A DNA stretch of 60,137 nucleotides from ANME-2 cluster archaeon. Lineage in GTDB: Archaea > Halobacteriota > Methanosarcinia > Methanosarcinales > Methanocomedenaceae. The stretch spans positions 1-60,137 of the forward strand of contig JAAXOC010000096.1 of the NCBI GenBank assembly GCA_014237145.1, written 5' to 3'. Position 1 is the first letter of the stretch. Each line of letters begins with the position of its first letter. Shown here piece after piece: positions 1-60,137 of this stretch. Made by a program: the position numbers and the translations under genes. Below the pieces are notes generated by a model. The model was given only the letters and a program-made list of their open reading frames with translations. It did not search any database and had not been told where the DNA came from.

Positions 1-94
1 CCAGCCTGGGTGTGGGGTTCAGTTCTGAGGTGGTGGCTAGCCTTTCCTCAGGTTGGATTTGCACCAACTGGCGAGTATGAATTTATCTCGGCAC
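1..94 (-). mobile_element. possible 5' end of a group II intron (domain I), running off the left edge
   Basis: Read on the minus strand, a GTGCC starts at about position 94 and is followed by two hairpins: CGAG/CTCG closing an AT-rich loop, then GTTGG/CCAAC around TGCAAAT. A GAGGAAAGGCTAGCCACC block comes next. This order of short stems after a GTGY start resembles the beginning of bacterial-type group II introns. No reverse transcriptase is visible because the element would continue outside the window. The assignment rests on pattern memory and could be wrong; another structured RNA is possible. Confidence 0.35.
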
Positions 95-210
95 GCCTGC
101 GCTCTCTGCGGTTTTCTGAATAGTCCTAGTAAATAGTAAATAATCTCTAATTCTTAGCATCTCGTTTTATCATCATTGAAGGAAAAATTCATCTGCAATA
201 GGGTCATATT

Positions 211-1386
211 TTATTTAGTAGATATGATCTTTACTACATCACTATCTTCAAGTTCATGTTTTTCACCCATCCGCATCTTGGTTTTGGCATTCACTGCATG
301 CAGGAAGCCATCACCGATATCGGTATGGACCATATATGCCAGGTCATGAGGCGTTGAGCCGCGCTGCAATAAAAATGCATCCGGCAGCATCCTGTCCTTT
401 TTATCTGTATATTTATTCTCATCCTCGACCGGATAGACCACTATCTGGTCCAGCAGTTCCAGGACCGCGGTATTGATACACTCCTGGATTTTGGTACTGC
501 CTTTTTCGTCAAGGAGCATCTTGATCTTATCAAGCCCCACCTTCTGGGCATCGCTTAGTTCTGCTTTGATCTTGAACTCCTTATCACCGGGCAGGTACTC
601 GATCACACCACTTTTAGCAGCCATACGCAGGGCATATTCGGCAGCTGCAGACGTGGGTACCACCACACGGTCCGCTGACATAAGACGCTCTATCAGTTCA
701 GGTGGTGCAATATCCATCTTATTGGCAGCGATTATCAGGGGTTTGCTTTCTTTGCGCAGGGCATCTGCCAGTGCGATCATCTCCTCGTCAGTCCATTTGG
801 TAGGGTCGTCAGGCATTTTTATCTTTAACAGCACTACCCTTGCCTGGTGTTCGTTCACGCCTGCACCCTGCAACTGGTCAGAGATAACCCGCTCCAATTT
901 CAGGTTCTCGGCTTTTATCCTGCGGGAGAGCCTGTCCCAGTTACGTTTAAGGATACCGGACATCCACATAGTGATCTCGTGTTCAAGGAATTCAATATCA
1001 TCAACAGGGTCATGCTGGCCAATGCCTACCGGATTACCTTCAATGTCAGTGCCGCCCGATGCATCTATCACGTGTATGATGGCATTGGCTTGCCCCAGGT
1101 TATCCAGGAATGCATTGCCCAGCCCCTTTCCTTTATGGGCATCAGGGACAAGCCCGGCAATGTCTATGATCTCTACAGGCACGAATCTGGTACCGTCCTG
1201 GCATTGACCGCATTGTTTGCCCAGGCTCTTACATGGGCACTCAACTCTTACATGAGTGACCCCGTGATTGGCATCTATGGTTGTGAATGGATGGTTTGCC
1301 ATCTCAACATTGGCAAGTGTGGCAGCATTGAAGAAAGTGCTCTTACCTGAATTTGGTTTTCCGGCCAGTCCGATAGAAATTGACAT
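211..1386 (-). CDS. YchF/Obg-family GTP-binding protein with TGS domain
   Basis: This is a 391-residue P-loop GTPase of the archaeal YchF (redox-regulated ATPase/Obg-like) group. The G1 motif GKPNSGKST is near residue 9, followed by a G3 motif DIAGLV and a G4 motif NKMD. The C-terminal 80 or so residues look like a TGS domain. A Cys-rich stretch near residue 50 (CPCKSLGKQCGQC) is typical of the archaeal members. Family proteins bind ribosomes or translation factors; the exact role in archaea is not settled. It stands alone, divergent from the Hdr operon, and the 137-bp gap between them must hold both promoters. Confidence 0.9.
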   Translation of the reverse strand: MSISIGLAGKPNSGKSTFFNAATLANVEMANHPFTTIDANHGVTHVRVECPCKSLGKQCGQCQDGTRFVPVEIIDIAGLVPDAHKGKGLGNAFLDNLGQANAIIHVIDASGGTDIEGNPVGIGQHDPVDDIEFLEHEITMWMSGILKRNWDRLSRRIKAENLKLERVISDQLQGAGVNEHQARVVLLKIKMPDDPTKWTDEEMIALADALRKESKPLIIAANKMDIAPPELIERLMSADRVVVPTSAAAEYALRMAAKSGVIEYLPGDKEFKIKAELSDAQKVGLDKIKMLLDEKGSTKIQECINTAVLELLDQIVVYPVEDENKYTDKKDRMLPDAFLLQRGSTPHDLAYMVHTDIGDGFLHAVNAKTKMRMGEKHELEDSDVVKIISTK

Positions 1387-1463
1387 TATCCATATCTTCT
1401 GTTTTGTTTGATTTTATAGTTTTGGTGCAGTATCCAGACTATACGCATACTGCATAACTGGAA

Positions 1464-1480
1464 CAAAGCGAAATATTTAA
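1464..1480 (+). promoter_or_regulatory. archaeal promoter (BRE/TATA) of the Hdr-Fdh operon
   Basis: A purine-rich BRE-like stretch (caaagcg) runs directly into the TATA-like sequence aaatatttaa. It lies about 43-50 bp upstream of the GTG start of the first operon gene, which would put transcription initiation near position 1504. This is a motif reading only. Confidence 0.55.
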
Positions 1481-1522
1481 CACCTACATTGCTCACTTGA
1501 CAAGGATATGTGTATATGGTAG

Positions 1523-2575
1523 GTGACTATTACGTCTTCAAATATTCAACTTTGCTATCAATGCGGAAAATGTACTGCCATCTGTCCGGTCAGGAGGGTT
1601 GTTAAAACCTCACCGAGAAACACTATTTACATGAACAACGTATACAGGACGACTTCAGATGATATCTGGAACTGCCTGACCTGCGGCCTCTGTTATGACG
1701 GCTGTCCGCAAGGTGTTGACTATCCTGAATTTATCAAAGAAGTAAGGGATAGTAATGAAAATGGTGATATAGCTCACAAGGGAGTGTTTAACCTAATAAC
1801 CGACCTGATGGTAGACTTGGACGAGAGTAAGACCAGCCTCGAAGAGGTTGGAAACAATGATTCAAAAATTGGTTACTATCCCGGTTGTCTCGATTTTCAT
1901 GATATGTTCTTCGAGCTGGATGTGGATTTCAAATCAATTGCAGATTCATCAGTGAAATTACTAAAAAGTATAGACCAGGACCCCAAGCTTATGCAGATGA
2001 AATGCTGTGGGCATGACCAGCTCTGGCAGGGGGACAAAGGAACATTCGAAAAACTAAAAGAACAGAATACCAGGATCATAAAAGAGAGTGGTATCGAAAA
2101 GCTGGTCACATCATGTGCAGAATGTTACCGCACATTAAGCCAGGACTATGACCTGCCTATCGAGGTTGTTCATATCAGCCAGCTCCTGAAAGATGCCGAT
2201 CTGGGAATCGATTCAGGAATAAAGGTGACATACCACGATGCGTGCAGGCTGGGCAGGCATATGGGTGAATACGATGCACCCAGGGACGCACTTGCCAATG
2301 CAGGCAGTGAAGTAGTGGAAATGAAACACAACAAGAACGATGCCTGGTGCTGCGGTGTAAGTTCATTAATGAATTGCGATGACAAGAGTAAAGCCTTGAG
2401 AAAGGCCCGGCTTGACGAGGCAAGGGACGTGGATGCACAGGTACTTATTACTACCTGTCCCAAGTGCCTGGCCCACCTGAACTGCATGAAGGATGAACAG
2501 GAATCAGTTGAGCAGTATGATTACGATATTAAGGACCTTACAGTGTTCCTTGCCGAGCAGATGGGAGGTAAGTAA
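1523..2575 (+). CDS. HdrD-like protein (HdrC-HdrB fusion), soluble
   Basis: This 350-residue protein fuses an HdrC-like module to an HdrB-like module, as in HdrD. Two [4Fe-4S] ferredoxin motifs lie at the N-terminus (CYQCGKCTAICP near residue 11; CLTCGLCYDGCP near residue 51). Two CCG (cysteine-rich) domains follow, marked by KCCGHDQ with SCAECY and by WCCGVSS with TCPKCLAHLNC. In HdrB/HdrD such CCG domains bind the noncubane clusters that reduce disulfides. No membrane anchor is seen, so it is probably cytoplasmic. It is the first gene of the operon, with a GTG start after a weak Shine-Dalgarno-like GGTAGG; hdrC starts one base after its stop codon. Its disulfide substrate cannot be read from sequence. 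Confidence 0.85.
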   Translation: MTITSSNIQLCYQCGKCTAICPVRRVVKTSPRNTIYMNNVYRTTSDDIWNCLTCGLCYDGCPQGVDYPEFIKEVRDSNENGDIAHKGVFNLITDLMVDLDESKTSLEEVGNNDSKIGYYPGCLDFHDMFFELDVDFKSIADSSVKLLKSIDQDPKLMQMKCCGHDQLWQGDKGTFEKLKEQNTRIIKESGIEKLVTSCAECYRTLSQDYDLPIEVVHISQLLKDADLGIDSGIKVTYHDACRLGRHMGEYDAPRDALANAGSEVVEMKHNKNDAWCCGVSSLMNCDDKSKALRKARLDEARDVDAQVLITTCPKCLAHLNCMKDEQESVEQYDYDIKDLTVFLAEQMGGK

Positions 2576-2576
2576 T

Positions 2577-3113
2577 ATGAGTGATATTATTAAAACATCT
2601 GATTTTGATATGGAGTTCAGGGATGAGGTGTTCAAGGAACCGGATGCCGATAAAATTACCCTGTGCTTTAACTGTACAGGATGTACTTCCGGATGTCCCA
2701 TGGCCGAACAGGAACCCGAGTACAATATCCGTAAGTTCCTGCGTATGGCAAACCTTGGCATGAAGGACGCCCTGTTGAACAGTCCATATCTCTGGTACTG
2801 CACTACATGTTACAAGTGCCAGGAAAGGTGTCCCCAGGGTGTGAAGAATGTGGATACCCTGCTAAAGATCAGGACCATTGCGATCCAAAATGGTATCATG
2901 CTTGATAATCACAGGAAAGTAAGCCAGTTGGTGATCAAGTTAGGACATGCAGTTCCAATTAATGACGACGCAAAAGAGAAGCGTAAGGACGTAGGACTGG
3001 ACGATACTCCGCCTACTGTGCATAAGTTCGAGAACGCACTGGGCGAAGTTCAAAAACTGTTAAAGATTACCGGTTTTGATGAACTTGTTGCTGATAAGGA
3101 GGAAACATCATGA
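2577..3113 (+). CDS. hdrC: heterodisulfide reductase subunit C (HdrC)
   Basis: HdrC is the small iron-sulfur subunit that relays electrons from HdrA to HdrB. The 178-residue product carries two classical [4Fe-4S] motifs, CFNCTGCTSGCP and CTTCYKCQERCP, spaced as in HdrC. The ATG at 2577 is chosen because GGGAGG sits just upstream; an open frame extends further left inside the preceding gene but is not needed. The gene overlaps hdrB by four bases (ATGA), implying translational coupling. Confidence 0.92.
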   Translation: MSDIIKTSDFDMEFRDEVFKEPDADKITLCFNCTGCTSGCPMAEQEPEYNIRKFLRMANLGMKDALLNSPYLWYCTTCYKCQERCPQGVKNVDTLLKIRTIAIQNGIMLDNHRKVSQLVIKLGHAVPINDDAKEKRKDVGLDDTPPTVHKFENALGEVQKLLKITGFDELVADKEETS

Positions 3114-4015
3114 GTAAATTATCATTCTTCCTGGGTTGTATTGCACCCAATCGATATCCTGGCATTGAAGCTGCTACTATAAAGACACTTGAAAAACTGG
3201 GCATTGAACTTGTAGACCTTGAAGGTGCTTCCTGCTGTCCGGCTCCCGGTGTGTTCAGGTCATTTGACAAGATCACATGGCTAGCGCTGGCATCCAGGAA
3301 TGTAACGCTGTCGGAAGAGATGGGGCTGGATATCCTTACTGTCTGTAACGGGTGTTTCGGATCGTTGGTCGATGCCAACAGTATCATGAAAGAAGATCCG
3401 AAACTCAGAGAAGAAGTTAATAAGGTACTTAAGGAGATCGGGCATGAATTTAAAGGTACGATCGAAGTGCGCCACATTATCGAGTACCTTTCCCAGGAAG
3501 TCGGAGCTGAAAAGATCAAAGAAGCAGTTACCATTCCTATGGACCTCAACGTTGCCCTTCACTACGGATGCCATCTGGTCAAACCAAGTAAAGAGAGGCA
3601 TCTCGGAAGCACAGAGAACCCCACGTTCTTTGATGAACTTGTGGAAGCAACAGGAGCTACCAGCGTGGACTATGAGGATAAAATGGCATGCTGCGGAGCA
3701 GGCGGCGGTGCACGTACGGCAGTACTTGACACTTCACTCCAGATGGTCATGAATAAACTGGAGCACATGAAAGCAGCCGGTGTGGATTGTATCATTGATG
3801 CATGTCCTTTCTGTCACCTGCAGTTTGATGTCGGCCAGACAGAGGTCAAGAAGAAATTCAATAAAGTGTATGATATACCTGTTGTGCATTATTCACAGCT
3901 TCTGGGACTTGCTATGGGTCTTCCACTTAGTGAACTGGGTATTAACCAGAACCTGATAGTAAATGAAGAATTTAATAAAAAGATCGAGAAGATCAGAGGT
4001 GGTGCAAATGAGTAA
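3110..4015 (+). CDS. hdrB: heterodisulfide reductase subunit B (HdrB)
   Basis: HdrB is the catalytic disulfide-reducing subunit. The 301-residue sequence has the expected pair of CCG domains: SCCPAPG and CNGCFGSL in the first, and HYGCHLV, ACCGAGGG and DACPFCH in the second. These cysteines bind the two noncubane [4Fe-4S] clusters in characterised HdrB. The length is typical of HdrB. It overlaps hdrC by four bases and the following hdrA piece by eight bases, so the set is one translational unit. It may act on CoM-S-S-CoB or another disulfide. Confidence 0.93.
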   Translation: MSKLSFFLGCIAPNRYPGIEAATIKTLEKLGIELVDLEGASCCPAPGVFRSFDKITWLALASRNVTLSEEMGLDILTVCNGCFGSLVDANSIMKEDPKLREEVNKVLKEIGHEFKGTIEVRHIIEYLSQEVGAEKIKEAVTIPMDLNVALHYGCHLVKPSKERHLGSTENPTFFDELVEATGATSVDYEDKMACCGAGGGARTAVLDTSLQMVMNKLEHMKAAGVDCIIDACPFCHLQFDVGQTEVKKKFNKVYDIPVVHYSQLLGLAMGLPLSELGINQNLIVNEEFNKKIEKIRGGANE

Positions 4016-5372
4016 ATTAGTTGGTGCTGTGGCTATTGCCGGCGGAGGAATAGCTGGTATCCAGAGTGCCATTGATCTGGCAAGTAGCGGATTGAAGGTT
4101 TATTTGATCGAGAGCAGCACAACCATTGGTGGCAAGATGGCCCAGCTGGATAAGACATTCCCAACACTGGACTGTTCGATGTGTACGCTGTCTCCCAAAC
4201 TGGCTGAAGTGGCCCGCCATCCTAATATTGAACTCATGACCTACAGTGAGATCACAGGAATTACAGGTGAACCGGGTGATTTCACAGTAACTGTGAAGAA
4301 AAAGGCTACATACGTGGATTATGATAAGTGTACTGCCTGCGAGTTGTGCGTTTCCAAATGTCCTGTTAAAGTGCCTGATGAATACAATGAGGGCCAGAAT
4401 AACAGAAAAGCCATCTACCTGGCATTCCCACAGGCGGTACCGAGAGTATTTACCATTGATGCTAATCACTGCTTATACCTGACCAAGGGTAAATGCGGCA
4501 ATTGCCAGAAAGCATGCGAGAACGATGCTATTAATTTTGAGGATACTGACAAAGAAGTAGACATTAATGTGGGAAGTGTTATCTTAAATACAGGATTCGA
4601 ACCCTACGATGCTTCAAACCTGGAGCAGTACAGGATCGACCATCCAAATGTGGTCTCATCCCTGGAATTTGAGAGGCAACTGAGCTCATCAGGACCATTC
4701 GAAGGTCATGTGACCCTTGCTGACGGGTCGCATCCCAAGAATATAGCCTGGATACAGTGTATAGGTTCGCGGAGTCCGGAGATCGGTCGCAATACCTGCA
4801 GCAGTGTTTGCTGTATGTATGCTACCAAGGAAGCTATGGTGGCTATGGAACACGATCTTGATCTTAAGACGACAATTTTCAATATTGATGTGCGGGCTTT
4901 TGGTAAAGGATTCGAGGAATTCTACCAGAAGGCCAAGAATGAGAAGGGAATACGCTTTATCAACAGCCGCCCGTCTGGTGTGGAAGTAGACCCTGTGACA
5001 GATAATATCTCATTAAAATATGAGGCAGAGGACGGCAGCGGGATCAAACGGGAAGAGTTTGATATGGTCGTATTGTCTATAGGACTTACACCATCCGAGA
5101 GCAGTAAAAACCTGGCAAAAATAGCAGGCGTGGAAATGGATGATAACGATTTTGTCAAGACAAAGATCGATAGTCCACTGGAGACGTCAAAACCAGGTAT
5201 TTTTGTTTGCGGTGCCATGCAGGCTCCAAAGGATATCCCAGACACTGTTGCAGATGCCAGCGGAGCTGCCAGTAAAGCATCATCTATGTTATCCAGTGAA
5301 AGAGGGACTCTGGTAACTGAGAAAGAGCGCCTGAGAAGGATATGGGGGATGAGATCAGGACCGGTGTGGTAG
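4008..5372 (+). CDS. HdrA-like flavoprotein, first piece (no N-terminal domain, no C-terminal ferredoxin)
   Basis: This 454-residue HdrA-type protein starts directly at the FAD-binding Rossmann fold (GGGIAGIQSA near residue 12), followed by the HdrA motif CSMCTLSPK. An inserted ferredoxin domain has CTACELCVSKCP and a CLYLTKGKCGNCQKAC cluster. The thioredoxin-reductase-like half ends at GAMQAPKDIPD. The usual N-terminal HdrA domain and C-terminal two-cluster ferredoxin are missing; both occur in the next reading frame. The ORF ends at TAG 5372, overlapping a possible ATG for the second piece at 5342. The two may be separate coupled subunits or a fused HdrA-HdrA protein with a frameshift. Confidence 0.85.
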   Translation: MSKLVGAVAIAGGGIAGIQSAIDLASSGLKVYLIESSTTIGGKMAQLDKTFPTLDCSMCTLSPKLAEVARHPNIELMTYSEITGITGEPGDFTVTVKKKATYVDYDKCTACELCVSKCPVKVPDEYNEGQNNRKAIYLAFPQAVPRVFTIDANHCLYLTKGKCGNCQKACENDAINFEDTDKEVDINVGSVILNTGFEPYDASNLEQYRIDHPNVVSSLEFERQLSSSGPFEGHVTLADGSHPKNIAWIQCIGSRSPEIGRNTCSSVCCMYATKEAMVAMEHDLDLKTTIFNIDVRAFGKGFEEFYQKAKNEKGIRFINSRPSGVEVDPVTDNISLKYEAEDGSGIKREEFDMVVLSIGLTPSESSKNLAKIAGVEMDDNDFVKTKIDSPLETSKPGIFVCGAMQAPKDIPDTVADASGAASKASSMLSSERGTLVTEKERLRRIWGMRSGPVW

Positions 5373-7037
5373 TATGCCGCTGCGGAATAAACAAACATTG
5401 GCAATATAGTAGATGTACCTGATGTAGTAGAGTATGCTAAGACACTGCCGCATGTTGTGCTTGCAAAAGAGGAAGTATATGCCTGCAGTACGGATAGTCT
5501 GGAAGGTATTGCTAATCTGGTAAAAGAGCATAACCTGAACCATATGGTGGTTGCATCATGCACGCCAAGAACCCATGAGCCGTTATTCAGGGAAACACTG
5601 ATGGAAGCTGGTCTTAACCCGTATTTATTCGAACTGGCTATTATCAGGATACATTGTAGCTGGGTCCACCAGAACAATAAAGAAGAAGCAACTAAAAAGG
5701 CCAAGGATATTATCAGGATGAGTGTATCAAGAGCCAATCTGCTTCAGCCTTTGTACCAGGAGAAAATTGAGTTCAATAAGGATGCTCTTGTGATCGGCGG
5801 AGGTATCGCAGGAATGAATGCTGCACTCGATATTGGCGAAAAAGGATTCAAAGTGACGCTTCTTGAGAAAGAGTCCGAGCTGGGAGGAATGTTACTCAAG
5901 TTCACACATCTCCAGGACGGACGCACTACTAAGGAAGTACTGGAACCCATAATACAGAAAGTGGAATCCAACCCGAATATTACTGTGCACAAAGAAACTG
6001 AACTGACTGAGCAGGAAGGTTCTATGGGTAATTTCAAGGGTCACATCAAAGGTGCGAATATTGATGAGGATATTGAGTTCGGAGTAGCAATTATTGCTAC
6101 CGGCGCAAATGAATTTGAGCCTGAGGGTTACTTCTCATATGGCGAGTATTCTAATATCATAACAGAAAGCCAGCTTGAGCAGATGATGGAAGAGGGTGTG
6201 GATGCCAAAAACGTAGTATTCATACAGTGTGCCGGCGGGCGAAATGATAACCGGCCTTACTGTTCCAGGGCATGCTGCACTGTTGCTATGAAGAATGCAC
6301 TCAGGTTAAAAGAATCTGATCCCGATAGGAATATTACTGTGTTATATAGGGATATCAGGACCTTCGGGGTCTGGGAAGAGCTGTATACCAAAGCCAGGGA
6401 ACTTGGTGTGGTATTCATGCGCTATACCGAGGATAAGGAACCCGAAGTTAGCGAAAAATCAGTGCGTGTATTTGATCACCTGATGAATATGGATTTCGAG
6501 ATTAATTACGACCTGATGGTTCTAAGTGCACCTATGGTCACTCCTGAAACAAATGAACTGCTTGCACCGATGTTCAAGGTAACGCTGGATGCTAACAGGT
6601 TCTTCCTGGAGGCGCATATTAAACTGCGGCCAGTAGAATGTGCGACCGATGGTGTGTTCTTAGCCGGGACATCACAGGCACCTAAACTGGTCGACGAATC
6701 TGTCAGCCAGGCATCTGCGGCAGCGTCTCGTGCATGTACTATCCTTTCAAGGGATTTCCTTGAAACTATAGGAAATGTTTCAGTGGTTGATTCCGAGCTG
6801 TGCATTGGCTGCGGCCGATGTACCCTGGTATGTCCGTACAAGGCACCTGAGCTTAAAGAGGTCACAGTTGAGACCGAGGAGATCGTATATATCACTAAGA
6901 AAAGTGAGATCAACCCGGCTGTGTGCAAAGGATGCGGATGTTGCGCTGCTGAGTGCCCGACCGGTGCAATAACTGCAAGACATTTCACAACACCCCAGAT
7001 AATGGCTGTAATAAAAGCCTATGGGGAGGGGATATAA
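5342..7037 (+). CDS. HdrA-like flavoprotein, second piece; frame broken by an AAAC duplication
   Basis: From ATG 5342 the frame gives a normal HdrA N-terminus (TGVVVCRCGIN) but then shifts. AAACAAAC at 5389-5396 is a 4-base tandem duplication; dropping one copy restores CGINIGNIVDV and joins the long open frame to 7037 (about 563 residues). After the N-terminal domain come a FAD Rossmann motif (GGGIAGMNAA), no inserted ferredoxin, and two C-terminal [4Fe-4S] motifs (CIGCGRCTLVCP, CKGCGCCAAECP). It thus complements the preceding HdrA piece, which has the inserted ferredoxin but lacks the ends. The duplication may be a real mutation, a strain variant or an assembly error. Confidence 0.8.
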
Positions 7038-7460
7038 ATGAGCGATTTCGAACCTGATATCTTAACATTCTGCTGCAACTGGTGCAGTTACGCCGGGGCC
7101 GACCTGGCAGGTGTATCACGATTGCAGTATCCCACAAACAACCGTATCATAAGGGTGATGTGCAGCAGCAGAATTGAACCGATACATATCCTTGAAGCGT
7201 TAAAGGAAGGCACTGACGGTATATTGGTAACAGGCTGCCATATAGGCGACTGCCACTATATCGAAGGTAATATTCATACTGATGAGAGGATGAAGGAGAT
7301 CGTAGATGCATTAGAACACCTCGGTCTGAAGGACAGGCTCCATCTGGAGTGGGTCTCAGCAGCCGAGGGTAAGAAATTCCAGGAGACCATTACTGATTTT
7401 GTAGAAAAGATAAGGGCACTGGGCCCCAATCCTCTAAAGGAAAAAGTAAAGGAGGAATAA
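7038..7460 (+). CDS. mvhD: MvhD/HdrA-associated [2Fe-2S] protein, copy 1
   Basis: This 140-residue protein belongs to the MvhD (FrhD/VhuD-like) family, which passes electrons between an electron-donating or accepting module and HdrA. The conserved cysteines are visible in FCCNWCSYAGAD, VMCSSR and GCHIGDCHY. It begins one base after the HdrA stop codon. A second MvhD occurs 2.4 kb downstream, each directly after an HdrA, which suggests HdrA-MvhD pairs assembled in one complex. Confidence 0.92.
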   Translation: MSDFEPDILTFCCNWCSYAGADLAGVSRLQYPTNNRIIRVMCSSRIEPIHILEALKEGTDGILVTGCHIGDCHYIEGNIHTDERMKEIVDALEHLGLKDRLHLEWVSAAEGKKFQETITDFVEKIRALGPNPLKEKVKEE

Positions 7461-7461
7461 C

Positions 7462-9444
7462 ATGACTGAACAAGAAGCAATAACAAATGAAGAACCAGAG
7501 GAATTGAGAATTGGAGCTTTCATCTGTGAATGTGGTGTGAACATCGCAGGTGCAGTGGACTGTTATGGGGAGGCAGATTATATTTCCACTCTTCCAAATG
7601 TGGTCACATCCGTGGTTAATAAATATACATGCAGTGATGCGGGACAGGCAGAGATAAAGAATGCCATCAAGGATCTGAACCTGAACCGTGTGCTTGTGGC
7701 GTCATGTACGCCTAAGACCCACGAACCCATTTTCAGGGCCTGTGTAGAAGAAGCAGGGCTGAATCAATACCTGTTCGAGTTCGTGAACATCAGGGAACAC
7801 TGCAGTTGGATACACATGTGGGAGAAAGAAGACGCTACCAGGAAGGCAAAAGAGCTTGTCCGCATGGGTGTGGCAAGGGCTGCATTACTGGAGCCTTTAG
7901 AGTCAAGCGAAGTGCCGGTGACGAATAAAGCGCTGGTTATAGGCGCTGGTGTCACAGGTATGCAGGCAGCCATGGATATTGGCGATATGGGATTCCAGGT
8001 ATATCTGGTGGAACAGGGACCTTCGATCGGCGGCAAGATGGCCCAGCTTGACAAGACGTTCCCGACAAATAATTGCAGTATCTGTATTCTTGGTCCCAAG
8101 ATGGTGGAAGTTGCCAGGAATGAAAATATCGAAATAATGAGTTACTCCGAAGTGGAGGAAGTGGATGGTTATGTGGGTAACTTCAAGGTAAAGGTGAAGC
8201 ATAAACCGAGGTATCTCAATATAGATGAGTGTACCGGATGCGGCCTGTGTACGGAAAAGTGCCCTGTTGAAGTGCCATATACTGAGTTCAATGAAGGGAT
8301 AGGTACCAGAAAAGCCATCTATACCCCATTCCCTCAGGCAGTGCCATTGCGGGCACTGGTGGATAAATCAATTTGTATTGACTGTGGTGCGTGCATAAAA
8401 GCATGCGAGCGCGGTGCTATTGATATGGACCAGCAGGAAACCTTCTCTGAACTAGATGTGGGTGTTATTATAGTAACTGCGGGTTATGATGTGTACGATC
8501 CTGAACCGAACCACGATTTTGGTTTCGGTTTGTATGATAATGTGATCACTACCATGGAGTTTGAGCGGCTTATCAATGCCAGTGGACCTACCATGGGTAA
8601 AGTAGTACGACCCAGCGATGTGCAGCCACCCAAGCGGATAGGGTTTGTACAGTGCGTTGGAAGCAGGGACACGAACTCTAACATATATTGTTCCAGTTTC
8701 TGTTGTATGGCATCCCTAAAGAATGCCCAGTTGCTCAAGGAAAAATATCCTGAAACAGAAGTATATATTATGTATATGGATATGAGAACACCTTTCAGGA
8801 TGTATGAGGAGTTCTATAACAGGGCAAGGGATATGGGTATCAGGTTCATAAGAGGCAGACCTGCAGAGGTTACCGAGAATGAGGATCATAATATTATTGC
8901 CAGGATAGAGGATACCCTGACCAATGAGATCGTAAACCTGGAACTTGACCTGATGGTACTTAGTGTAGGTGCGGTGGCGTCAGAGAGTACTGAGACTGTG
9001 CGGCAGATCCTGAAGGTAAGTAAGGCTGCGGACGGGTTCATGATGGAAGCACATCCGAAGTTGAAACCTGTTGACACTACACTGGACGGTATCTTTATAG
9101 GTGGTATGACCCAGGGACCAAAGGATATTCCATATTCCATTTCCCAGGGCAGTGCGTGTGCGGCCCGTGCAACACGGTTTTTAGCACAGGGTAAGGCACT
9201 GACCGAGGGTATTACTGCGAAAGTGGATGAGGATATCTGTGTGGGTTGCGGTGTGTGCGTACCTATGTGTCCATTCCAGGCGCTGTCAGTTGAAGATGAT
9301 AAGTTGAAGATCATCACAGCCCTGTGCAAGGGTTGCGGTACCTGCATGGCAGCCTGTCCCACAGGTGCTTTGAATCAGAGTCATTTCAAGAATGAACAGC
9401 TGCTGGCACAGGTTAAGAATGTGTTTGCTTACGGGGAGGTGTGA
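7462..9444 (+). CDS. hdrA: heterodisulfide reductase subunit A (HdrA), complete
   Basis: HdrA carries the FAD that performs flavin-based electron bifurcation. This 660-residue copy has every expected part: an N-terminal iron-sulfur domain (CECGVN near residue 24), the FAD Rossmann motif GAGVTGMQAA, the CSICILGPK motif, an inserted ferredoxin (CTGCGLCTEKCP and CIDCGACIKAC), the thioredoxin-reductase-like domain, and C-terminal ferredoxin motifs (CVGCGVCVPMCP, CKGCGTCMAACP). Its length is normal for methanogen HdrA. An AAAGGAGGAA Shine-Dalgarno sequence precedes the ATG. It sits between two mvhD genes in a very tight operon. Confidence 0.94.
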   Translation: MTEQEAITNEEPEELRIGAFICECGVNIAGAVDCYGEADYISTLPNVVTSVVNKYTCSDAGQAEIKNAIKDLNLNRVLVASCTPKTHEPIFRACVEEAGLNQYLFEFVNIREHCSWIHMWEKEDATRKAKELVRMGVARAALLEPLESSEVPVTNKALVIGAGVTGMQAAMDIGDMGFQVYLVEQGPSIGGKMAQLDKTFPTNNCSICILGPKMVEVARNENIEIMSYSEVEEVDGYVGNFKVKVKHKPRYLNIDECTGCGLCTEKCPVEVPYTEFNEGIGTRKAIYTPFPQAVPLRALVDKSICIDCGACIKACERGAIDMDQQETFSELDVGVIIVTAGYDVYDPEPNHDFGFGLYDNVITTMEFERLINASGPTMGKVVRPSDVQPPKRIGFVQCVGSRDTNSNIYCSSFCCMASLKNAQLLKEKYPETEVYIMYMDMRTPFRMYEEFYNRARDMGIRFIRGRPAEVTENEDHNIIARIEDTLTNEIVNLELDLMVLSVGAVASESTETVRQILKVSKAADGFMMEAHPKLKPVDTTLDGIFIGGMTQGPKDIPYSISQGSACAARATRFLAQGKALTEGITAKVDEDICVGCGVCVPMCPFQALSVEDDKLKIITALCKGCGTCMAACPTGALNQSHFKNEQLLAQVKNVFAYGEV

Positions 9445-9446
9445 TC

Positions 9447-9875
9447 ATGGCCGAAGAAGGATGGGAACCCAAGATCGTGGCGTTTTGCTGCAACTGGTGT
9501 AGTTACGGCGGAGCTGATACGGCAGGTATGGGCAGGTTCCAGCAGCCTGCATCTACCAGGGTTATCAGGGTCATGTGCTCGGGCAGGATAGATCCCCTAC
9601 ATGTATACAATGCTTTCCTTGAGGGTGCGGATGCGGTGCTGGTCACAGGATGCCACATTGGTGACTGCCATTATGTTAACGGCAATGAGAAGACTGAAGT
9701 GAAGTATAAGTTTTTGGAAGAGATGTTACAGCAACTGGGCCTGGAGCCAGATAGGTTGCACCTGAACTGGATATCTGCCAGTGAAGGTGAAAGGTTTGCC
9801 AATTTCATAAATGAGGTTACGGCAAAGGTAAAGGAACTGGGACCAAGTCCTCTTAAACCTGCAGGGGTGAAGTAA
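9447..9875 (+). CDS. mvhD: MvhD/HdrA-associated [2Fe-2S] protein, copy 2
   Basis: This is a second MvhD-type electron-transfer subunit (142 residues), clearly related to the copy at 7038. The cysteine motifs are FCCNWCSYGGAD, VMCSGR and GCHIGDCHY. The ATG at 9447 is preferred because GGGGAGG lies just upstream; a GTG six bases earlier overlaps the hdrA stop. The adjacent downstream fdhB suggests this copy bridges HdrA to the FdhAB-like module. Confidence 0.92.
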   Translation: MAEEGWEPKIVAFCCNWCSYGGADTAGMGRFQQPASTRVIRVMCSGRIDPLHVYNAFLEGADAVLVTGCHIGDCHYVNGNEKTEVKYKFLEEMLQQLGLEPDRLHLNWISASEGERFANFINEVTAKVKELGPSPLKPAGVK

Positions 9876-9876
9876 G

Positions 9877-11031
9877 ATGGTTAACGTAGGAGATATGCTG
9901 GTAGGATATGCCACTGACGAAGATGTTCGCAAGCGCGGTGCTTCCGGTGGACTGGTAACTGCCGTACTGGCCGCAGCCCTTGAGAAGGGACTGGTCGAGA
10001 ATGTGGTGGTAATGAAACATGTCAATGAGTTTGAAGCTGTGCCGATCATCACTGATGATGTGGATGAGGTCTTAGCATCTACGGGCAGTCTGCATTCAGT
10101 GCCTGTGAACCTGGCAAAGTATGCGATGGGTCGTAAGGTTGCAATGCCTGCCAAACCATGTGATGCACAGGCTGTTATTGAACAGGCTAAGCGTGATATG
10201 ATCGACCTGGATAATACCTATATCGTGGGATTGAATTGCGGTGGCAGCATGCATCCGGTGACTACCAAGAAGATGCTTGTTGCGATGTATGATATTGACC
10301 CTGAAGATGTGATTGGCGAAGATATCGAAAAGGGTAAATTGATATTTAAGACAAAGAACGGTGAAGAAAAGGCCATAGCCATCGATGAACTGGAAGAAGC
10401 CGGATTCGGAAGGCGTGAAAGCTGTCGGTTCTGTACGCTTAAGATACCTGTGAATGCAGATCTTGCATGTGGTAACTGGGGTGTGATAGGGGATTTGGCA
10501 GGCAGTGCAACATTTTGCCAGGTGATGAACGATAAAGGTGTAAAACTTCTGGAAAACGCACTTGAAGCGGGCCAGATCAAAGTGGAACCAGCCAGTGATA
10601 AGGCGATTGCAATAAGGGCGAAAGTGAACGATGTCATGGTGAATCTTGGCAGCACCCTGGAAAAGGAGATATTCCCGGATATTCCTGATGAAGAGCGTGT
10701 GCAATATTACATGGAACAGATGGCAGATTGTATCGATTGCGGTGCGTGTAAGGAGGTATGTCCGGTCTGTGCCTGCGGCGAGGATTCCAAGTGTACTATG
10801 TTCCATTCCCTTGTTGACAATTACAAGATGAGCATGTATCACATGGTACGGCTGCTGCACCTGACTGATAGCTGCATTGCATGCGGGCAGTGCAGTGATG
10901 TGTGTCCGTCTGATATTCCAATTACTTTGCTGCAAAGCAGGTTTGCTATTCCTGCACAGCGCAGGCGTGAGTATACGCCGGGTATGAATGTTGATGATGT
11001 TCCTCCGTTCTTCGAGGTGATATTAAAATGA
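9877..11031 (+). CDS. fdhB: FdhB/FrhB-family F420-type flavin iron-sulfur subunit
   Basis: The protein is 384 residues and belongs to the FrhB/FdhB family, which binds FAD and exchanges electrons with coenzyme F420. The family signature GASGGLVTAVL is near residue 22. Central conserved motifs include KPCDAQA and SCRFCTLKIPVNADLACGN. Two C-terminal [4Fe-4S] motifs follow (CIDCGACKEVCP with further Cys, and CIACGQCSDVCP). The next gene is an FdhA-like protein overlapping by four bases, so the pair resembles formate dehydrogenase FdhAB attached to HdrA-MvhD. The partner could be F420, formate or both. Confidence 0.9.
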   Translation: MVNVGDMLVGYATDEDVRKRGASGGLVTAVLAAALEKGLVENVVVMKHVNEFEAVPIITDDVDEVLASTGSLHSVPVNLAKYAMGRKVAMPAKPCDAQAVIEQAKRDMIDLDNTYIVGLNCGGSMHPVTTKKMLVAMYDIDPEDVIGEDIEKGKLIFKTKNGEEKAIAIDELEEAGFGRRESCRFCTLKIPVNADLACGNWGVIGDLAGSATFCQVMNDKGVKLLENALEAGQIKVEPASDKAIAIRAKVNDVMVNLGSTLEKEIFPDIPDEERVQYYMEQMADCIDCGACKEVCPVCACGEDSKCTMFHSLVDNYKMSMYHMVRLLHLTDSCIACGQCSDVCPSDIPITLLQSRFAIPAQRRREYTPGMNVDDVPPFFEVILK

Positions 11032-12482
11032 TAGGAAATGTTTACCAGACCGTGTGCCCTGGATGTAATATGGGTTGCGGCCTGTATATCAGGGAAGATG
11101 ATGAGGGCGCACTTGCTGTTGATTTCATGAAGAGTAGTCCTGCGAACCTGGGCAAATTGTGCAGGTTCGGGATGAAGCTGGCCCACCATTACTTAAAAGC
11201 TACCAGTATGGTGGATGGAAAGGAAGTGAGTATCGAGGATGCCATAAAGGCTGCATCTGATAAGCTTAAGGGCACTGATGTTACCATGCTTGGTGTCGGG
11301 AATACTACAAATGAGGAATCTCTAGCTTTCAGCAAGATCGCTGATACGCTTGGGACTGCGGTTAATACCGGAATGGGCGTATATTCTGAACTTCCTACGG
11401 AATGCCATCCTACCGTTGGTGTGGGTATTACACTCGATGATATTGAGAGTGCGAACAGGATCGCACTGTTCGTTGACCCTTATGTCCAGTATCCTTTGTT
11501 GGTCAGGCGGATTCTGGCTGCAAAGAAGAACGGGGCATCTGTGGTATCAGTGGGCTGGAAAGACCTGCATCTTGCAGATGAGAACAGGTATATCGATCCG
11601 GATCTGTACGAGAGTGAGCTGGGACTGGACAGCGAGTCTGTCATTATAGCAGATGTGCATCCCAATACTGATCCGGGGTGGGTTAAGCGGATGCTGAACC
11701 TGGCATTGAAGACCCAGGCCAAGATACTGTTCATGAAACCTTTTGTGAATGCTACGGGTGTTGACCTGCTATGCAAAGGTACCGGACAGAAAGGTATCTC
11801 TGAGATAATGGACGGTATCAATGAAGGCAGTATAAAGACACTGGTAACTCTTAACAGCGATCCTATCGAACTGATGCCAAATAGCGATGCTGCGGCTGAG
11901 ACCTTAAAGAAGCTGGACAACCTGGTGGTGATTTCTTCCAGGGATAGTCCTGTGAACAAAATGGCTGACATCGTGATAGCTACTGAACCCTTGTGTGCAA
12001 AGGCGGGTAGTTTCATGAATGTGGAAGGACTGTTGCTGAACAATTCCGGTGAGAGCACTACTGGTATTGATGCGATGTCTACTCTGAGCCAGGATCTGGG
12101 CGGTGAGGCTATGGATTATCCGAATCTCCATAATAACGTGCTTGAAAGCATAGTCCAGAAATATACAAAGCCCAAATACAAGGAGCTTGCCTGTGAAGTC
12201 CTGGATATTGGGCCTGTGGAGGAAAAGGGCAACCTGATCTATCTTTTCAATCCGTTCATGTGGTTCGACGAGCCTGATGATAACGACTTTGTGATGGTCA
12301 ATATGAACATGGTCAATAAGCTGGGCCTGGGCAAGGGCAGTATGATCGCACTGACCTCGGATGCGGGTACTATGAATATACGTTACAGGGTTGAGGATAT
12401 GCCTGATGGGCTGATCCTGACTGCTAAGAAATTACCTGTAGCGACCGGATGGACCACTATTGTTTCCACGGAGGCGGTGTAA
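11028..12482 (+). CDS. short FdhA/FwdB-like molybdopterin oxidoreductase
   Basis: This is a 484-residue molybdopterin-family protein with the N-terminal [4Fe-4S] ligands C10, C13, C17 and C45 (CPGCNMGC ... GKLCRFG). A candidate metal-ligand cysteine is C126 (PTECHPTVG), where formate dehydrogenase has Cys or Sec and FwdB has Cys. A C-terminal MPT-binding-like domain follows (VNKLGLGKGSMIAL). FdhA is normally near 680 residues, so this is a short form closer in size to FwdB. It overlaps fdhB by four bases. Whether it oxidises formate, has another substrate, or is only structural cannot be decided here. Confidence 0.8.
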   Translation: MIGNVYQTVCPGCNMGCGLYIREDDEGALAVDFMKSSPANLGKLCRFGMKLAHHYLKATSMVDGKEVSIEDAIKAASDKLKGTDVTMLGVGNTTNEESLAFSKIADTLGTAVNTGMGVYSELPTECHPTVGVGITLDDIESANRIALFVDPYVQYPLLVRRILAAKKNGASVVSVGWKDLHLADENRYIDPDLYESELGLDSESVIIADVHPNTDPGWVKRMLNLALKTQAKILFMKPFVNATGVDLLCKGTGQKGISEIMDGINEGSIKTLVTLNSDPIELMPNSDAAAETLKKLDNLVVISSRDSPVNKMADIVIATEPLCAKAGSFMNVEGLLLNNSGESTTGIDAMSTLSQDLGGEAMDYPNLHNNVLESIVQKYTKPKYKELACEVLDIGPVEEKGNLIYLFNPFMWFDEPDDNDFVMVNMNMVNKLGLGKGSMIALTSDAGTMNIRYRVEDMPDGLILTAKKLPVATGWTTIVSTEAV

Positions 12483-12674
12483 ATGGTTGAGCTTGATAAG
12501 GAACAGGAAAAGGCGTTTGTGAATGAGTTGATGGAGGCAAATGAACTGAAAGGTGCTTCCAAGAAGCGGCTCATTAAGTTTTTGGGTGCTAAGTATGACT
12601 GGGACAAGCATAGGGTCCAGTTCAGGCTGACCCGAGCGCTTATTGCTGAGCGGTATGCGGCGGCAAGTCATTAA
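12483..12674 (+). CDS. small unknown protein ending the Hdr-Fdh operon
   Basis: The 63-residue product starts immediately after the stop codon of the FdhA-like gene and lies before the operon terminator, so it is almost certainly co-expressed. It is highly charged, probably all-helical (KEQEKAFVNELMEANELKG, then KKRLIKFLGAKYDWDKH), and has no cysteines, signal peptide or membrane segment. No family is recognised. Its position suggests an accessory or assembly role for the complex, which is inference. Confidence 0.65.
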   Translation: MVELDKEQEKAFVNELMEANELKGASKKRLIKFLGAKYDWDKHRVQFRLTRALIAERYAAASH

Positions 12675-12692
12675 AGACTGGATTTTTTGTAA

Positions 12693-12726
12693 GGGGCTTG
12701 TGGGGGAGCCCCTGGTTGTTTTTTTT
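12693..12726 (+). terminator. hairpin plus T-run terminator of the Hdr-Fdh operon
   Basis: A GGGGCT/AGCCCC stem closes an 8-base loop and is followed within four bases by a T-rich tract with eight consecutive T. It sits 19 bp after the last operon gene. Confidence 0.75.
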
Positions 12727-12814
12727 GGGGGAGAGTGCAGGACTTTATCATTTGAAGCATAATTTTACTAAAGGGACACATGTCTTATACCACAATTGCA
12801 ATCACATAGTGGTA

Positions 12815-13093
12815 ATGACCATGTCCCAATACAACGATAATGAAGAAAAATTAAGGAGTACAAGAAGCAATACGATCTCTGAACAACTATTCAACGACTT
12901 GCAAGAAGATTACGGATTTCCTCCTGCAGTATGTCGCTATCTTGCCAAGGATTTTCTGGATATGATGGATTTTTACTATGGTGATGAAGCTCCCCACAGC
13001 AGAGTGGTGGGGTATCTCATGTTCCAGGCTACTGAGGTTGCATTGACCATAGCTTGTCCCAACCACAGCAGAGCTGCGGAGTATAACGATTAA
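12815..13093 (+). CDS. conserved-looking hypothetical protein
   Basis: The likely product is 92 residues from ATG 12815 (or ATG 12821). The open frame extends further upstream but that part crosses the terminator region and looks non-coding. It contains a helical N-terminal region (ISEQLFNDLQEDYGFPP) and a motif resembling DUF1670-type archaeal proteins, recognised only loosely. No membrane segment or metal motif is visible. It stands alone between the Hdr operon and the TIR gene. Confidence 0.5.
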   Translation: MTMSQYNDNEEKLRSTRSNTISEQLFNDLQEDYGFPPAVCRYLAKDFLDMMDFYYGDEAPHSRVVGYLMFQATEVALTIACPNHSRAAEYND

Positions 13094-13303
13094 GATAAAA
13101 AAATATTGTACCAAACCAATTATGTCAACATCTCACATTAAGTTATTCTGTGTGATCCTGTTTGGATGAAGTTGAAAATTAAAGACTTTAGAACGATCTC
13201 AAAAATATTCTGAAATTTTTAGTGCTAATGATTCCACCACTGCACAATGGTGCAATTTCAAAGAACCATACCAATCAATTATTTAAGGCATTAAACTTAC
13301 GAT

Positions 13304-14893
13304 ATGAATAGAGATTGGAAGAATATGAAAGATATTTTCATTAGCTATGCAAGAGAAGAAGAGAAGGACTATGCTATTCCTTTAGCGATGGCTTTGTCGG
13401 ATTTAGATTTTTTTCTTTGGATTGATATAAAAGAATTGTTCGCTGGTAAAAATTTTCAAGAAGATATTGATAAAGGTATTGAAGAATCAAAATATTGTAT
13501 AGCTTTACTATCAGAAAAATATTTTTCTAAAAATACTACATTATCAGAATTAGATATTTTTGTAGAAAAACAAAAGGAAATTATACCAATCCGCTGTGGA
13601 TTTATAAACCCATATTTAATCGATGAAAAATATTCATTCCTAAAAAATTTATTGTGGATTGATTGGAAGGATGGGATAGAAAATGTGATCGAAAAAATAA
13701 TTAGAAAAATTCGCCCCGACCTGCTCCCAGAATTTGTTTACAACGATATTAGATTAAAAAACATACCGATTCCACAAAATCAGCTACATGCTGCCGCTTT
13801 TATTCAAACCTATAAAAGTGCTGGGAGAATGAATGAAGCGTCACAAATTGCATTAGAATATTTATCTTATTTTCCAAACGACCCAAATATAATAATACTG
13901 TATTTTAACATTGCTAAAAACACCGAGGATAAATATACAGTTGAGATAGCTTTTTTTAAAGTTTTTGATTACCTTAAAAACAATCCAAACAATATAAGTG
14001 TGAGAGAAAATTTCATAAGTTACTTAACACAGTTAAAAACAAAAAATACATTTCGACTGATAATTATTGATGATACAAGTGCATGGTTAGAAAACCATCA
14101 CAACATAAATATAAAAAAGGATTACTTAACTATTGTAGAAAAAGGAAATCCTATACAAATAAAAAGAGCTATAGAAGAAGGTAAAAAGTGGTTAATAGAA
14201 GAAGAAGATATTCAAATACGTTGTGCATTATTTAGATTAGTTGTAGGAAAAGGCTCTCGTATTGAAAAAGAAAGCATGCTTAAAGAAACTGTCGATAGGA
14301 TTATATCTGATAGAGGTGATAATCTAGATAAATTACTAACAGAGTATATAAAATATATAAGTGATAGTGGTAATAATATTCAAAAAAAAGATGCTATTGA
14401 AATTTGTGAAAATTGGTCCCGAAAGCATCCTAAAGACAATTTCGTATTGCCTCCCTATTTATCCTTAATTGAAAGACTTAAAGATAAAAACTCTATTGAT
14501 CGTGCTTTTAATTTTATTCAAGAATGGCTTTCATTTCCTTTTGAAGATATATCTATTTCTATTAATGTACGAGAAAAGTTTATTAAATGTATTGGAAAAT
14601 TTGGAAATCCAGAACAAGTAGAAGAAGTTATTAAAGAAAACAGACTATGGCTCAAAGGAATAATAAATGTCAAAAGCCAACATAATGTTCGAGCTGGTTT
14701 AATAAATTTAATTAAAAATAGAGGTACAGATAATCAGGTATTAGAAGAAATAAATTATACACTTGAATGGTTAAATTATCATCAAAATGAAACTTATGTT
14801 AGAAGTAATTTTTTAAATCTCGCCAAGGAAAGATGCAAAGAAAATTCAATAATACATGAGTTTCGGCTATATGGGTATAGTGCAACGGATTAA
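13304..14893 (+). CDS. TIR-domain protein with helical W/VR repeats, C-terminus cut by an IS
   Basis: The N-terminal 115 or so residues form a TIR domain: DIFISYAREEE at the start, WIDIKELFAGKNF in the middle, and TLSELDIFV, which places a glutamate where TIR NADases have their catalytic Glu. The rest consists of about 40-residue helical repeats with recurring W-L, N-V-R and F-I/L positions, TPR-like in outline. TIR proteins of this kind often act as NAD-degrading effectors in antiphage defence. The gene is much more AT-rich than its neighbours, a sign of transfer. The last dozen codons run into the left end of the adjacent IS, so the native C-terminus is missing. A second ATG at 13325 may be the true start. 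Confidence 0.75.
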   Translation: MNRDWKNMKDIFISYAREEEKDYAIPLAMALSDLDFFLWIDIKELFAGKNFQEDIDKGIEESKYCIALLSEKYFSKNTTLSELDIFVEKQKEIIPIRCGFINPYLIDEKYSFLKNLLWIDWKDGIENVIEKIIRKIRPDLLPEFVYNDIRLKNIPIPQNQLHAAAFIQTYKSAGRMNEASQIALEYLSYFPNDPNIIILYFNIAKNTEDKYTVEIAFFKVFDYLKNNPNNISVRENFISYLTQLKTKNTFRLIIIDDTSAWLENHHNINIKKDYLTIVEKGNPIQIKRAIEEGKKWLIEEEDIQIRCALFRLVVGKGSRIEKESMLKETVDRIISDRGDNLDKLLTEYIKYISDSGNNIQKKDAIEICENWSRKHPKDNFVLPPYLSLIERLKDKNSIDRAFNFIQEWLSFPFEDISISINVREKFIKCIGKFGNPEQVEEVIKENRLWLKGIINVKSQHNVRAGLINLIKNRGTDNQVLEEINYTLEWLNYHQNETYVRSNFLNLAKERCKENSIIHEFRLYGYSATD

Positions 14894-17189
14894 ATCAGAG
14901 AAGTTTAAATTTATATCTGTACCCATTCAAATCTTTGACTCCCATCGAATTAACAACATCGAATGCAGATTCCAACTTCTTCATAACATCTTGCTGTTTT
15001 GGATTTCTCTCAATAAGTACATTCCGTTGATCCCCATCGATTTTTACCTTGCCACGAAGATCAAATACCACCTCAAAAAGCCGTTGTAAGGTCATTTTTT
15101 CACCATTGAAACATTCATCTAGCAGATAACAACAAATATTCGCAAATGAAATCTTGAAACAAGTCATTATCTGGTCTGACTCCACATCTACTCTGTAAAT
15201 CTTCTTCTTATCGATGATTCTTGCAAGCTCACTCTTTTTCTTCTTCAACAACTTAAATGGCTTCTCATAATCCTTTTCTATCTTCTTGACTCCTCTCTTG
15301 AGACTGTTTATTTCCCTCTGAATATCCTCCAATTTTTGCGCATCTTGATTAGACAGCATTCGCGTCCCCTTCACCACGATGGACTTCTCTCGATATATCA
15401 GCTCCTCATCAATTCGCATTTGAAGTGCGTTTTCCAAATCCTTTATCGCATTCAAAGAGTTTTCTAACTTACTCTCAAGTCCGTTTATCTCCCTTTGGAG
15501 TCTTTCAATTTTCTCCAGAACCTTAGTATTATCCACTAATTTTTTGCCATAACCCACCACACGATGAATATTGACCCCACTCTTCAAATCCCTGAAATTC
15601 AATTCCTGCGCAGGCCATCTGTCGAAATAGGACTTTACCACGTTATCTGTTGAGAATATCTCCTCAGACAAGCTTGTTATGAGAACAGATCTTTTATCAT
15701 TGTCCCAATGAACTTGCACAGCTCTCGTCTCGAAAATATAACCCTTGTTATTCGAATCCTCGAGTTCTATGGTACAATCTATCAGATGAGCAGTGCCATA
15801 GTCATATCGCTTTTCCTTTGATACAGATTTGATTTTTCTATCATTAACCTGATTAGGATCCAGTATTGTTATGAAATGGTAATCAGAATCAGAAATATTT
15901 CGCAATGTCTCAACACCATTTCCACCACCATCCATGATCAAAATTCTATTAACTGTGAATTCATCGTCTAAAGTTGTAGTATCAATGAGATATTTATTTA
16001 TTCTGTCCATCATCCTTAATGCGTTCTTTCCAAGATCGGCATTGCCACTAAATGTCTGGAAATATATGGGATGTCCTTGTCCATCATGAATGAACACCTG
16101 TTCCAGGCAGTTCATTACCCTACCAAGCATTGTTACTTTACCTTTATAACACGGTTTTGAAGACCACAATGCTTTGGTGTTACCATCGATGTAATAACAT
16201 GCAAAAATGGTATCGGACATGTTTCTACTGCTCCAGAAATCGATCCAGAACTTTGCTGTTGCTTCTATCAGCTCATTGGATATTTGAAGGTATTTCAATT
16301 CCCTGATGTGCTTATCCAGGGTAGCTGCTTTGTAATTGAATCCACAAAGGTATTTTAGTGCATTACCTCTTGGATTGTCCACGCTTCTAATTCTCCCATT
16401 AGCTGTTGCAATGGGCAGTGAAAAAAGAGCAAGTACATATCGCATAATGGATTCTCTGGAAAGTGAGAATATATTCATTGAAGTAAACCTTTTATTTTCG
16501 ATTTTTTCTTCCAATGGCTTAAATCTCGATTCCCTCACTTGAGACTGCCTGTTATATTCTGATGTGAATCTGCCTTTTGACCGTAGATCCTGATGATCTT
16601 TCTGCATTAATTTACTTTCCCTGAATGCATCGGATTCCTTCTTATTTTGCGCACACAAGCATATTGAATCTGTGATCGCATCGATTAAACCGCTGTTCAG
16701 GGCGAGGGTAACAATCATCTCAGAGGCTCCTGATTCTTTTACTGAAGCGTACTCGGTCCAAATCAAATCATGCTCCCTACGAAAATCATTAATCACTGTG
16801 TTGGAGATTTTGGTCGTAAATTCGTTTTTGATTGCGTTTTGAACTTCAGTGGAAGTCAAAGACTGATTATGCTTGAGTAAACCTTTTACAAAACTCTTCA
16901 TTTCGTCAGAAAATTTTAGATTATTCCCTTTGCTTCTCTGATCATACAAGCCTTCTATTCCAAATTTTTCTATCGATTTCCTGTAAAGATAATATTGCGC
17001 TTGTCCGAAAGGCAAGTCTTTTTCCTTGAAGTATTGATTGACTGATAAATCGGATTCTTTTACATTTTTCATAACTTTCAGAATCGTAGATACTCTACCC
17101 TCCTGATTTATCTCAGTCATGAATATATAAAGGAAGTTACATTATTTAAATGTTCTCTAATTTAACCCGTTGCTAAGCCGAAAGTCATG
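14855..17189. mobile_element. insertion sequence with imperfect terminal inverted repeats
   Basis: The left end (14855-14910) and right end (17144-17189) match in inverted orientation. Both carry CATGA-TTTCGGCT outermost and CAACGG-TTAAAT-AGAGAA inside, with about 12 extra bases in the left copy. A single large transposase gene fills the space between. No target-site duplication was confirmed by eye. The left end overlaps the TIR gene and the right end adjoins a VapC fragment. Confidence 0.65.
14895..17120 (-). CDS. DDE-type transposase with internal coiled coil
   Basis: This 741-residue transposase of an IS4/IS1634-like DDE group has an N-terminal helix-turn-helix region. Candidate catalytic residues are Asp in YYIDGNTKALW, Asp in LIMDGGGNG and Glu in PAQELNFRDLKSG. 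A long lysine/glutamate-rich coiled coil lies after the third catalytic block. The open frame is intact, so the element may still be active. The family assignment is from motif layout; a profile search would be needed to name it. Confidence 0.7.
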   Translation of the reverse strand: MTEINQEGRVSTILKVMKNVKESDLSVNQYFKEKDLPFGQAQYYLYRKSIEKFGIEGLYDQRSKGNNLKFSDEMKSFVKGLLKHNQSLTSTEVQNAIKNEFTTKISNTVINDFRREHDLIWTEYASVKESGASEMIVTLALNSGLIDAITDSICLCAQNKKESDAFRESKLMQKDHQDLRSKGRFTSEYNRQSQVRESRFKPLEEKIENKRFTSMNIFSLSRESIMRYVLALFSLPIATANGRIRSVDNPRGNALKYLCGFNYKAATLDKHIRELKYLQISNELIEATAKFWIDFWSSRNMSDTIFACYYIDGNTKALWSSKPCYKGKVTMLGRVMNCLEQVFIHDGQGHPIYFQTFSGNADLGKNALRMMDRINKYLIDTTTLDDEFTVNRILIMDGGGNGVETLRNISDSDYHFITILDPNQVNDRKIKSVSKEKRYDYGTAHLIDCTIELEDSNNKGYIFETRAVQVHWDNDKRSVLITSLSEEIFSTDNVVKSYFDRWPAQELNFRDLKSGVNIHRVVGYGKKLVDNTKVLEKIERLQREINGLESKLENSLNAIKDLENALQMRIDEELIYREKSIVVKGTRMLSNQDAQKLEDIQREINSLKRGVKKIEKDYEKPFKLLKKKKSELARIIDKKKIYRVDVESDQIMTCFKISFANICCYLLDECFNGEKMTLQRLFEVVFDLRGKVKIDGDQRNVLIERNPKQQDVMKKLESAFDVVNSMGVKDLNGYRYKFKLL

Positions 17190-17193
17190 TAAT

Positions 17194-17277
17194 ATGAAGA
17201 TTAGCGAGATTGTGTCATTTGATTCTGATTTTGACAAAGTGGATAATCTAAATCGAATCCATAAGCTGGATTCTTAA
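17194..17277 (+). pseudogene. C-terminal fragment of a PIN-domain (VapC-like) toxin
   Basis: A 27-codon frame right outside the IS end encodes ISEIVSFDSDFDKVDNLNRI, which matches the end of PIN-domain VapC ribonucleases, where a conserved F-D-S/x-D-F-D motif supplies metal-binding acids. Everything upstream has been lost at the IS junction. No complete antitoxin gene is seen beside it. Confidence 0.5.
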
Positions 17278-17457
17278 TTGCAGAATTGATCGAAGAACTG
17301 GATGCTGGGAATGAGAAAGAAAATCTTAATTAAAGATTGGGAATATTTAAAAGATAAGTTGAGTATGTGTTATATGGCCTTATTTCCTATACATAAACAA
17401 AAGGCTTGAATAACATTACCAGATTTTTATGGAGATTAGACATAAGGATCAGAATTT
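17278..17457. other. AT-rich gap without a clear gene
   Basis: Only short, stop-interrupted frames are visible between the VapC remnant and the acetyltransferase gene. It probably holds decayed sequence and the promoter of the gene that follows. Confidence 0.5.
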
Positions 17458-17481
17458 ATTTCACTTAAATTGAAGTGAAAT
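17458..17481. promoter_or_regulatory. perfect inverted repeat upstream of the acetyltransferase gene
   Basis: ATTTCACTT and AAGTGAAAT form 9-bp perfect arms around a 6-bp centre. It lies 20 bp before the ATG at 17502, just ahead of the GGGGGAG Shine-Dalgarno sequence. It may be a repressor-binding site or a leader hairpin. Confidence 0.45.
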
Positions 17482-17501
17482 CATTCAGGGGGAGATAAAA
17501 T

Positions 17502-18290
17502 ATGAATGTTATTGACCTTGCCGATGAACACCAGCAATTATATTTCATGTGCCTTGAAGATTGGTCTGAAGAAATAAAAGAGGCCGGCACCCGTAAGGAA
17601 CTTTGGTACAAAGGAATGGTTGAAAAAGGGTTAAGGGTTAAACTTGCCCTGGATGATGGGGGGCAAGTGGGGGGGATGATCCAGTACGGCCCCATTGAGC
17701 ACTCGTTCGCAGCCGGGAACGGCCTTTATTTTATATACTGCATCTGGGTACATGGACATAAGCAGGGCAGGGGTAATTTCCAGAAAAAAGGGATGGGCAA
17801 GGCACTGCTCAGGGCGGCAGAAGATGATGCAAGAGACAGGGGTGCACAGGGCATGGCAGCCTGGGGTATGTTTTTGCCTTTCTGGATGAAGGCGTCGTGG
17901 TTTAAGAAACAGGGGTACTCCAAAGTGGACAGGCAGGGTCTTTCTGTGTTATTATGGAAACCATTTACAGATACTGTAAAACCCCCACAATGGATCAAGC
18001 AAAAAAAGAATCCTGAAACTGTACAGGGAAAGGTGACTGTGACGGCATTTGTGAACGGCTGGTGCCAGGTCCAGAACATGGTTTATGAGAGGGCAAAGCG
18101 GGCGGCGGCAGAGTTCGGGGATGAGGTCGTATTCAGGGAGATAGATACGTCGAACAGGGATGTATTGATGGAATGGGGCATCTCGGATGCTCTGTATATT
18201 GATGATAAGGATGTCCGGACAGGTCCGCCGCCATCTTATGAAAAGATATACAAACTCATTTCAAAAAGGGTAAGGAAACTCAACCTTTAA
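17502..18290 (+). CDS. GNAT acetyltransferase with C-terminal YoaP-like domain
   Basis: The 262-residue protein has an N-terminal GNAT acetyltransferase fold; the acetyl-CoA-binding loop region is KKGMGKALLRAAEDDARDRG around residue 90. The C-terminal 90 residues (starting VTVTAFVNGWCQVQNM) look like the thioredoxin-like domain of YoaP-type proteins but lack a CXXC pair. The substrate is unknown. A strong GGGGGAG Shine-Dalgarno sequence supports the chosen ATG. It stands alone before the oxygen-defence gene group. Confidence 0.8.
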   Translation: MNVIDLADEHQQLYFMCLEDWSEEIKEAGTRKELWYKGMVEKGLRVKLALDDGGQVGGMIQYGPIEHSFAAGNGLYFIYCIWVHGHKQGRGNFQKKGMGKALLRAAEDDARDRGAQGMAAWGMFLPFWMKASWFKKQGYSKVDRQGLSVLLWKPFTDTVKPPQWIKQKKNPETVQGKVTVTAFVNGWCQVQNMVYERAKRAAAEFGDEVVFREIDTSNRDVLMEWGISDALYIDDKDVRTGPPPSYEKIYKLISKRVRKLNL

Positions 18291-18461
18291 CCAAAATAGA
18301 AATATATCGGCAGGGGAATTTATTATAATATGCGGTCTACGCAGGAGAGTATGACGATATTCGGATAATTAATGCCTATCGGTGCTGTAAATAGGATTAT
18401 GGTAAAACTTATATTCTATGGAATAGTCTATAATGATTAATAATATAAATCTGGTGTAAAT

Positions 18462-18809
18462 ATGAAATTTGAAGAAATACTAAAAGACATCGAAGCTGAA
18501 GGTAAGGAGAAACACCTCCCTGTTATTGAAGTAGGCAAAGGACGTGGAAAAAGCGATGTAGATGTTGTACGGGTATTTGTAGGTAAGGAAGTGCCGCATC
18601 CAAATACAGTAGAGCATCACATCGCATGGATAGAATTATTCGGAGTAAAGCAAGATGGACAGGTAGTTGATCTTGGCAGGGCAGAATTTGCACCTGCATT
18701 AACAAATCCGAATGCCAGGTTCCAGGTACCTGTTGAAGAATTCAAGGCATTCTGTGCACTTTCTTATTGCAATGTCCACGGCGTATGGCAAAACTGTGTG
18801 GAGTTGTAG
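18462..18809 (+). CDS. sor: superoxide reductase (neelaredoxin type)
   Basis: This 115-residue protein reduces superoxide to peroxide at a mononuclear Fe(His)4Cys site. The ligands are visible: EKHLPVIE with the catalytic Glu-Lys and first His, VPHPNTVEHH with further His ligands, and CNVHGVW with the Cys and last His. The short length, without an N-terminal desulforedoxin domain, fits the neelaredoxin class. Rubrerythrin follows after 18 bp, and the two probably act in sequence on superoxide and peroxide. Confidence 0.93.
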   Translation: MKFEEILKDIEAEGKEKHLPVIEVGKGRGKSDVDVVRVFVGKEVPHPNTVEHHIAWIELFGVKQDGQVVDLGRAEFAPALTNPNARFQVPVEEFKAFCALSYCNVHGVWQNCVEL

Positions 18810-18827
18810 TCTGGTCAAGGTGATTAA

Positions 18828-19322
18828 ATGACAACACAAAATAACTTAAAAGAAGCTTTTGCAGGAGAATCCCAGGCGAATAGAAAATACCTTGCTTTTG
18901 CAGAAAAAGCTGAGCAGGAAGGATATTCCCAAGTGGCAAAACTGTTCAGGGCAGTTGCAGAAGCCGAGACCGTCCATGCAATGAACCACTTGCGGGTGAT
19001 GGATGCAATAGGCAGTACTGCCGATAACCTGAAAACTGCGATCGCTGGTGAGGATGATGAGTTCCAGAAGATGTATCCCGACTTTATTAAAGAGGCAGAA
19101 GAAGAAAAGGCATCAGATGCAATAATCGTGAGTTTTGATGTAGCTAATAAGGTTGAAGAGATCCATTCCGGTCTCTATAATGAAGCTTTGGATAATCTCG
19201 GAAAGAACAAGGAAGTTGAATATTATGTTTGCCAGATATGTGGCAATACAGTAAAGAACAACCCGCCCGATAAGTGTCCTATCTGTAATGCACCAAAAGA
19301 AATGTTCAAGAAGATCGACTGA
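18828..19322 (+). CDS. rbr: rubrerythrin
   Basis: Rubrerythrin reduces hydrogen peroxide in anaerobes. The 164-residue product has the N-terminal four-helix di-iron domain, with Glu ligands in AGESQANRKY, EAETVHAMNH and a later helix (VEEIHSGLY). The C-terminal rubredoxin-like domain has CQICG and CPICNAP. It is the standard size. It lies between superoxide reductase and flavodoxin genes, which may supply electrons. Confidence 0.95.
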   Translation: MTTQNNLKEAFAGESQANRKYLAFAEKAEQEGYSQVAKLFRAVAEAETVHAMNHLRVMDAIGSTADNLKTAIAGEDDEFQKMYPDFIKEAEEEKASDAIIVSFDVANKVEEIHSGLYNEALDNLGKNKEVEYYVCQICGNTVKNNPPDKCPICNAPKEMFKKID

Positions 19323-19332
19323 GGTACAGCAA

Positions 19333-19764
19333 ATGTCTAAACTGACAATAATATACGGGACCGGCACCGGTAATACCGGCAGGATGGCAAAGGCTATTGA
19401 AGAAGGAGCAAAGGGTGCAGGAGTGGAAGTAACTATTAACAAAATAGATAAAGATACTCTGGTTGATATTGAAAATGCAGATGCTATAGCAATAGGTTCT
19501 GCTACATATAAGGGGGCAGCCATGCCCACCGTTATCAATTATGTTAAGGCAATGGCAGACCAACCAATTAAGGGAAAGGTCGGGGTTGCTTTCGGATCAT
19601 ATGGCTGGAGCGGAGAAGCAGCTAATGTTATAAGTAAAATGCTGGAAGGCTATGAGATGGATGTTATTAAGCCCAACCTGAGAATTAAACGCCAGCCTTC
19701 CGATGATGGTATTGAAGAATGTAAGAAATTAGGAAATCAAATTGCAGATATGATCAATAAATAA
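19333..19764 (+). CDS. flavodoxin-like protein, copy 1
   Basis: This 143-residue flavodoxin-fold protein is similar to the C-terminal domain of F420H2 oxidase FprA/flavodiiron proteins. The FMN phosphate loop is GTGTGNTGRMA, and a typical later motif is GVAFGSYGWSGEA. The ATG at 19333 is taken as the start; the frame extends upstream into rubrerythrin but that part is not homologous. It is a probable electron carrier for the peroxide and superoxide reductases encoded alongside. Confidence 0.88.
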   Translation: MSKLTIIYGTGTGNTGRMAKAIEEGAKGAGVEVTINKIDKDTLVDIENADAIAIGSATYKGAAMPTVINYVKAMADQPIKGKVGVAFGSYGWSGEAANVISKMLEGYEMDVIKPNLRIKRQPSDDGIEECKKLGNQIADMINK

Positions 19765-19787
19765 AGTATGAATTAGAGGTGAATAAA

Positions 19788-20219
19788 ATGTCAAAACTTG
19801 CAGTAGTATATCTAAGTACAACAGGCAATACTAAGTCAATGGCTGATGCCATAGCAGATGGTGCCAGATCAAGGAATGTGGATGTGGATATAAAGAGTTT
19901 CTATGATTGGGAACCCGAAGAGGCCGCGGCTGCCGATGCCATAGCCATTGGATCATCCACATTTCATTATACCATGCTTCCACCTATAGAAAAATTCGTA
20001 GATGCGATGGTAGGGGCCGGAGCAAAAGGAAAAGACGGAGCTGCTTTTGGTTCGTATGGATGGAGCGGTGAAGCTCCCATAATGATCGCTGAGAAGATGC
20101 GAATTGGTGGCATGAATGTACTAGATCCTGTATTGAGAGTTCAGTATAAGCCAAATGAAAAGGATCTCAAGGAATGTAACCGGCTGGGTAAGGATCTGGC
20201 AGAAAAGATCAAAAAGTAA
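19788..20219 (+). CDS. flavodoxin-like protein, copy 2
   Basis: This 143-residue flavodoxin-fold protein is a diverged neighbour of copy 1. The phosphate loop is STTGNTKSMA and it shares AAFGSYGWSGEAP. A TAGAGGTGA Shine-Dalgarno sequence favours ATG 19788 over a GTG nine bases upstream. The two tandem copies suggest duplication and possibly different redox partners. Confidence 0.88.
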   Translation: MSKLAVVYLSTTGNTKSMADAIADGARSRNVDVDIKSFYDWEPEEAAAADAIAIGSSTFHYTMLPPIEKFVDAMVGAGAKGKDGAAFGSYGWSGEAPIMIAEKMRIGGMNVLDPVLRVQYKPNEKDLKECNRLGKDLAEKIKK

Positions 20220-20229
20220 ATAATATGAA

Positions 20230-20632
20230 TCATAGTACCGGGCATCTCCGGAAGCCCGGGATGTGCATCCACTGATCATGTAGTACGTGATGCACTTGAT
20301 CATGCCGCTTAAAAAAACGGTCAGACCAAAACAATGCCTGACCGTTGCCGTGCACCGGTGGCAAGTAATCCGGTTGCACTCAGCAATAAAGTAGGAGCAG
20401 CAGTAGCCTTCGGCGAATATCGCTTAGGCGGGTAGAAGCTTGCGGTCAGATCAATTGAGAATTTCTATATGATCAGCGAGATGATACCTGTGGGTAAAGG
20501 TTCGTTCAGTGCAAATCTTGCATGTATATTCCGGTCAAAGGATAAAGGTGTCAGCGAGGATGCTGATGGTATCAGGAACATGCACCAGACGATCGATCGT
20601 TTAATTGCAGTTGCAGAGATGGTTAGGAGGTA
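20230..20632 (+). pseudogene. decayed NAD(P)H-dependent FMN reductase / iron-sulfur-flavoprotein-like gene
   Basis: Pieces of this family are readable in two stretches. The first is the N-terminal GISGSPGCASTDHVV segment followed by RDALDHAA and a stop. The second is a C-terminal part with KVGAAVAFGEYRLGG, a stop, then RSIENFYMISEMIPVG and a helical tail up to the next gene. The middle is missing or scrambled. In related genomes such flavoproteins accompany AfpA, which is intact immediately downstream. Confidence 0.65.
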
Positions 20633-20637
20633 ATAAA

Positions 20638-21201
20638 ATGCTAAGGATCGCATGGGGAATCACAGGATGTGGCGACCAGATAGAAGAGACCTTTGCGATC
20701 ATGAAGGATCTCTCTGGTCGATATGATCTGGATATTAAGGTATATCTCTCAAAGAATGGGGAACTTGTGATGAAATGGTACAAGTTATGGCAGGATCTGA
20801 ATAAGATGTTTCCAAAACCAAAGGTTGAGGTTGGAGCCAACTCTCCATTCATTGCAGGGGAGATGCAGATGGGTAAGTTCGATCTGTTCCTTCTATGCCC
20901 GATGAGTGCAAATACCACAGCAAAGATCGCATATGGAATTGCAGACTCTCTGCTGACAAATGCTGTATCTCAGGCAGCAAAAGCAAGATTACCTATATAT
21001 TTATATCCTGCTGATCAATATGTGGGAAGTATCTCGACAATACTTCCGGATGGTAAGGAATTGACTTTGTATACGAGGAATGTGGATATTGAGAATGCAA
21101 ATCGATTAAAGCGGATGCAGGGTGTTACTGTGCTTGAGCAGATCAATGAGATTGAGAATGTTGTAAAGAGGCATGATCTGAAGACAAAAGGAAATAATTG
21201 A
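20638..21201 (+). CDS. afpA: archaeoflavoprotein AfpA
   Basis: The 187-residue product belongs to the flavoprotein (HFCD) superfamily and fits AfpA. It has MLRIAWGITGCGDQ at the N-terminus and CPMSANTTAKIAYGIADSL in the FMN-binding middle. AfpA takes electrons from ferredoxin and passes them to partners involved in oxidative stress. AGGAGG lies just upstream of ATG 20638; the longer frame reaching into the preceding pseudogene is not used. It is the last gene of the oxygen-defence group. Confidence 0.88.
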   Translation: MLRIAWGITGCGDQIEETFAIMKDLSGRYDLDIKVYLSKNGELVMKWYKLWQDLNKMFPKPKVEVGANSPFIAGEMQMGKFDLFLLCPMSANTTAKIAYGIADSLLTNAVSQAAKARLPIYLYPADQYVGSISTILPDGKELTLYTRNVDIENANRLKRMQGVTVLEQINEIENVVKRHDLKTKGNN

Positions 21202-21278
21202 TATTTTTGGTATGCACCGGATAGTCAGGCAGAATATATTCCGGGCTTCTCATGCGTTCGATTATTTCCCATAATCTC

Positions 21279-21815
21279 TCAGAGTTTCAGACCCTCGGCT
21301 ACTAATCTGCCAAACTCAGAATCAGCATTGGTCAGGTTATCAACTACCCGCTGCTGGATCGGTCTGTTAATGCTCAATAGATCTGCGGTGAGGTTATCCA
21401 CCAGATGTTCCTGGTCCATCTTGTTCAAAGACCGATATCTCTCTCCAGCCTGAATGAAATCATTGGTGAGTCTGATCTTCTGTCGCATCACTTCTCCTTC
21501 TATGCTGTGCATATATGGCTTGCCTGCCAGAGCTTCCCCTGGGGCATCCGGGTCTAAACTATTTGGCTCATAATTGACATGCCCGCTGAATTCCCCTGTC
21601 CACATGGCTCCATCGCGCTGATTGTTATTGACCGGCACTCTGGGTCGGTTGATGGGCAGCTGCAGGTAGTTTGTTACCAGCCGGTAGCGCTGCGTATCAG
21701 TGTAGGAGAAGGTCCGCCCCTGGAGTAACTTATCTGCAGAAAACTCAATTCCGGGAACGATTGCGGCGGGACAGAAAGCAGCCTGCTCAACCTCAGCAAA
21801 TTGCACTGAGAGCAC
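21279..21815 (-). pseudogene. C-terminal fragment of a monofunctional haem catalase
   Basis: The 178-codon frame matches the end of haem catalases: [20 protein letters not shown], the haem-ligand region YTDTQRYRL, then NYLQLPIN and NNNQRDG. The N-terminal two thirds, including the distal His and Asn, is absent. The break coincides with the start of an IS630-type transposase in the opposite direction. It can no longer make an active enzyme. Confidence 0.85.
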
Positions 21816-22540
21816 GAATCATTTTACTTGCTGATGAAGGTAAAAACCATCAGCAAATCGCTCTCATACTCAAAATCAGCCGCGATACAGCCCGTCATTG
21901 GCGACGGCGTTGGTTAGATCTGGCTGATTATGAAAAGTCAGTTCCGGAACGTTTGTAAGATGCTCCTCGACCTGGGTCGCCGCCTACGTTTACAGCAGAA
22001 CAAGTGACCCATCTGTTTGCCATTGCCTGTGAAGACCCAAGAGAGTTTGATCGTCCAATTAGCCATTGGACAAGCCGAGAGTTAGCTGATGAACTTGTAA
22101 AGCGAAATATCGTAGAGAGCATTTCTCTTCGACATGTTGGACGTTTGCTGGACGAAGCAGACTTAAAACCCCACCAAATCCGTTACTGGTTAACACCGTC
22201 AAACGATAAGGATTTTTACGAAAAAGTAAGGGACATCTCAGAACTGTACATCACCGCCCCAGAACGCGCCAGACAAGGTGAACGAACACTGAGTACCGAT
22301 GAAATGACCGGGGTTCAAGCTCTGGAACGCAAATCCCATGACTTACCACTTGCTCCTGGGAATGTACAGCGTCGTGAATTCGAATATATCAGACATGGGC
22401 ACGCAAGCGCTCATTGTCAAGTTTCAAACCGTGACAAATTGTCAAGAGTTCCGGTTCCCTCTGCTTGAGATTTCTCCAATAAGCAAGTTCATCTTTGCTG
22501 TCTGTGAGTATTGCGACAATATCCGAAACATAATAGTACC
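21768..22540 (+). pseudogene. IS630-family transposase remnant, frameshifted
   Basis: Consecutive frames carry an N-terminal helix-turn-helix ([20 protein letters not shown], then ISRDTARHWRRRW), then the linker and start of the DDE domain (SISLRHVGRLLDEADLKPHQ; first Asp in STDEMTGVQALERK), then a further shifted piece. The C-terminal catalytic part is missing. The frame changes near 21960 and 22370. The insertion broke the catalase gene. Confidence 0.75.
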
Positions 22541-22598
22541 ATTCATTATCATGCCATGTTCGTCAGATTTTTTATCCTTGAACACAATTAATGAAAGA

Positions 22599-22736
22599 TG
22601 TCCCAAAACTAATTTACATTATACAATTCGACTATATTTTATCATAATTGGGCAATCATTGAGTATGATTTAATTTTATTATCCCAAATCAGATAGATTT
22701 TATTTGATTTGTACACATGCTTTTTGTTTTGGGACA
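22599..22736. repeat. MITE-like element with 11-bp perfect terminal inverted repeats
   Basis: TGTCCCAAAAC at 22599-22609 is matched by GTTTTGGGACA at 22726-22736. The 138-bp AT-rich interval has no gene. The size and ends fit a miniature inverted-repeat element left by an IS. No clear target duplication was seen. Confidence 0.5.
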
Positions 22737-22750
22737 GCCTGAATGACTCA

Positions 22751-23770
22751 TTATTGTTGAGTTTCATTTTTAATTACAACATTTCTATCATTTAAACATT
22801 CTATTTTGTGTAAAATCTCGTATTTAATAGATTCACTTCCGACTTTGTAAATAAGTTTATTATCATGAATGAATACATCATAATTTTCAGGAGAGTCTCC
22901 ATTAAGCATATCAGTCTTTGGTCTATCCCAATTCTGAAGTTCATCACAAAGTTTTAATAAATAAGGCAATGGTGCTTTATTTTTCTTAATATTTTTAAAC
23001 GCGTCATCTGACAGATTATGTAAAAAAATTGCAGAACATGCAGAAACAACATCATTTTCAAAATATCTCTGTTCCCATCCACTGTGATTATTATTATTAT
23101 TATTGCGTTCTGGATTATTACTCTGATACATTAGATCAATCAAATACAGAACAGTTAAGGCACTTATAATGCCATGACAAATTTGATTGGAAAAAATCAT
23201 GTCAGCATATCTTTTTTGAACATTTATATCTAATCCCCATTTATAAACTCTTTTTTGTATATATTCAAAAGAATTTTTATTGTTGGTTAGTTTTTCGAAA
23301 TCTTTAGGAACTATATTCAAATTTGGAGTGAAATTTTCAACATCTAATTCACATTTTATTGAGTTCAATTTGTTAAAGTATCTTTCGATAATTTTTTGAG
23401 AAATTTCTAATGGATATGCAATATCATGAAATAAGGCAGATATGTTCCACTGGAACATATCCACTTTTTTGTCAAGATATTTATCATTAATAAAAAGCCC
23501 AAGTAAAAATGTGTTTACTGAATGAAGAACATGGTCTCTTTTTCCAGTTAAACTCATTGTAGCTACTTCAACTTCATATAATTCAGTAATATGCCTATAC
23601 AATTGATTCTTACGATGTGGTTCAACAAGTTGTTCGATTAGTTTTTGAGCTTTTTTATATTTACAATCAATATTTGATTCATCAATGAACTCGATGACTT
23701 CACGATTCAATCTATTATTGAAATAATTACTATTTTCAATAAATTTTCTAAGTGTGGTGTTGATATTCAT
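22751..23770 (-). CDS. HD-domain phosphohydrolase-like protein
   Basis: This 339-residue soluble protein carries an HD-type metal site: H in RDHVLHSVN, the HD pair in SALFHDIAYPLE, then H in NQICHGIIS and FLHNLSDDAF, and D in LCDELQNWDRP. This is the H...HD...H...D order of HD phosphohydrolases. The substrate is unknown. A run of Asn (about six) near residue 225 and strong AT bias distinguish it from neighbours. It stands alone on the minus strand between mobile debris and the suf operon, so it may be an accessory gene, possibly of defence type. Confidence 0.65.
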   Translation of the reverse strand: MNINTTLRKFIENSNYFNNRLNREVIEFIDESNIDCKYKKAQKLIEQLVEPHRKNQLYRHITELYEVEVATMSLTGKRDHVLHSVNTFLLGLFINDKYLDKKVDMFQWNISALFHDIAYPLEISQKIIERYFNKLNSIKCELDVENFTPNLNIVPKDFEKLTNNKNSFEYIQKRVYKWGLDINVQKRYADMIFSNQICHGIISALTVLYLIDLMYQSNNPERNNNNNNHSGWEQRYFENDVVSACSAIFLHNLSDDAFKNIKKNKAPLPYLLKLCDELQNWDRPKTDMLNGDSPENYDVFIHDNKLIYKVGSESIKYEILHKIECLNDRNVVIKNETQQ

Positions 23771-23910
23771 GCACTCCCCCCCTCATTGAGAGACTTTTTA
23801 TTATTTTCAGGACACAATTTAAGTATTTCACAGAATATATATGTGATCATACACATTTTCAGACGAATTTAAAAAGTCTCATAAAATGTAAGTAAAGTGT
23901 ATTAGTGATC

Positions 23911-25089
23911 TCATTCCAGCGCCTCAGCGCTCATCCTGATCATCTGACGTACCTGCGCACCAAGAGCTGCCGGTAATCCTTCAATATCCACATTTAAGAA
24001 TCCGCGTACGATCGCACCCGCAGCTTCCTCTTCTGACAGACCCCGTGCTGTAAGGTATGCAATCTCTTCCTCTGATATGCGCCCGACCGCTGCTTCGTGC
24101 GAGAGTTCAGCATCCTTAACGGTCGCTTCAAGTTCAGGCACAGAATAGATCCGTGCATTATCAGAGAGCATCAGGCCGATGCATTCAAGGTGAGCCTTCA
24201 CATTTGGCGCAGACCCGCTAAGAATACCACGGGCTGTAACATCAGCATGGTCTGTTGCAACCGTGCGTGAAATGATCTCCGCCCTGCTGTTCTCGCCACT
24301 TAGCACCATTTTTGAGCCAATGTCGATCTTTGAATCTTTTGATGCATAGATAATACTCTGGGAAGTTGCTCTTGCATTTTTTCCACAATATGTGACCGGA
24401 TACATCTGCAGATCCTTAACCGGATCCAGGCAAACATAATTGCCGATAAACACACCATTCTCTTCAACAATGATGCCGCTTCTCGGACGTACCTCTACCT
24501 CAGGCGCCCAGTTATGGATCATAGTGAATGTGATCTTGGCATTTTTCTTTACATAAAATTCAGAGACACCGAGGTGCAGCGCAGATTGAACCATTTCTGC
24601 AACCGAGCAGCCAGTGATGATATGCAGCTCAGACCCCTCTTCGGCAATGACGATGTTGTGCACATTCTGCGATAATCCTTCCTGTCCGATGAACAGGCAT
24701 GACTGCAATGGATAAGTGGTTTTAACACCAGGAAGTGTTCGCAGGAAGTATCCCTGTGTCTGTTTTTTATCAACCTGCTGCGTATAGACATCCTTATCAG
24801 GAGCAACCGCATGCCACCAGTAATCTGAGAGCCACGAATATTTCTCAAGGGCATCAGTAGTGCTCATGATCTCGACACCTTCCTGCATCACCTTTGAGCA
24901 CAGAACAGAATGATCAACTTGCAGGAATGACCCTGAGCGTTCTTCCCCTTGCGGATCATACCCAACATCTAAAAAGGCTTGTTTATACTTATCTTCAATC
25001 TCAGGTAGGTCTTTTGCGTTATGTTTTTCTGCCTTCAGGGTATATTTCCCTATATCCGGTCCATTGTCTTCTGACATTCCCTTACGCAT
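23911..25089 (-). CDS. SufB/SufD-family Fe-S cluster scaffold protein
   Basis: This 392-residue SufBD-family protein pairs with SufC in iron-sulfur cluster assembly. Typical features are the beta-helix core with repeated short strands (KARLECIGLMLSDNAR-like region near residue 285) and the C-terminal SHEAAVGRISEEEIAYL motif. It overlaps the end of sufC by 40 bp. The AAAGGAGGT Shine-Dalgarno sequence eight bases before ATG 25089 supports this start over the internal Met at residue 5. With only one SufBD gene present, it may act as a homodimer with SufC. Confidence 0.92.
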   Translation of the reverse strand: MRKGMSEDNGPDIGKYTLKAEKHNAKDLPEIEDKYKQAFLDVGYDPQGEERSGSFLQVDHSVLCSKVMQEGVEIMSTTDALEKYSWLSDYWWHAVAPDKDVYTQQVDKKQTQGYFLRTLPGVKTTYPLQSCLFIGQEGLSQNVHNIVIAEEGSELHIITGCSVAEMVQSALHLGVSEFYVKKNAKITFTMIHNWAPEVEVRPRSGIIVEENGVFIGNYVCLDPVKDLQMYPVTYCGKNARATSQSIIYASKDSKIDIGSKMVLSGENSRAEIISRTVATDHADVTARGILSGSAPNVKAHLECIGLMLSDNARIYSVPELEATVKDAELSHEAAVGRISEEEIAYLTARGLSEEEAAGAIVRGFLNVDIEGLPAALGAQVRQMIRMSAEALE

Positions 25090-25817
25090 TTCTTGTAACC
25101 TCCTTTCATAATATCGCTAATGATCCGGTTCGGGTTTCCGGAACACGCGATCATACCATTGAGCATAACATGCGCCCAGTCAACCTCTATATAGTTAGTG
25201 ATGGTTGCAAGATGTGTGATGATCAGCCCGGATGCGGTTCGTTTGCTCGGACGGATCCGTCTATGCAGCAGTTCACCGATCATATCTCCGATCAGTTCCA
25301 TATTTTCAATGTCCACTCCTGAATCAGGTTCATCGAGCATTACAAAATCCGGGTCTTGTGCCATTAACTGCATTATTTCAGACCGTTTGATCTCGCCTCC
25401 TGAAAAACCAGCATTCACATCCCTTTCCAGGAATTCATCTGAGAAATGCAGCTTTTTTGCAAGAGATCGGGTTTGCTGGGTTATCTGTTGGGATGTATCA
25501 CCTTTGCAAAGATTTACCATTTCGCCCAGTTTGATGCCGCGTATTACAGGTGGGTGCTGGAATGCAATGCCCATTCCAAGTTTTACCCGTTCAGCAGTTG
25601 AAAGGCCGGTGATGTCATCACCCTTAAATATAATACTGCCGCCTGTCACCTTGTATTTTGGAAAACCAAGTATGCCAAGTAAGAGGGATGTCTTTCCTGA
25701 TCCATTCGGACCGAGAAGTACGTGGGATTCTCCTTCTTTGATCGTAAGGTTGAGGTCTTTTAGTACAGGTCTTCCATCGACCTCTAAATCTAATGATCTT
25801 ATTTCGAGCATGTCCAC
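25050..25817 (-). CDS. sufC: SufC ATPase
   Basis: The 255-residue ABC-type ATPase of the SUF system has Walker A GPNGSGKTS near residue 36, the signature FSGGEIKRSE, Walker B VMLDEPDSGVD and an H-loop IITHLAT. It drives the SufBD scaffold during iron-sulfur cluster building, which fits a genome so rich in iron-sulfur proteins. It starts directly at the stop of the peroxiredoxin gene, indicating an oxidative-stress/Fe-S repair operon. Confidence 0.95.
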   Translation of the reverse strand: MDMLEIRSLDLEVDGRPVLKDLNLTIKEGESHVLLGPNGSGKTSLLLGILGFPKYKVTGGSIIFKGDDITGLSTAERVKLGMGIAFQHPPVIRGIKLGEMVNLCKGDTSQQITQQTRSLAKKLHFSDEFLERDVNAGFSGGEIKRSEIMQLMAQDPDFVMLDEPDSGVDIENMELIGDMIGELLHRRIRPSKRTASGLIITHLATITNYIEVDWAHVMLNGMIACSGNPNRIISDIMKGGYKKCVRECQKTMDRI

Positions 25818-26474
25818 TTATATGTTCTTTTTACAGAAATACCAGTCCTTGCAGTCATAACCCTCGCTTAAGCGTTCCTGGGCTTCTTGTTGTGTTGCAG
25901 GTGGCGGTACAATGGCTGCATCCCCCGGTCTCCAGTCTGCCGGCGTTGCGATCCCGTGTGTATCTGCAGCCTGCAAGGCATCAATGAGCCTTAGGATCTC
26001 ATCCATATTCCGTCCTGTTGATAGCGGATAATAGATCATAGCCCGCAGGATCTGTTCAGGATCGATCACAAAGACACACCGCACTGCAGCAGTAGCGCTC
26101 TGTCCCGGATGGATCATACTGTATAGTTTCCCAACATTCATACCGATGTCTGCTATTACAGGAAACGGTATATCGACATCCATCTTCTCCTTAATGTTGC
26201 GGACCCATGCGATATGCGAATGAACGCTATCAATGCTTAAACCCAGCAGTTTGACACCACGCTTTTCGAGTTCAGGGTATAACTTTGCAAAACCAATGAA
26301 CTCAGTGGTACACACAGGTGTGAAGTCTGCCGGATGTGAGAAAAGTATGAGCCACTGTCCATTATAATCAGATAAACTAATGGGTCCATGAGTTGTTATT
26401 GCTTTGAAATCCGGTGCTTTATCACCCAATTGAAGCATAGGACGTGCCTGTTCGACTGTAATTTCTCCATCCAT
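25818..26474 (-). CDS. peroxiredoxin (Prx6-like)
   Basis: This 218-residue thiol peroxidase has the peroxidatic Cys in HPADFTPVCTTEF near residue 54. The long C-terminal arm contains extra cysteines (DCKDWYFCKKN), as in archaeal Prx6-type enzymes, where they take part in disulfide resolution. Rubredoxin is encoded 15 bp upstream and sufC directly downstream. It is a likely cytoplasmic peroxide scavenger. Confidence 0.93.
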   Translation of the reverse strand: MDGEITVEQARPMLQLGDKAPDFKAITTHGPISLSDYNGQWLILFSHPADFTPVCTTEFIGFAKLYPELEKRGVKLLGLSIDSVHSHIAWVRNIKEKMDVDIPFPVIADIGMNVGKLYSMIHPGQSATAAVRCVFVIDPEQILRAMIYYPLSTGRNMDEILRLIDALQAADTHGIATPADWRPGDAAIVPPPATQQEAQERLSEGYDCKDWYFCKKNI

Positions 26475-26489
26475 TTTTATGTACCTACT

Positions 26490-26651
26490 TTAAGCTACTG
26501 GTTCGAAGAAATCCTTGTCCATGCCGCAGGATGGGCAAACCCAGTCATCTGGTATATCCTCAAATGCTGTTCCTGGAGCAACTCCATTATCCGGATCTCC
26601 TTTTTCCGGATCATATATATAATCACATGCTGTGCATTCATACGACTGCAT
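26490..26651 (-). CDS. rubredoxin
   Basis: This 53-residue protein has the two rubredoxin iron-binding pairs, [12 protein letters not shown] and [13 protein letters not shown]. Rubredoxins donate electrons to peroxide- and superoxide-reducing enzymes. The Shine-Dalgarno sequence AGGAGG precedes the ATG. It leads the rubredoxin-peroxiredoxin-sufC-sufBD operon. Confidence 0.95.
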
Positions 26652-26764
26652 AATATATCCTCCTATATTTCCATTGGATAATAAGTCATATGATGCAGGA
26701 TATTAAAAAGTCTTGGGGTGATTAATTAAAATGCAAATGAAGTAATACTATCCTAAATTAGAAG

Positions 26765-27124
26765 ATGACGGATGCGCTGAATAATCAGTTGAACAAAGAG
26801 ATCTATTCAGTATACCTATACATGTCCATGTCTGCTTATAGTTCATATAGCAGGCTTAAGGTTTTTGTCAACTGGTTCATGGTTCAGTATCAGGAGGAGA
26901 TGACCCATGCAATGAAGATCTATGACTACTTTTACAGTCAAGGCCAACAGATAAAACTTATTGCAATCAACCAACCACCTACTGAATTCGAATCGCCTCT
27001 TGATATGTTTGAGAAGACATTAAAACATGAGCAATTTGTCACAAAATCCATCAATGATCTTGTTGATCTTATGGTTTTCGTCCCAATCGGAGCTGCCACG
27101 ATGCTCTTAAGAAAACGTACATGA
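26765..27124 (+). pseudogene. ferritin, C-terminus lost
   Basis: The first 100 or so codons match bacterial-type ferritin (NNQLNKEIYSVYLYMSMSAY, then QEEMTHAMKIYDYFYSQG and KHEQFVTKSINDLVDL). Ferritins are normally about 165-170 residues; here similarity stops near 27068 and the frame ends after 17 unrelated residues beside a 74-bp inverted repeat. The last ferroxidase helix is gone, so iron storage is probably lost. Confidence 0.8.
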
Positions 27125-27185
27125 AATTCTTCGAATGACATGCTCAAAAAATGAAAGAACCCAAGGGTACTTTCATGCTAAATAG
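27112..27185 (+). repeat. left copy of a perfect 74-bp inverted repeat
   Basis: The 74 bases from AAAACGTAC to CTAAATAG are the exact reverse complement of 28301-28374. The copy ends directly before the reverse-transcriptase fragment and overlaps the last codons of the ferritin remnant. Confidence 0.9.
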
Positions 27186-27196
27186 ACAATATCATC

Positions 27197-28132
27197 ATGA
27201 CCGGTCCGGTCAACTTTGTGGTGGATGTGGACATCTCAAAGTTCTTTGACACTGTGTATCACAAGCGACTGGTGGAATGTCTGAAGCAGAGAATCATAGA
27301 CCCGACTTTATTGCAGCTGATTGTTCGATTCCTAAAGTCTGGCATAATGGAAGAGGGAGTTTACTGTGAGACGGATAAAGGTACGCTACAGGGTGGTGTA
27401 CTGAGCCCCGTACTCGCCAATGTATACCTCCACTATGCGCTGGACTTGTGGTTTGAGACTGATGTGATTCCACAGCTAACTGGTTATGCCCAGCTAGTTC
27501 GATATGCAGATGACTTCGTTGTCTGTTTCGAAAAAGAGGAAGAAGCCAGAGCATTTGGAGTTGCGCTGAGGCAGCGAATGAGCAAGTTCGGACTTACGAT
27601 ATCCGAAGAAAAGAGTAAGATTATCGAGTTCGGACAATGCGCATGCCATAGAGAAAGGAAATATGGCTGGAAATGTGAAACCTTTGATTTTTTAGGTTTT
27701 ACGCACTTCTGCGATGAAACCCGAAGAGGCAAATTCAAGCTTGGGCGGAAGACGTCACGCAAGAAGTTCACACAGAAGATGAAGGATATGAATATATGGT
27801 TGAAGAGTATCCGAAATCTTGTTGAATTGAAAATATGGTGGAAGGTGCTGGGGCTAAATTTGCTTGGACATTACCGGTATTACGGTATGAGCGGTAACAT
27901 ACGGTGGCTACAGAACTTTTACTATCAGACTGTGAGACTTGCTTTCAAATGGATAAACAGGCGTAGTCAGAGGAAAAGCTATAACTGGGCTCAGTTTCTC
28001 CGTTTCATCCTATTTAATCCACTCCCGAAGCCGAAGATATCATTCGCTATACAACCTGAAACCGTAAAGGATGTGCTTCTGAAGAGCCGGATGAGGACAA
28101 TCTTCATGTCCGGTTCTGAGGGGGGGCCATAG
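27197..28132 (+). pseudogene. ltrA: group II intron reverse transcriptase, N-terminally truncated
   Basis: The 311 codons begin in the middle of the RT domain (FVVDVDISKFFDTV) and include GGVLSPVLANVYL, the catalytic YADD in LVRYADDFVVCF, the thumb/maturase region and a C-terminal GII-maturase-like part. Roughly the first 100-150 residues of a complete RT are missing; a stop codon lies a few codons upstream next to the inverted repeat. The frame runs through domain V of the intron, as often seen in such ORFs. Splicing and mobility should be lost. Confidence 0.85.
28084..28116 (+). ncRNA. group II intron domain V
   Basis: GAGCCGGA pairs with TCCGGTTC in a hairpin of the size and shape of domain V, with an AGC triad candidate at its base. 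A GGGG/CCCC hairpin just downstream (about 28127-28152) may be domain VI with the 3' splice site near 28153. Confidence 0.65.
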
Positions 28133-28161
28133 TAACCGGGGGCTATTACCCCAACAAAAGA

Positions 28162-28242
28162 GGTGCGCTATGGGCTCTACTCGACGATTTACAGGATGTT
28201 GACGTTGCGGTATATCCTGTATATCTAGTAGATCCTGTCTAA
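28162..28242 (+). other. possible 3' exon fragment of an interrupted gene
   Basis: A 26-codon frame after the intron end (residues WALLDDLQDVDVAVYPVYL) looks coding and ends at TAA. It does not match ferritin, and its parent gene is not recognised. It may be the tail of the gene the intron once occupied. Confidence 0.25.
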
Positions 28243-28284
28243 TAATTTTTAAATTACCCTTAGATTTGAAGTGGATACATAACT

Positions 28285-28301
28285 GGGGCTATTTCAGCCC
28301 C
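28285..28301 (+). terminator. short GC-rich hairpin before the right inverted repeat
   Basis: GGGGCT and AGCCCC flank a 5-base loop. No strong T-run follows, so termination is only possible. Confidence 0.3.
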
Positions 28302-28374
28302 TATTTAGCATGAAAGTACCCTTGGGTTCTTTCATTTTTTGAGCATGTCATTCGAAGAATTTCATGTACGTTTT
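28301..28374 (-). repeat. right copy of the perfect 74-bp inverted repeat
   Basis: It is the exact reverse complement of 27112-27185, in opposite orientation, so the two copies bracket the intron remnant. Beyond both ends the sequences diverge at once. Confidence 0.9.
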
Positions 28375-28603
28375 TTGCAGAGATTAAGATGAGCTAAATA
28401 GGAGGATTTAAGTTATCAACCCACCCAATAAAACCATTGCACCTACACGACCAATCCGACCTCTGCGTCCATCATATTAGTCTTATGAAGTCACAGACCA
28501 TGTTTTGAAAAACGAGGCATTAAAGCTGGTGCCGTGGTATTCTATCACAAAATTCCCCCACTTACAATACATCCTTATATCCTCATACACCATAGCACCC
28601 AGC

Positions 28604-29368
28604 ATGGCAAGTTACAAGAGGATGACAAAGGATGTAATAAAAAAAGCCGATGTCCTTCTTGAGGTCATAGATGCCCGGTTTCCCGATGAGACACGAAACA
28701 GCGAGATAGAGCGAGATATAGCGCGTGCAAAGAAGCCGTTCATAATAGTCCTCAACAAATGCGACCTTGTATCAAAAGAAAATCTTGAGAGAACAAAATC
28801 CCGCCTGTCAAAAATTGCACCCACGGTCTTTGTGTCCAGTAAGGATCGGTCCGGAACCACGATCCTAAGACACAAGATACTTGAAATCGCAAACATGAGA
28901 GGGCACGAAATACTGGTCGGTTCACTTGGCTATCCCAACACAGGCAAATCATCAGTTATCAATGCCGTGACCGGGAGACACAGAGCTCGAACGTCCTCAA
29001 TATCAGGCTACACAAAAGGAGTGCAACTTGTGAATGCAGGTTCACGTATCAAGTTCATTGATACGCCAGGGGTGATTCCCTTTGGCGAGAACGATGAGCA
29101 TATACAGGGCCTGCTTGCAGTGAAAGATTCAACACACCTGCAGGACACCATTGGCGTGGCCATGACGATAATAGAGAAAATATGCGCTGAAAACAAAACA
29201 GCCCTGGAATCTTTCTACAATGTTGCAATAGAGGAACAGGATTCCTATGAAGTGCTTGAACTCATTGGCAGACAGAGCAACTTCCTGAAGAAAAAAGCTG
29301 AGGTGGATGAAACAAGGGCGGCAGTCAAGATAATCAATGACTGGCAAAAAGGGCTGCTTATGGTTTAG
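28604..29368 (+). CDS. circularly permuted GTPase (YlqF/RbgA/MMR1-HSR1 type)
   Basis: The motif order is permuted: G4 (VLNKCDLV) and G5 (VSSKDRSG) come before G1 (GYPNTGKSS), then G3 (DTPGVIP). Proteins of this group help ribosome assembly. The protein is about 254 residues from ATG 28604. The frame also allows a TTG start at 28505, but the extra 33 residues look non-coding. It shows no operon partners. Confidence 0.88.
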   Translation: MASYKRMTKDVIKKADVLLEVIDARFPDETRNSEIERDIARAKKPFIIVLNKCDLVSKENLERTKSRLSKIAPTVFVSSKDRSGTTILRHKILEIANMRGHEILVGSLGYPNTGKSSVINAVTGRHRARTSSISGYTKGVQLVNAGSRIKFIDTPGVIPFGENDEHIQGLLAVKDSTHLQDTIGVAMTIIEKICAENKTALESFYNVAIEEQDSYEVLELIGRQSNFLKKKAEVDETRAAVKIINDWQKGLLMV

Positions 29369-29474
29369 AAGCTGTCCAACAATCCCATCAAAACCAAATT
29401 TCACAGCAATCCACAAAACTCATTTTTTTACGGCAACATATCTTCTTGGATCGTTTCACGGGTAATGACCATGC

Positions 29475-30101
29475 TCATTTTCTAAAATGATCTGAAATTA
29501 TTTTCCTCTCCCCCCTCTGGAGGATCTCACCCATTGTGGATTGGGAGACATCAAAGATTTTTGCAAGTTTTTTGATCGTAATCCTCTTTGGACAATCGTA
29601 ATATCCTTTTTGAAAAGCTGCATGGATGATCTCTTCCTGTCTTTTAGTAAGCATATTCGGTTTAGTTAAATTAATAGTGCTCTTTAATTCAACCTTGCAC
29701 CCATTCCCTTCAAGGTTGTCGATCAAGTGGATCAGGGAACCTTCACCACCTGTTATCAGTTTCCATTCCACACTTCCATCCCCAAGACTCAAAGCCGATG
29801 TCAGGAAACACTCCGAACCTGTTAATGCCCTGCATGCGGCGCATTTGTCTGAGATGACGGAACCCAGAACACTACCATCACTAAGGGAGGTTATATCGAC
29901 ACTGCATACTTCAGCATGCTCCTCGATTTCTTTTATGATGTCGTCGGTTATCCCAAGAGTGTTATCAATCTCAATAAGGCCGCGACCACCTGAGTCTCCA
30001 TGCGGCATACATTCTTTGAACTTGATTGGAACAGGATATTTTGCAGTAATATCCTTCACCCAGTTATCTGGCATTGTGATTTTAAGTACTACTTCCCTCA
30101 T
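29475..30101 (-). CDS. HTH_10 (bacterio-opsin activator type) transcriptional regulator
   Basis: The 208-residue protein ends with an archaeal HTH_10 domain (LTKRQEEIIHAAFQKGYYD, then ITIKKLAKIFDVSQSTMGE). The N-terminal half, with cysteines in SDKCAACRALTGSECF, may be a sensor, possibly redox or metal responsive; this is inference. It begins one base after the upstream PAP2 gene, so the two are co-transcribed. Confidence 0.85.
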   Translation of the reverse strand: MREVVLKITMPDNWVKDITAKYPVPIKFKECMPHGDSGGRGLIEIDNTLGITDDIIKEIEEHAEVCSVDITSLSDGSVLGSVISDKCAACRALTGSECFLTSALSLGDGSVEWKLITGGEGSLIHLIDNLEGNGCKVELKSTINLTKPNMLTKRQEEIIHAAFQKGYYDCPKRITIKKLAKIFDVSQSTMGEILQRGERKIISDHFRK

Positions 30102-31079
30102 TCAAACCCCTTCATTTAATACAAATGTCAACGGATGATAATCCATTTTCTCCCCACAAGAGGGGCACTCCACACTACCTATGTGGGGAATTACAGATAT
30201 CTCTTTTGAACAACCTGCGCAATAGATCAGATCCCTTATCCCCAACCGCACCTCCAGCACTACCAATATCCTGTGCACTTTCCTGAAAATAACTTCCCTG
30301 TACTTAATAGCAAAATAATAACTAACCAGTGCCAGTACCGCCCCGGCAACCAGGTCAGTGATCCAGTGTATGCCCAGGTACACCGTAGAAAACAGGATCG
30401 CAGCAGTGGACAACGCAGCAAACACTTTGTATCGATAAAGATTTGTCCTGTACACCACTACCATTAAAGCCAATACTGACAGTGCTGCATGCAGGCTGGG
30501 AAAATCATTATCCAGGAACGGGTCCACCACTCTCACACCCTGGTCGATGATCGGACTTAATTCATACAGCAGAGGTAAAACATTGGGCAGGGCGTATCCT
30601 GTAACCGTAACTGGTACGAAGATATAGAACGGGAATGCCGCCAGGTAGATGATGATAAAAGCTATGGTGAACTCTTCAAGTGCTTTGAGGTTGTGGGTGT
30701 ATATCAATATCACGAATGTGAATATCATCAAAAATGAGAAAATCATCAGGTAGATGAATCCGTTGAGGTATGTTAGCATGGGCGTAGCAAAACCCTGGAA
30801 ATTACTTACAAGGTCGCCTTCTATCATTAATAGATATCCGGTATAATCAGCATTCACACTGATACCCAGCATATTGACAATGGACGACTGGGACTGTACA
30901 AGCATATAAACAAGAGAAGCAGATACAAAAAACGGCCAGAACCCCATCAAGAACCTGCGCCTGGATATATTATACGTCTGTTCTTTAACTTCTCCCGGTA
31001 TAAGGGTATAAATACCGACCACTGTCATCAATGCAAGAAGGGGCAGCATAATTATTGTCATTAAGTATGTCGAAGTCAT
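30102..31079 (-). CDS. PAP2-superfamily membrane phosphatase with C-terminal zinc ribbon
   Basis: The 325-residue protein has about six to seven hydrophobic segments and the PAP2 phosphatase motifs DFPSLHAA and GIHWITDLVAG, whose histidines form the active site. The placement of the motifs resembles the inositol phosphorylceramide synthase/AUR1 group. After the last membrane segment a cytoplasmic zinc ribbon (CAGCSKE ... CPSCGEKM) is attached, which is unusual for the family. It probably acts on lipid phosphates. The regulator gene follows directly. Confidence 0.82.
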   Translation of the reverse strand: MTSTYLMTIIMLPLLALMTVVGIYTLIPGEVKEQTYNISRRRFLMGFWPFFVSASLVYMLVQSQSSIVNMLGISVNADYTGYLLMIEGDLVSNFQGFATPMLTYLNGFIYLMIFSFLMIFTFVILIYTHNLKALEEFTIAFIIIYLAAFPFYIFVPVTVTGYALPNVLPLLYELSPIIDQGVRVVDPFLDNDFPSLHAALSVLALMVVVYRTNLYRYKVFAALSTAAILFSTVYLGIHWITDLVAGAVLALVSYYFAIKYREVIFRKVHRILVVLEVRLGIRDLIYCAGCSKEISVIPHIGSVECPSCGEKMDYHPLTFVLNEGV

Positions 31080-31181
31080 TCCACTAACCTGGGTGGAGTA
31101 TAATAAATCCAGTAAATATAAAGGTTTATGCGAAATTCCAACAAAATCTTATTATTCAATAATCTCATTCTATGTGGTACT

Positions 31182-32453
31182 ATGTTTACGATTATTACAG
31201 GCACTCAGTTCGGTGATGAAGGAAAGGGAAAGATTGTTGATCTGATGGCCAGGGAATATGACATTATCGTCCGTTTCCAGGGTGGCGATAATGCAGGCCA
31301 TACCGTTGTTGTTGACGGCAAGAAGTATAAACTCCATCTTACTCCTTCCGGTGTGTTGTTCGATGTCAGGCTGCTTATCGGTCCAGGTACTGTGATGAAC
31401 CCACAGACTCTTGCAAGGGAACTTGACACCCTGGCCGATGACGGTACAGTTGTGGATGAAAAAAAGCTTGGAATAGATGCAAAGACAAGCATTATCATGC
31501 CGTACCATGTGGAACTGGACGGATTGGGGGAGTCGGCGCGGAGCGTTAAGATAGGTACAACCAAACGCGGCATCGGCTATGCATATATCGACAAAGTGGC
31601 CCGGGACGAAGTACAGATGGCAGACCTGGCAGATGAGCAGCAACTGCGCAGACGGCTTGAAGAGCTTACTCCGATAAAGGCTGCCCAGATACAGAGCATG
31701 GGCGGCGACCCATCTATAATGGAAGATGAGACCTGGATCAGGACATATGTTGAACTGGGGCGAAGGTTCGCTCCCTTCATTGCCGATGTTTCTCATGAAA
31801 TAAACACTGCCCTTGACCAAGGCAAGAAGGTACTGGCAGAAGGTGCACAGGGAGCACACCTTGACGTGATACACGGCACCCAGAAATTCGTGACATCTTC
31901 ATCATGCATCGCAGGTTCGGCCTGTGCAAACCTGGGAGTGGGACCTACCAGGGTGGACGAGGTGTTGGGAATATTGAAAGCCTATATTACCCGTGTGGGC
32001 GAAGGACCGCTGCCTACCGAACTTAAAGACAGTACAGGAGATCATATCAGGGAAGCGGGCGGCGAGTTTGGCACCACTACCGGCAGGCCCAGACGCTGCG
32101 GCTGGTTCGACCTGCCCCTTGTAAAGAAATCAGTGGCACTGAACGGTTATACACATATAGCACTGACCAAACTGGACGTACTGTCAGACATGCATCCGTT
32201 GAAAGTATGTGTGGCATATGAGCTGGATGGCGTAAGACTGGATTACCCGCCAGAATCCACCGCAGACCTTGCCAGGTGTGTGCCGGTTCTTGAAGACCTG
32301 CCAGGGTGGGACGGGGACCTCACAGGTATTCGCAGTATGGATGCCCTGCCGGATGGTGCAATTGAATATTTATCCAGACTTGAGTCGCTTGTAGGTGTTC
32401 CTTTCAAATATATCTCAGTCGGACCCGGACGGGAACAAACATTCATAAAATAA
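31182..32453 (+). CDS. purA: adenylosuccinate synthetase
   Basis: PurA joins IMP and aspartate using GTP, the first step from IMP to AMP. The 423-residue product begins MFTIITGTQFGDEGKGK, containing the GDEGKGK phosphate loop, followed by QGGDNAGHTV and a later GTTTGRPRRCGW segment; all are hallmark motifs. The ATG at 31182 is chosen because the motif starts there; the upstream in-frame ATG would add 18 unrelated residues. Confidence 0.96.
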   Translation: MFTIITGTQFGDEGKGKIVDLMAREYDIIVRFQGGDNAGHTVVVDGKKYKLHLTPSGVLFDVRLLIGPGTVMNPQTLARELDTLADDGTVVDEKKLGIDAKTSIIMPYHVELDGLGESARSVKIGTTKRGIGYAYIDKVARDEVQMADLADEQQLRRRLEELTPIKAAQIQSMGGDPSIMEDETWIRTYVELGRRFAPFIADVSHEINTALDQGKKVLAEGAQGAHLDVIHGTQKFVTSSSCIAGSACANLGVGPTRVDEVLGILKAYITRVGEGPLPTELKDSTGDHIREAGGEFGTTTGRPRRCGWFDLPLVKKSVALNGYTHIALTKLDVLSDMHPLKVCVAYELDGVRLDYPPESTADLARCVPVLEDLPGWDGDLTGIRSMDALPDGAIEYLSRLESLVGVPFKYISVGPGREQTFIK

Positions 32454-32466
32454 TTGATAATTAATA

Positions 32467-32540
32467 AACCACAGAGAGCACAGAGGACACAGAGGGTAAA
32501 ATCAGAAGCAAGCTCTGTGCTCTCTGTGTCCTCTGTGGTT
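32467..32540. repeat. large imperfect inverted repeat of CACAGAG units
   Basis: Two 28-bp arms (32467-32494 and 32513-32540) built from ACAGAG-like units are nearly complementary and can form a strong hairpin after purA. This type of CACAGAGGACACAGAG repeat occurs in many archaeal and bacterial genomes. It may also end purA transcription. Confidence 0.7.
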
Positions 32541-32587
32541 AAAATATAATTGTGTGAGAGTGAATCGGGGATGTGTGAGGGATATAT

Positions 32588-33601
32588 ATGATCCATGAAG
32601 CATCGTTGTTTGAAAAGCTGGAAAAAAGAAAGGTCAAGTGCCATTTGTGTGCCCATGAGTGCACAATAGCAAATGGTAAAATAGGCATTTGCGGTGTACG
32701 GGTAAACAGGAACGGCACACTGTTCACTCTTATTTACAATACTGTATCCAGTGAAGCCGTTGACCCTATTGAGAAAAAACCCCTGTACCATTTTCTCCCC
32801 GGTACTTTAAGTTATTCCCAGGGCACTATCGGCTGTAATTTCAGGTGCAGTCACTGCCAGAACTGGACCATTTCCCAGGTTAAACTTGAGCAGGCACATA
32901 TCAGGGAGATTACGCCTGAAGAGTCTGTGGCCCAGGCATTGGCTTCTGATTGTGCCAGCATCTCCTGGACATATAACGAGCCAACTATTTGGCACGAATT
33001 CACTTACGACTCTGCCAGGCTGGCCCATGAAGCAGGGCTGAAAACTGTGTATGTGACCAACGGCTATATCACAGAGGATGCACTGCGGGATATTTCCCCG
33101 TACCTCGACGCTTTCAGGGTTGATATCAAGGCATTCGGGGATGAGTTCTATAGGGATACGTGCCGGGCACACTTGCAGCCGGTGCTGGATTCAAGTGTGG
33201 TGGCAAGGGAACTGGGCATGCATATCGAGGTGATCAATCTGGTCATACCTGGCAAGAACGATGACCCAAAAGAGACGCGGAATCTCATTGAATGGGTGCA
33301 TGACAACCTTGGATCTCAGACGCCCGTACATTTCACGAGGTTCTATCCCATGTATAAAATGAAGGATGTCAGCCCTACACCTGTGGCTACACTGGAGAGG
33401 GCGTGGCAGATGGCAAAGGATGCGGGGATGGAGTATCCGTATGTGGGTAATGTGGCTGGGCATAAGTATGAGAACACGTACTGTCCCGGGTGCGGGACGC
33501 TGCTGATAGACAGGAGCGGTTTTCAGATTGCGAAGAATGTTATTACAGGGGATAAGAAGTGTCCCGATTGCGGGTATGGGATTGCCGTGGTATTGGACTG
33601 A
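32588..33601 (+). CDS. amrS: AmmeMemoRadiSam-system radical SAM enzyme
   Basis: The 337-residue radical SAM protein is of the PflA-like AmrS family. The SAM-cluster motif is CNFRCSHC near residue 83. An N-terminal CHLCAHECTI motif and a C-terminal rubredoxin-like pair (CPGCG ... CPDCG) flank the barrel. AmrS normally accompanies AmmeMemoRadiSam-system A and B proteins, which are not in this window. Its chemistry is not established. The ATG 32588 lies 48 bp after the repeat hairpin. Confidence 0.9.
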   Translation: MIHEASLFEKLEKRKVKCHLCAHECTIANGKIGICGVRVNRNGTLFTLIYNTVSSEAVDPIEKKPLYHFLPGTLSYSQGTIGCNFRCSHCQNWTISQVKLEQAHIREITPEESVAQALASDCASISWTYNEPTIWHEFTYDSARLAHEAGLKTVYVTNGYITEDALRDISPYLDAFRVDIKAFGDEFYRDTCRAHLQPVLDSSVVARELGMHIEVINLVIPGKNDDPKETRNLIEWVHDNLGSQTPVHFTRFYPMYKMKDVSPTPVATLERAWQMAKDAGMEYPYVGNVAGHKYENTYCPGCGTLLIDRSGFQIAKNVITGDKKCPDCGYGIAVVLD

Positions 33602-33927
33602 TCCGGGGGAATATTTGAAGATGCTTGCGTGATTGTTTATGCTGTTCATAATATAGTGCGAATATATGAATAAATATTCATAATATATTGGGAAAAAATT
33701 GAATATTATTCACACACTATAATATAGGACAATGGTATATGAAGAAATACTGATAAAGCAGAACAAACACTGGAGATGCGAAAGTTGGCTCTTCGCTAAT
33801 TCATGTGACTAACTGGAAATTCAATTGTCCCAATCGAAGGTAGATCACAGTAATGAAATTCTGAACATTTCGATAACCACGAGCACTTCTTTTTAATAAC
33901 TGTATCACGCTATTAGTTCCCTCTAAT
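33602..33927. other. AT-rich gap without a gene
   Basis: No credible frame is present. Small AT-rich inverted repeats (for example ATGAAT/ATTCAT near 33667-33682) are visible. It probably contains decayed mobile DNA adjoining the next element. Confidence 0.5.
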
Positions 33928-34083
33928 CAATACCTTCGCCACATTCGTTGTGATACAATATATTTTTTGTTACATAGTCATTCCAACACTACCCAAAATC
34001 CAGTGATTTTTTTCCATTTAATAACCAAACTTATTTAATATATGTGTGCATACAGTATTTTATGGGCCGGAATAGGGCATATT

Positions 34084-34480
34084 ATGTCGCCAAAAAAATA
34101 AGTTTGGTGATTTAGAAAAAACAATCAAAGGAAAAGAAAAGGAACTTCGAGTACTGAACAGGCTTTACTTCATACGTTTTCTTTATCAAGGATACGTCAT
34201 AGAAGAAGCAAGTGAAAAGCTTGGGATAACCATGCCGAATGCTTATGAATGGCTCAAACGGTGGAATAAAGCAGGGTATGACGGACTTGTTCCAAACTTC
34301 AACGGAGGTCCAAAACCAAAACTTAGCGAAGAGGAAATTGAGATATTAAAGAACCTACTTAAACACAAAGATGACTGGAAATTAAAAGAAGTTCGCAAGC
34401 TAATCAAAGAGCAATTTGGTGTTGAACATTCTGAAATGCACGCCGGGAGGATTGTGGTAAAGCTGAAGCAAGTACCATAA
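34084..34480 (+). pseudogene. IS630-type transposase N-terminal fragment
   Basis: The readable sequence contains a helix-turn-helix region (NRLYFIRFLYQGYVIEEA, then GITMPNAYEWLKRW) and the winged-helix linker LKEVRKLIKEQFGVEHS. A start MSPK at 34084 is out of frame by one base in a run of seven A. The catalytic DDE part is absent. Confidence 0.65.
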
Positions 34481-34568
34481 TATGCTTAATGGATAATCAG
34501 TTTTAACGAGATCTATACTAATAAATTATTTGGGAATATAATTTAAATATGTTGTGTTAAGGGGATGC

Positions 34569-35875
34569 CATGTTTAATAACGACATTGAACCGATTGACA
34601 ACAATCGTAACCACCATGTTAACCATGGCCGGGCGAGTAACCATGCTTGGAATATCACGTTGGACTGATGATGGTGGCAGTTACCGCACAATTCAACGTT
34701 TTTTCAATACCAAGATCAGAGGGAAAAAATTCATTGGTGCTTGATTCGTCAATATTTTTTGGATGACGATGACCCATTTATCTTTGTCGGTGATGAAACG
34801 GTTGTAACAAAAGCCGGAAAGATGACGTATGGCCTCAATCGATTTTTTTCATCCATCTATGGAAAAACGGTGCCAGGTTTAGATTTTTTCACATTATAAT
34901 TGATAAGTACAAAGCAGCGAACCTCTTACCCATTGATAACCTAGCAGATGACTCATTCTGAAGATAAAAAAAACGACAAAAAACGCAATTACTGCAGAAG
35001 ATCGTAAAAATAAGCAAAATAAAAGCGATTGCCCTACAAAAAGAGAAAGAGGTAGGCCAAAAGGCAGTAAAAATAAAAACAAAGTAGATGTCGAACTATC
35101 ATCTTATCTATACATCATTCAGAGTATTCTTAAGGGAATGTTGAAGCTAATTGGTTCCACCATTCCTATCACATATATTGCACTTGATGGTGCATTTGGG
35201 CACAATAATGCTTTACAAATGGTCAGACAATGCAAATTGCACATTATTTCAAAATTACAATATAATTCTGCACTCTATTTCCCGTATAAAGGCACATATC
35301 ATGGGTGTGGTGCACGTAGAAAATATGGTGATAAAATTGACTACAGCTGCATCCCATCCAAATATTTGAAAGAAACCATTATTGAAAAGTCAGTTCAAAT
35401 TGAGATTTATCAAATGGATATGCTGCACAAGCGATTTGCTCAAAAGCTAAATGTGGTTATTATTGTTAAAACCAATCTCAAAACACATGCACGGGGGCAT
35501 GTGATATTGTTCAGCAGTGATCTAAAGTTGGCCTATGACAAGTTAGTCGATTATTACAAACTACGTTTTCAGATTGAGTTTAACTTCCGAAATGCAAAAC
35601 AATATTGGGGTCTGGAAGATTTTATGAATGTCAAGGAGGTTCCTGTAACTAACACTGCCAACTTAGCTTTTTTCATGGTGAATGTTTCTCAGGCATTAAT
35701 TCACAATGTTCACAAGGATGATCCCCACTTTGGCATCCAAGACCTTAAAGTATACTTCAGAGGTGGCAAATATGTCAATGAAACATTAAAATTACTACCA
35801 CAAAAACCAGACCGAATTTTAATTCAGCAGATATTTAGCCGAATAACGAAAATTGGAAGTATTAATAGTGGTTAG
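34569..35875 (+). pseudogene. IS4/IS701-like DDE transposase, several frameshifts
   Basis: The fragments in order are AGRVTMLGISRW with SYRTIQRFF, then FVGDETVVTKAGK (first Asp), then from 35138 an intact 245-codon C-terminal part with YIALDGAFGHNNA (second Asp) and RFQIEFNFRNAKQYWGLEDF (Glu). Frame changes occur near 34720 and between 34900 and 35100. It cannot make a functional transposase unless the missing part is restored. Confidence 0.75.
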
Positions 35876-35933
35876 TACTGATTAATGGCGAAGGTATTGT
35901 TATATGATGTTAATTATTATGGTATAAGATTAT

Positions 35934-35963
35934 ATCGGTCACTTTTGGTTAATAGTGACCGAT
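35934..35963. promoter_or_regulatory. 10-bp-arm hairpin upstream of the AAA ATPase
   Basis: ATCGGTCACT and AGTGACCGAT are perfect arms around a 10-base loop, followed by a short T-run. It could terminate transcription from the IS or act as an operator for the ATPase gene 34 bp downstream. Confidence 0.4.
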
Positions 35964-35997
35964 GAATTTTTAAATCAATAGGATAATAATACACAAT

Positions 35998-37284
35998 ATG
36001 GAAAAAGAAAAAATAATCGAAATACTGGACGAATGGAATTTCTGGTCAAAGACTCCGGATTGTGGAATTCTACGGGACGGATATCTCCAGCTATTTGAAA
36101 ACATGAAAGCAACACAACAGGTCGTATTCATAACCGGAGTCCGGCGCTCTGGAAAATCCACCTTGATGAAACAGCACATCAAGAAAATGATCGATAAAGG
36201 CGACGACAAAAGGAATTTCCTTCACATTAATTTTGAAGAACCAAAATTCATTGATGAATTGTCAGTCCAGTTTTTAATTGACGCATTTGATGCATACCTG
36301 GAGATAGTACAGCCGACTTCAACCCCTGATCTTTTCCTTGATGAGATCCAGAATGTTAAAGGCTGGGAGCGGTTTGTACGTGCACTACATGAAAAGAGGA
36401 GTGCAAATATCTTTGTTTCAGGTTCATCTGCCAAGTTACTAAGTAAAGAACTTGGTACTGCACTTACAGGCAGGCATATTGATATCCATGTATATCCGCT
36501 GACCTTTAGGGGGTTTCTGGAATTCAACGATCTTAAGCTGGAGACAAAGCTGGATATTGCAACAAATAAATTGAAGATCAGGCAGATGATGCGGAAATAT
36601 CTCTCATCCGGTGGATTTCCCCTTGTTGTACTGCTTGACGGGAATAATGATATACTGCGTGATTATTTTAACGATATTATTTTACGGGACATAGCTGAGC
36701 GGTACAGGGTCCTCAAAGTGGATAAGTTACGAAGTCTTGCAAAATATTATTTGACCAACATCGGAGCTCCGTCATCTTTCAGAAAGATTGCGAATTTTAT
36801 TGGTATAAGCCTGGACAGTGTAGAGAGGTATTCCTACCACCTCAGTGATGCTTACCTGATCTTTTTCGTGAAAAAATTTTCATATTCACTCAAGGAGCAG
36901 GAAATAAATCCGCGCAAGGTCTATGCCATCGACCCCGGACTGCGCAATATTGTGAGCTTCAAGTTCAGTGAAGATGTGGGGAAACTTTATGAAAATACGG
37001 TATTTCTGGAACTGTACAGGATGGGGGAAGAGGTTTATTATTATCAGGGCAGGCATGAATGCGACTTTGTGGTAATGAGAGGACAGAACATTACACAGGC
37101 ATTCCAGGTCTGCTATTCCCTGACTAAGCAAAACAGGGAGCGTGAGATTGCAGGTCTGCTTGAAGCTATGGATGAATTCGAGTTAAGCGAGGGTACGATA
37201 ATCACGGATGATGTGGAGACTGTTGAGATGTATGGTGATAAGAGCATCAGGTTTGTGCCTTTGTGGAAATGGCTGCTGGGTTAG
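35998..37284 (+). CDS. AAA_14/DUF4143 ATPase
   Basis: This 428-residue member of the common archaeal AAA_14-DUF4143 ATPase family has Walker A GVRRSGKST near residue 47, Walker B LFLDEIQNVKGW and sensor VSGSSAKLL. The C-terminal DUF4143 part includes a nuclease-like stretch (YYYQGRHECDFVV). The biological role of the family is unclear; such genes are frequent in variable regions. It is followed 25 bp later by the first copy of the nifB-end repeat. Confidence 0.82.
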   Translation: MEKEKIIEILDEWNFWSKTPDCGILRDGYLQLFENMKATQQVVFITGVRRSGKSTLMKQHIKKMIDKGDDKRNFLHINFEEPKFIDELSVQFLIDAFDAYLEIVQPTSTPDLFLDEIQNVKGWERFVRALHEKRSANIFVSGSSAKLLSKELGTALTGRHIDIHVYPLTFRGFLEFNDLKLETKLDIATNKLKIRQMMRKYLSSGGFPLVVLLDGNNDILRDYFNDIILRDIAERYRVLKVDKLRSLAKYYLTNIGAPSSFRKIANFIGISLDSVERYSYHLSDAYLIFFVKKFSYSLKEQEINPRKVYAIDPGLRNIVSFKFSEDVGKLYENTVFLELYRMGEEVYYYQGRHECDFVVMRGQNITQAFQVCYSLTKQNREREIAGLLEAMDEFELSEGTIITDDVETVEMYGDKSIRFVPLWKWLLG

Positions 37285-37309
37285 CTGTTCAAATGGGTAG
37301 AAAGACCCA

Positions 37310-37402
37310 TCACCCATGGAAATACTCACCCTGCGCCGCCTTCTGCACAGGCGACCCACACGGTTCAGCCCCAGGCACACCCACAGCATCGGCCCGGCAC
37401 TG
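37310..37402. repeat. repeat copy A of the nifB 3' end
   Basis: About 93 bp match, with few differences, the plus-strand sequence 44267-44358 that encodes the last 30 or so codons of nifB. It is not in any gene here. Orientation is the same as at nifB. Confidence 0.85.
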
Positions 37403-37782
37403 ATGGTATAACATAGACTGAAAAGCTAAACATTTTACGATAAATTATTCCAATAGTTTAATACGTCTTAATACAAGTTTATATTCATTATTTATCAATC
37501 AATTATTTCATATAAGACTAATACAGTATTAGTTCAAATTTATAAAAGAAAATACTATAATCAATTAATAAGAATGTTTGAAATTAAAAAGATGGAACAA
37601 GGCAATAAATAAGATACTCACAGAAGATAGACAAAAACTTATGTTGTATTGTATTTTTAAAAAAATGAGAATGTCTCTGAATATAATGACACCAGTGGGA
37701 TTGTAGAAGGAAATTCTGCTTAACTTTGTGTTGACATAATTGGGTAAAGTTTGAAAGTATTAAAATAGACAGGAGCTTGAAT
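37403..37782. other. AT-rich gap before the ATPase-nuclease module
   Basis: No gene is supported. AT-rich promoter-like sequence (several TTTATAA/TATTTAT stretches) lies in the middle. AGGAG precedes the ATG at 37783. Confidence 0.45.
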
Positions 37783-39171
37783 ATGAAACTATCAATTAAA
37801 AATCTCGGCCCATTAAAACAAGCTGAATTTGAACTTGGCGAACTGACTATTATTTGTGGACAAAATAATACAGGTAAAACATATGCCACTTATGCCGTTT
37901 TCGGTTTTCTTTCTGAATGGAGAAAGGTTTTTTCAATACACGTACCTAAAAATAATATTCAACAGCTTCTTACAGAAGGTGTAACTGAATTAGACATTCA
38001 GGAATTTGTAATTGATGCTCAAAATATTCTAAAGAAGGGGTGTAAATCTTATACGGAACGACTTCCAACTATATTTGCATCTTCTCCGCAAAAATTTATC
38101 GAATGTGATTTTCGGGCGCATCTTAATACCAATGATATTCAGCCAATTTCAAAATTCGAAAGAACAATTAGCGCAACGAAATCTCAGTTGTTTTCTATAT
38201 CCAAGAAACAAAATCAGTCCAAAATCACAATTTCTTTACTAGTAGAAAAAGAGAATGTACGTATTCCAAATGAAATCATCAACCATGTGATAAGTGATGC
38301 ATTGAAAGATATAATTTTTGGTCATCTTTTTCCAAACCCATTTATTGCAAGTGCCGAACGCACAGGGGCTGCAATATTTCGTAAGGAACTTAACTTTGCC
38401 AGAAATCGACTATTGGAACAGGTGGGTAGCATGGAAAAGGATGTAAATCCATTTGAATATATCAATAAAGCATACTCTGATTACGCATTACCAGTAAATA
38501 AAAACGTTGAATTTACACGACATCTTGAAGAGATAGCAAAAGAGGAGAGTTTTATTTTAAAAGACCATCCAGCGTTGCTTGAAGAGTTTTCCGATATCAT
38601 TGGCGGCAAATACGCTGTAACGAAAAACGATGAGCTTTATTACACGCCCAGGTCTAATCAAAGTCTGAAACTAACAATGGATGAAAGCTCCAGTTCAGTG
38701 CGCTCACTTCTAGATATTGGTTTTTATCTACGTCATGTTGCTCAACCTGGCGACATTCTTATGATTGACGAACCAGAGCTAAATCTCCATCCAGAAAATC
38801 AGCGCCGTATAGCAAGGTTGTTTTCTCGTCTGGTCAATATTGGGATCAAAGTATTTCTCACTACCCATAGCGATTATATTATAAAGGAACTGAATACTCT
38901 GATTATGCTCAACCAGGACAAACCATATTTGAAGAAAATATCTAAGGACGAAGGATACAGAGAAGAAGAACTGATCTCCGCGGATAAAATACGGGTTTAC
39001 ATTGCAGAAAAATCTCTATTGATGCTGAATAAAAATAAACGGAAAACTCAAGTTCAAACACTAGTTGCTGCCGACATCGACCCAGAACTTGGCATTGAAG
39101 CACGCAGTTTTGACACTACAATTGAAGATATGAATCGTATTCAGGAAGCAATTATCTGGGGAGATGAATGA
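37783..39171 (+). CDS. AAA-family (AAA_15/AAA_21, RecF/OLD-like) ATPase
   Basis: This 462-residue SMC/ABC-like ATPase has Walker A CGQNNTGKT near residue 30, Walker B ILMIDEPELNLHPENQRR near residue 325 and an H-loop FLTTHSDYIIKEL. A helical insert lies between the two halves. No TOPRIM nuclease follows, unlike OLD or GajA proteins. The start at 37783 is set by AGGAG upstream. It overlaps the following PD-(D/E)XK-like gene by four bases, so the two form a translationally coupled pair of the kind found in antiphage systems. The exact family is unresolved. Confidence 0.8.
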   Translation: MKLSIKNLGPLKQAEFELGELTIICGQNNTGKTYATYAVFGFLSEWRKVFSIHVPKNNIQQLLTEGVTELDIQEFVIDAQNILKKGCKSYTERLPTIFASSPQKFIECDFRAHLNTNDIQPISKFERTISATKSQLFSISKKQNQSKITISLLVEKENVRIPNEIINHVISDALKDIIFGHLFPNPFIASAERTGAAIFRKELNFARNRLLEQVGSMEKDVNPFEYINKAYSDYALPVNKNVEFTRHLEEIAKEESFILKDHPALLEEFSDIIGGKYAVTKNDELYYTPRSNQSLKLTMDESSSSVRSLLDIGFYLRHVAQPGDILMIDEPELNLHPENQRRIARLFSRLVNIGIKVFLTTHSDYIIKELNTLIMLNQDKPYLKKISKDEGYREEELISADKIRVYIAEKSLLMLNKNKRKTQVQTLVAADIDPELGIEARSFDTTIEDMNRIQEAIIWGDE

Positions 39172-39737
39172 TGGTTATGACTGATTTAGATATTTTGAAC
39201 GATATGATAATGGATTCTGCAAAAGTAGATATTGAACCTAAAAGCGGTTCAGACAAGGCGTCTGTTACTTTAAAAGAACCACAATCCCCTGCTTCCAAAG
39301 TTGTAATTTTTGGCTTGCCCCATAATGCCATTGTGATAAGGGTGGATGCATTCAAATCACCAGATACGATTCTAACTGAAACAAGAGGCCAGCGTAAACG
39401 TGCTGATTATATCATCGTAGCTAATAAGAATGGAAAAAAGAATATATTACACATTGAGATAAAGACTACTAAAGATAGTGAGAAAAATATCATTAAACAA
39501 TTGAAAGGTTCAGTCTGTTTCGTTGGTTATTGCAAAGAAATTGCAAAACAATTCTGGTATGAAAACGATTTTTTATCCGAATTCAATCATCGATATGTGA
39601 GTATTACCCGCACAGGCAGCATTCCAAAAAGGAAGACTCGAACAGAGAAGAAATGGGAAGATAATGATACTCCCGAACATATGATGAAGTTAAGTTATCC
39701 ACATAAACCACAATTCAACCGATTGGTAGGAGCATGA
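39168..39737 (+). CDS. predicted PD-(D/E)XK-like nuclease partner of the ATPase
   Basis: The 189-residue protein starts inside the ATPase stop codon (ATGA). A candidate restriction-endonuclease-fold core is KRADYIIVA followed by an HIEIKTTK strand, giving the D...E-x-K arrangement. The C-terminus is basic. No similarity to HNH, TOPRIM or HEPN partners is seen. The pairing suggests the ATPase controls this nuclease. The assignment is from the motif only. Confidence 0.6.
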   Translation: MMVMTDLDILNDMIMDSAKVDIEPKSGSDKASVTLKEPQSPASKVVIFGLPHNAIVIRVDAFKSPDTILTETRGQRKRADYIIVANKNGKKNILHIEIKTTKDSEKNIIKQLKGSVCFVGYCKEIAKQFWYENDFLSEFNHRYVSITRTGSIPKRKTRTEKKWEDNDTPEHMMKLSYPHKPQFNRLVGA

Positions 39738-39871
39738 ATTCCTACAAGCCAAGTGTGAAAACATCCCCATCTACCGAACAGACTGGACAAGATTGTGTTC
39801 CTATGTATGCTTCCAATACTAATAAACAAACATTTGACAGTGGCCAATGGCCTGGTAGACAGAAAGACTCA

Positions 39872-39946
39872 TCACCCATGGTAATACTCACCCTGCGCCC
39901 GCTTCTGCACAGGCGACCCACAACATAGGCCCGGTATTGCTGGCAC
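39872..39946. repeat. repeat copy B of the nifB 3' end (shortened)
   Basis: It matches the same nifB-end sequence as copy A, with an internal deletion of about 26 bp after CGACCCACA. Upstream, copies A and B also share a GGTAG...AAAGAC-CATCACCC stretch not present at nifB itself, so they are closer to each other than to the parent. Confidence 0.8.
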
Positions 39947-39950
39947 AACA

Positions 39951-41375
39951 TTACACATCCACACCCATATAATCGTCAAGAGTAAGCAGTAAAACCCCAT
40001 CCTTTTTTGCTGTCTTTTTCAGATTTTCAGTAAATCCGGATTTACTTATAAGGCAGAAATACTCCTTTCGACCTGGTAGCCACTTTACATAACCGGCTTT
40101 TTCCTTGAGTTTATGGTAAACATCAATGCTGGCCTTCTTGTCCTGCCATTTACATTCACAACACAGGATCTGCAATGTATCGTTGTTCACTGCCACTATG
40201 TCAATCTCATAGTCATTCTGCCCCTTAGCTGCCAGCGGGATTTTTCCCCATTGCCTGCCAATCTTATGAAAACTAAATGGCATTTCACCAGTTGAATTAA
40301 GATGTGTCAACATCTCTATGCTTATTTGCTCAAATGTTTCGCCAAGAAAGGTGTTGTAATTTTTCCCAACATCATCAATTGCCTGCATATAATCTCCCTG
40401 CTCCAATGAGTCCTTATGCAGCAGCACATACCTGAACCAGAAGCGCAGGAAATTGTCCTGGATACGATAGATGGTCTTTTTTGTTGTGGTTTTCTCTGTA
40501 ACAGGATGCTCTTTTCTTACAAAACCCAGGCGTATAAGGGTTTCCAGATAATATGGCAGGTCCTTTGCCTCCATGAACGACCTGGCAGCAATATCCCCGG
40601 GCCTGGTTGCGCCCTTTGATATGGCAAAGAGGATGTTCATAAAAGTGGCAGGCTCCCGCAGTTCTTCGCGCAGCAGGAATTCGCCCTCTGCATAGAGTAC
40701 GGTGTCCTTTGCGAACAGGTTGTGCTTGAGATTGTCTAGGAATGTGTTATTCGGATCAAAGAACTGCAGGTAAAACGGAACGCCTCCGGTGGCACCGAAT
40801 ATTTTCACCAGTTCATCCTGGGATAATCCAGGGAAGAATTCGTGGATATGCCGAAACAGGATTGGCTGTACTTTTATCTGGCCTGTCCTTCTGCCATACA
40901 GCGGACTTGAATATGCGAGTGTGCTTTTCTCAATCATGGACACTGACGAACCGCACAGTATGAGGTGGAATGGTCCGTCTTTTAGGATTTCATCGACTAT
41001 CAACTGGAAAACTGAGGGGATTGAATCATCCTGCTGGACCAGGTAGGAAAATTCATCGATAATTATTACAAGTTTTTCTTTGCGGGTCCATTTTGTCTTT
41101 ATGTAATTGAACACTTCGTCAAATGTTTCCAGGCTGGGTTCGAAGTCCTCGAAAAAGTCTGCGGCTTTTTTCCTGAACCTGTAGAGGTTTGACCTGGTGC
41201 CCCTTCTGTCTGCCAGAAAGTAGATGTGGGGCTTATCTTGCTGAAAATTGTGTATAAGTTCGGTCTTACCGACCCGGCGGCGGCCGTAGATGACTGTGAA
41301 TGAGAAGGCTTTGTTTTGGTAATCACGGTTTAAGGATGAGAGTTCTTCTGTGCGGTTGATAAATTTACGGAGCAT
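39951..41375 (-). CDS. archaeal ATPase with C-terminal DUF234 domain
   Basis: This 474-residue archaeal-type P-loop ATPase has Walker A GRRRVGKTE near residue 31, Walker B IIIDEFSYLV and sensor LCGSSVSMIE. A winged-helix region follows, then a DUF234 domain with a nuclease-like motif (YEIDIVAV ... CCECKWQ). Family members are abundant in archaeal genomes, with unknown function. Its stop lies five bases from repeat copy B. Confidence 0.85.
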   Translation of the reverse strand: MLRKFINRTEELSSLNRDYQNKAFSFTVIYGRRRVGKTELIHNFQQDKPHIYFLADRRGTRSNLYRFRKKAADFFEDFEPSLETFDEVFNYIKTKWTRKEKLVIIIDEFSYLVQQDDSIPSVFQLIVDEILKDGPFHLILCGSSVSMIEKSTLAYSSPLYGRRTGQIKVQPILFRHIHEFFPGLSQDELVKIFGATGGVPFYLQFFDPNNTFLDNLKHNLFAKDTVLYAEGEFLLREELREPATFMNILFAISKGATRPGDIAARSFMEAKDLPYYLETLIRLGFVRKEHPVTEKTTTKKTIYRIQDNFLRFWFRYVLLHKDSLEQGDYMQAIDDVGKNYNTFLGETFEQISIEMLTHLNSTGEMPFSFHKIGRQWGKIPLAAKGQNDYEIDIVAVNNDTLQILCCECKWQDKKASIDVYHKLKEKAGYVKWLPGRKEYFCLISKSGFTENLKKTAKKDGVLLLTLDDYMGVDV

Positions 41376-41459
41376 GTTTATTATGATTTAGTTTCGTATT
41401 ATTATATAGTTATCGGATGTTAATTCTTATGATGGTAATCCGAATGTTGTTGGTAGGGA

Positions 41460-41492
41460 GGTTTCGGTATATTCAGATGACATTTTTATCAG
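41460..41492 (-). repeat. copy of the methyltransferase start region
   Basis: The 33 bases match 43945-43976 except for a substitution and one inserted base. They contain the start codon and first codons (MSSEYTE) of the broken methyltransferase gene, in the same orientation. It is a remnant of a second copy or a duplication made when the intervening module arrived. Confidence 0.75.
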
Positions 41493-41521
41493 TTCTTGGT
41501 TGGGATAAATGAGGTAAAGAT

Positions 41522-42376
41522 TCAGATAAAATCAAATAATTCTTTTTGGTCAAGTTCATGGATAAAACGATTGCAATCATCACTGAATTTTTTACGGCTT
41601 TTCCAATGGTCAGTAATGGAAATACTCCACACATCTTCACTATTTTTCAGATAATTACTTAATTGTTTTCTTTTACATTGACGAAGGATTGCTCTTACTT
41701 TTTCAACCAGTGTATTTTGTACATTCTTATCCAGATTATCCCAAATATCATCCATAACTTCTTCCGTCAAATTCCTAACCTTAAATTTATTTCTTCCAGT
41801 TATTGAACGTGACATCAGTGTAGTGAAAATAAACGGAGCAATTCTTTTAACTGGACTGCTATCTGTGAATTTTAGTATCAAAGGAGCTTTAGATTTAATT
41901 TCAACCGATTCTGAAAATAAATCATTTAATTTAGGGTCTTTGAACGACCGCCCGTGGATTTGTTCAACAGTTTTATCCAAAATTACTTGTGGGTAATCTA
42001 TCCCCTTCCTAGTCAATTTCTCTTTTAAATGTATTAGATTATCTCGTCCAAATATACCAACATCCAATTCTAAATTTTCTGAAGGAATATCTATACCTTT
42101 CTCAATTAAGTGACGCACTTGGATTGAGTCATACCTGCTTAAATTACTCCCAATTTTAAACTTTCCACCTTTGCATTCTGCGAATAATCCCATATTCTCA
42201 GACATGAAAAGAATATCTGGATTAATAGAGTCAGGAACACCAATTATTGGTTCGATTCTTGAAAGTTTATACCCTGCTTTAAAAAGATGGTTTGGATATG
42301 ATTCGAAATTGTAAGCAAGTCCTAATACTGCATTTATAATATCAAGATGATCAAAAGACTGATCCGTGTTCGTCAA
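41522..42376 (-). CDS. unknown protein with PD-(D/E)XK nuclease-like motif
   Basis: This 284-residue protein is not recognised. Near residues 52-72, NPDILFM and LFAECKGGKF give the D...E-x-K pattern of the restriction endonuclease fold. The rest is mixed alpha/beta with a charged helical C-terminus. It overlaps the upstream gene by 26 bp, and both are far more AT-rich than the flanking methyltransferase fragment, indicating a separate, transferred two-gene unit. Nuclease activity is inference. Confidence 0.6.
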   Translation of the reverse strand: MTNTDQSFDHLDIINAVLGLAYNFESYPNHLFKAGYKLSRIEPIIGVPDSINPDILFMSENMGLFAECKGGKFKIGSNLSRYDSIQVRHLIEKGIDIPSENLELDVGIFGRDNLIHLKEKLTRKGIDYPQVILDKTVEQIHGRSFKDPKLNDLFSESVEIKSKAPLILKFTDSSPVKRIAPFIFTTLMSRSITGRNKFKVRNLTEEVMDDIWDNLDKNVQNTLVEKVRAILRQCKRKQLSNYLKNSEDVWSISITDHWKSRKKFSDDCNRFIHELDQKELFDFI

Positions 42377-43433
42377 AAATCATCACTCCTGGATCTAAAT
42401 AATGTTGAATATTTGTATATAATCTAAAGACCATATTTCCACAAGCATTTTCTGGCAAATATAACCGACCATATTTTTGCATCAAATCCATGCTAAATTT
42501 ATCACCTGTATGAACGTCCACTCCAGCAATTCTTAAGAAATCATCAGTCTGATCATGGATAACACCCCATAATTTGAAGGGGTGCGTCGAATTGATAATT
42601 TTTTCGGAGAGATGGTGGATATCATAATTTTTAGTGAATTTTATTTCAAATGGGCTTCCACTCACAACTTGACCACATGCTGATTTTGTTAAAGACATCC
42701 TGTTATTTTCAATCTCTTTCATTTTGGTACTATAATCATCTATGATTTTGTCAACAAAACGAATATGTTCTTCGATATCGGTTCCTTTATTCACCGTGAT
42801 TTTACCATCGAAAAAAACCTCATCTAAAAATTTTACTTTGTGATTATCTATATTAAGCACTCTAGTAGAAGTTTTTGTTAAAGGATAATTGTTCTCTTGT
42901 AATAACTTAAAAAGATTTTTTGATGGTTTTGTTCCTCTTGACCACAATCTCATGGTCAGTTGGGAAATATCATCTTCCCCTAATTCATCTTCGTTGAATA
43001 TTTCTTGTTTGAATTTTATTGAGAAACCAACATTGACTAACGTACTTTCAATGTTATCTAGCATTTGATGAGGCATCCATAAACTATCAAGTAAAAGCAG
43101 GTTTGTGAATTTATCCATGAATTTATCAATCGTTTCACTGTTCTCCATATTGTACAATTTCCAGAATCTATCAAAAAACGTGTCTATATATAAGACAAAT
43201 CTTTGGCTGTTGTTGCGCACAATTAGGCCAAATAAGAATTTATCGTCAGTTGGTTTTATCTCTATATGATATCCATCGAATGTTAGGGGTATTTTGTCAA
43301 TGTTGCAGTTTGATTCAATAATATTAGTTTTTACATTATACTCTGAACATTCTTCATGTTCTTCCAATGATCGGAGATTTGCGTCAATGGTCCTTTCCAT
43401 TTGCTTATGAAGTTCACCCCTGGATTTTATCAT
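42351..43433 (-). CDS. unknown partner protein of the AT-rich two-gene module
   Basis: The product is 360 residues from ATG 43433; AGGTGG sits eight bases upstream, which argues against the GTG 12 bases earlier. No known domain was recognised. It begins with charged helices (RGELHKQMERTIDANLRSLE) and continues as mixed alpha/beta sequence without membrane segments or metal clusters. Because it overlaps the predicted nuclease gene it is probably its sensor, regulator or targeting partner, which is inference from gene order. Confidence 0.6.
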   Translation of the reverse strand: MIKSRGELHKQMERTIDANLRSLEEHEECSEYNVKTNIIESNCNIDKIPLTFDGYHIEIKPTDDKFLFGLIVRNNSQRFVLYIDTFFDRFWKLYNMENSETIDKFMDKFTNLLLLDSLWMPHQMLDNIESTLVNVGFSIKFKQEIFNEDELGEDDISQLTMRLWSRGTKPSKNLFKLLQENNYPLTKTSTRVLNIDNHKVKFLDEVFFDGKITVNKGTDIEEHIRFVDKIIDDYSTKMKEIENNRMSLTKSACGQVVSGSPFEIKFTKNYDIHHLSEKIINSTHPFKLWGVIHDQTDDFLRIAGVDVHTGDKFSMDLMQKYGRLYLPENACGNMVFRLYTNIQHYLDPGVMIFDEHGSVF

Positions 43434-43526
43434 CTTCTTGACCACCTATTAAACTAAAATAACATTTGAAAGATGAATATGCTTTATGTTTAAGATTTTA
43501 TGTGTCATGAGCTCTCTCTTCTTTCA

Positions 43527-43967
43527 TCATGCATATTGTACATAACATATATGTTTCACTTCTCGTTCATAATTCTTATCCCAAATCTTCACATTATTAG
43601 GGAAATTAAAATTCTCCCCCGTATTGAACGGCGGGTCGATATAAATCAGATCAATCTGCCCCCCATACCCCTGCGCAAGCAGCGCCTGCATCACCAGCAG
43701 ATTATCGCCCCATATCAGCCGGTTTGGTTGGCTGGAAATCTCATCCTCACCAAAATCAAAGAAACTTATCAGGTTGCCGGTCGCCTTCTTCGGATACACT
43801 TCCTCTGCAGTCTGGAACTCAAGGTCTTTGGGCAAGGGTTCACGGCGCGGCTTAGATGCCCAGATAAGGCGGGCAGTATCTTTCTGGCACTTTTTCTCAC
43901 TGCGGAATTGTAGCCGTTCTTCCTGGACTGTGAATTCCGGGTCAGGTTCGGTATATTCGGATGACAT
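43527..43967 (-). pseudogene. DNA methyltransferase, N-terminal fragment
   Basis: The 146 codons match the beginning of site-specific DNA methyltransferases of the type III/N6-adenine kind: NRLIWGDNLLVMQALL and the catalytic motif IDLIYIDPPFNTGENF. The target-recognition and SAM-binding remainder is gone. Similarity stops after NYERE near 43550, where the AT-rich module begins. A matching restriction subunit is not found. Confidence 0.8.
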
Positions 43968-43976
43968 TTTTATCAG
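43945..43976 (-). repeat. methyltransferase start region, partner of the copy at 41460
   Basis: These 32 bases contain the methyltransferase start codon and its upstream GATAAAA; together with 41460-41492 they bracket the AT-rich two-gene module. Confidence 0.75.
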
Positions 43977-44042
43977 ACCTTATTTGAAAGTAATAAAAAT
44001 ATGCGGATAATAAATTTTCTATATTGTTTATTACCAAGAAAC

Positions 44043-44064
44043 TTAAACCATAATTATGGTTTAA
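44043..44064. promoter_or_regulatory. 22-bp perfect palindrome
   Basis: TTAAACCATAA is followed directly by its reverse complement with no spacer. It lies between nifB and the methyltransferase start, about 75 bp upstream of the latter. Perfect palindromes like this are often operators for dimeric repressors. Confidence 0.45.
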
Positions 44065-44193
44065 TCATTAAATAAACTTACTGAGTTTCCGCAGTAAACA
44101 ACCAGACGATTTAACCGAATCTTTGCGGTGAATTATTGTTAAAGACTATCCTCATGCTGTTGTGTTTCAAACTTTACATTTCAATTTTTAAAA

Positions 44194-44219
44194 CCGCAAA
44201 GTTCGCAAAGAGCGCAAAG
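44194..44219. repeat. CGCAAAG direct-repeat block
   Basis: Three CGCAAAG units occur in tandem at about 9-bp spacing, and a complementary CTTTGCGGT lies at 44121-44129. It resembles a dispersed repeat type and is similar in style to the CACAGAG repeat near 32500. Confidence 0.55.
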
Positions 44220-44266
44220 AAAAATTTAACCTAATAAGTGAAAAAATGTGAAACTGCCCTGACATC

Positions 44267-44358
44267 TCACCCATGGAAATACTCACCCTGCGCCCGCTTC
44301 TGCACAGGCGACCCACAAGGCTCAGCCCCAGGCACACCTACAGCATCAGCCCGGCACT
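44267..44358. repeat. parent copy (C) of the nifB-end repeat
   Basis: This coding segment gives the last residues of NifB. It is repeated as non-coding copies at 37310-37402 and 39872-39946 in the same orientation. The pattern is that expected of an integration target restored or duplicated by successive insertions. Confidence 0.8.
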
Positions 44359-45157
44359 GCTGGCACAGCCTGAACTGCGGCAGGTACTTCCCGGCCACAT
44401 CGCGTACCTGCTTCAGGTCATCACAGGTCGGAGGCTCAGAGTTCTCGAAATCATATAAAGGTATCAGCGGGATAATGTTCATAATATAAGCCCCGTACTC
44501 AGCAGCCTTTTTAGCAATATCTTCGATCTCATCCATATTAATATCAGGCAGCAGCACCGTATTGATCTTGACCACAAACCCTGCCTCGACAGCAGCCTTG
44601 ACACCTTCCCACTGTTTCTCAAGCAAAAGTTCGGCAGCTTCCAGGCCCTTGTAGGTCTTATCGTGGTACCTCACCCATTTGTATATCTTAGCAGCAGTCT
44701 CGGGATTGACAGCGTTCACAGTCACTGTCACACTATTAAGACCCACAGCCTTCAACTCATCGATCTTCTCGCTGAGCAGCAGCCCGTTGGATGCAATACA
44801 CTTGATAAGGTCAGGATGTTTCTCATTCACCATGCGCAGGGTCTCAAAGGTAGCATCATTGGCCAGGGACTCGGCAGGGCCTGCAATACCAACCACCTTC
44901 AGGTTATCCATCTCCTTTACATACTTATCCACCTGCTCCAGCGCCTCCTTGGGCGTCATGATACTACTGCTTACTCCAGGCCTGTGCTCGCATTTATCAA
45001 TGGAGCGGACACAGTATCCGCACTGGATATTGCATTTGGGTGCCACAGGCAGGTGGATGCGTGCGGTCTTGAAGTGCATCTTCTCATTGTAACAGGGATG
45101 TACGCTTGTTAAGTGTGAATATTTGGAGCCTATATTGCCCCAGCGTTCTTCTTTCAT
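44267..45157 (-). CDS. nifB: NifB-type radical SAM protein
   Basis: NifB builds the carbide-containing iron-sulfur precursor of nitrogenase cofactors. The 296-residue product has the radical SAM motif CNIQCGYC near residue 42 and the NifB-typical RSIDKCEHRPGVSS, GIAGPAESLAND and ASNGLL segments. The C-terminal cysteines (RLCQQCRADAVG) are also family-specific. It lacks the NifX-like extension, as in archaeal NifB. Other nif genes are not in the window. The final 30 codons are duplicated twice further left. Confidence 0.9.
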   Translation of the reverse strand: MKEERWGNIGSKYSHLTSVHPCYNEKMHFKTARIHLPVAPKCNIQCGYCVRSIDKCEHRPGVSSSIMTPKEALEQVDKYVKEMDNLKVVGIAGPAESLANDATFETLRMVNEKHPDLIKCIASNGLLLSEKIDELKAVGLNSVTVTVNAVNPETAAKIYKWVRYHDKTYKGLEAAELLLEKQWEGVKAAVEAGFVVKINTVLLPDINMDEIEDIAKKAAEYGAYIMNIIPLIPLYDFENSEPPTCDDLKQVRDVAGKYLPQFRLCQQCRADAVGVPGAEPCGSPVQKRAQGEYFHG

Positions 45158-45195
45158 ATTTTCAGCCTCGTCGGTTTTTATTGAAATGATTTACC

Positions 45196-46638
45196 TTAAA
45201 CCCTCTGGATTATCATCTTGCGCACTTCTTTGGCATCGGCACGGCCTTTGGTCTTCTTCATTACCTGACCCATCAGGAAATTAACAGCTTCCTGCTTGCC
45301 ATTCTGGTAATCAGCCACTGCGCCTGGATTCTCGGATATGACCTCTTCCACCGCCGCAGTCACAAGATCGCCACCAGCCTTCAGCAGTCCCTTTGCAGCC
45401 ACGACCTCATCAGGAGTGCCGCCCTCATCCAGTATCGTACGGATAACCTCCACACCACTTTGCTCTGTGATCTTATCCCCGGCCAGCAGTTTCACCATTT
45501 GCACCATATTTGCGCTGGCAAATGCATCTATGCCAAGGTCCCTGTAATTGAGTTCACCCTTTAGTACATCAGCAATCCACACGGCAGCCAGTTTCGAGTC
45601 AACCTCAGCCGCCACTTGCTCATAGAAATCTGCCACCTTCTTCTCAGAGGTCAGGCTCTTTGCATGGTCATCAGTAATATCATATTGGGACACAAACCTC
45701 TCCCGCCTGGCATCAGGCAGTTCAGGCAGGGTCTTAGCAATCCCGGGCGCCCAGTCAGCCACCCTCAACGACACCAGGTCAGCCTCAGGGAAATAGCGAT
45801 AATCATGCGCCTCCTCCTTGGTCCTCAGGCTAACAGTTACACCCCTGGCCTCATCAAAGTGCCTGGTCTCCTGCACCACCTTACCGCCCCGGCGCAGCAG
45901 GTTCTTCTGCCGCACTATCTCGAACAGCAGCGCCCGCTCCGCACCCTTGTGGCTGCTGATATTCTTCACCTCTGACCTGCTGCCGCCGGACAGTGAGATA
46001 TTGGCATCCACCCTCATAGAGCCTTCAAGTGTGGTATCTACCACATCCAGGTATTCCAGGATATTGCGCAGCTTATCCAAAAACCGGCGCGCCTCTTTCG
46101 GGCTCCTTATGTCGGGCTCGGTCACAATCTCAAGCAGTGCCACACCACTGCGGTTATAATCGATAAGTGTGTACTTTGAGCGCTCGATACTGCCGCCCTC
46201 ATGCACCAGCCGGCCCGGGTCCTCTTCCATATGAGCCCGGTTGATGCGGACACGGACCTCGCCATCCTCTCCCTCGATATTTATGTAGCCGCTTGAGGCA
46301 ATCGGGTAATCGTACTGTGTTATCTGGAACCCCTTTGGCAGGTCAGGATAGTAGTAGTTCTTCCTGTAGAACTGGGTATGCTCCTCAATGGAACAGTTCA
46401 GTGCCAGCCCCACCTTGATGGAATATTCCACAGACTTACGGTTTATTACAGGCAGCGACCCTGGCAGTCCCAGGCATACGGGACAGGTATGTGTGTTGGG
46501 CCCGTCGTCGTGGTAGTCAAGTGGGCAGCCGCAGAATATCTTGGTATTGAGCTTGTTCAACTGCACATGTATCTCAAGTCCTATCATCACACCGACCTCG
46601 TCCAGGTATGGACGCAATTTCAGACTTTCCTCCCGCAT
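45196..46638 (-). CDS. gatB: Asp-tRNA(Asn)/Glu-tRNA(Gln) amidotransferase subunit B
   Basis: GatB is the kinase/tRNA-binding subunit of GatCAB, which converts Asp-tRNA(Asn) or Glu-tRNA(Gln) to the amidated forms. The 480 residues show GLEIHVQLNTK-like GLEIHVQLN near residue 19, CPVCLGLPGSLPV, and a C-terminal YqeY-like tail ending in MGQVMKKTKGRADAKEV. The gene starts right at the gatA stop codon. Confidence 0.96.
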   Translation of the reverse strand: MREESLKLRPYLDEVGVMIGLEIHVQLNKLNTKIFCGCPLDYHDDGPNTHTCPVCLGLPGSLPVINRKSVEYSIKVGLALNCSIEEHTQFYRKNYYYPDLPKGFQITQYDYPIASSGYINIEGEDGEVRVRINRAHMEEDPGRLVHEGGSIERSKYTLIDYNRSGVALLEIVTEPDIRSPKEARRFLDKLRNILEYLDVVDTTLEGSMRVDANISLSGGSRSEVKNISSHKGAERALLFEIVRQKNLLRRGGKVVQETRHFDEARGVTVSLRTKEEAHDYRYFPEADLVSLRVADWAPGIAKTLPELPDARRERFVSQYDITDDHAKSLTSEKKVADFYEQVAAEVDSKLAAVWIADVLKGELNYRDLGIDAFASANMVQMVKLLAGDKITEQSGVEVIRTILDEGGTPDEVVAAKGLLKAGGDLVTAAVEEVISENPGAVADYQNGKQEAVNFLMGQVMKKTKGRADAKEVRKMIIQRV

Positions 46639-48054
46639 CTATACCACCTCCGGTGCTTTTGTGTGAAGCTCAGTGTTCTGCTCAAAAGTATAGGCGGTCC
46701 TGATTATGGTCTCCTCATCAAAATGCTTCCCCATTATCTGCAACCCGATCGGCAGCCCGTTTGAGAAACCACACGGCAATGAGATTGACGGCACGCCTGA
46801 GAGGTTCACAGGCACAGTGTTCACGTCTGCCATATAAAGGGTTAAGGGGTCGCTGATCTTCTCGCCCAGTTTAAATGCGGGTGTGGGCATAGTAGGTGCG
46901 ATAAGTACATCCGTACTTTTCAGCGCCCGCTCGAAGTCCTGCTTGATAAGTGTTCTGACCTTTAGGGCCTTCAGATAATACTTGTCCATATACCCTGCCG
47001 ACAGCGCATATGTACCCAGGAGTATGCGCCGTTTCACTTCCTCGCCAAACCCTAGTGCCCGTATCTCGCTGTATGTAGTATGCCAATCGTGGTCCTTTTC
47101 CAGGCGCAGCCCATAGCGCATACCGTCGAACCGGGCCAGGTTTGAAGATGCCTCGCTCATGGCAATGACATAATAAGCAGCCAGTGCATACTTTGTGTGC
47201 GGCATCTCCACTTCCTGCCACGATGCTCCCAGGTCTTCCAGCCTGTGCACGCCGTCCCAGACCGACTTTTCCACAGCCTGGTCTATACCCTCGCCAAAGT
47301 ATTCCTTTGGTACGCCAATGGTAAGTCCCTTCACATCGTCAACCAGAGCTTTTGTATACTCCTTCTCACCAGGTACGGAAGTGGAATCCCGCGGGTCATG
47401 TCCGGCTATCACATTGAACAGCAGTGTCATATCTGCCACATTAGAAGCAATGGGTCCTATCTGTTCCAGGCTGTTGGCATATGAGATCAAGCCGTACCTG
47501 GATATCACACCATAAGTGGGTTTTAGCCCCACCACGCCACAAAATGATGCCGGACACCTGACAGACCCGCCCGTATCAGAACCAAGGGCCAGCGGCACTT
47601 CACCTGCTGCTACAGTGGCCGCACTGGCGCCTGATGAGCCGCCAGGCACCGTTTCTGTGTTCCAGGGATTAAGTGTAGGCCCGTAATGACTGGTCTCTGT
47701 GGATGTCCCCATGGCGAATTCGTCCATATTCACCTTGCCAACGATAACAGCCCCCGCCTCTTTCAGGCGCTCAATTACATGGGCATCATAGGGGGGTATA
47801 TAGCCACCCAGGATCCTGGATGCGCATGTGGTCTGAATACCTTTGGTTGAAATATTATCCTTGATGGCAATTGGTACGCCTGCCAGCGGTCCGGTATGTC
47901 CCTCCGCCTTCTTGGCCGCCTCAAGGGCAGACTCCTTTGCCACGGTGATGAATGTATTGAACTTACTGGTCTCGATCCTGTCAATGCACTGGCTTACAAC
48001 TTCTTCTGCTGACGAATCCTGTATTGTTGCCAGGGTTTGTGATACTGTGATCAT
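46639..48054 (-). CDS. gatA: Asp-tRNA(Asn)/Glu-tRNA(Gln) amidotransferase subunit A
   Basis: GatA is the glutaminase subunit of the amidase family that releases ammonia for transfer through GatB. The catalytic Lys-Ser-Ser triad region is visible as [21 protein letters not shown] and [17 protein letters not shown]. The length of 471 is normal. It lies between gatC and gatB in a compact operon. Confidence 0.96.
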
Positions 48055-48063
48055 TACATTACC

Positions 48064-48345
48064 TCAGAGTATCCTTGGGGCCTTGAAGTAGCCGTCCTGT
48101 GTTTTGGGTGCATTGCCGATGGCCTCGTCCTGGGTGAGGCAATCAGTTACCTTGTCATCCCTGAAAACATTGTTCATTTCCAGTACATGGTACGTGGGCT
48201 CAACGTCCCTGGTATCCACCTCATCCAGCTGCCCGAAATAATCAAGTACGGAGTTCAACTGGTCCGCATATCCCTCAAGCTGCTCCTCTTCCATTTTCAA
48301 CCTGGCAAGCCAGCCAATATGTTCCACGTCCTTGGTTGTTATCAT
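48064..48345 (-). CDS. gatC: Asp-tRNA(Asn)/Glu-tRNA(Gln) amidotransferase subunit C
   Basis: This 93-residue GatC has the typical start VEHIGWLARLKMEEEQL and the central LDEVDTRDVEPTYHV motif. It wraps around GatA and stabilises the complex. It overlaps the upstream asparagine-synthase-like gene by four bases. Confidence 0.94.
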   Translation of the reverse strand: MITTKDVEHIGWLARLKMEEEQLEGYADQLNSVLDYFGQLDEVDTRDVEPTYHVLEMNNVFRDDKVTDCLTQDEAIGNAPKTQDGYFKAPRIL

Positions 48346-49277
48346 GATGTTACATCCAGTTTAATCCTGTTTTTCCCTGCAACCGAATAAAGATATTTTC
48401 TTATATAGCCTTTGTCTTGCTTTTTGAACCCTGCCTGTCTGGCAAGTCTGCCAAGGCCTGCCCATACCCCGCTGCCATACTGCATGGCCTTTTTGTCCCG
48501 CCATGCAATCTCGGCCGGTACTACACTTTCTGCAGCCCTGCGCAGGATGTATTTGCCGACCAGTTCGCCATCAAACTCCCTGACCTTTAATACAGCCGGA
48601 ATGGAAAGGGCCAGCTCAACCACATCAGGGTCAAGAAATGGGGCTGCCAGTTTTATTCCCGCTGCCTCTGCCACGGTATTATCCCGCAGGATATCCCTCC
48701 GGGGCAGTCGTGCCACATCTGCGACAATGGCTTCATGCAGGGAAGCTGTGCTCTTTTTAATAATCTCCTTATACCTGTGATACCCTCCGAACAGTTCGTC
48801 AGCCCCCTGCCCGGTCAACAGCATGTTGATATTTCTACTCTTTGCCTCTGTGCTTGCAATGTACAGTGGCACACCCAGTGAGATAGCCATGGGATCTGCA
48901 GTCTCCAGGGCTTCGATAACACAGGGAATTGTCGATTCAAGATCATCAAGGTCAATTATCTTAAGAATGAGACTGTTCTTTAGACCCAATAATTGTGCAG
49001 CAGTGGATGCCCATTTCACATCATTTGACCCTGAAAAGCCAACTGTAATAAGTGTTATATCAGGTACATGCCTGACAGCCAGTGCTGTTATCAGTGAACT
49101 ATCCACTCCTCCTGAAAATAATACAGCACAATCAGGTGCAAGATATTTTTTTACACTCTTCGACAAAGTTGTAATGATCATCTCCGGCACTACAGTCTCG
49201 TCGTTGGTATCGTCATTGGTATCGTCATTGGTATCGTCATTGGTATCGTCTTTGGTAATGTCTGACCTTGTGTGCAT
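48342..49277 (-). CDS. asparagine-synthase-like ATP pyrophosphatase without glutaminase domain
   Basis: This 311-residue protein contains only the synthetase half of AsnB: the PP-loop LFSGGVDSSLI near residue 54, and TGQGADELFGGYHRY. The N-terminal glutamine-hydrolysing domain is absent, so it would need free ammonia or another partner. The N-terminus instead carries four Asp-Asp-Thr-Asn units from a DNA tandem repeat. It leads the gatCAB operon (four-base overlap with gatC), linking it to asparagine metabolism or Asn-tRNA formation; the reaction is not proven. Confidence 0.8.
   Translation of the reverse strand: MHTRSDITKDDTNDDTNDDTNDDTNDETVVPEMIITTLSKSVKKYLAPDCAVLFSGGVDSSLITALAVRHVPDITLITVGFSGSNDVKWASTAAQLLGLKNSLILKIIDLDDLESTIPCVIEALETADPMAISLGVPLYIASTEAKSRNINMLLTGQGADELFGGYHRYKEIIKKSTASLHEAIVADVARLPRRDILRDNTVAEAAGIKLAAPFLDPDVVELALSIPAVLKVREFDGELVGKYILRRAAESVVPAEIAWRDKKAMQYGSGVWAGLGRLARQAGFKKQDKGYIRKYLYSVAGKNRIKLDVTS
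49199..49260. repeat. 12-bp tandem repeat (about five units) inside the asparagine-synthase-like gene
   Basis: Units of TCATTGGTATCG, with slight changes in the first and last, encode the repeated Asp-Asp-Thr-Asn tail on the minus strand. The unit length is a multiple of three, so copy-number changes keep the frame. Confidence 0.9.
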
Positions 49278-49411
49278 TGGAACCTCCTATGTCATGAGTA
49301 ATTAAAATATGTTTTTGCAGGATATGATCTGAGCATTTTGAACTTTGAATCAATCTATGACCCGACAAAAACCTTTATCACACACACCCCACATAAATCC
49401 TCTGACCAACC

Positions 49412-50464
49412 ATGAACAAAAAACTCTATGTTCCCCACCCCGGACACTTCGACGGCCTTAAGCAAATGCTGGAAAGCTCAGATGATATCTATTCCATCTA
49501 TATGGCAGGTTCGCCCGACTACATAGGCACGGGCAGGGTCAACCTGGGCCATGCCGGACTGGAAGAAGTCGCCAGGCATACCGAATACTGCCACAGTAAA
49601 GATGTAAAGATCGAGATGGTTCTGAACAGTTCATGCATGGGCGGCCAGCAGCTTACTACAGAAGGATATAACCTCATACACTGGTACATCGCAAACCTTG
49701 AGAACATAGGTGTGGATACCGTAGTAGTAGCAGATCCGTACCTGATAGAGATGATCGCCAGCGAGTTCAACATCCCTGTGGTGGTCAGCGTACTGGCATT
49801 TGTTGACAGCCCACAGAAGGCTGAATTCTTCGAGCAACTGGGAGCCTCGTCCATTGTGGTGGACTCCAACGTGAACCGTCATTTCGATGTGCTTGAAGCC
49901 ATCAGGGATGCAGTGGACTGTGAACTAAAACTCCTTGTGAACGAAGGCTGCCTGTACCGGTGCCCGTTTAGGTATGCCCATTTCAACTTCTTCTCCCATG
50001 TCAACGGCCCGCCACCCCGACCTAATGTGCAGGACGACTATTATTACCACAAATGCCTGACCCTGCGCATCAATGACCCATCGCTGATCCTGAAATCACC
50101 TTTCATCAGACCAGAGGATCTAAAGGAATATGCCCACATCACAGATGTATTCAAGATAGGCGGACGCTCGCATTTCATTAACTGGATACTGAACTGTGTC
50201 AACGCTTATGCCGCTGAGAGCTACGACGGAAACCTGATGGACCTGATGGACTGCCCCAAAGACCTGGTAGATCTGTTCAATATCCCGAATAAAGCACTGG
50301 ACGGGGTCATCGAGCAATGGAAAAAGCACAGCACGGTCTGCCATACATGCGGGTACTGCCAGCGCAAGATATCAGAGATTGCGCAAGTGTATGACCATAA
50401 AGGCACTTCTGATGAGAAACTGGTACAGTGGAACACTATAACAAAAAAAGGAATTGAGACCTGA
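49412..50464 (+). CDS. U32-family peptidase-like protein
   Basis: This 350-residue member of the U32 (collagenase-like) family has an N-terminal barrel (MAGSPDYIGTGR) and the family motif LVNEGCLYRCPFRYAHFNF near residue 170. Extra cysteines (CHTCGYCQRK) near the C-terminus may bind a cluster or metal. U32 proteins are increasingly linked to RNA or cofactor hydroxylation rather than proteolysis, so the activity is left open. The next gene overlaps its stop codon by one base. Confidence 0.82.
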   Translation: MNKKLYVPHPGHFDGLKQMLESSDDIYSIYMAGSPDYIGTGRVNLGHAGLEEVARHTEYCHSKDVKIEMVLNSSCMGGQQLTTEGYNLIHWYIANLENIGVDTVVVADPYLIEMIASEFNIPVVVSVLAFVDSPQKAEFFEQLGASSIVVDSNVNRHFDVLEAIRDAVDCELKLLVNEGCLYRCPFRYAHFNFFSHVNGPPPRPNVQDDYYYHKCLTLRINDPSLILKSPFIRPEDLKEYAHITDVFKIGGRSHFINWILNCVNAYAAESYDGNLMDLMDCPKDLVDLFNIPNKALDGVIEQWKKHSTVCHTCGYCQRKISEIAQVYDHKGTSDEKLVQWNTITKKGIET

Positions 50465-50850
50465 TGAAACCGGAAGAACTTTTAAAGACACGTGCCGACC
50501 TGGAGGACGGCATAAAGCGGCTAATTGGCCGCGCAGTAATGGTGATCGAACTTGACATTTTTGCCCTGCCGTGCGGTTGTTTTGGATATACTGCTAATTT
50601 GAGGGGATTCCAGGTGGACGACCTTGAAGTATTCGAAGAACATATCCTGAAACTGCTGGAAAGTACATCTGAAGCCGTAGGTTCTCCTTCAAATTTTATA
50701 TTTGCCAGGATAATCCCAGGCACGCAGGAAATTGCTTCTGTGAATGTGCGCAACCTGTGCCCGCGCTGCTATTCTGATTTTGCATCAACATCAGGCAAAC
50801 GGCCGAGACCGGATATTTTTATTCTGCGCATGAACAAGCGTAAGAAGTAA
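50464..50850 (+). CDS. unknown protein coupled to the U32 gene
   Basis: This 128-residue soluble protein is not recognised. It has cysteines at CGCFG in the first half and CPRCYSD near the end, which could form a metal site. The start codon shares a base with the U32 stop (TGATG), so it is translated with that gene and may serve the same pathway. Confidence 0.65.
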   Translation: MKPEELLKTRADLEDGIKRLIGRAVMVIELDIFALPCGCFGYTANLRGFQVDDLEVFEEHILKLLESTSEAVGSPSNFIFARIIPGTQEIASVNVRNLCPRCYSDFASTSGKRPRPDIFILRMNKRKK

Positions 50851-50911
50851 CATTCGAAAACCTAATATAATATAAGTATTATTCATTATAGATTAGCCAT
50901 TGGTGATTATA

Positions 50912-51043
50912 ATGGATGAGCTTATGGAATACAAATGTGTGGAATGCTTACGCTACGATCCTGCTGAGGATATGTGTGAAATCCATTACTGGATCGACCC
51001 CTATGAAAGTGTATGCGGGTTATTCATTTTGGCCCCGGATTGA
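50912..51043 (+). CDS. small cysteine-rich protein
   Basis: This is a 43-residue frame with CVEC near residue 9, then cysteines at about residues 22 and 35, resembling a short zinc-finger-like fold. There is no clear Shine-Dalgarno sequence. Codon quality and the cysteine spacing suggest a real gene, but it is too short for certainty. Confidence 0.4.
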   Translation: MDELMEYKCVECLRYDPAEDMCEIHYWIDPYESVCGLFILAPD

Positions 51044-51147
51044 CCAAAATGAAAATGCATGCAGGTTATTCATACCAACCTCTGATTAATCTTGCGATCA
51101 TCCCGAAATACGAATCCTGTGGATTGCTTTACTGATAAGTAGTTTTC

Positions 51148-52059
51148 CTATGAAAACATCGTATCTATCTGTTCCAGTTTATTATTCAGAATTGTATCAA
51201 TAGTATCGCTAACGTCTTCGATACAAGTGAAATTGTCGTACTTCCTTTCCAGTCGCTTTTCCCAGTTATCCTTTACCAGGAATAGTACCTTGCCATATTC
51301 TTTCAACAACCCGAACCTATTTTGTTCAAATACTTTTGCCTGTCTGGCATTCCCGAAAATATCCATATATATTTGTTTGGAATTTTCTGCATCAATGGTT
51401 TTTCCAGGCAATTCATTAAGCACCTTACTATAATAATCCATAACCAAAGTGTTAACAGTGTCGAAGTCATTTATCAAATCCCAGATCTTTAAGACGATCT
51501 GTTCAGCTTCAATATTTCTCGGGGTTTCGTATTCTTCTTTCAGGACATTTGCCCCTGACTGATTCTTTTTCAGATAGAAATGAGGTGTTTTCCATTCGGT
51601 CTGGAAATCAGCAGCAAACCGTGCAAGCCGTTCAAAGTAAAAATCCATTTCAAAGATATTATCAGGTACAGTGCACATCTTTTCATTTAATAGACTTGAT
51701 GGTTTCACATCAAATTCATAATCTATATATGATTTTAATGGGATTTTACCATCCATGTCTTGCAACTTGTTATAGTTTGCAAGCCATACTTCCCAGAACT
51801 TTTTTGAAGCGGCAGCATTTTCTTGTATGAATATGAAACTTTTCTCCTTTTCAGTCACAAATCCTTTTGGGATTAGCAAATTGTCAATGAGGTCATCGAA
51901 AAATGCTGCCTCATGCTCTAATTTTTTCTTTTTTAGTTCCTGACGCTCTTTTTCAGCTTCTTTTCGCCTTGGATTGCCATTCAGGTAACCAGGGGCATTA
52001 GCCGAACTTCCATCTATTACAGCCTCTGCAATCTCTGATGCGGTTTTTTCACTATTCAT
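51148..52059 (-). CDS. unknown soluble protein with coiled coil
   Basis: The 303-residue protein has a charged coiled-coil stretch (RRKEAEKERQELKKKKLEHE) near residue 31 and an otherwise helical, acidic body. No known domain or membrane segment is seen. It is divergent from the next gene, with about 150 bp between them holding both promoters. Confidence 0.6.
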   Translation of the reverse strand: MNSEKTASEIAEAVIDGSSANAPGYLNGNPRRKEAEKERQELKKKKLEHEAAFFDDLIDNLLIPKGFVTEKEKSFIFIQENAAASKKFWEVWLANYNKLQDMDGKIPLKSYIDYEFDVKPSSLLNEKMCTVPDNIFEMDFYFERLARFAADFQTEWKTPHFYLKKNQSGANVLKEEYETPRNIEAEQIVLKIWDLINDFDTVNTLVMDYYSKVLNELPGKTIDAENSKQIYMDIFGNARQAKVFEQNRFGLLKEYGKVLFLVKDNWEKRLERKYDNFTCIEDVSDTIDTILNNKLEQIDTMFS

Positions 52060-52207
52060 ATCACTTTCACCTATCTGGAATTTATCACTAATAATAATAC
52101 ATTAAGATAAATTAATCTAATGTCATTATAAAAAACCCGAGTGAACATTGATGTTTACATTCGTAGCATTAATAAAGAAGAAGCTCATATAAGTTATTCT
52201 GGTAGAA

Positions 52208-53713
52208 ATGGAACGACGCAATATTACACTTGAAAAAAAGCATCTGGATATTCTATCTTCACTCCTTGAAAAGAACGAGGGGAACATAAGTGCAAGCATC
52301 AGGGAGATTATCGAGTTCGCGGACATGATGATCAAAAGCCATGGCAGCCTTGAGAACGCCATAGATGATGCAGTATCAAGTGAAAAGATAGAGAACCAGC
52401 GGGTTTTAGTTGACAAACTTATCTGGCAGTGGTTACTTGGTAACAGCCAGGGCATTCTTCCGGAAAAAGGCGTTGTTAAGGGGCTTTTTGAGCCAGTACC
52501 TTACCCATATATTGATAATCTCGTGGAGCAGGTCAATGAGTTGTGTATCAGGATGGGATGGAGGACTAAAACAAGGTTCGAGCCATCTTCAACATATATC
52601 CTTTCAGGTGGGAGCGAGGGGCAGCGAGCGCTCATCTTGAAATTGATCTGCCTGTTCATAGCAGATTATAATATCGGTATTGAACATATTTCCAACCGGT
52701 ATTCTGAGACCAGCATCAGGTTCATTGAAAGAAACAACGCAAGTGAGGCTTACAGGGACTGTCTGGTACATCTTGGTGACCTGGGCACAACCATCCAAGA
52801 GATCCGAACAAAACAAGAATTCTGGAAAACCCTTGTCGGCACTCACATTAATACTAACTACCAGATGGTAACGATCCACAGGAAGAATTACGAGAAGATG
52901 ATGTCCGGCCAGGCGACTGATGATACTGACCTGTTCTTGATCTATACTGGACTGCCCAGGCGGGACATTAACCTGCAGGCACTCCTGCCAATGATAAAAT
53001 CCGTATTTGAAACCTCACGGATTGTTGACAGGATCGATATTGACCAGGACCAGCTCACGATATTCCATTCATACTCAAATAAGGAGGTCATCGAATCCAT
53101 AACCGAAACACTGGTGAACATACTGAAGATGAATGGTTATCATTATGAACCTGTTGAAGTCTCAAGTTTAATAGTCCTGCAGCATAAGCGGGAGATTGAA
53201 GGAAGAATTTCTGAACTGGTAGACAGCCTTATGAGTTCAAGAGGCGGTTTTAGCAATGAACTGATGGCCTTTTTAATTTTCCTTGACGGAATAAAGGATA
53301 AAAAGGAGATATATACTACAGTTGAAAAACTGGGAATACGAATGGGTGAACAGATAATTAAGGAATATGAAAGGGAATTTAATATTAGTGACTGGAATCT
53401 GGAGACGTTTAAAACGGCATTCTCTGATATTGATTTAAAACTTGGCCGTGAATCAGACCTGGAACTGATCGACCCTAATGTGATGCATTATGTAGTCACC
53501 AAATGTCAGTTCGTACACCCTCATGGAAAATTCAATATTCACCTATGTAATATTACTCATGGTTTACTAAAAGGTGCCACTGACTACGTATTCAAGGGCG
53601 ATGCAGTGATAAAATCCAAAAGGACAATCGGGAGAGGAGATGATCTTTGTGAGTTCTACATTGTACTCCAGACAAAATTAACTATGCCTTCCAGCAGATC
53701 GTATGACCTGTAA
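52208..53713 (+). CDS. unknown regulator-like protein with ribbon-helix-helix N-terminus
   Basis: The 501-residue protein begins with a sequence resembling a CopG/ribbon-helix-helix DNA-binding unit (MERRNITLEKKHLDILSSLL, then SASIREIIEFAD). The C-terminal domain (CQFVHPHGKFNIHLCNITHG, then GATDYVFKG) resembles V4R/MetH-like small-molecule sensing domains in outline, with conserved-looking Cys and His. It could be a ligand-responsive regulator. Both domain assignments are tentative. Confidence 0.55.
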   Translation: MERRNITLEKKHLDILSSLLEKNEGNISASIREIIEFADMMIKSHGSLENAIDDAVSSEKIENQRVLVDKLIWQWLLGNSQGILPEKGVVKGLFEPVPYPYIDNLVEQVNELCIRMGWRTKTRFEPSSTYILSGGSEGQRALILKLICLFIADYNIGIEHISNRYSETSIRFIERNNASEAYRDCLVHLGDLGTTIQEIRTKQEFWKTLVGTHINTNYQMVTIHRKNYEKMMSGQATDDTDLFLIYTGLPRRDINLQALLPMIKSVFETSRIVDRIDIDQDQLTIFHSYSNKEVIESITETLVNILKMNGYHYEPVEVSSLIVLQHKREIEGRISELVDSLMSSRGGFSNELMAFLIFLDGIKDKKEIYTTVEKLGIRMGEQIIKEYEREFNISDWNLETFKTAFSDIDLKLGRESDLELIDPNVMHYVVTKCQFVHPHGKFNIHLCNITHGLLKGATDYVFKGDAVIKSKRTIGRGDDLCEFYIVLQTKLTMPSSRSYDL

Positions 53714-53772
53714 AATATAATTGTAATCATAATTAGAATTATAACTCTAGAGGCTGTAAAACGATACCTACC

Positions 53773-54285
53773 CTATTTGATCACATCAACCAGGGCCACC
53801 CTCTCCAGCACCAGTTCAGGTATCTTGCTCTCACCTACAGCATCCAGTTCATCGTAAGTTATATTGAAAAATTCCAGTAAGCCGTCCTGCTTGGCCTTTG
53901 AATATTTAAGTACTGCAGGGTCAACGGTATCCAGCACTTCATTTACTGCACTAATAGCATCATCCACACCGTTGTAACCTGCCACTACCACAGCTACACG
54001 GTTATCCCCTGTTTTTACACCCATGCCCAGTGCCCGGCCAATCTGCAGGTTACCCGAAGCATACAGCATTATCTCCATTCCAAGGTTATTTGCAGTATTC
54101 CTGCCCGATCCAAATGACCTTATGGCCTTCCCTACAGCGAACATCAAGTGCCTGCTACCTGATACCAACTCAGCGTTCAATGCCTGCACCGTTACATTTT
54201 GAGTGCTTTCGATGTCTGAGAGTTGTTTGAGAAATCTACCCAGGTCTGTAATATTGACCAACCCGCCTATTATCTGGATATTCAT
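53773..54285 (-). CDS. cgi121: KEOPS complex subunit Cgi121
   Basis: This 170-residue protein fits the Cgi121/TPRKB family, which binds tRNA within the KEOPS complex making t6A at position 37. Typical segments are the core helices RHLMFAVGKAIRSF and RNTANNLGMEIMLYASG, followed by RQI-like QIGRALGMGVK. The start at 54285 is chosen over an upstream frame start that would overlap the divergent carB gene. Confidence 0.85.
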   Translation of the reverse strand: MNIQIIGGLVNITDLGRFLKQLSDIESTQNVTVQALNAELVSGSRHLMFAVGKAIRSFGSGRNTANNLGMEIMLYASGNLQIGRALGMGVKTGDNRVAVVVAGYNGVDDAISAVNEVLDTVDPAVLKYSKAKQDGLLEFFNITYDELDAVGESKIPELVLERVALVDVIK

Positions 54286-54376
54286 TGTGTAGATACTAAC
54301 CTTTGAAATAAAAAGAATATCGGTGTAATACAAAAGAGTATTAAGCCATAATGTCCCTTCTGGAGAAGGTGAAGAT

Positions 54377-57300
54377 ATGCCCAAAAGAGAGGACATCCAC
54401 AAAGTACTAATTATTGGGTCCGGCCCGATCGTTATCGGCCAGGCCGCTGAATTTGACTATTCTGGCACACAGGCCTGTAAAGCACTGCGCCAGCTTGGTT
54501 ATGAGATCGTGCTCGTCAATTCTAACCCTGCCACTATCATGACCGATCCCGGCATGGCTGATATTACTTATATCGAGCCGCTGAACATTGAAACCCTGGA
54601 GAAGATCATAGACAAGGAGCGCCCTGATGCCCTGCTACCTAACCTGGGCGGGCAGAAAGGGCTGAACCTGTCCTTTGAACTTCATGAAGAAGGCATCCTT
54701 GAAAAATATGGCGTAGAGATCATAGGGGTACAAGCCGACGCCATCAGGCGTGGCGAGGACCGCACCATTTTCAAGGAGACCATGGACAGTGTTGGTGTGG
54801 AGACTGCTCGCAGTGAGACTACCTTCAGCATAGAAGGAGCTGAAAAGATAGCGAAAGATATCGGCTATCCTGTGGTCATCCGGCCTGCTTACACCATGGG
54901 CGGGACAGGTGGGGGGTTCGCCTATAACGTGGATGAACTGCGCACCATTGGTGCCAGGGGTATATCGGCCAGCCTCATCGGGCAGATACTTGTGGAAGAA
55001 TCTGTACTGGGCTGGGAGGAACTTGAACTTGAAGTAGTAAGGGATGCAAAAGGTAACAAAATAACTGTCTGTTTTATTGAGAACATCGATGCCATGGGCG
55101 TGCATACAGGCGACAGCTTCTGCTCTGCACCCATGCTCACCATCGATGAAGCACTACAGGAGCGGCTGCAGGACTATTCGTACCGCATTGTGGATGCAAT
55201 CGGAGTGACAGGCGGCACCAATGTCCAGTTCGCCCACGACCCCGAGACCGGCCGCATAGTCGTGATCGAGATCAATCCACGTACATCACGTTCATCTGCC
55301 CTGGCTTCCAAAGCCACAGGGTTCCCGATCGCACTGGTGTCTGCAAAACTGGCAGGCGGCTTGCTGCTGGAAGATATTCCATACTGGCGCGACGGCACAC
55401 TGGACAGGTACACACCGTCCGGTGAATATGTGGTTATAAAGTTCGCACGCTGGGCCTTTGAGAAATTCCCTGGCTCCATTGACCAGCTTGGTACACAAAT
55501 GCGTGCTGTTGGCGAGGCCATGAGCATCGGCAAGAATTACAAGGAAGCATTCCAGAAAGCCATCCGCTCCCTTGAGACCGGGCGCTACGGCCTGGGATTT
55601 GCCAAAAACTTCAACGACCTATCACTGGATGAGTTGCAAAAACTACTGGTAGAGCCTTCATCCGAACGTCAGTTCATCATTTACGAAGCACTTCGAAAAT
55701 GGATGTCTGTGGATGAATTGTTCAGGATAACGCATATCAAGCACTGGTTCTTAGAGCAAATGAAGGAACTGGTGGAACTGGAAGAAATGGTCCTGAAGTA
55801 CAAAGGCAGCAAGCTGCCGGATGACCTGCTTATCCATGCCAAGAAAGATGGTTTTTCTGATAAGTACCTGGGCCAGATACTGGGTGTACCTGAACAACAG
55901 ATACGCGAGCAGCGCTTATCCCTTGGCCTGCAACAGTCATGGAACATAGTGCCTGTGAGTGGAGCAGAGGATGCAGCCTATTACTACTCTACCTACAATG
56001 CAGACGATGAGGTTCCAGTATCTGACAGGAAGAAGATCATGATTATCGGCGGCGGGCCCAACCGAATAGGACAGGGTATCGAGTTCGACTATACCTGTGT
56101 GCATGCCGCTTTCACACTGCGCGAACTTGGTTATGAGTCTATCATGGTCAACTGCAATCCTGAAACAGTGTCTACCGACTACGACACTTCGGATAAACTG
56201 TACTTTGAACCTGTTACCGTAGAAGATGTGCTGAGCATCTATGACAAGGAAAAACCAATCGGGGCAATCGTGCAGTTCGGCGGCCAGACACCATTGAACA
56301 TTGCCGCAGAACTTGAAGTGGCAGGCGTGAACATCCTGGGAACGTCGGTCAAGAGCATTGACCTGGCAGAAGACCGAGAGCGGTTTGCAGACATTATCAG
56401 GAATCTAAAGATACCCATGCCGGAACCCGGTACTGCCAGATCACTAAAAGAAGCACTGGATGTTGCCGGGCGAATAGGCTATCCACTGATCGTTCGTCCC
56501 TCGTATGTGCTTGGCGGGCGGGGTATGGAGATCGTATATGACGATGAAATGCTTGAAAAATACGTTACCGGAGCTATTGAGATAACACCAGAAAAACCAA
56601 TGCTTATAGACAAGTTCCTTGAGGATGCACTGGAATGTGAAGTGGATGCGATATCTGACGGTACTGATGTTTTTATCCCATCGATCATGGAACACATCGA
56701 ACTTGCCGGAATCCACTCGGGTGATAGTGCATGTGTATTGCCTCCCGTAGGTATCCCAGAGGAACAAATGGAGACCCTTAAAGAATACACGCGCCGTATT
56801 GCCATTAAATTGAAGGTTGTGGGACTTATGAATATCCAGTATGCCATCAAGGATGATATTGTTTATATCCTGGAAGCGAACCCGAGGGCTTCACGTACTG
56901 TGCCATTAGTGTCAAAGGTTACAGGCGTATCAATGGCACAAATTGCGACTCAGGTCATGCTTGGTGCAAAACTGTCAGATATGGACACCCACCTGCGTAC
57001 TTACCCGCATTTCGGTGTCAAAGAGACTGTATTCCCGTTCAATATGTTCCCTGAGGTTGACCCCGTGCTCGGGCCTGAGATGCGCTCTACAGGTGAGGTG
57101 CTGGGCATGGCAGATTCATTTGAGACTGCTTTTTTCAAGTCCCAGGTTGCTGCCGGGTCTTCATTGCCTCTTGAAGGTACCGCACTTATCACAGTAGCGG
57201 CAGGCGACAGGCAGCGTGCGCTTCTTGTTGGCAGGGAACTGTTTTCAATGGGATTTACGATACTTGCCACGAAAGGCACAGCCGGTTTCTTTAAGGAAAA

Positions 57301-57577
57301 CGGGATAGAATGTGAAGTTATCAAGAAAATGCATGAGGGGCGGCCAAATATTGTTGATGCAATGCATAACCAGGAAATACAGTTCGTACTGAACACCCCT
57401 ATTGGTAAGGAGGGTGTTTACGAGGACAGCTATATCCGAAAATCTGCTATTAAGTACAATATTCCGTACCATACTACCACTGCTGCCGCCATGGCTGCTG
57501 CAAGGGGTATTAGAGCGGCACGGGAGAACCTGATCGATGTAAGGTCGGTACAGTCCTATCATCGTGATGTTGATTAA
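54377..57577 (+). CDS. carB: carbamoyl-phosphate synthase large subunit
   Basis: CarB makes carbamoyl phosphate for arginine and pyrimidine synthesis. The 1066-residue product has the two tandem ATP-grasp halves: IGSGPIVIGQAAEFDYSG at the start and the matching IGGGPNRIGQGIEFDYT near residue 557. Motifs AYTMGGTGGG and SYVLGGRGMEIVY mark the glycine loops. The C-terminal MGS-like allosteric domain ends the protein. Length is normal and the frame intact. carA is not adjacent. Confidence 0.97.
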   Translation: MPKREDIHKVLIIGSGPIVIGQAAEFDYSGTQACKALRQLGYEIVLVNSNPATIMTDPGMADITYIEPLNIETLEKIIDKERPDALLPNLGGQKGLNLSFELHEEGILEKYGVEIIGVQADAIRRGEDRTIFKETMDSVGVETARSETTFSIEGAEKIAKDIGYPVVIRPAYTMGGTGGGFAYNVDELRTIGARGISASLIGQILVEESVLGWEELELEVVRDAKGNKITVCFIENIDAMGVHTGDSFCSAPMLTIDEALQERLQDYSYRIVDAIGVTGGTNVQFAHDPETGRIVVIEINPRTSRSSALASKATGFPIALVSAKLAGGLLLEDIPYWRDGTLDRYTPSGEYVVIKFARWAFEKFPGSIDQLGTQMRAVGEAMSIGKNYKEAFQKAIRSLETGRYGLGFAKNFNDLSLDELQKLLVEPSSERQFIIYEALRKWMSVDELFRITHIKHWFLEQMKELVELEEMVLKYKGSKLPDDLLIHAKKDGFSDKYLGQILGVPEQQIREQRLSLGLQQSWNIVPVSGAEDAAYYYSTYNADDEVPVSDRKKIMIIGGGPNRIGQGIEFDYTCVHAAFTLRELGYESIMVNCNPETVSTDYDTSDKLYFEPVTVEDVLSIYDKEKPIGAIVQFGGQTPLNIAAELEVAGVNILGTSVKSIDLAEDRERFADIIRNLKIPMPEPGTARSLKEALDVAGRIGYPLIVRPSYVLGGRGMEIVYDDEMLEKYVTGAIEITPEKPMLIDKFLEDALECEVDAISDGTDVFIPSIMEHIELAGIHSGDSACVLPPVGIPEEQMETLKEYTRRIAIKLKVVGLMNIQYAIKDDIVYILEANPRASRTVPLVSKVTGVSMAQIATQVMLGAKLSDMDTHLRTYPHFGVKETVFPFNMFPEVDPVLGPEMRSTGEVLGMADSFETAFFKSQVAAGSSLPLEGTALITVAAGDRQRALLVGRELFSMGFTILATKGTAGFFKENGIECEVIKKMHEGRPNIVDAMHNQEIQFVLNTPIGKEGVYEDSYIRKSAIKYNIPYHTTTAAAMAAARGIRAARENLIDVRSVQSYHRDVD

Positions 57578-57596
57578 GGTCTGGCGGTTCTACAAT

Positions 57597-57639
57597 GTTG
57601 GGCAATAGTACTAAAGTAAAAGGTTGAGCAATAGTACTA
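57597..57639. repeat. short direct repeat after carB
   Basis: A 17-bp sequence (GTTGGGCAATAGTACTA) at 57597 recurs at 57623 with one mismatch, a 26-bp period. It may be a regulatory site or a small slippage product. Confidence 0.5.
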
Positions 57640-57757
57640 TAAACCAGTAGATAGTAAAGAAGCGTTGTCAATTAATCTTTAAACCTCATAAGGATTCACA
57701 TATTCTCATGAGCAGATTTCTGTATTAGTTGATTAAAACAACAATGGATGAAAATAA

Positions 57758-57925
57758 ATGGAACGAAGAGGTTTCGAAAGAAAAGGCGGTTTTGGACCAA
57801 GGGAGATGCATAAAGCTACATGTGCCGATTGTGGTCAAGAAACCGAAGTGCCTTTTGTACCCGATCCTGATAGACCGGTGTACTGCAGAGAGTGCTATAA
57901 AAACCATAGACCGAAGAGATATTAA
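57758..57925 (+). CDS. small CxxC...CxxC zinc-binding protein
   Basis: The 55-residue protein contains ATCADCGQETEVPF and, after an acidic-Pro stretch, VYCRECYKNHRPKRY, a pair of CxxC knuckles. This matches a widespread family of small zinc proteins in archaea and candidate phyla of unknown role. The N-terminus is Arg/Gly-rich, suggesting nucleic-acid contact. A longer frame overlapping it in another phase is spurious. Confidence 0.8.
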   Translation: MERRGFERKGGFGPREMHKATCADCGQETEVPFVPDPDRPVYCRECYKNHRPKRY

Positions 57926-58203
57926 TTCTGAAGTTTATAGTCATACACTATGTGTTTGTCCGGAGTATACCGGATAATTAACACGCTTTAAACAAAGTCA
58001 AAATATGTGCAGTTGAGTTAGGACTTCTATCTTTAACCTGCACGATTTTTTTTCAATTTATTCTTGAATCATTTTTAAATAAATCACATAATAAGAGTTG
58101 GCATTGGAAATTGATGGATATTAGCTGTATAACTTTGAAATGTACAGTAATATAAAACGAATTGAGGAATTCGGGAGTTATTCGGAGATACTGCGATAGA
58201 AAG
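57926..58203. other. AT-rich gap without a gene
   Basis: No credible frame or structured RNA was recognised in these 278 bases. Confidence 0.45.
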
Positions 58204-58428
58204 TCAGTTACTTATCTCAGCAAGTTTAAGGCCGATCAATCCCACGCTTATCACATAAATAAGTAATATTACTACATTTCCATAGGCAGCATAAGCTGAA
58301 AATGTTGTATTGACAATAACAATTAAAATAATGAACACCGCTACAGCGCCAACTGAAGAAGTAATCTCAACATATGTCTTGTTCATGGATTCTGATAAGG
58401 TTGTAATAACTAATAAGTTTATCTTCAT
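58204..58428 (-). CDS. small membrane protein
   Basis: The product is 74 residues (or 60 from the internal Met at 58386), with two hydrophobic segments (SSVGAVAVFIILIVIV and VVILLIYVISVGLIGLKL). No family is recognised. It could be a small archaeal membrane protein of the type often found alone. Expression is not demonstrated. Confidence 0.45.
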   Translation of the reverse strand: MKINLLVITTLSESMNKTYVEITSSVGAVAVFIILIVIVNTTFSAYAAYGNVVILLIYVISVGLIGLKLAEISN

Positions 58429-58486
58429 TGATTATGGGCATGTATAATTTTAAATTTGTTTGATTTGACTGGTCGCAATAAATTAA

Positions 58487-58594
58487 ATGGCCGAAACTCA
58501 TGTATTGATCGGGTCCTCATCTGATAATCCTCGAATTGACCCGGTAGCTGCAATAGGCACAAACGCGCCGCCGGGCGGGGGTGGTCGTGGCTGA
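58487..58594 (+). CDS. possible leaderless micropeptide
   Basis: The 35-codon frame begins MAETHVLIGSSSDN and ends PPGGGGRG. It is GC-rich in an AT-rich surrounding. A TATA-like TTTAAATT lies about 35 bp before the ATG and no Shine-Dalgarno sequence is present, consistent with a leaderless archaeal transcript. It could equally be part of a structured RNA. Confidence 0.3.
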   Translation: MAETHVLIGSSSDNPRIDPVAAIGTNAPPGGGGRG

Positions 58595-58710
58595 GAGCCG
58601 GAGTTCCAAGGGTGTAGCAGGGAAGATGGTTGAATATATTTTTTCAAAAAAAGCCGCAGCATATTGAATCACAAAATAATTATGTCTCAAGGCCAGATAT
58701 AGCGTAAATC

Positions 58711-58781
58711 TTATATATTTGTAATACGAATATGTAAAATCGTAATACTAAATATTACAAAAAATTGTATTAATGATACAA
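58711..58781 (+). promoter_or_regulatory. TATA box with multiple TTGTAATAC-like operator repeats
   Basis: A TATA sequence (TTATATATTT) at 58711-58720 is followed by a dense array of related half-sites: TTGTAATAC, GTAATA-CTAAA-TATTAC (58742-58758) and TTGTAT-TAATG-ATACAA (58765-58781). They cover the expected transcription start of the next gene, which points to repressor control. Confidence 0.5.
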
Positions 58782-58798
58782 ATGGAGAATGATGAATT

Positions 58799-59122
58799 AT
58801 GTCCGAAGAAATGGAACTACCACCTCATGTAAGAACATGGGAACAGACAAACCCTAAAGCATTTGAACTATATCAGGAAGCATTCGACAAGAACCGGAAG
58901 GCCAACATACCAGTAATCGAGGAAACTATAGAACCAATAGCACAAAAAACCGTTGATAATATAAATTCCCATCCGGAAAATCTATGGAAGATATTCAAAC
59001 AAGCGGCCCATGAGCTTCAAGACCCAACCGATACGAACCAGGTCATGGCACTGTATGACGCCGTATATGGAAAAATGGACTTATCGCAAAAGAAAAAACT
59101 GGCATACCATATGGCATATTAG
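58799..59122 (+). CDS. unknown small soluble protein under operator control
   Basis: The 107-residue protein is helical and acidic, without cysteines or membrane segments (HVRTWEQTNPKAFELYQEAF, then NPENLW-like SHPENLWKIFKQAAHELQD). No family is recognised. It is a single-gene unit between the repeat-rich promoter and a strong terminator, so its expression is probably switched. Confidence 0.65.
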   Translation: MSEEMELPPHVRTWEQTNPKAFELYQEAFDKNRKANIPVIEETIEPIAQKTVDNINSHPENLWKIFKQAAHELQDPTDTNQVMALYDAVYGKMDLSQKKKLAYHMAY

Positions 59123-59193
59123 AGGTCATATTATCGTCTGATAGCCAAATTACCTGGGATTTCAGGCCTATCATTCCATGTTAATTAACAATT

Positions 59194-59228
59194 GAGGCCC
59201 CTGGGGGAGTCGGGGCCTATTTCTATTC
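59194..59228 (+). terminator. hairpin terminator
   Basis: AGGCCCC and GGGGCCT form a 7-bp stem around a 10-base loop, followed by ATTTCTATT. It lies 70 bp after the 107-residue gene. Confidence 0.65.
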
Positions 59229-59311
59229 CAAACCGGAGTGGATTCATTTTTTTGTTGTACTGTAAAATAGGCAACTTAATCGTGTATTCCATTCATTCAT
59301 TTTCTACATTA

Positions 59312-59340
59312 AGAAAATGCTCACTTCGTCCGCATTTTCT
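59312..59340. terminator. second hairpin in the gap before korD
   Basis: AGAAAATGC and GCATTTTCT are 9-bp perfect arms around an 11-base loop. A function as terminator or leader element is possible; otherwise the 59229-59484 gap holds nothing recognised. Confidence 0.35.
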
Positions 59341-59484
59341 AAACCTGCAGGAAAGTGTATAATTCCTATACGTCCAAAATATTTCCCATTAAGATAGCTT
59401 ACTCTTATCGAATATTATTTATATTTCCCAAACACTGACATATTGTTTAACTTCATATCCAAATAAAGATGGACGTTTACCAGG

Positions 59485-59721
59485 ATGAAACAGAAAAATG
59501 ACGACCCCATACATATCTTTTCCAGATGGTGCAAGAAATGTGGCATCTGCATAGCCATCTGTCCTAAAAATGTACTGGAAAGCGGCACTAACGGATATCC
59601 TTATGCAGCCAGGCCCAAGGATTGTATTATGTGCGGCCTGTGTGACATCCACTGTCCCGACTATGCAATTACAGTGCAAAATAATCCTAACGTAAAGGAG
59701 GCTGAACATGAAAAAATATAA
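59485..59721 (+). CDS. korD: 2-oxoacid:ferredoxin oxidoreductase, delta (ferredoxin) subunit
   Basis: This 78-residue two-[4Fe-4S] ferredoxin has WCKKCGICIAICPKNVL and CIMCGLCDIHCPDYAI. The length and the korA gene that follows (14-bp overlap) identify it as the KorD-type subunit of 2-oxoglutarate (or related 2-oxoacid) ferredoxin oxidoreductase. It carries electrons from the catalytic subunits to free ferredoxin. Confidence 0.9.
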   Translation: MKQKNDDPIHIFSRWCKKCGICIAICPKNVLESGTNGYPYAARPKDCIMCGLCDIHCPDYAITVQNNPNVKEAEHEKI

Positions 59722-60137
59722 GGATATAGTACTTCATGGTAATGAAGCCTGTGCATTGGGGGCACTGGCGGCGGGGATGAGGTTCTTTGCCGGATACCCC
59801 ATCACACCCAGCACAGAGATCGCTGAGTTTCTCTCAGTCGAACTGCCAAAGATAGGGGGTACTTTCATACAAATGGAAGATGAGATATCCAGTATGGGTG
59901 CCATTATCGGTGCATCACTGGCCGGAGTCAAATCCATGACCGCCACCAGTGGCCCCGGATTCTCGCTAATGCAGGAAAACCTGGGTTTCGCATCAATGGC
60001 AGAGATACCCTGCGTATTAGTAAATGTAATGAGGGGCGGGCCAAGTACCGGAATGCCCACCAGGCCCAGCCAGGGCGATGTGATGCAGAGCCGCTGGGGT
60101 ACCCACGGCCCCCATCCCATCATTGTATTATCACCCC
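59708..60137 (+). CDS. korA: 2-oxoacid:ferredoxin oxidoreductase, alpha subunit (partial)
   Basis: The first 143 residues of KorA are present; the gene runs off the right end. The N-terminal pyrimidine-binding domain I shows GNEACALGALAAGMRFFAGYP, the conserved ITPSTEIAE and TATSGPGFSLM motifs, and RGGPSTGMPTRPSQGD. The ATG overlaps the end of korD. The enzyme normally forms or cleaves 2-oxoglutarate with CoA and ferredoxin in the incomplete TCA pathway. Confidence 0.93.
   Translation, partial: MKKYKDIVLHGNEACALGALAAGMRFFAGYPITPSTEIAEFLSVELPKIGGTFIQMEDEISSMGAIIGASLAGVKSMTATSGPGFSLMQENLGFASMAEIPCVLVNVMRGGPSTGMPTRPSQGDVMQSRWGTHGPHPIIVLSP

Follow-up and report, generated by a model that had tools for sequence, protein, structure and literature searches.

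A two-gene pair with a nuclease-like member and a predicted sliding-clamp tail in archaea and Bacilli

NucS/EndoMS (PF01939), RnlA/RNase LS (RnlAB) and the type III Mod/Res restriction systems are the described systems closest to the gene pair reported here. The TBP fold is also of interest: its lobes bind nucleic acid in duplex form, and in RNase HIII these duplexes include RNA-DNA hybrids (PMC7221094, PMC3710099). For peptides that dock on sliding clamps the published consensus is Qxx[I/L]xxFF for PCNA and QL(S/D)LF for the beta clamp (PMC9690074, PMC4929162).

We analyzed a window of 60,137 nucleotides from an ANME-2 cluster archaeon (contig JAAXOC010000096.1), in which two overlapping genes, here called A and B, resemble each of these systems in part. 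B is like NucS/EndoMS in that it appears to be a RecB/PD-(D/E)XK-type nuclease in the range of about 250–300 aa with a C-terminal clamp motif, of the PCNA type in archaea and of the beta-clamp type in bacteria. Unlike NucS/EndoMS, B has its nuclease-like part at the N-terminus and a winged helix at the C-terminus, has an obligate partner in A, and is patchy and borne on plasmids or islands. When the B members were searched with Pfam none matched PF01939, even at permissive E-values. RnlAB also consists of two genes, and Foldseek places a weak model of A near the RnlA and TBP folds, the latter known from the TBP-like domain of RNase HIII. However, A has no profile similarity to RnlA and B does not have the size of RnlB. 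A type III Mod/Res system adjoins A-B in Methanosarcinales and a 5′ fragment of Mod is present in the window, yet A and B are neither Mod nor Res and most relatives have no Mod nearby. The PADLOC candidates PDC-M47, PDC-S27 and PDC-S01 are accessory genes in the same island, but their families differ from A and B. We propose that A and B make up an accessory nuclease module, probably defensive, that acts on DNA loaded with the sliding clamp of replication, a reading that we give an even chance of being correct. The features on which the comparison is based are collected in Table 1.

Table 1. Features of the A-B locus and its surroundings, in window coordinates.
Feature	Positions	Strand	Details
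Gene A	42351–43433	minus	about 360 aa; upstream member of the pair; TBP-like fold possible; 23 clusters share 12 invariant residues
Gene B	41522–42376	minus	284 aa, TTG start; N-terminal part PD-(D/E)XK-like, followed by a winged-helix-like region and a predicted clamp-binding tail
NPDILFM	42203–42223	minus	B nuclease-like core, motif II (D54); sequence motif
ECKGG	42164–42178	minus	B nuclease-like core, motif III (E67, K69); sequence motif
Winged-helix-like C-terminal region of B	41552–41851	minus	residues about 176–275; predicted model
QKELFDF	41528–41548	minus	predicted PIP-box-like PCNA-binding motif, B residues 277–283; C-terminus
Leader, Mod break to A	43434–43556	minus	common to L002–L004
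Type III Mod methyltransferase 5′ fragment	43557–43967	minus	codons 8–144, broken at NYERE; equals L053 Mod codons
Remnant start of second Mod copy	41463–41502	minus	30–40 bp; direct repeat of 43947–43986
Radical-SAM gene 3′ end, original copy of att-like repeat	44267–44377	minus	gene at 44267–45157
Att-like copy of radical-SAM 3′ end	39872–39923	minus	52 bp, 98%
Att-like copy of radical-SAM 3′ end	37310–37420	minus	72 bp at 94%; 111 bp at 88%
PDC-S01 candidate, archaeal ATPase	35998–37284		PADLOC, E 1e-121
PDC-M47A/B two-gene unit, AT-rich	37777–39737		PADLOC; M47A E 2.9e-231, also PD-T4-4_A 5e-164
PDC-S27 candidate, archaeal ATPase	39951–41375		PADLOC, E 8e-55

Pairing, families and distribution of A and B

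A first reading of the DNA from sequence only had described two overlapping genes. We confirmed that A and B are minus-strand ORFs which overlap by 26 bp and are under purifying selection. Compared with the relatives L002–L005, dN/dS was 0.07–0.15 for A and 0.12–0.19 for B, and therefore both are working genes and not spurious ORFs. We took the ATG at 43433 as the start of A; it is preceded by a Shine-Dalgarno-like GGTGG, which relatives preserve. An alternative GTG start at 43445 would make the protein four codons longer. The ATG is preferred because the leader before it, GGTGG, GGCGG or GGAGG followed by TCAA.AAG, is retained in L002–L005. B starts at the TTG at 42376, and the Methanosarcina relative L006 has an ATG at the same place. 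The GC content of A and of B is 32.4% (GC3 25–31%), compared to 44.4% for the S27 gene, 48.9% for the Mod fragment and 51–54% for the radical SAM, gatB and gatA genes. The observation that base use is unlike the surroundings thus holds against most neighbors, but low GC is not unique to the pair, as the adjoining M47A/B unit is at 36% and the window has further stretches at about 28%.

We found no match to A or B among the models of Pfam, NCBIfam and PADLOC 2.0.0 or among PDB sequences, and many of the relatives likewise received no assignment from these libraries or from PHROGs. The single exception to the earlier description of both genes as members of unknown families is that residues 27–348 of A match phrog_22469 (E 2.9e-43), whose function is uncharacterized; this is the sole known match of A. 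When ten distant members were compared to the PADLOC 2.0.0 defence models there was no match except for one weak Cas8f (E 0.03). Weak matches to DUF7770, Rad50 and SSO1986 were set aside as sub-threshold or isolated. Homology to a known restriction system, which the earlier reading had named as evidence against itself, was searched for and none was found, and a literature search returned no description of the pair. Neither the libraries nor the papers searched contain a description of the A and B families or of their combination.

Seven Methanosarcinales-type loci with 55–92% identity were obtained in a first scan. One of them, L002, is a contig with an archaeal-looking Mod-Res and A-B that is filed under a Desulfobacteraceae MAG; its Mod-Res and the archaeal Mod-Res are almost the same in sequence, which makes mis-binning probable. 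Profile searches yielded 67 non-redundant A proteins from archaea, from plasmids of Bacilli and from a single prophage-like contig. Directly downstream of the A gene, at a spacing of −151 to +105 bp, an ORF of 180 aa or more on the same strand was present in 63 of the 67 cases, and the B profile matched 62 of these 63 ORFs. Four A genes are without a downstream partner, among them L126, which is at a contig end, and L149, which has a transposase nearby. The distant subfamily L023–L035 was recovered by an A profile built without it, and the first B profile, also built without that subfamily, matched most of its B genes (E 8e-11 to 4e-3). By these profile comparisons the pairing of A with B is obligate in Bacilli and in highly divergent archaea, and in most cases the two genes overlap.

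Homologues are found on plasmids of M. jannaschii, Halobacterium, Lysinibacillus and Metabacillus, where each is annotated as two neighboring hypothetical proteins in the same order. Because these hosts are culturable, the function of A-B is open to experimental test. Genome searches with the A alignment found the gene in 23 of 393 genomes phylum-wide, 24 of 392 of the haloarchaeal class, 15 of 232 of another class and 23 of 186 of the window's order, which corresponds to roughly 6–12% of the sampled archaeal genomes, plus some Bacilli. A was absent from all 5 other genomes of the window's genus. Thus the distribution of A-B across archaea and a few Bacilli is patchy. Scans of viral contigs gave 1 locus only and phage records gave none; therefore the pair is no common viral gene.

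Predicted activities of B and A

The earlier reading had pointed to NPDILFM and ECKGG as a nuclease-like core in the smaller product, and both motifs are present in B. The elements of B follow the order helix, strand, strand with NPD54 and strand with E67-C-K69, which is the order in PD-(D/E)XK enzymes. The PD motif is present in 25–26 of 28 B clusters, and in the M. jannaschii B sub-threshold matches to HSDR_N_2 and DUF234 fall exactly at this core. Structure prediction, which had been proposed as a check, was done for A and B, but both AlphaFold models were of low confidence (mean pLDDT 55 and 50, respectively). In the B model pLDDT was below 50 in the nuclease-like part and mostly 70–90 in the winged-helix region. 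Foldseek found no notable nuclease match for the low-confidence B model, and a Foldseek search of both models against the PDB gave no match at E <= 0.001. The motifs, the sub-threshold matches and the low-confidence model together suggest that B likely carries a PD-(D/E)XK-like nuclease core; the earlier assignment is upheld by the motifs, but not by a confident fold.

The ExK or DxK motif is kept in the B proteins of the window clade, of most haloarchaea and of Bacilli. In a large B subfamily ECK is changed to ELT, so that the lysine is replaced by threonine. Since the lysine is replaced or lost in some B clusters, B may not always cut. The ELT subfamily has an invariant SK shortly after this position. 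In three haloarchaeal clusters, L116, L117 and L118, the catalytic lysine of B is lost (CEPE, NCEGN and DCRTN) and A is intact.

Conservation of A is far above that of B. Across 23 clusters at less than 60% identity, residues K35, E40, R89, D116, W119, T213, Y234, D306, H308, C331, N333 and R337 (ATG numbering) are invariant. These residues are mostly polar or aromatic. Their invariance suggests an active or binding site. The C-terminal part of the low-confidence A model is arranged as strand-helix-strands-helix. With this model the Foldseek leaders included RnlA (probability 0.93), with archaeal TBP further down, and in a second library they included an RNase LS-like protein and viral proteins of the TFIID/TBP type. 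Sequence homology between A and RnlA was rejected, as hhalign returned a probability of 0.0–0.2% against four RnlA-family proteins in two separate tests. We keep a TBP-like fold of A as a possible lead only, because the RnlA profile comparison was negative and the model is poor.

The conservation of A raises an alternative in which the roles of the two proteins are reversed. In a toxin-antitoxin-like or abortive module, A would be the enzyme (with invariant K, E, R, D, DxH, CxN and R), possibly an RNase LS-like toxin, and B would be a DNA- and clamp-binding partner that controls A. The 12 invariant residues of the better conserved A, the loss of catalytic residues in some B clusters, the winged helix predicted in B and the RnlA matches of the A model would all fit such an arrangement. 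However, A lacks profile similarity to RnlA, most B proteins keep both PD and ExK/DxK, and at 280–440 aa B is large for an antitoxin. We consider this explanation unlikely.

The reading of A-B as a nuclease module on clamp-bearing DNA draws on the tail of B. Archaeal B proteins have tails such as QKELFDF, QKDLYDF, QRTIADF, QTSLDDF, QKKLGEF and QETLDKWF. The bacterial sample comprised only three B proteins, with the tails QLSLFDY and QLSLFEEE (L012 and L015) and QLTIDEF. Many archaeal tails fit the PCNA type, and the two bacterial QLSLF tails fit the beta-clamp consensus. The pattern Q..[LIMV]..[FYW] was found in the last 30 aa of 35 of 59 B proteins compared to 3 of 161 neighboring proteins, and in the last 60 aa of 40 of 59 B proteins, 4 of 161 neighbors and 0 of 63 A proteins. 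When the B tails were shuffled, the PIP-like pattern occurred in a mean of 3.6 and a maximum of 12. Q277 is retained in 25 of 28 B clusters. Counted by cluster, 15 of 28 have the PIP pattern, 17 of 28 have a PIP or clamp-like form and about 11 of 28 are missing a clear clamp motif; thus the tail is widespread among B proteins without being present in all of them. In the genome of the window, FEN1 has the C-terminus QQTLDQWF. We infer that the tail of B serves to attach it to PCNA or the beta clamp.

Repair and replication enzymes typically carry clamp tails, and the same motif would suit an accessory repair or mismatch-type endonuclease that would serve the chromosome and be NucS/EndoMS-like in function. 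Such a tethered role in genome maintenance is the main rival to our reading, and the purifying selection on A and B agrees with it. A chromosomal repair function is at odds with the patchy presence of the pair in each genome search and its absence from the rest of the genus, with its location on plasmids and in defence or integration hotspots, and with the lack of a NucS Pfam match in B. We regard genome maintenance as a somewhat unlikely role.

For the nuclease module that we favor, the tail of B would hold the protein on PCNA or the beta clamp, and A would recognize a feature of replicating DNA or hold partner residues of the active site. Because A is possibly TBP-like, it is a possible binder of duplex nucleic acid. 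The A-B complex would then cut DNA, and the most likely beneficiary would be the cell itself or a plasmid or prophage bearing the pair, against competing mobile DNA. A more far-reaching proposal, which we make tentatively, is that A-B belongs to a hitherto undescribed class of immune systems, common to archaea and bacteria, that would use the sliding clamp of the host to detect invading DNA: A would sense a replication intermediate, the docked nuclease would cut, and the docking peptide would have been re-adapted from PCNA to the beta clamp on crossing between domains. If true, A-B would be an undescribed pair in which a peptide that varies with the host domain couples the nuclease-like partner to the replication clamp, and accessory immunity would be linked to replication.

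Insertion history and neighborhood of the pair

Mod of L053 is 698 aa long and is followed by its own 940-aa Res. In the window, L002 and L003/L144, Mod is broken after NYE(R/L)E (codon 144) and the same leader follows; L004 has a degenerate trace of this junction. What lies beyond the pair differs among these loci. In L002 the Mod 5′ fragment is followed by A and B, and these by a second Mod, which runs from codon 26 to the end, and then by Res. In L003/L144 A and B are followed by Mod codons 8–41 fused to Res codons 654–940, in L004/L142 by Mod codons 12–176, and in the window by just 30–40 bp of the second Mod start. The simplest history that accounts for these arrangements is one ancestral insertion that duplicated the 5′ end of Mod, followed by separate deletions of Mod-Res. 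The window probably lost Mod-Res later, since its relatives share the junction and L002 keeps Mod-Res downstream. This differs from the sequence-only reading, in which A-B had replaced the remainder of the methyltransferase. L053 itself (681–9242) encodes a 997-aa methyltransferase-type protein and a 215-aa protein, then Mod and Res, with a degenerate Mod start ahead that is another duplicated Mod 5′ end.

The common junction at which the Methanosarcinales pair abuts Mod, and the position of the L002 pair just upstream of Mod-Res, could mean that A-B acts together with the adjoining type III Mod as a restriction enzyme of unusual type. However, the pair has no Mod beside it in L006, L007, L008, haloarchaea and plasmids, and the Mod of L053 already has its own Res. 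Both Mod and Res are obligatory in a type III system; the window retains the Mod 5′ fragment only, and L006–L008 and the plasmid copies have none. The window and L003 have lost most of Mod, yet A-B is still under selection. This makes a restriction component very unlikely.

The 3′ end of the radical-SAM gene is repeated in direct orientation, the copies begin at the stop codon, and no other copies are present in the genome. They flank M47A/B and, separately, S27 together with A-B. Elements that integrate into gene ends give repeats starting at the stop codon, and the radical-SAM gene end looks like an integration hotspot. A transposon was rejected as the agent of insertion, as there is no short target duplication but instead a duplication of about 400 bp of the Mod 5′ end and gene-end repeats of 52–111 bp. 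These duplications suggest recombination or integrase-type events. No integrase gene was recognized near the A-B cassette in the window. Together with the Mod fragments, the duplicated gene ends mark insertions and indicate how such modules accumulate in an uncultured archaeon.

Att-like repeats, carriage on plasmids and the prophage-like contig L015 would also be expected if A and B were passenger genes of a mobile element that function in its own transfer or replication. Among the relatives, however, no conserved integrase, replication or mobilization gene accompanies the pair, and we think it highly improbable that A-B is such a passenger.

A defensive role for the module would fit its surroundings. 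A survey of genome neighborhoods, which the first reading had recommended, gave the pairing of A with B described above and defence-type neighbors around both the window and the relatives. Proteins around 14 relatives match DISARM, BrxHI, PLD-helicase, BrxL and type IIG models. At E <= 1e-20 we counted 76 families around the relatives compared to 43 in control regions of the same genomes, a single rough control in which one region contains a BREX-like locus. The defence-gene surroundings of A-B are thus no more than suggestive. The description of A-B as a compact transferable two-gene unit among defence genes is supported. The strict A-B pairing, the clamp motif of B, the invariant residues of A and the att-like repeats are additions to that first reading. 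In L015 A-B follows a holin/lysozyme-like pair on the prophage-like contig, a site that we regard as a usual place for accessory genes. The window also contains a fragment of a group II intron-type reverse transcriptase and a transposase-like ORF (27197–28132, 35138–35875).
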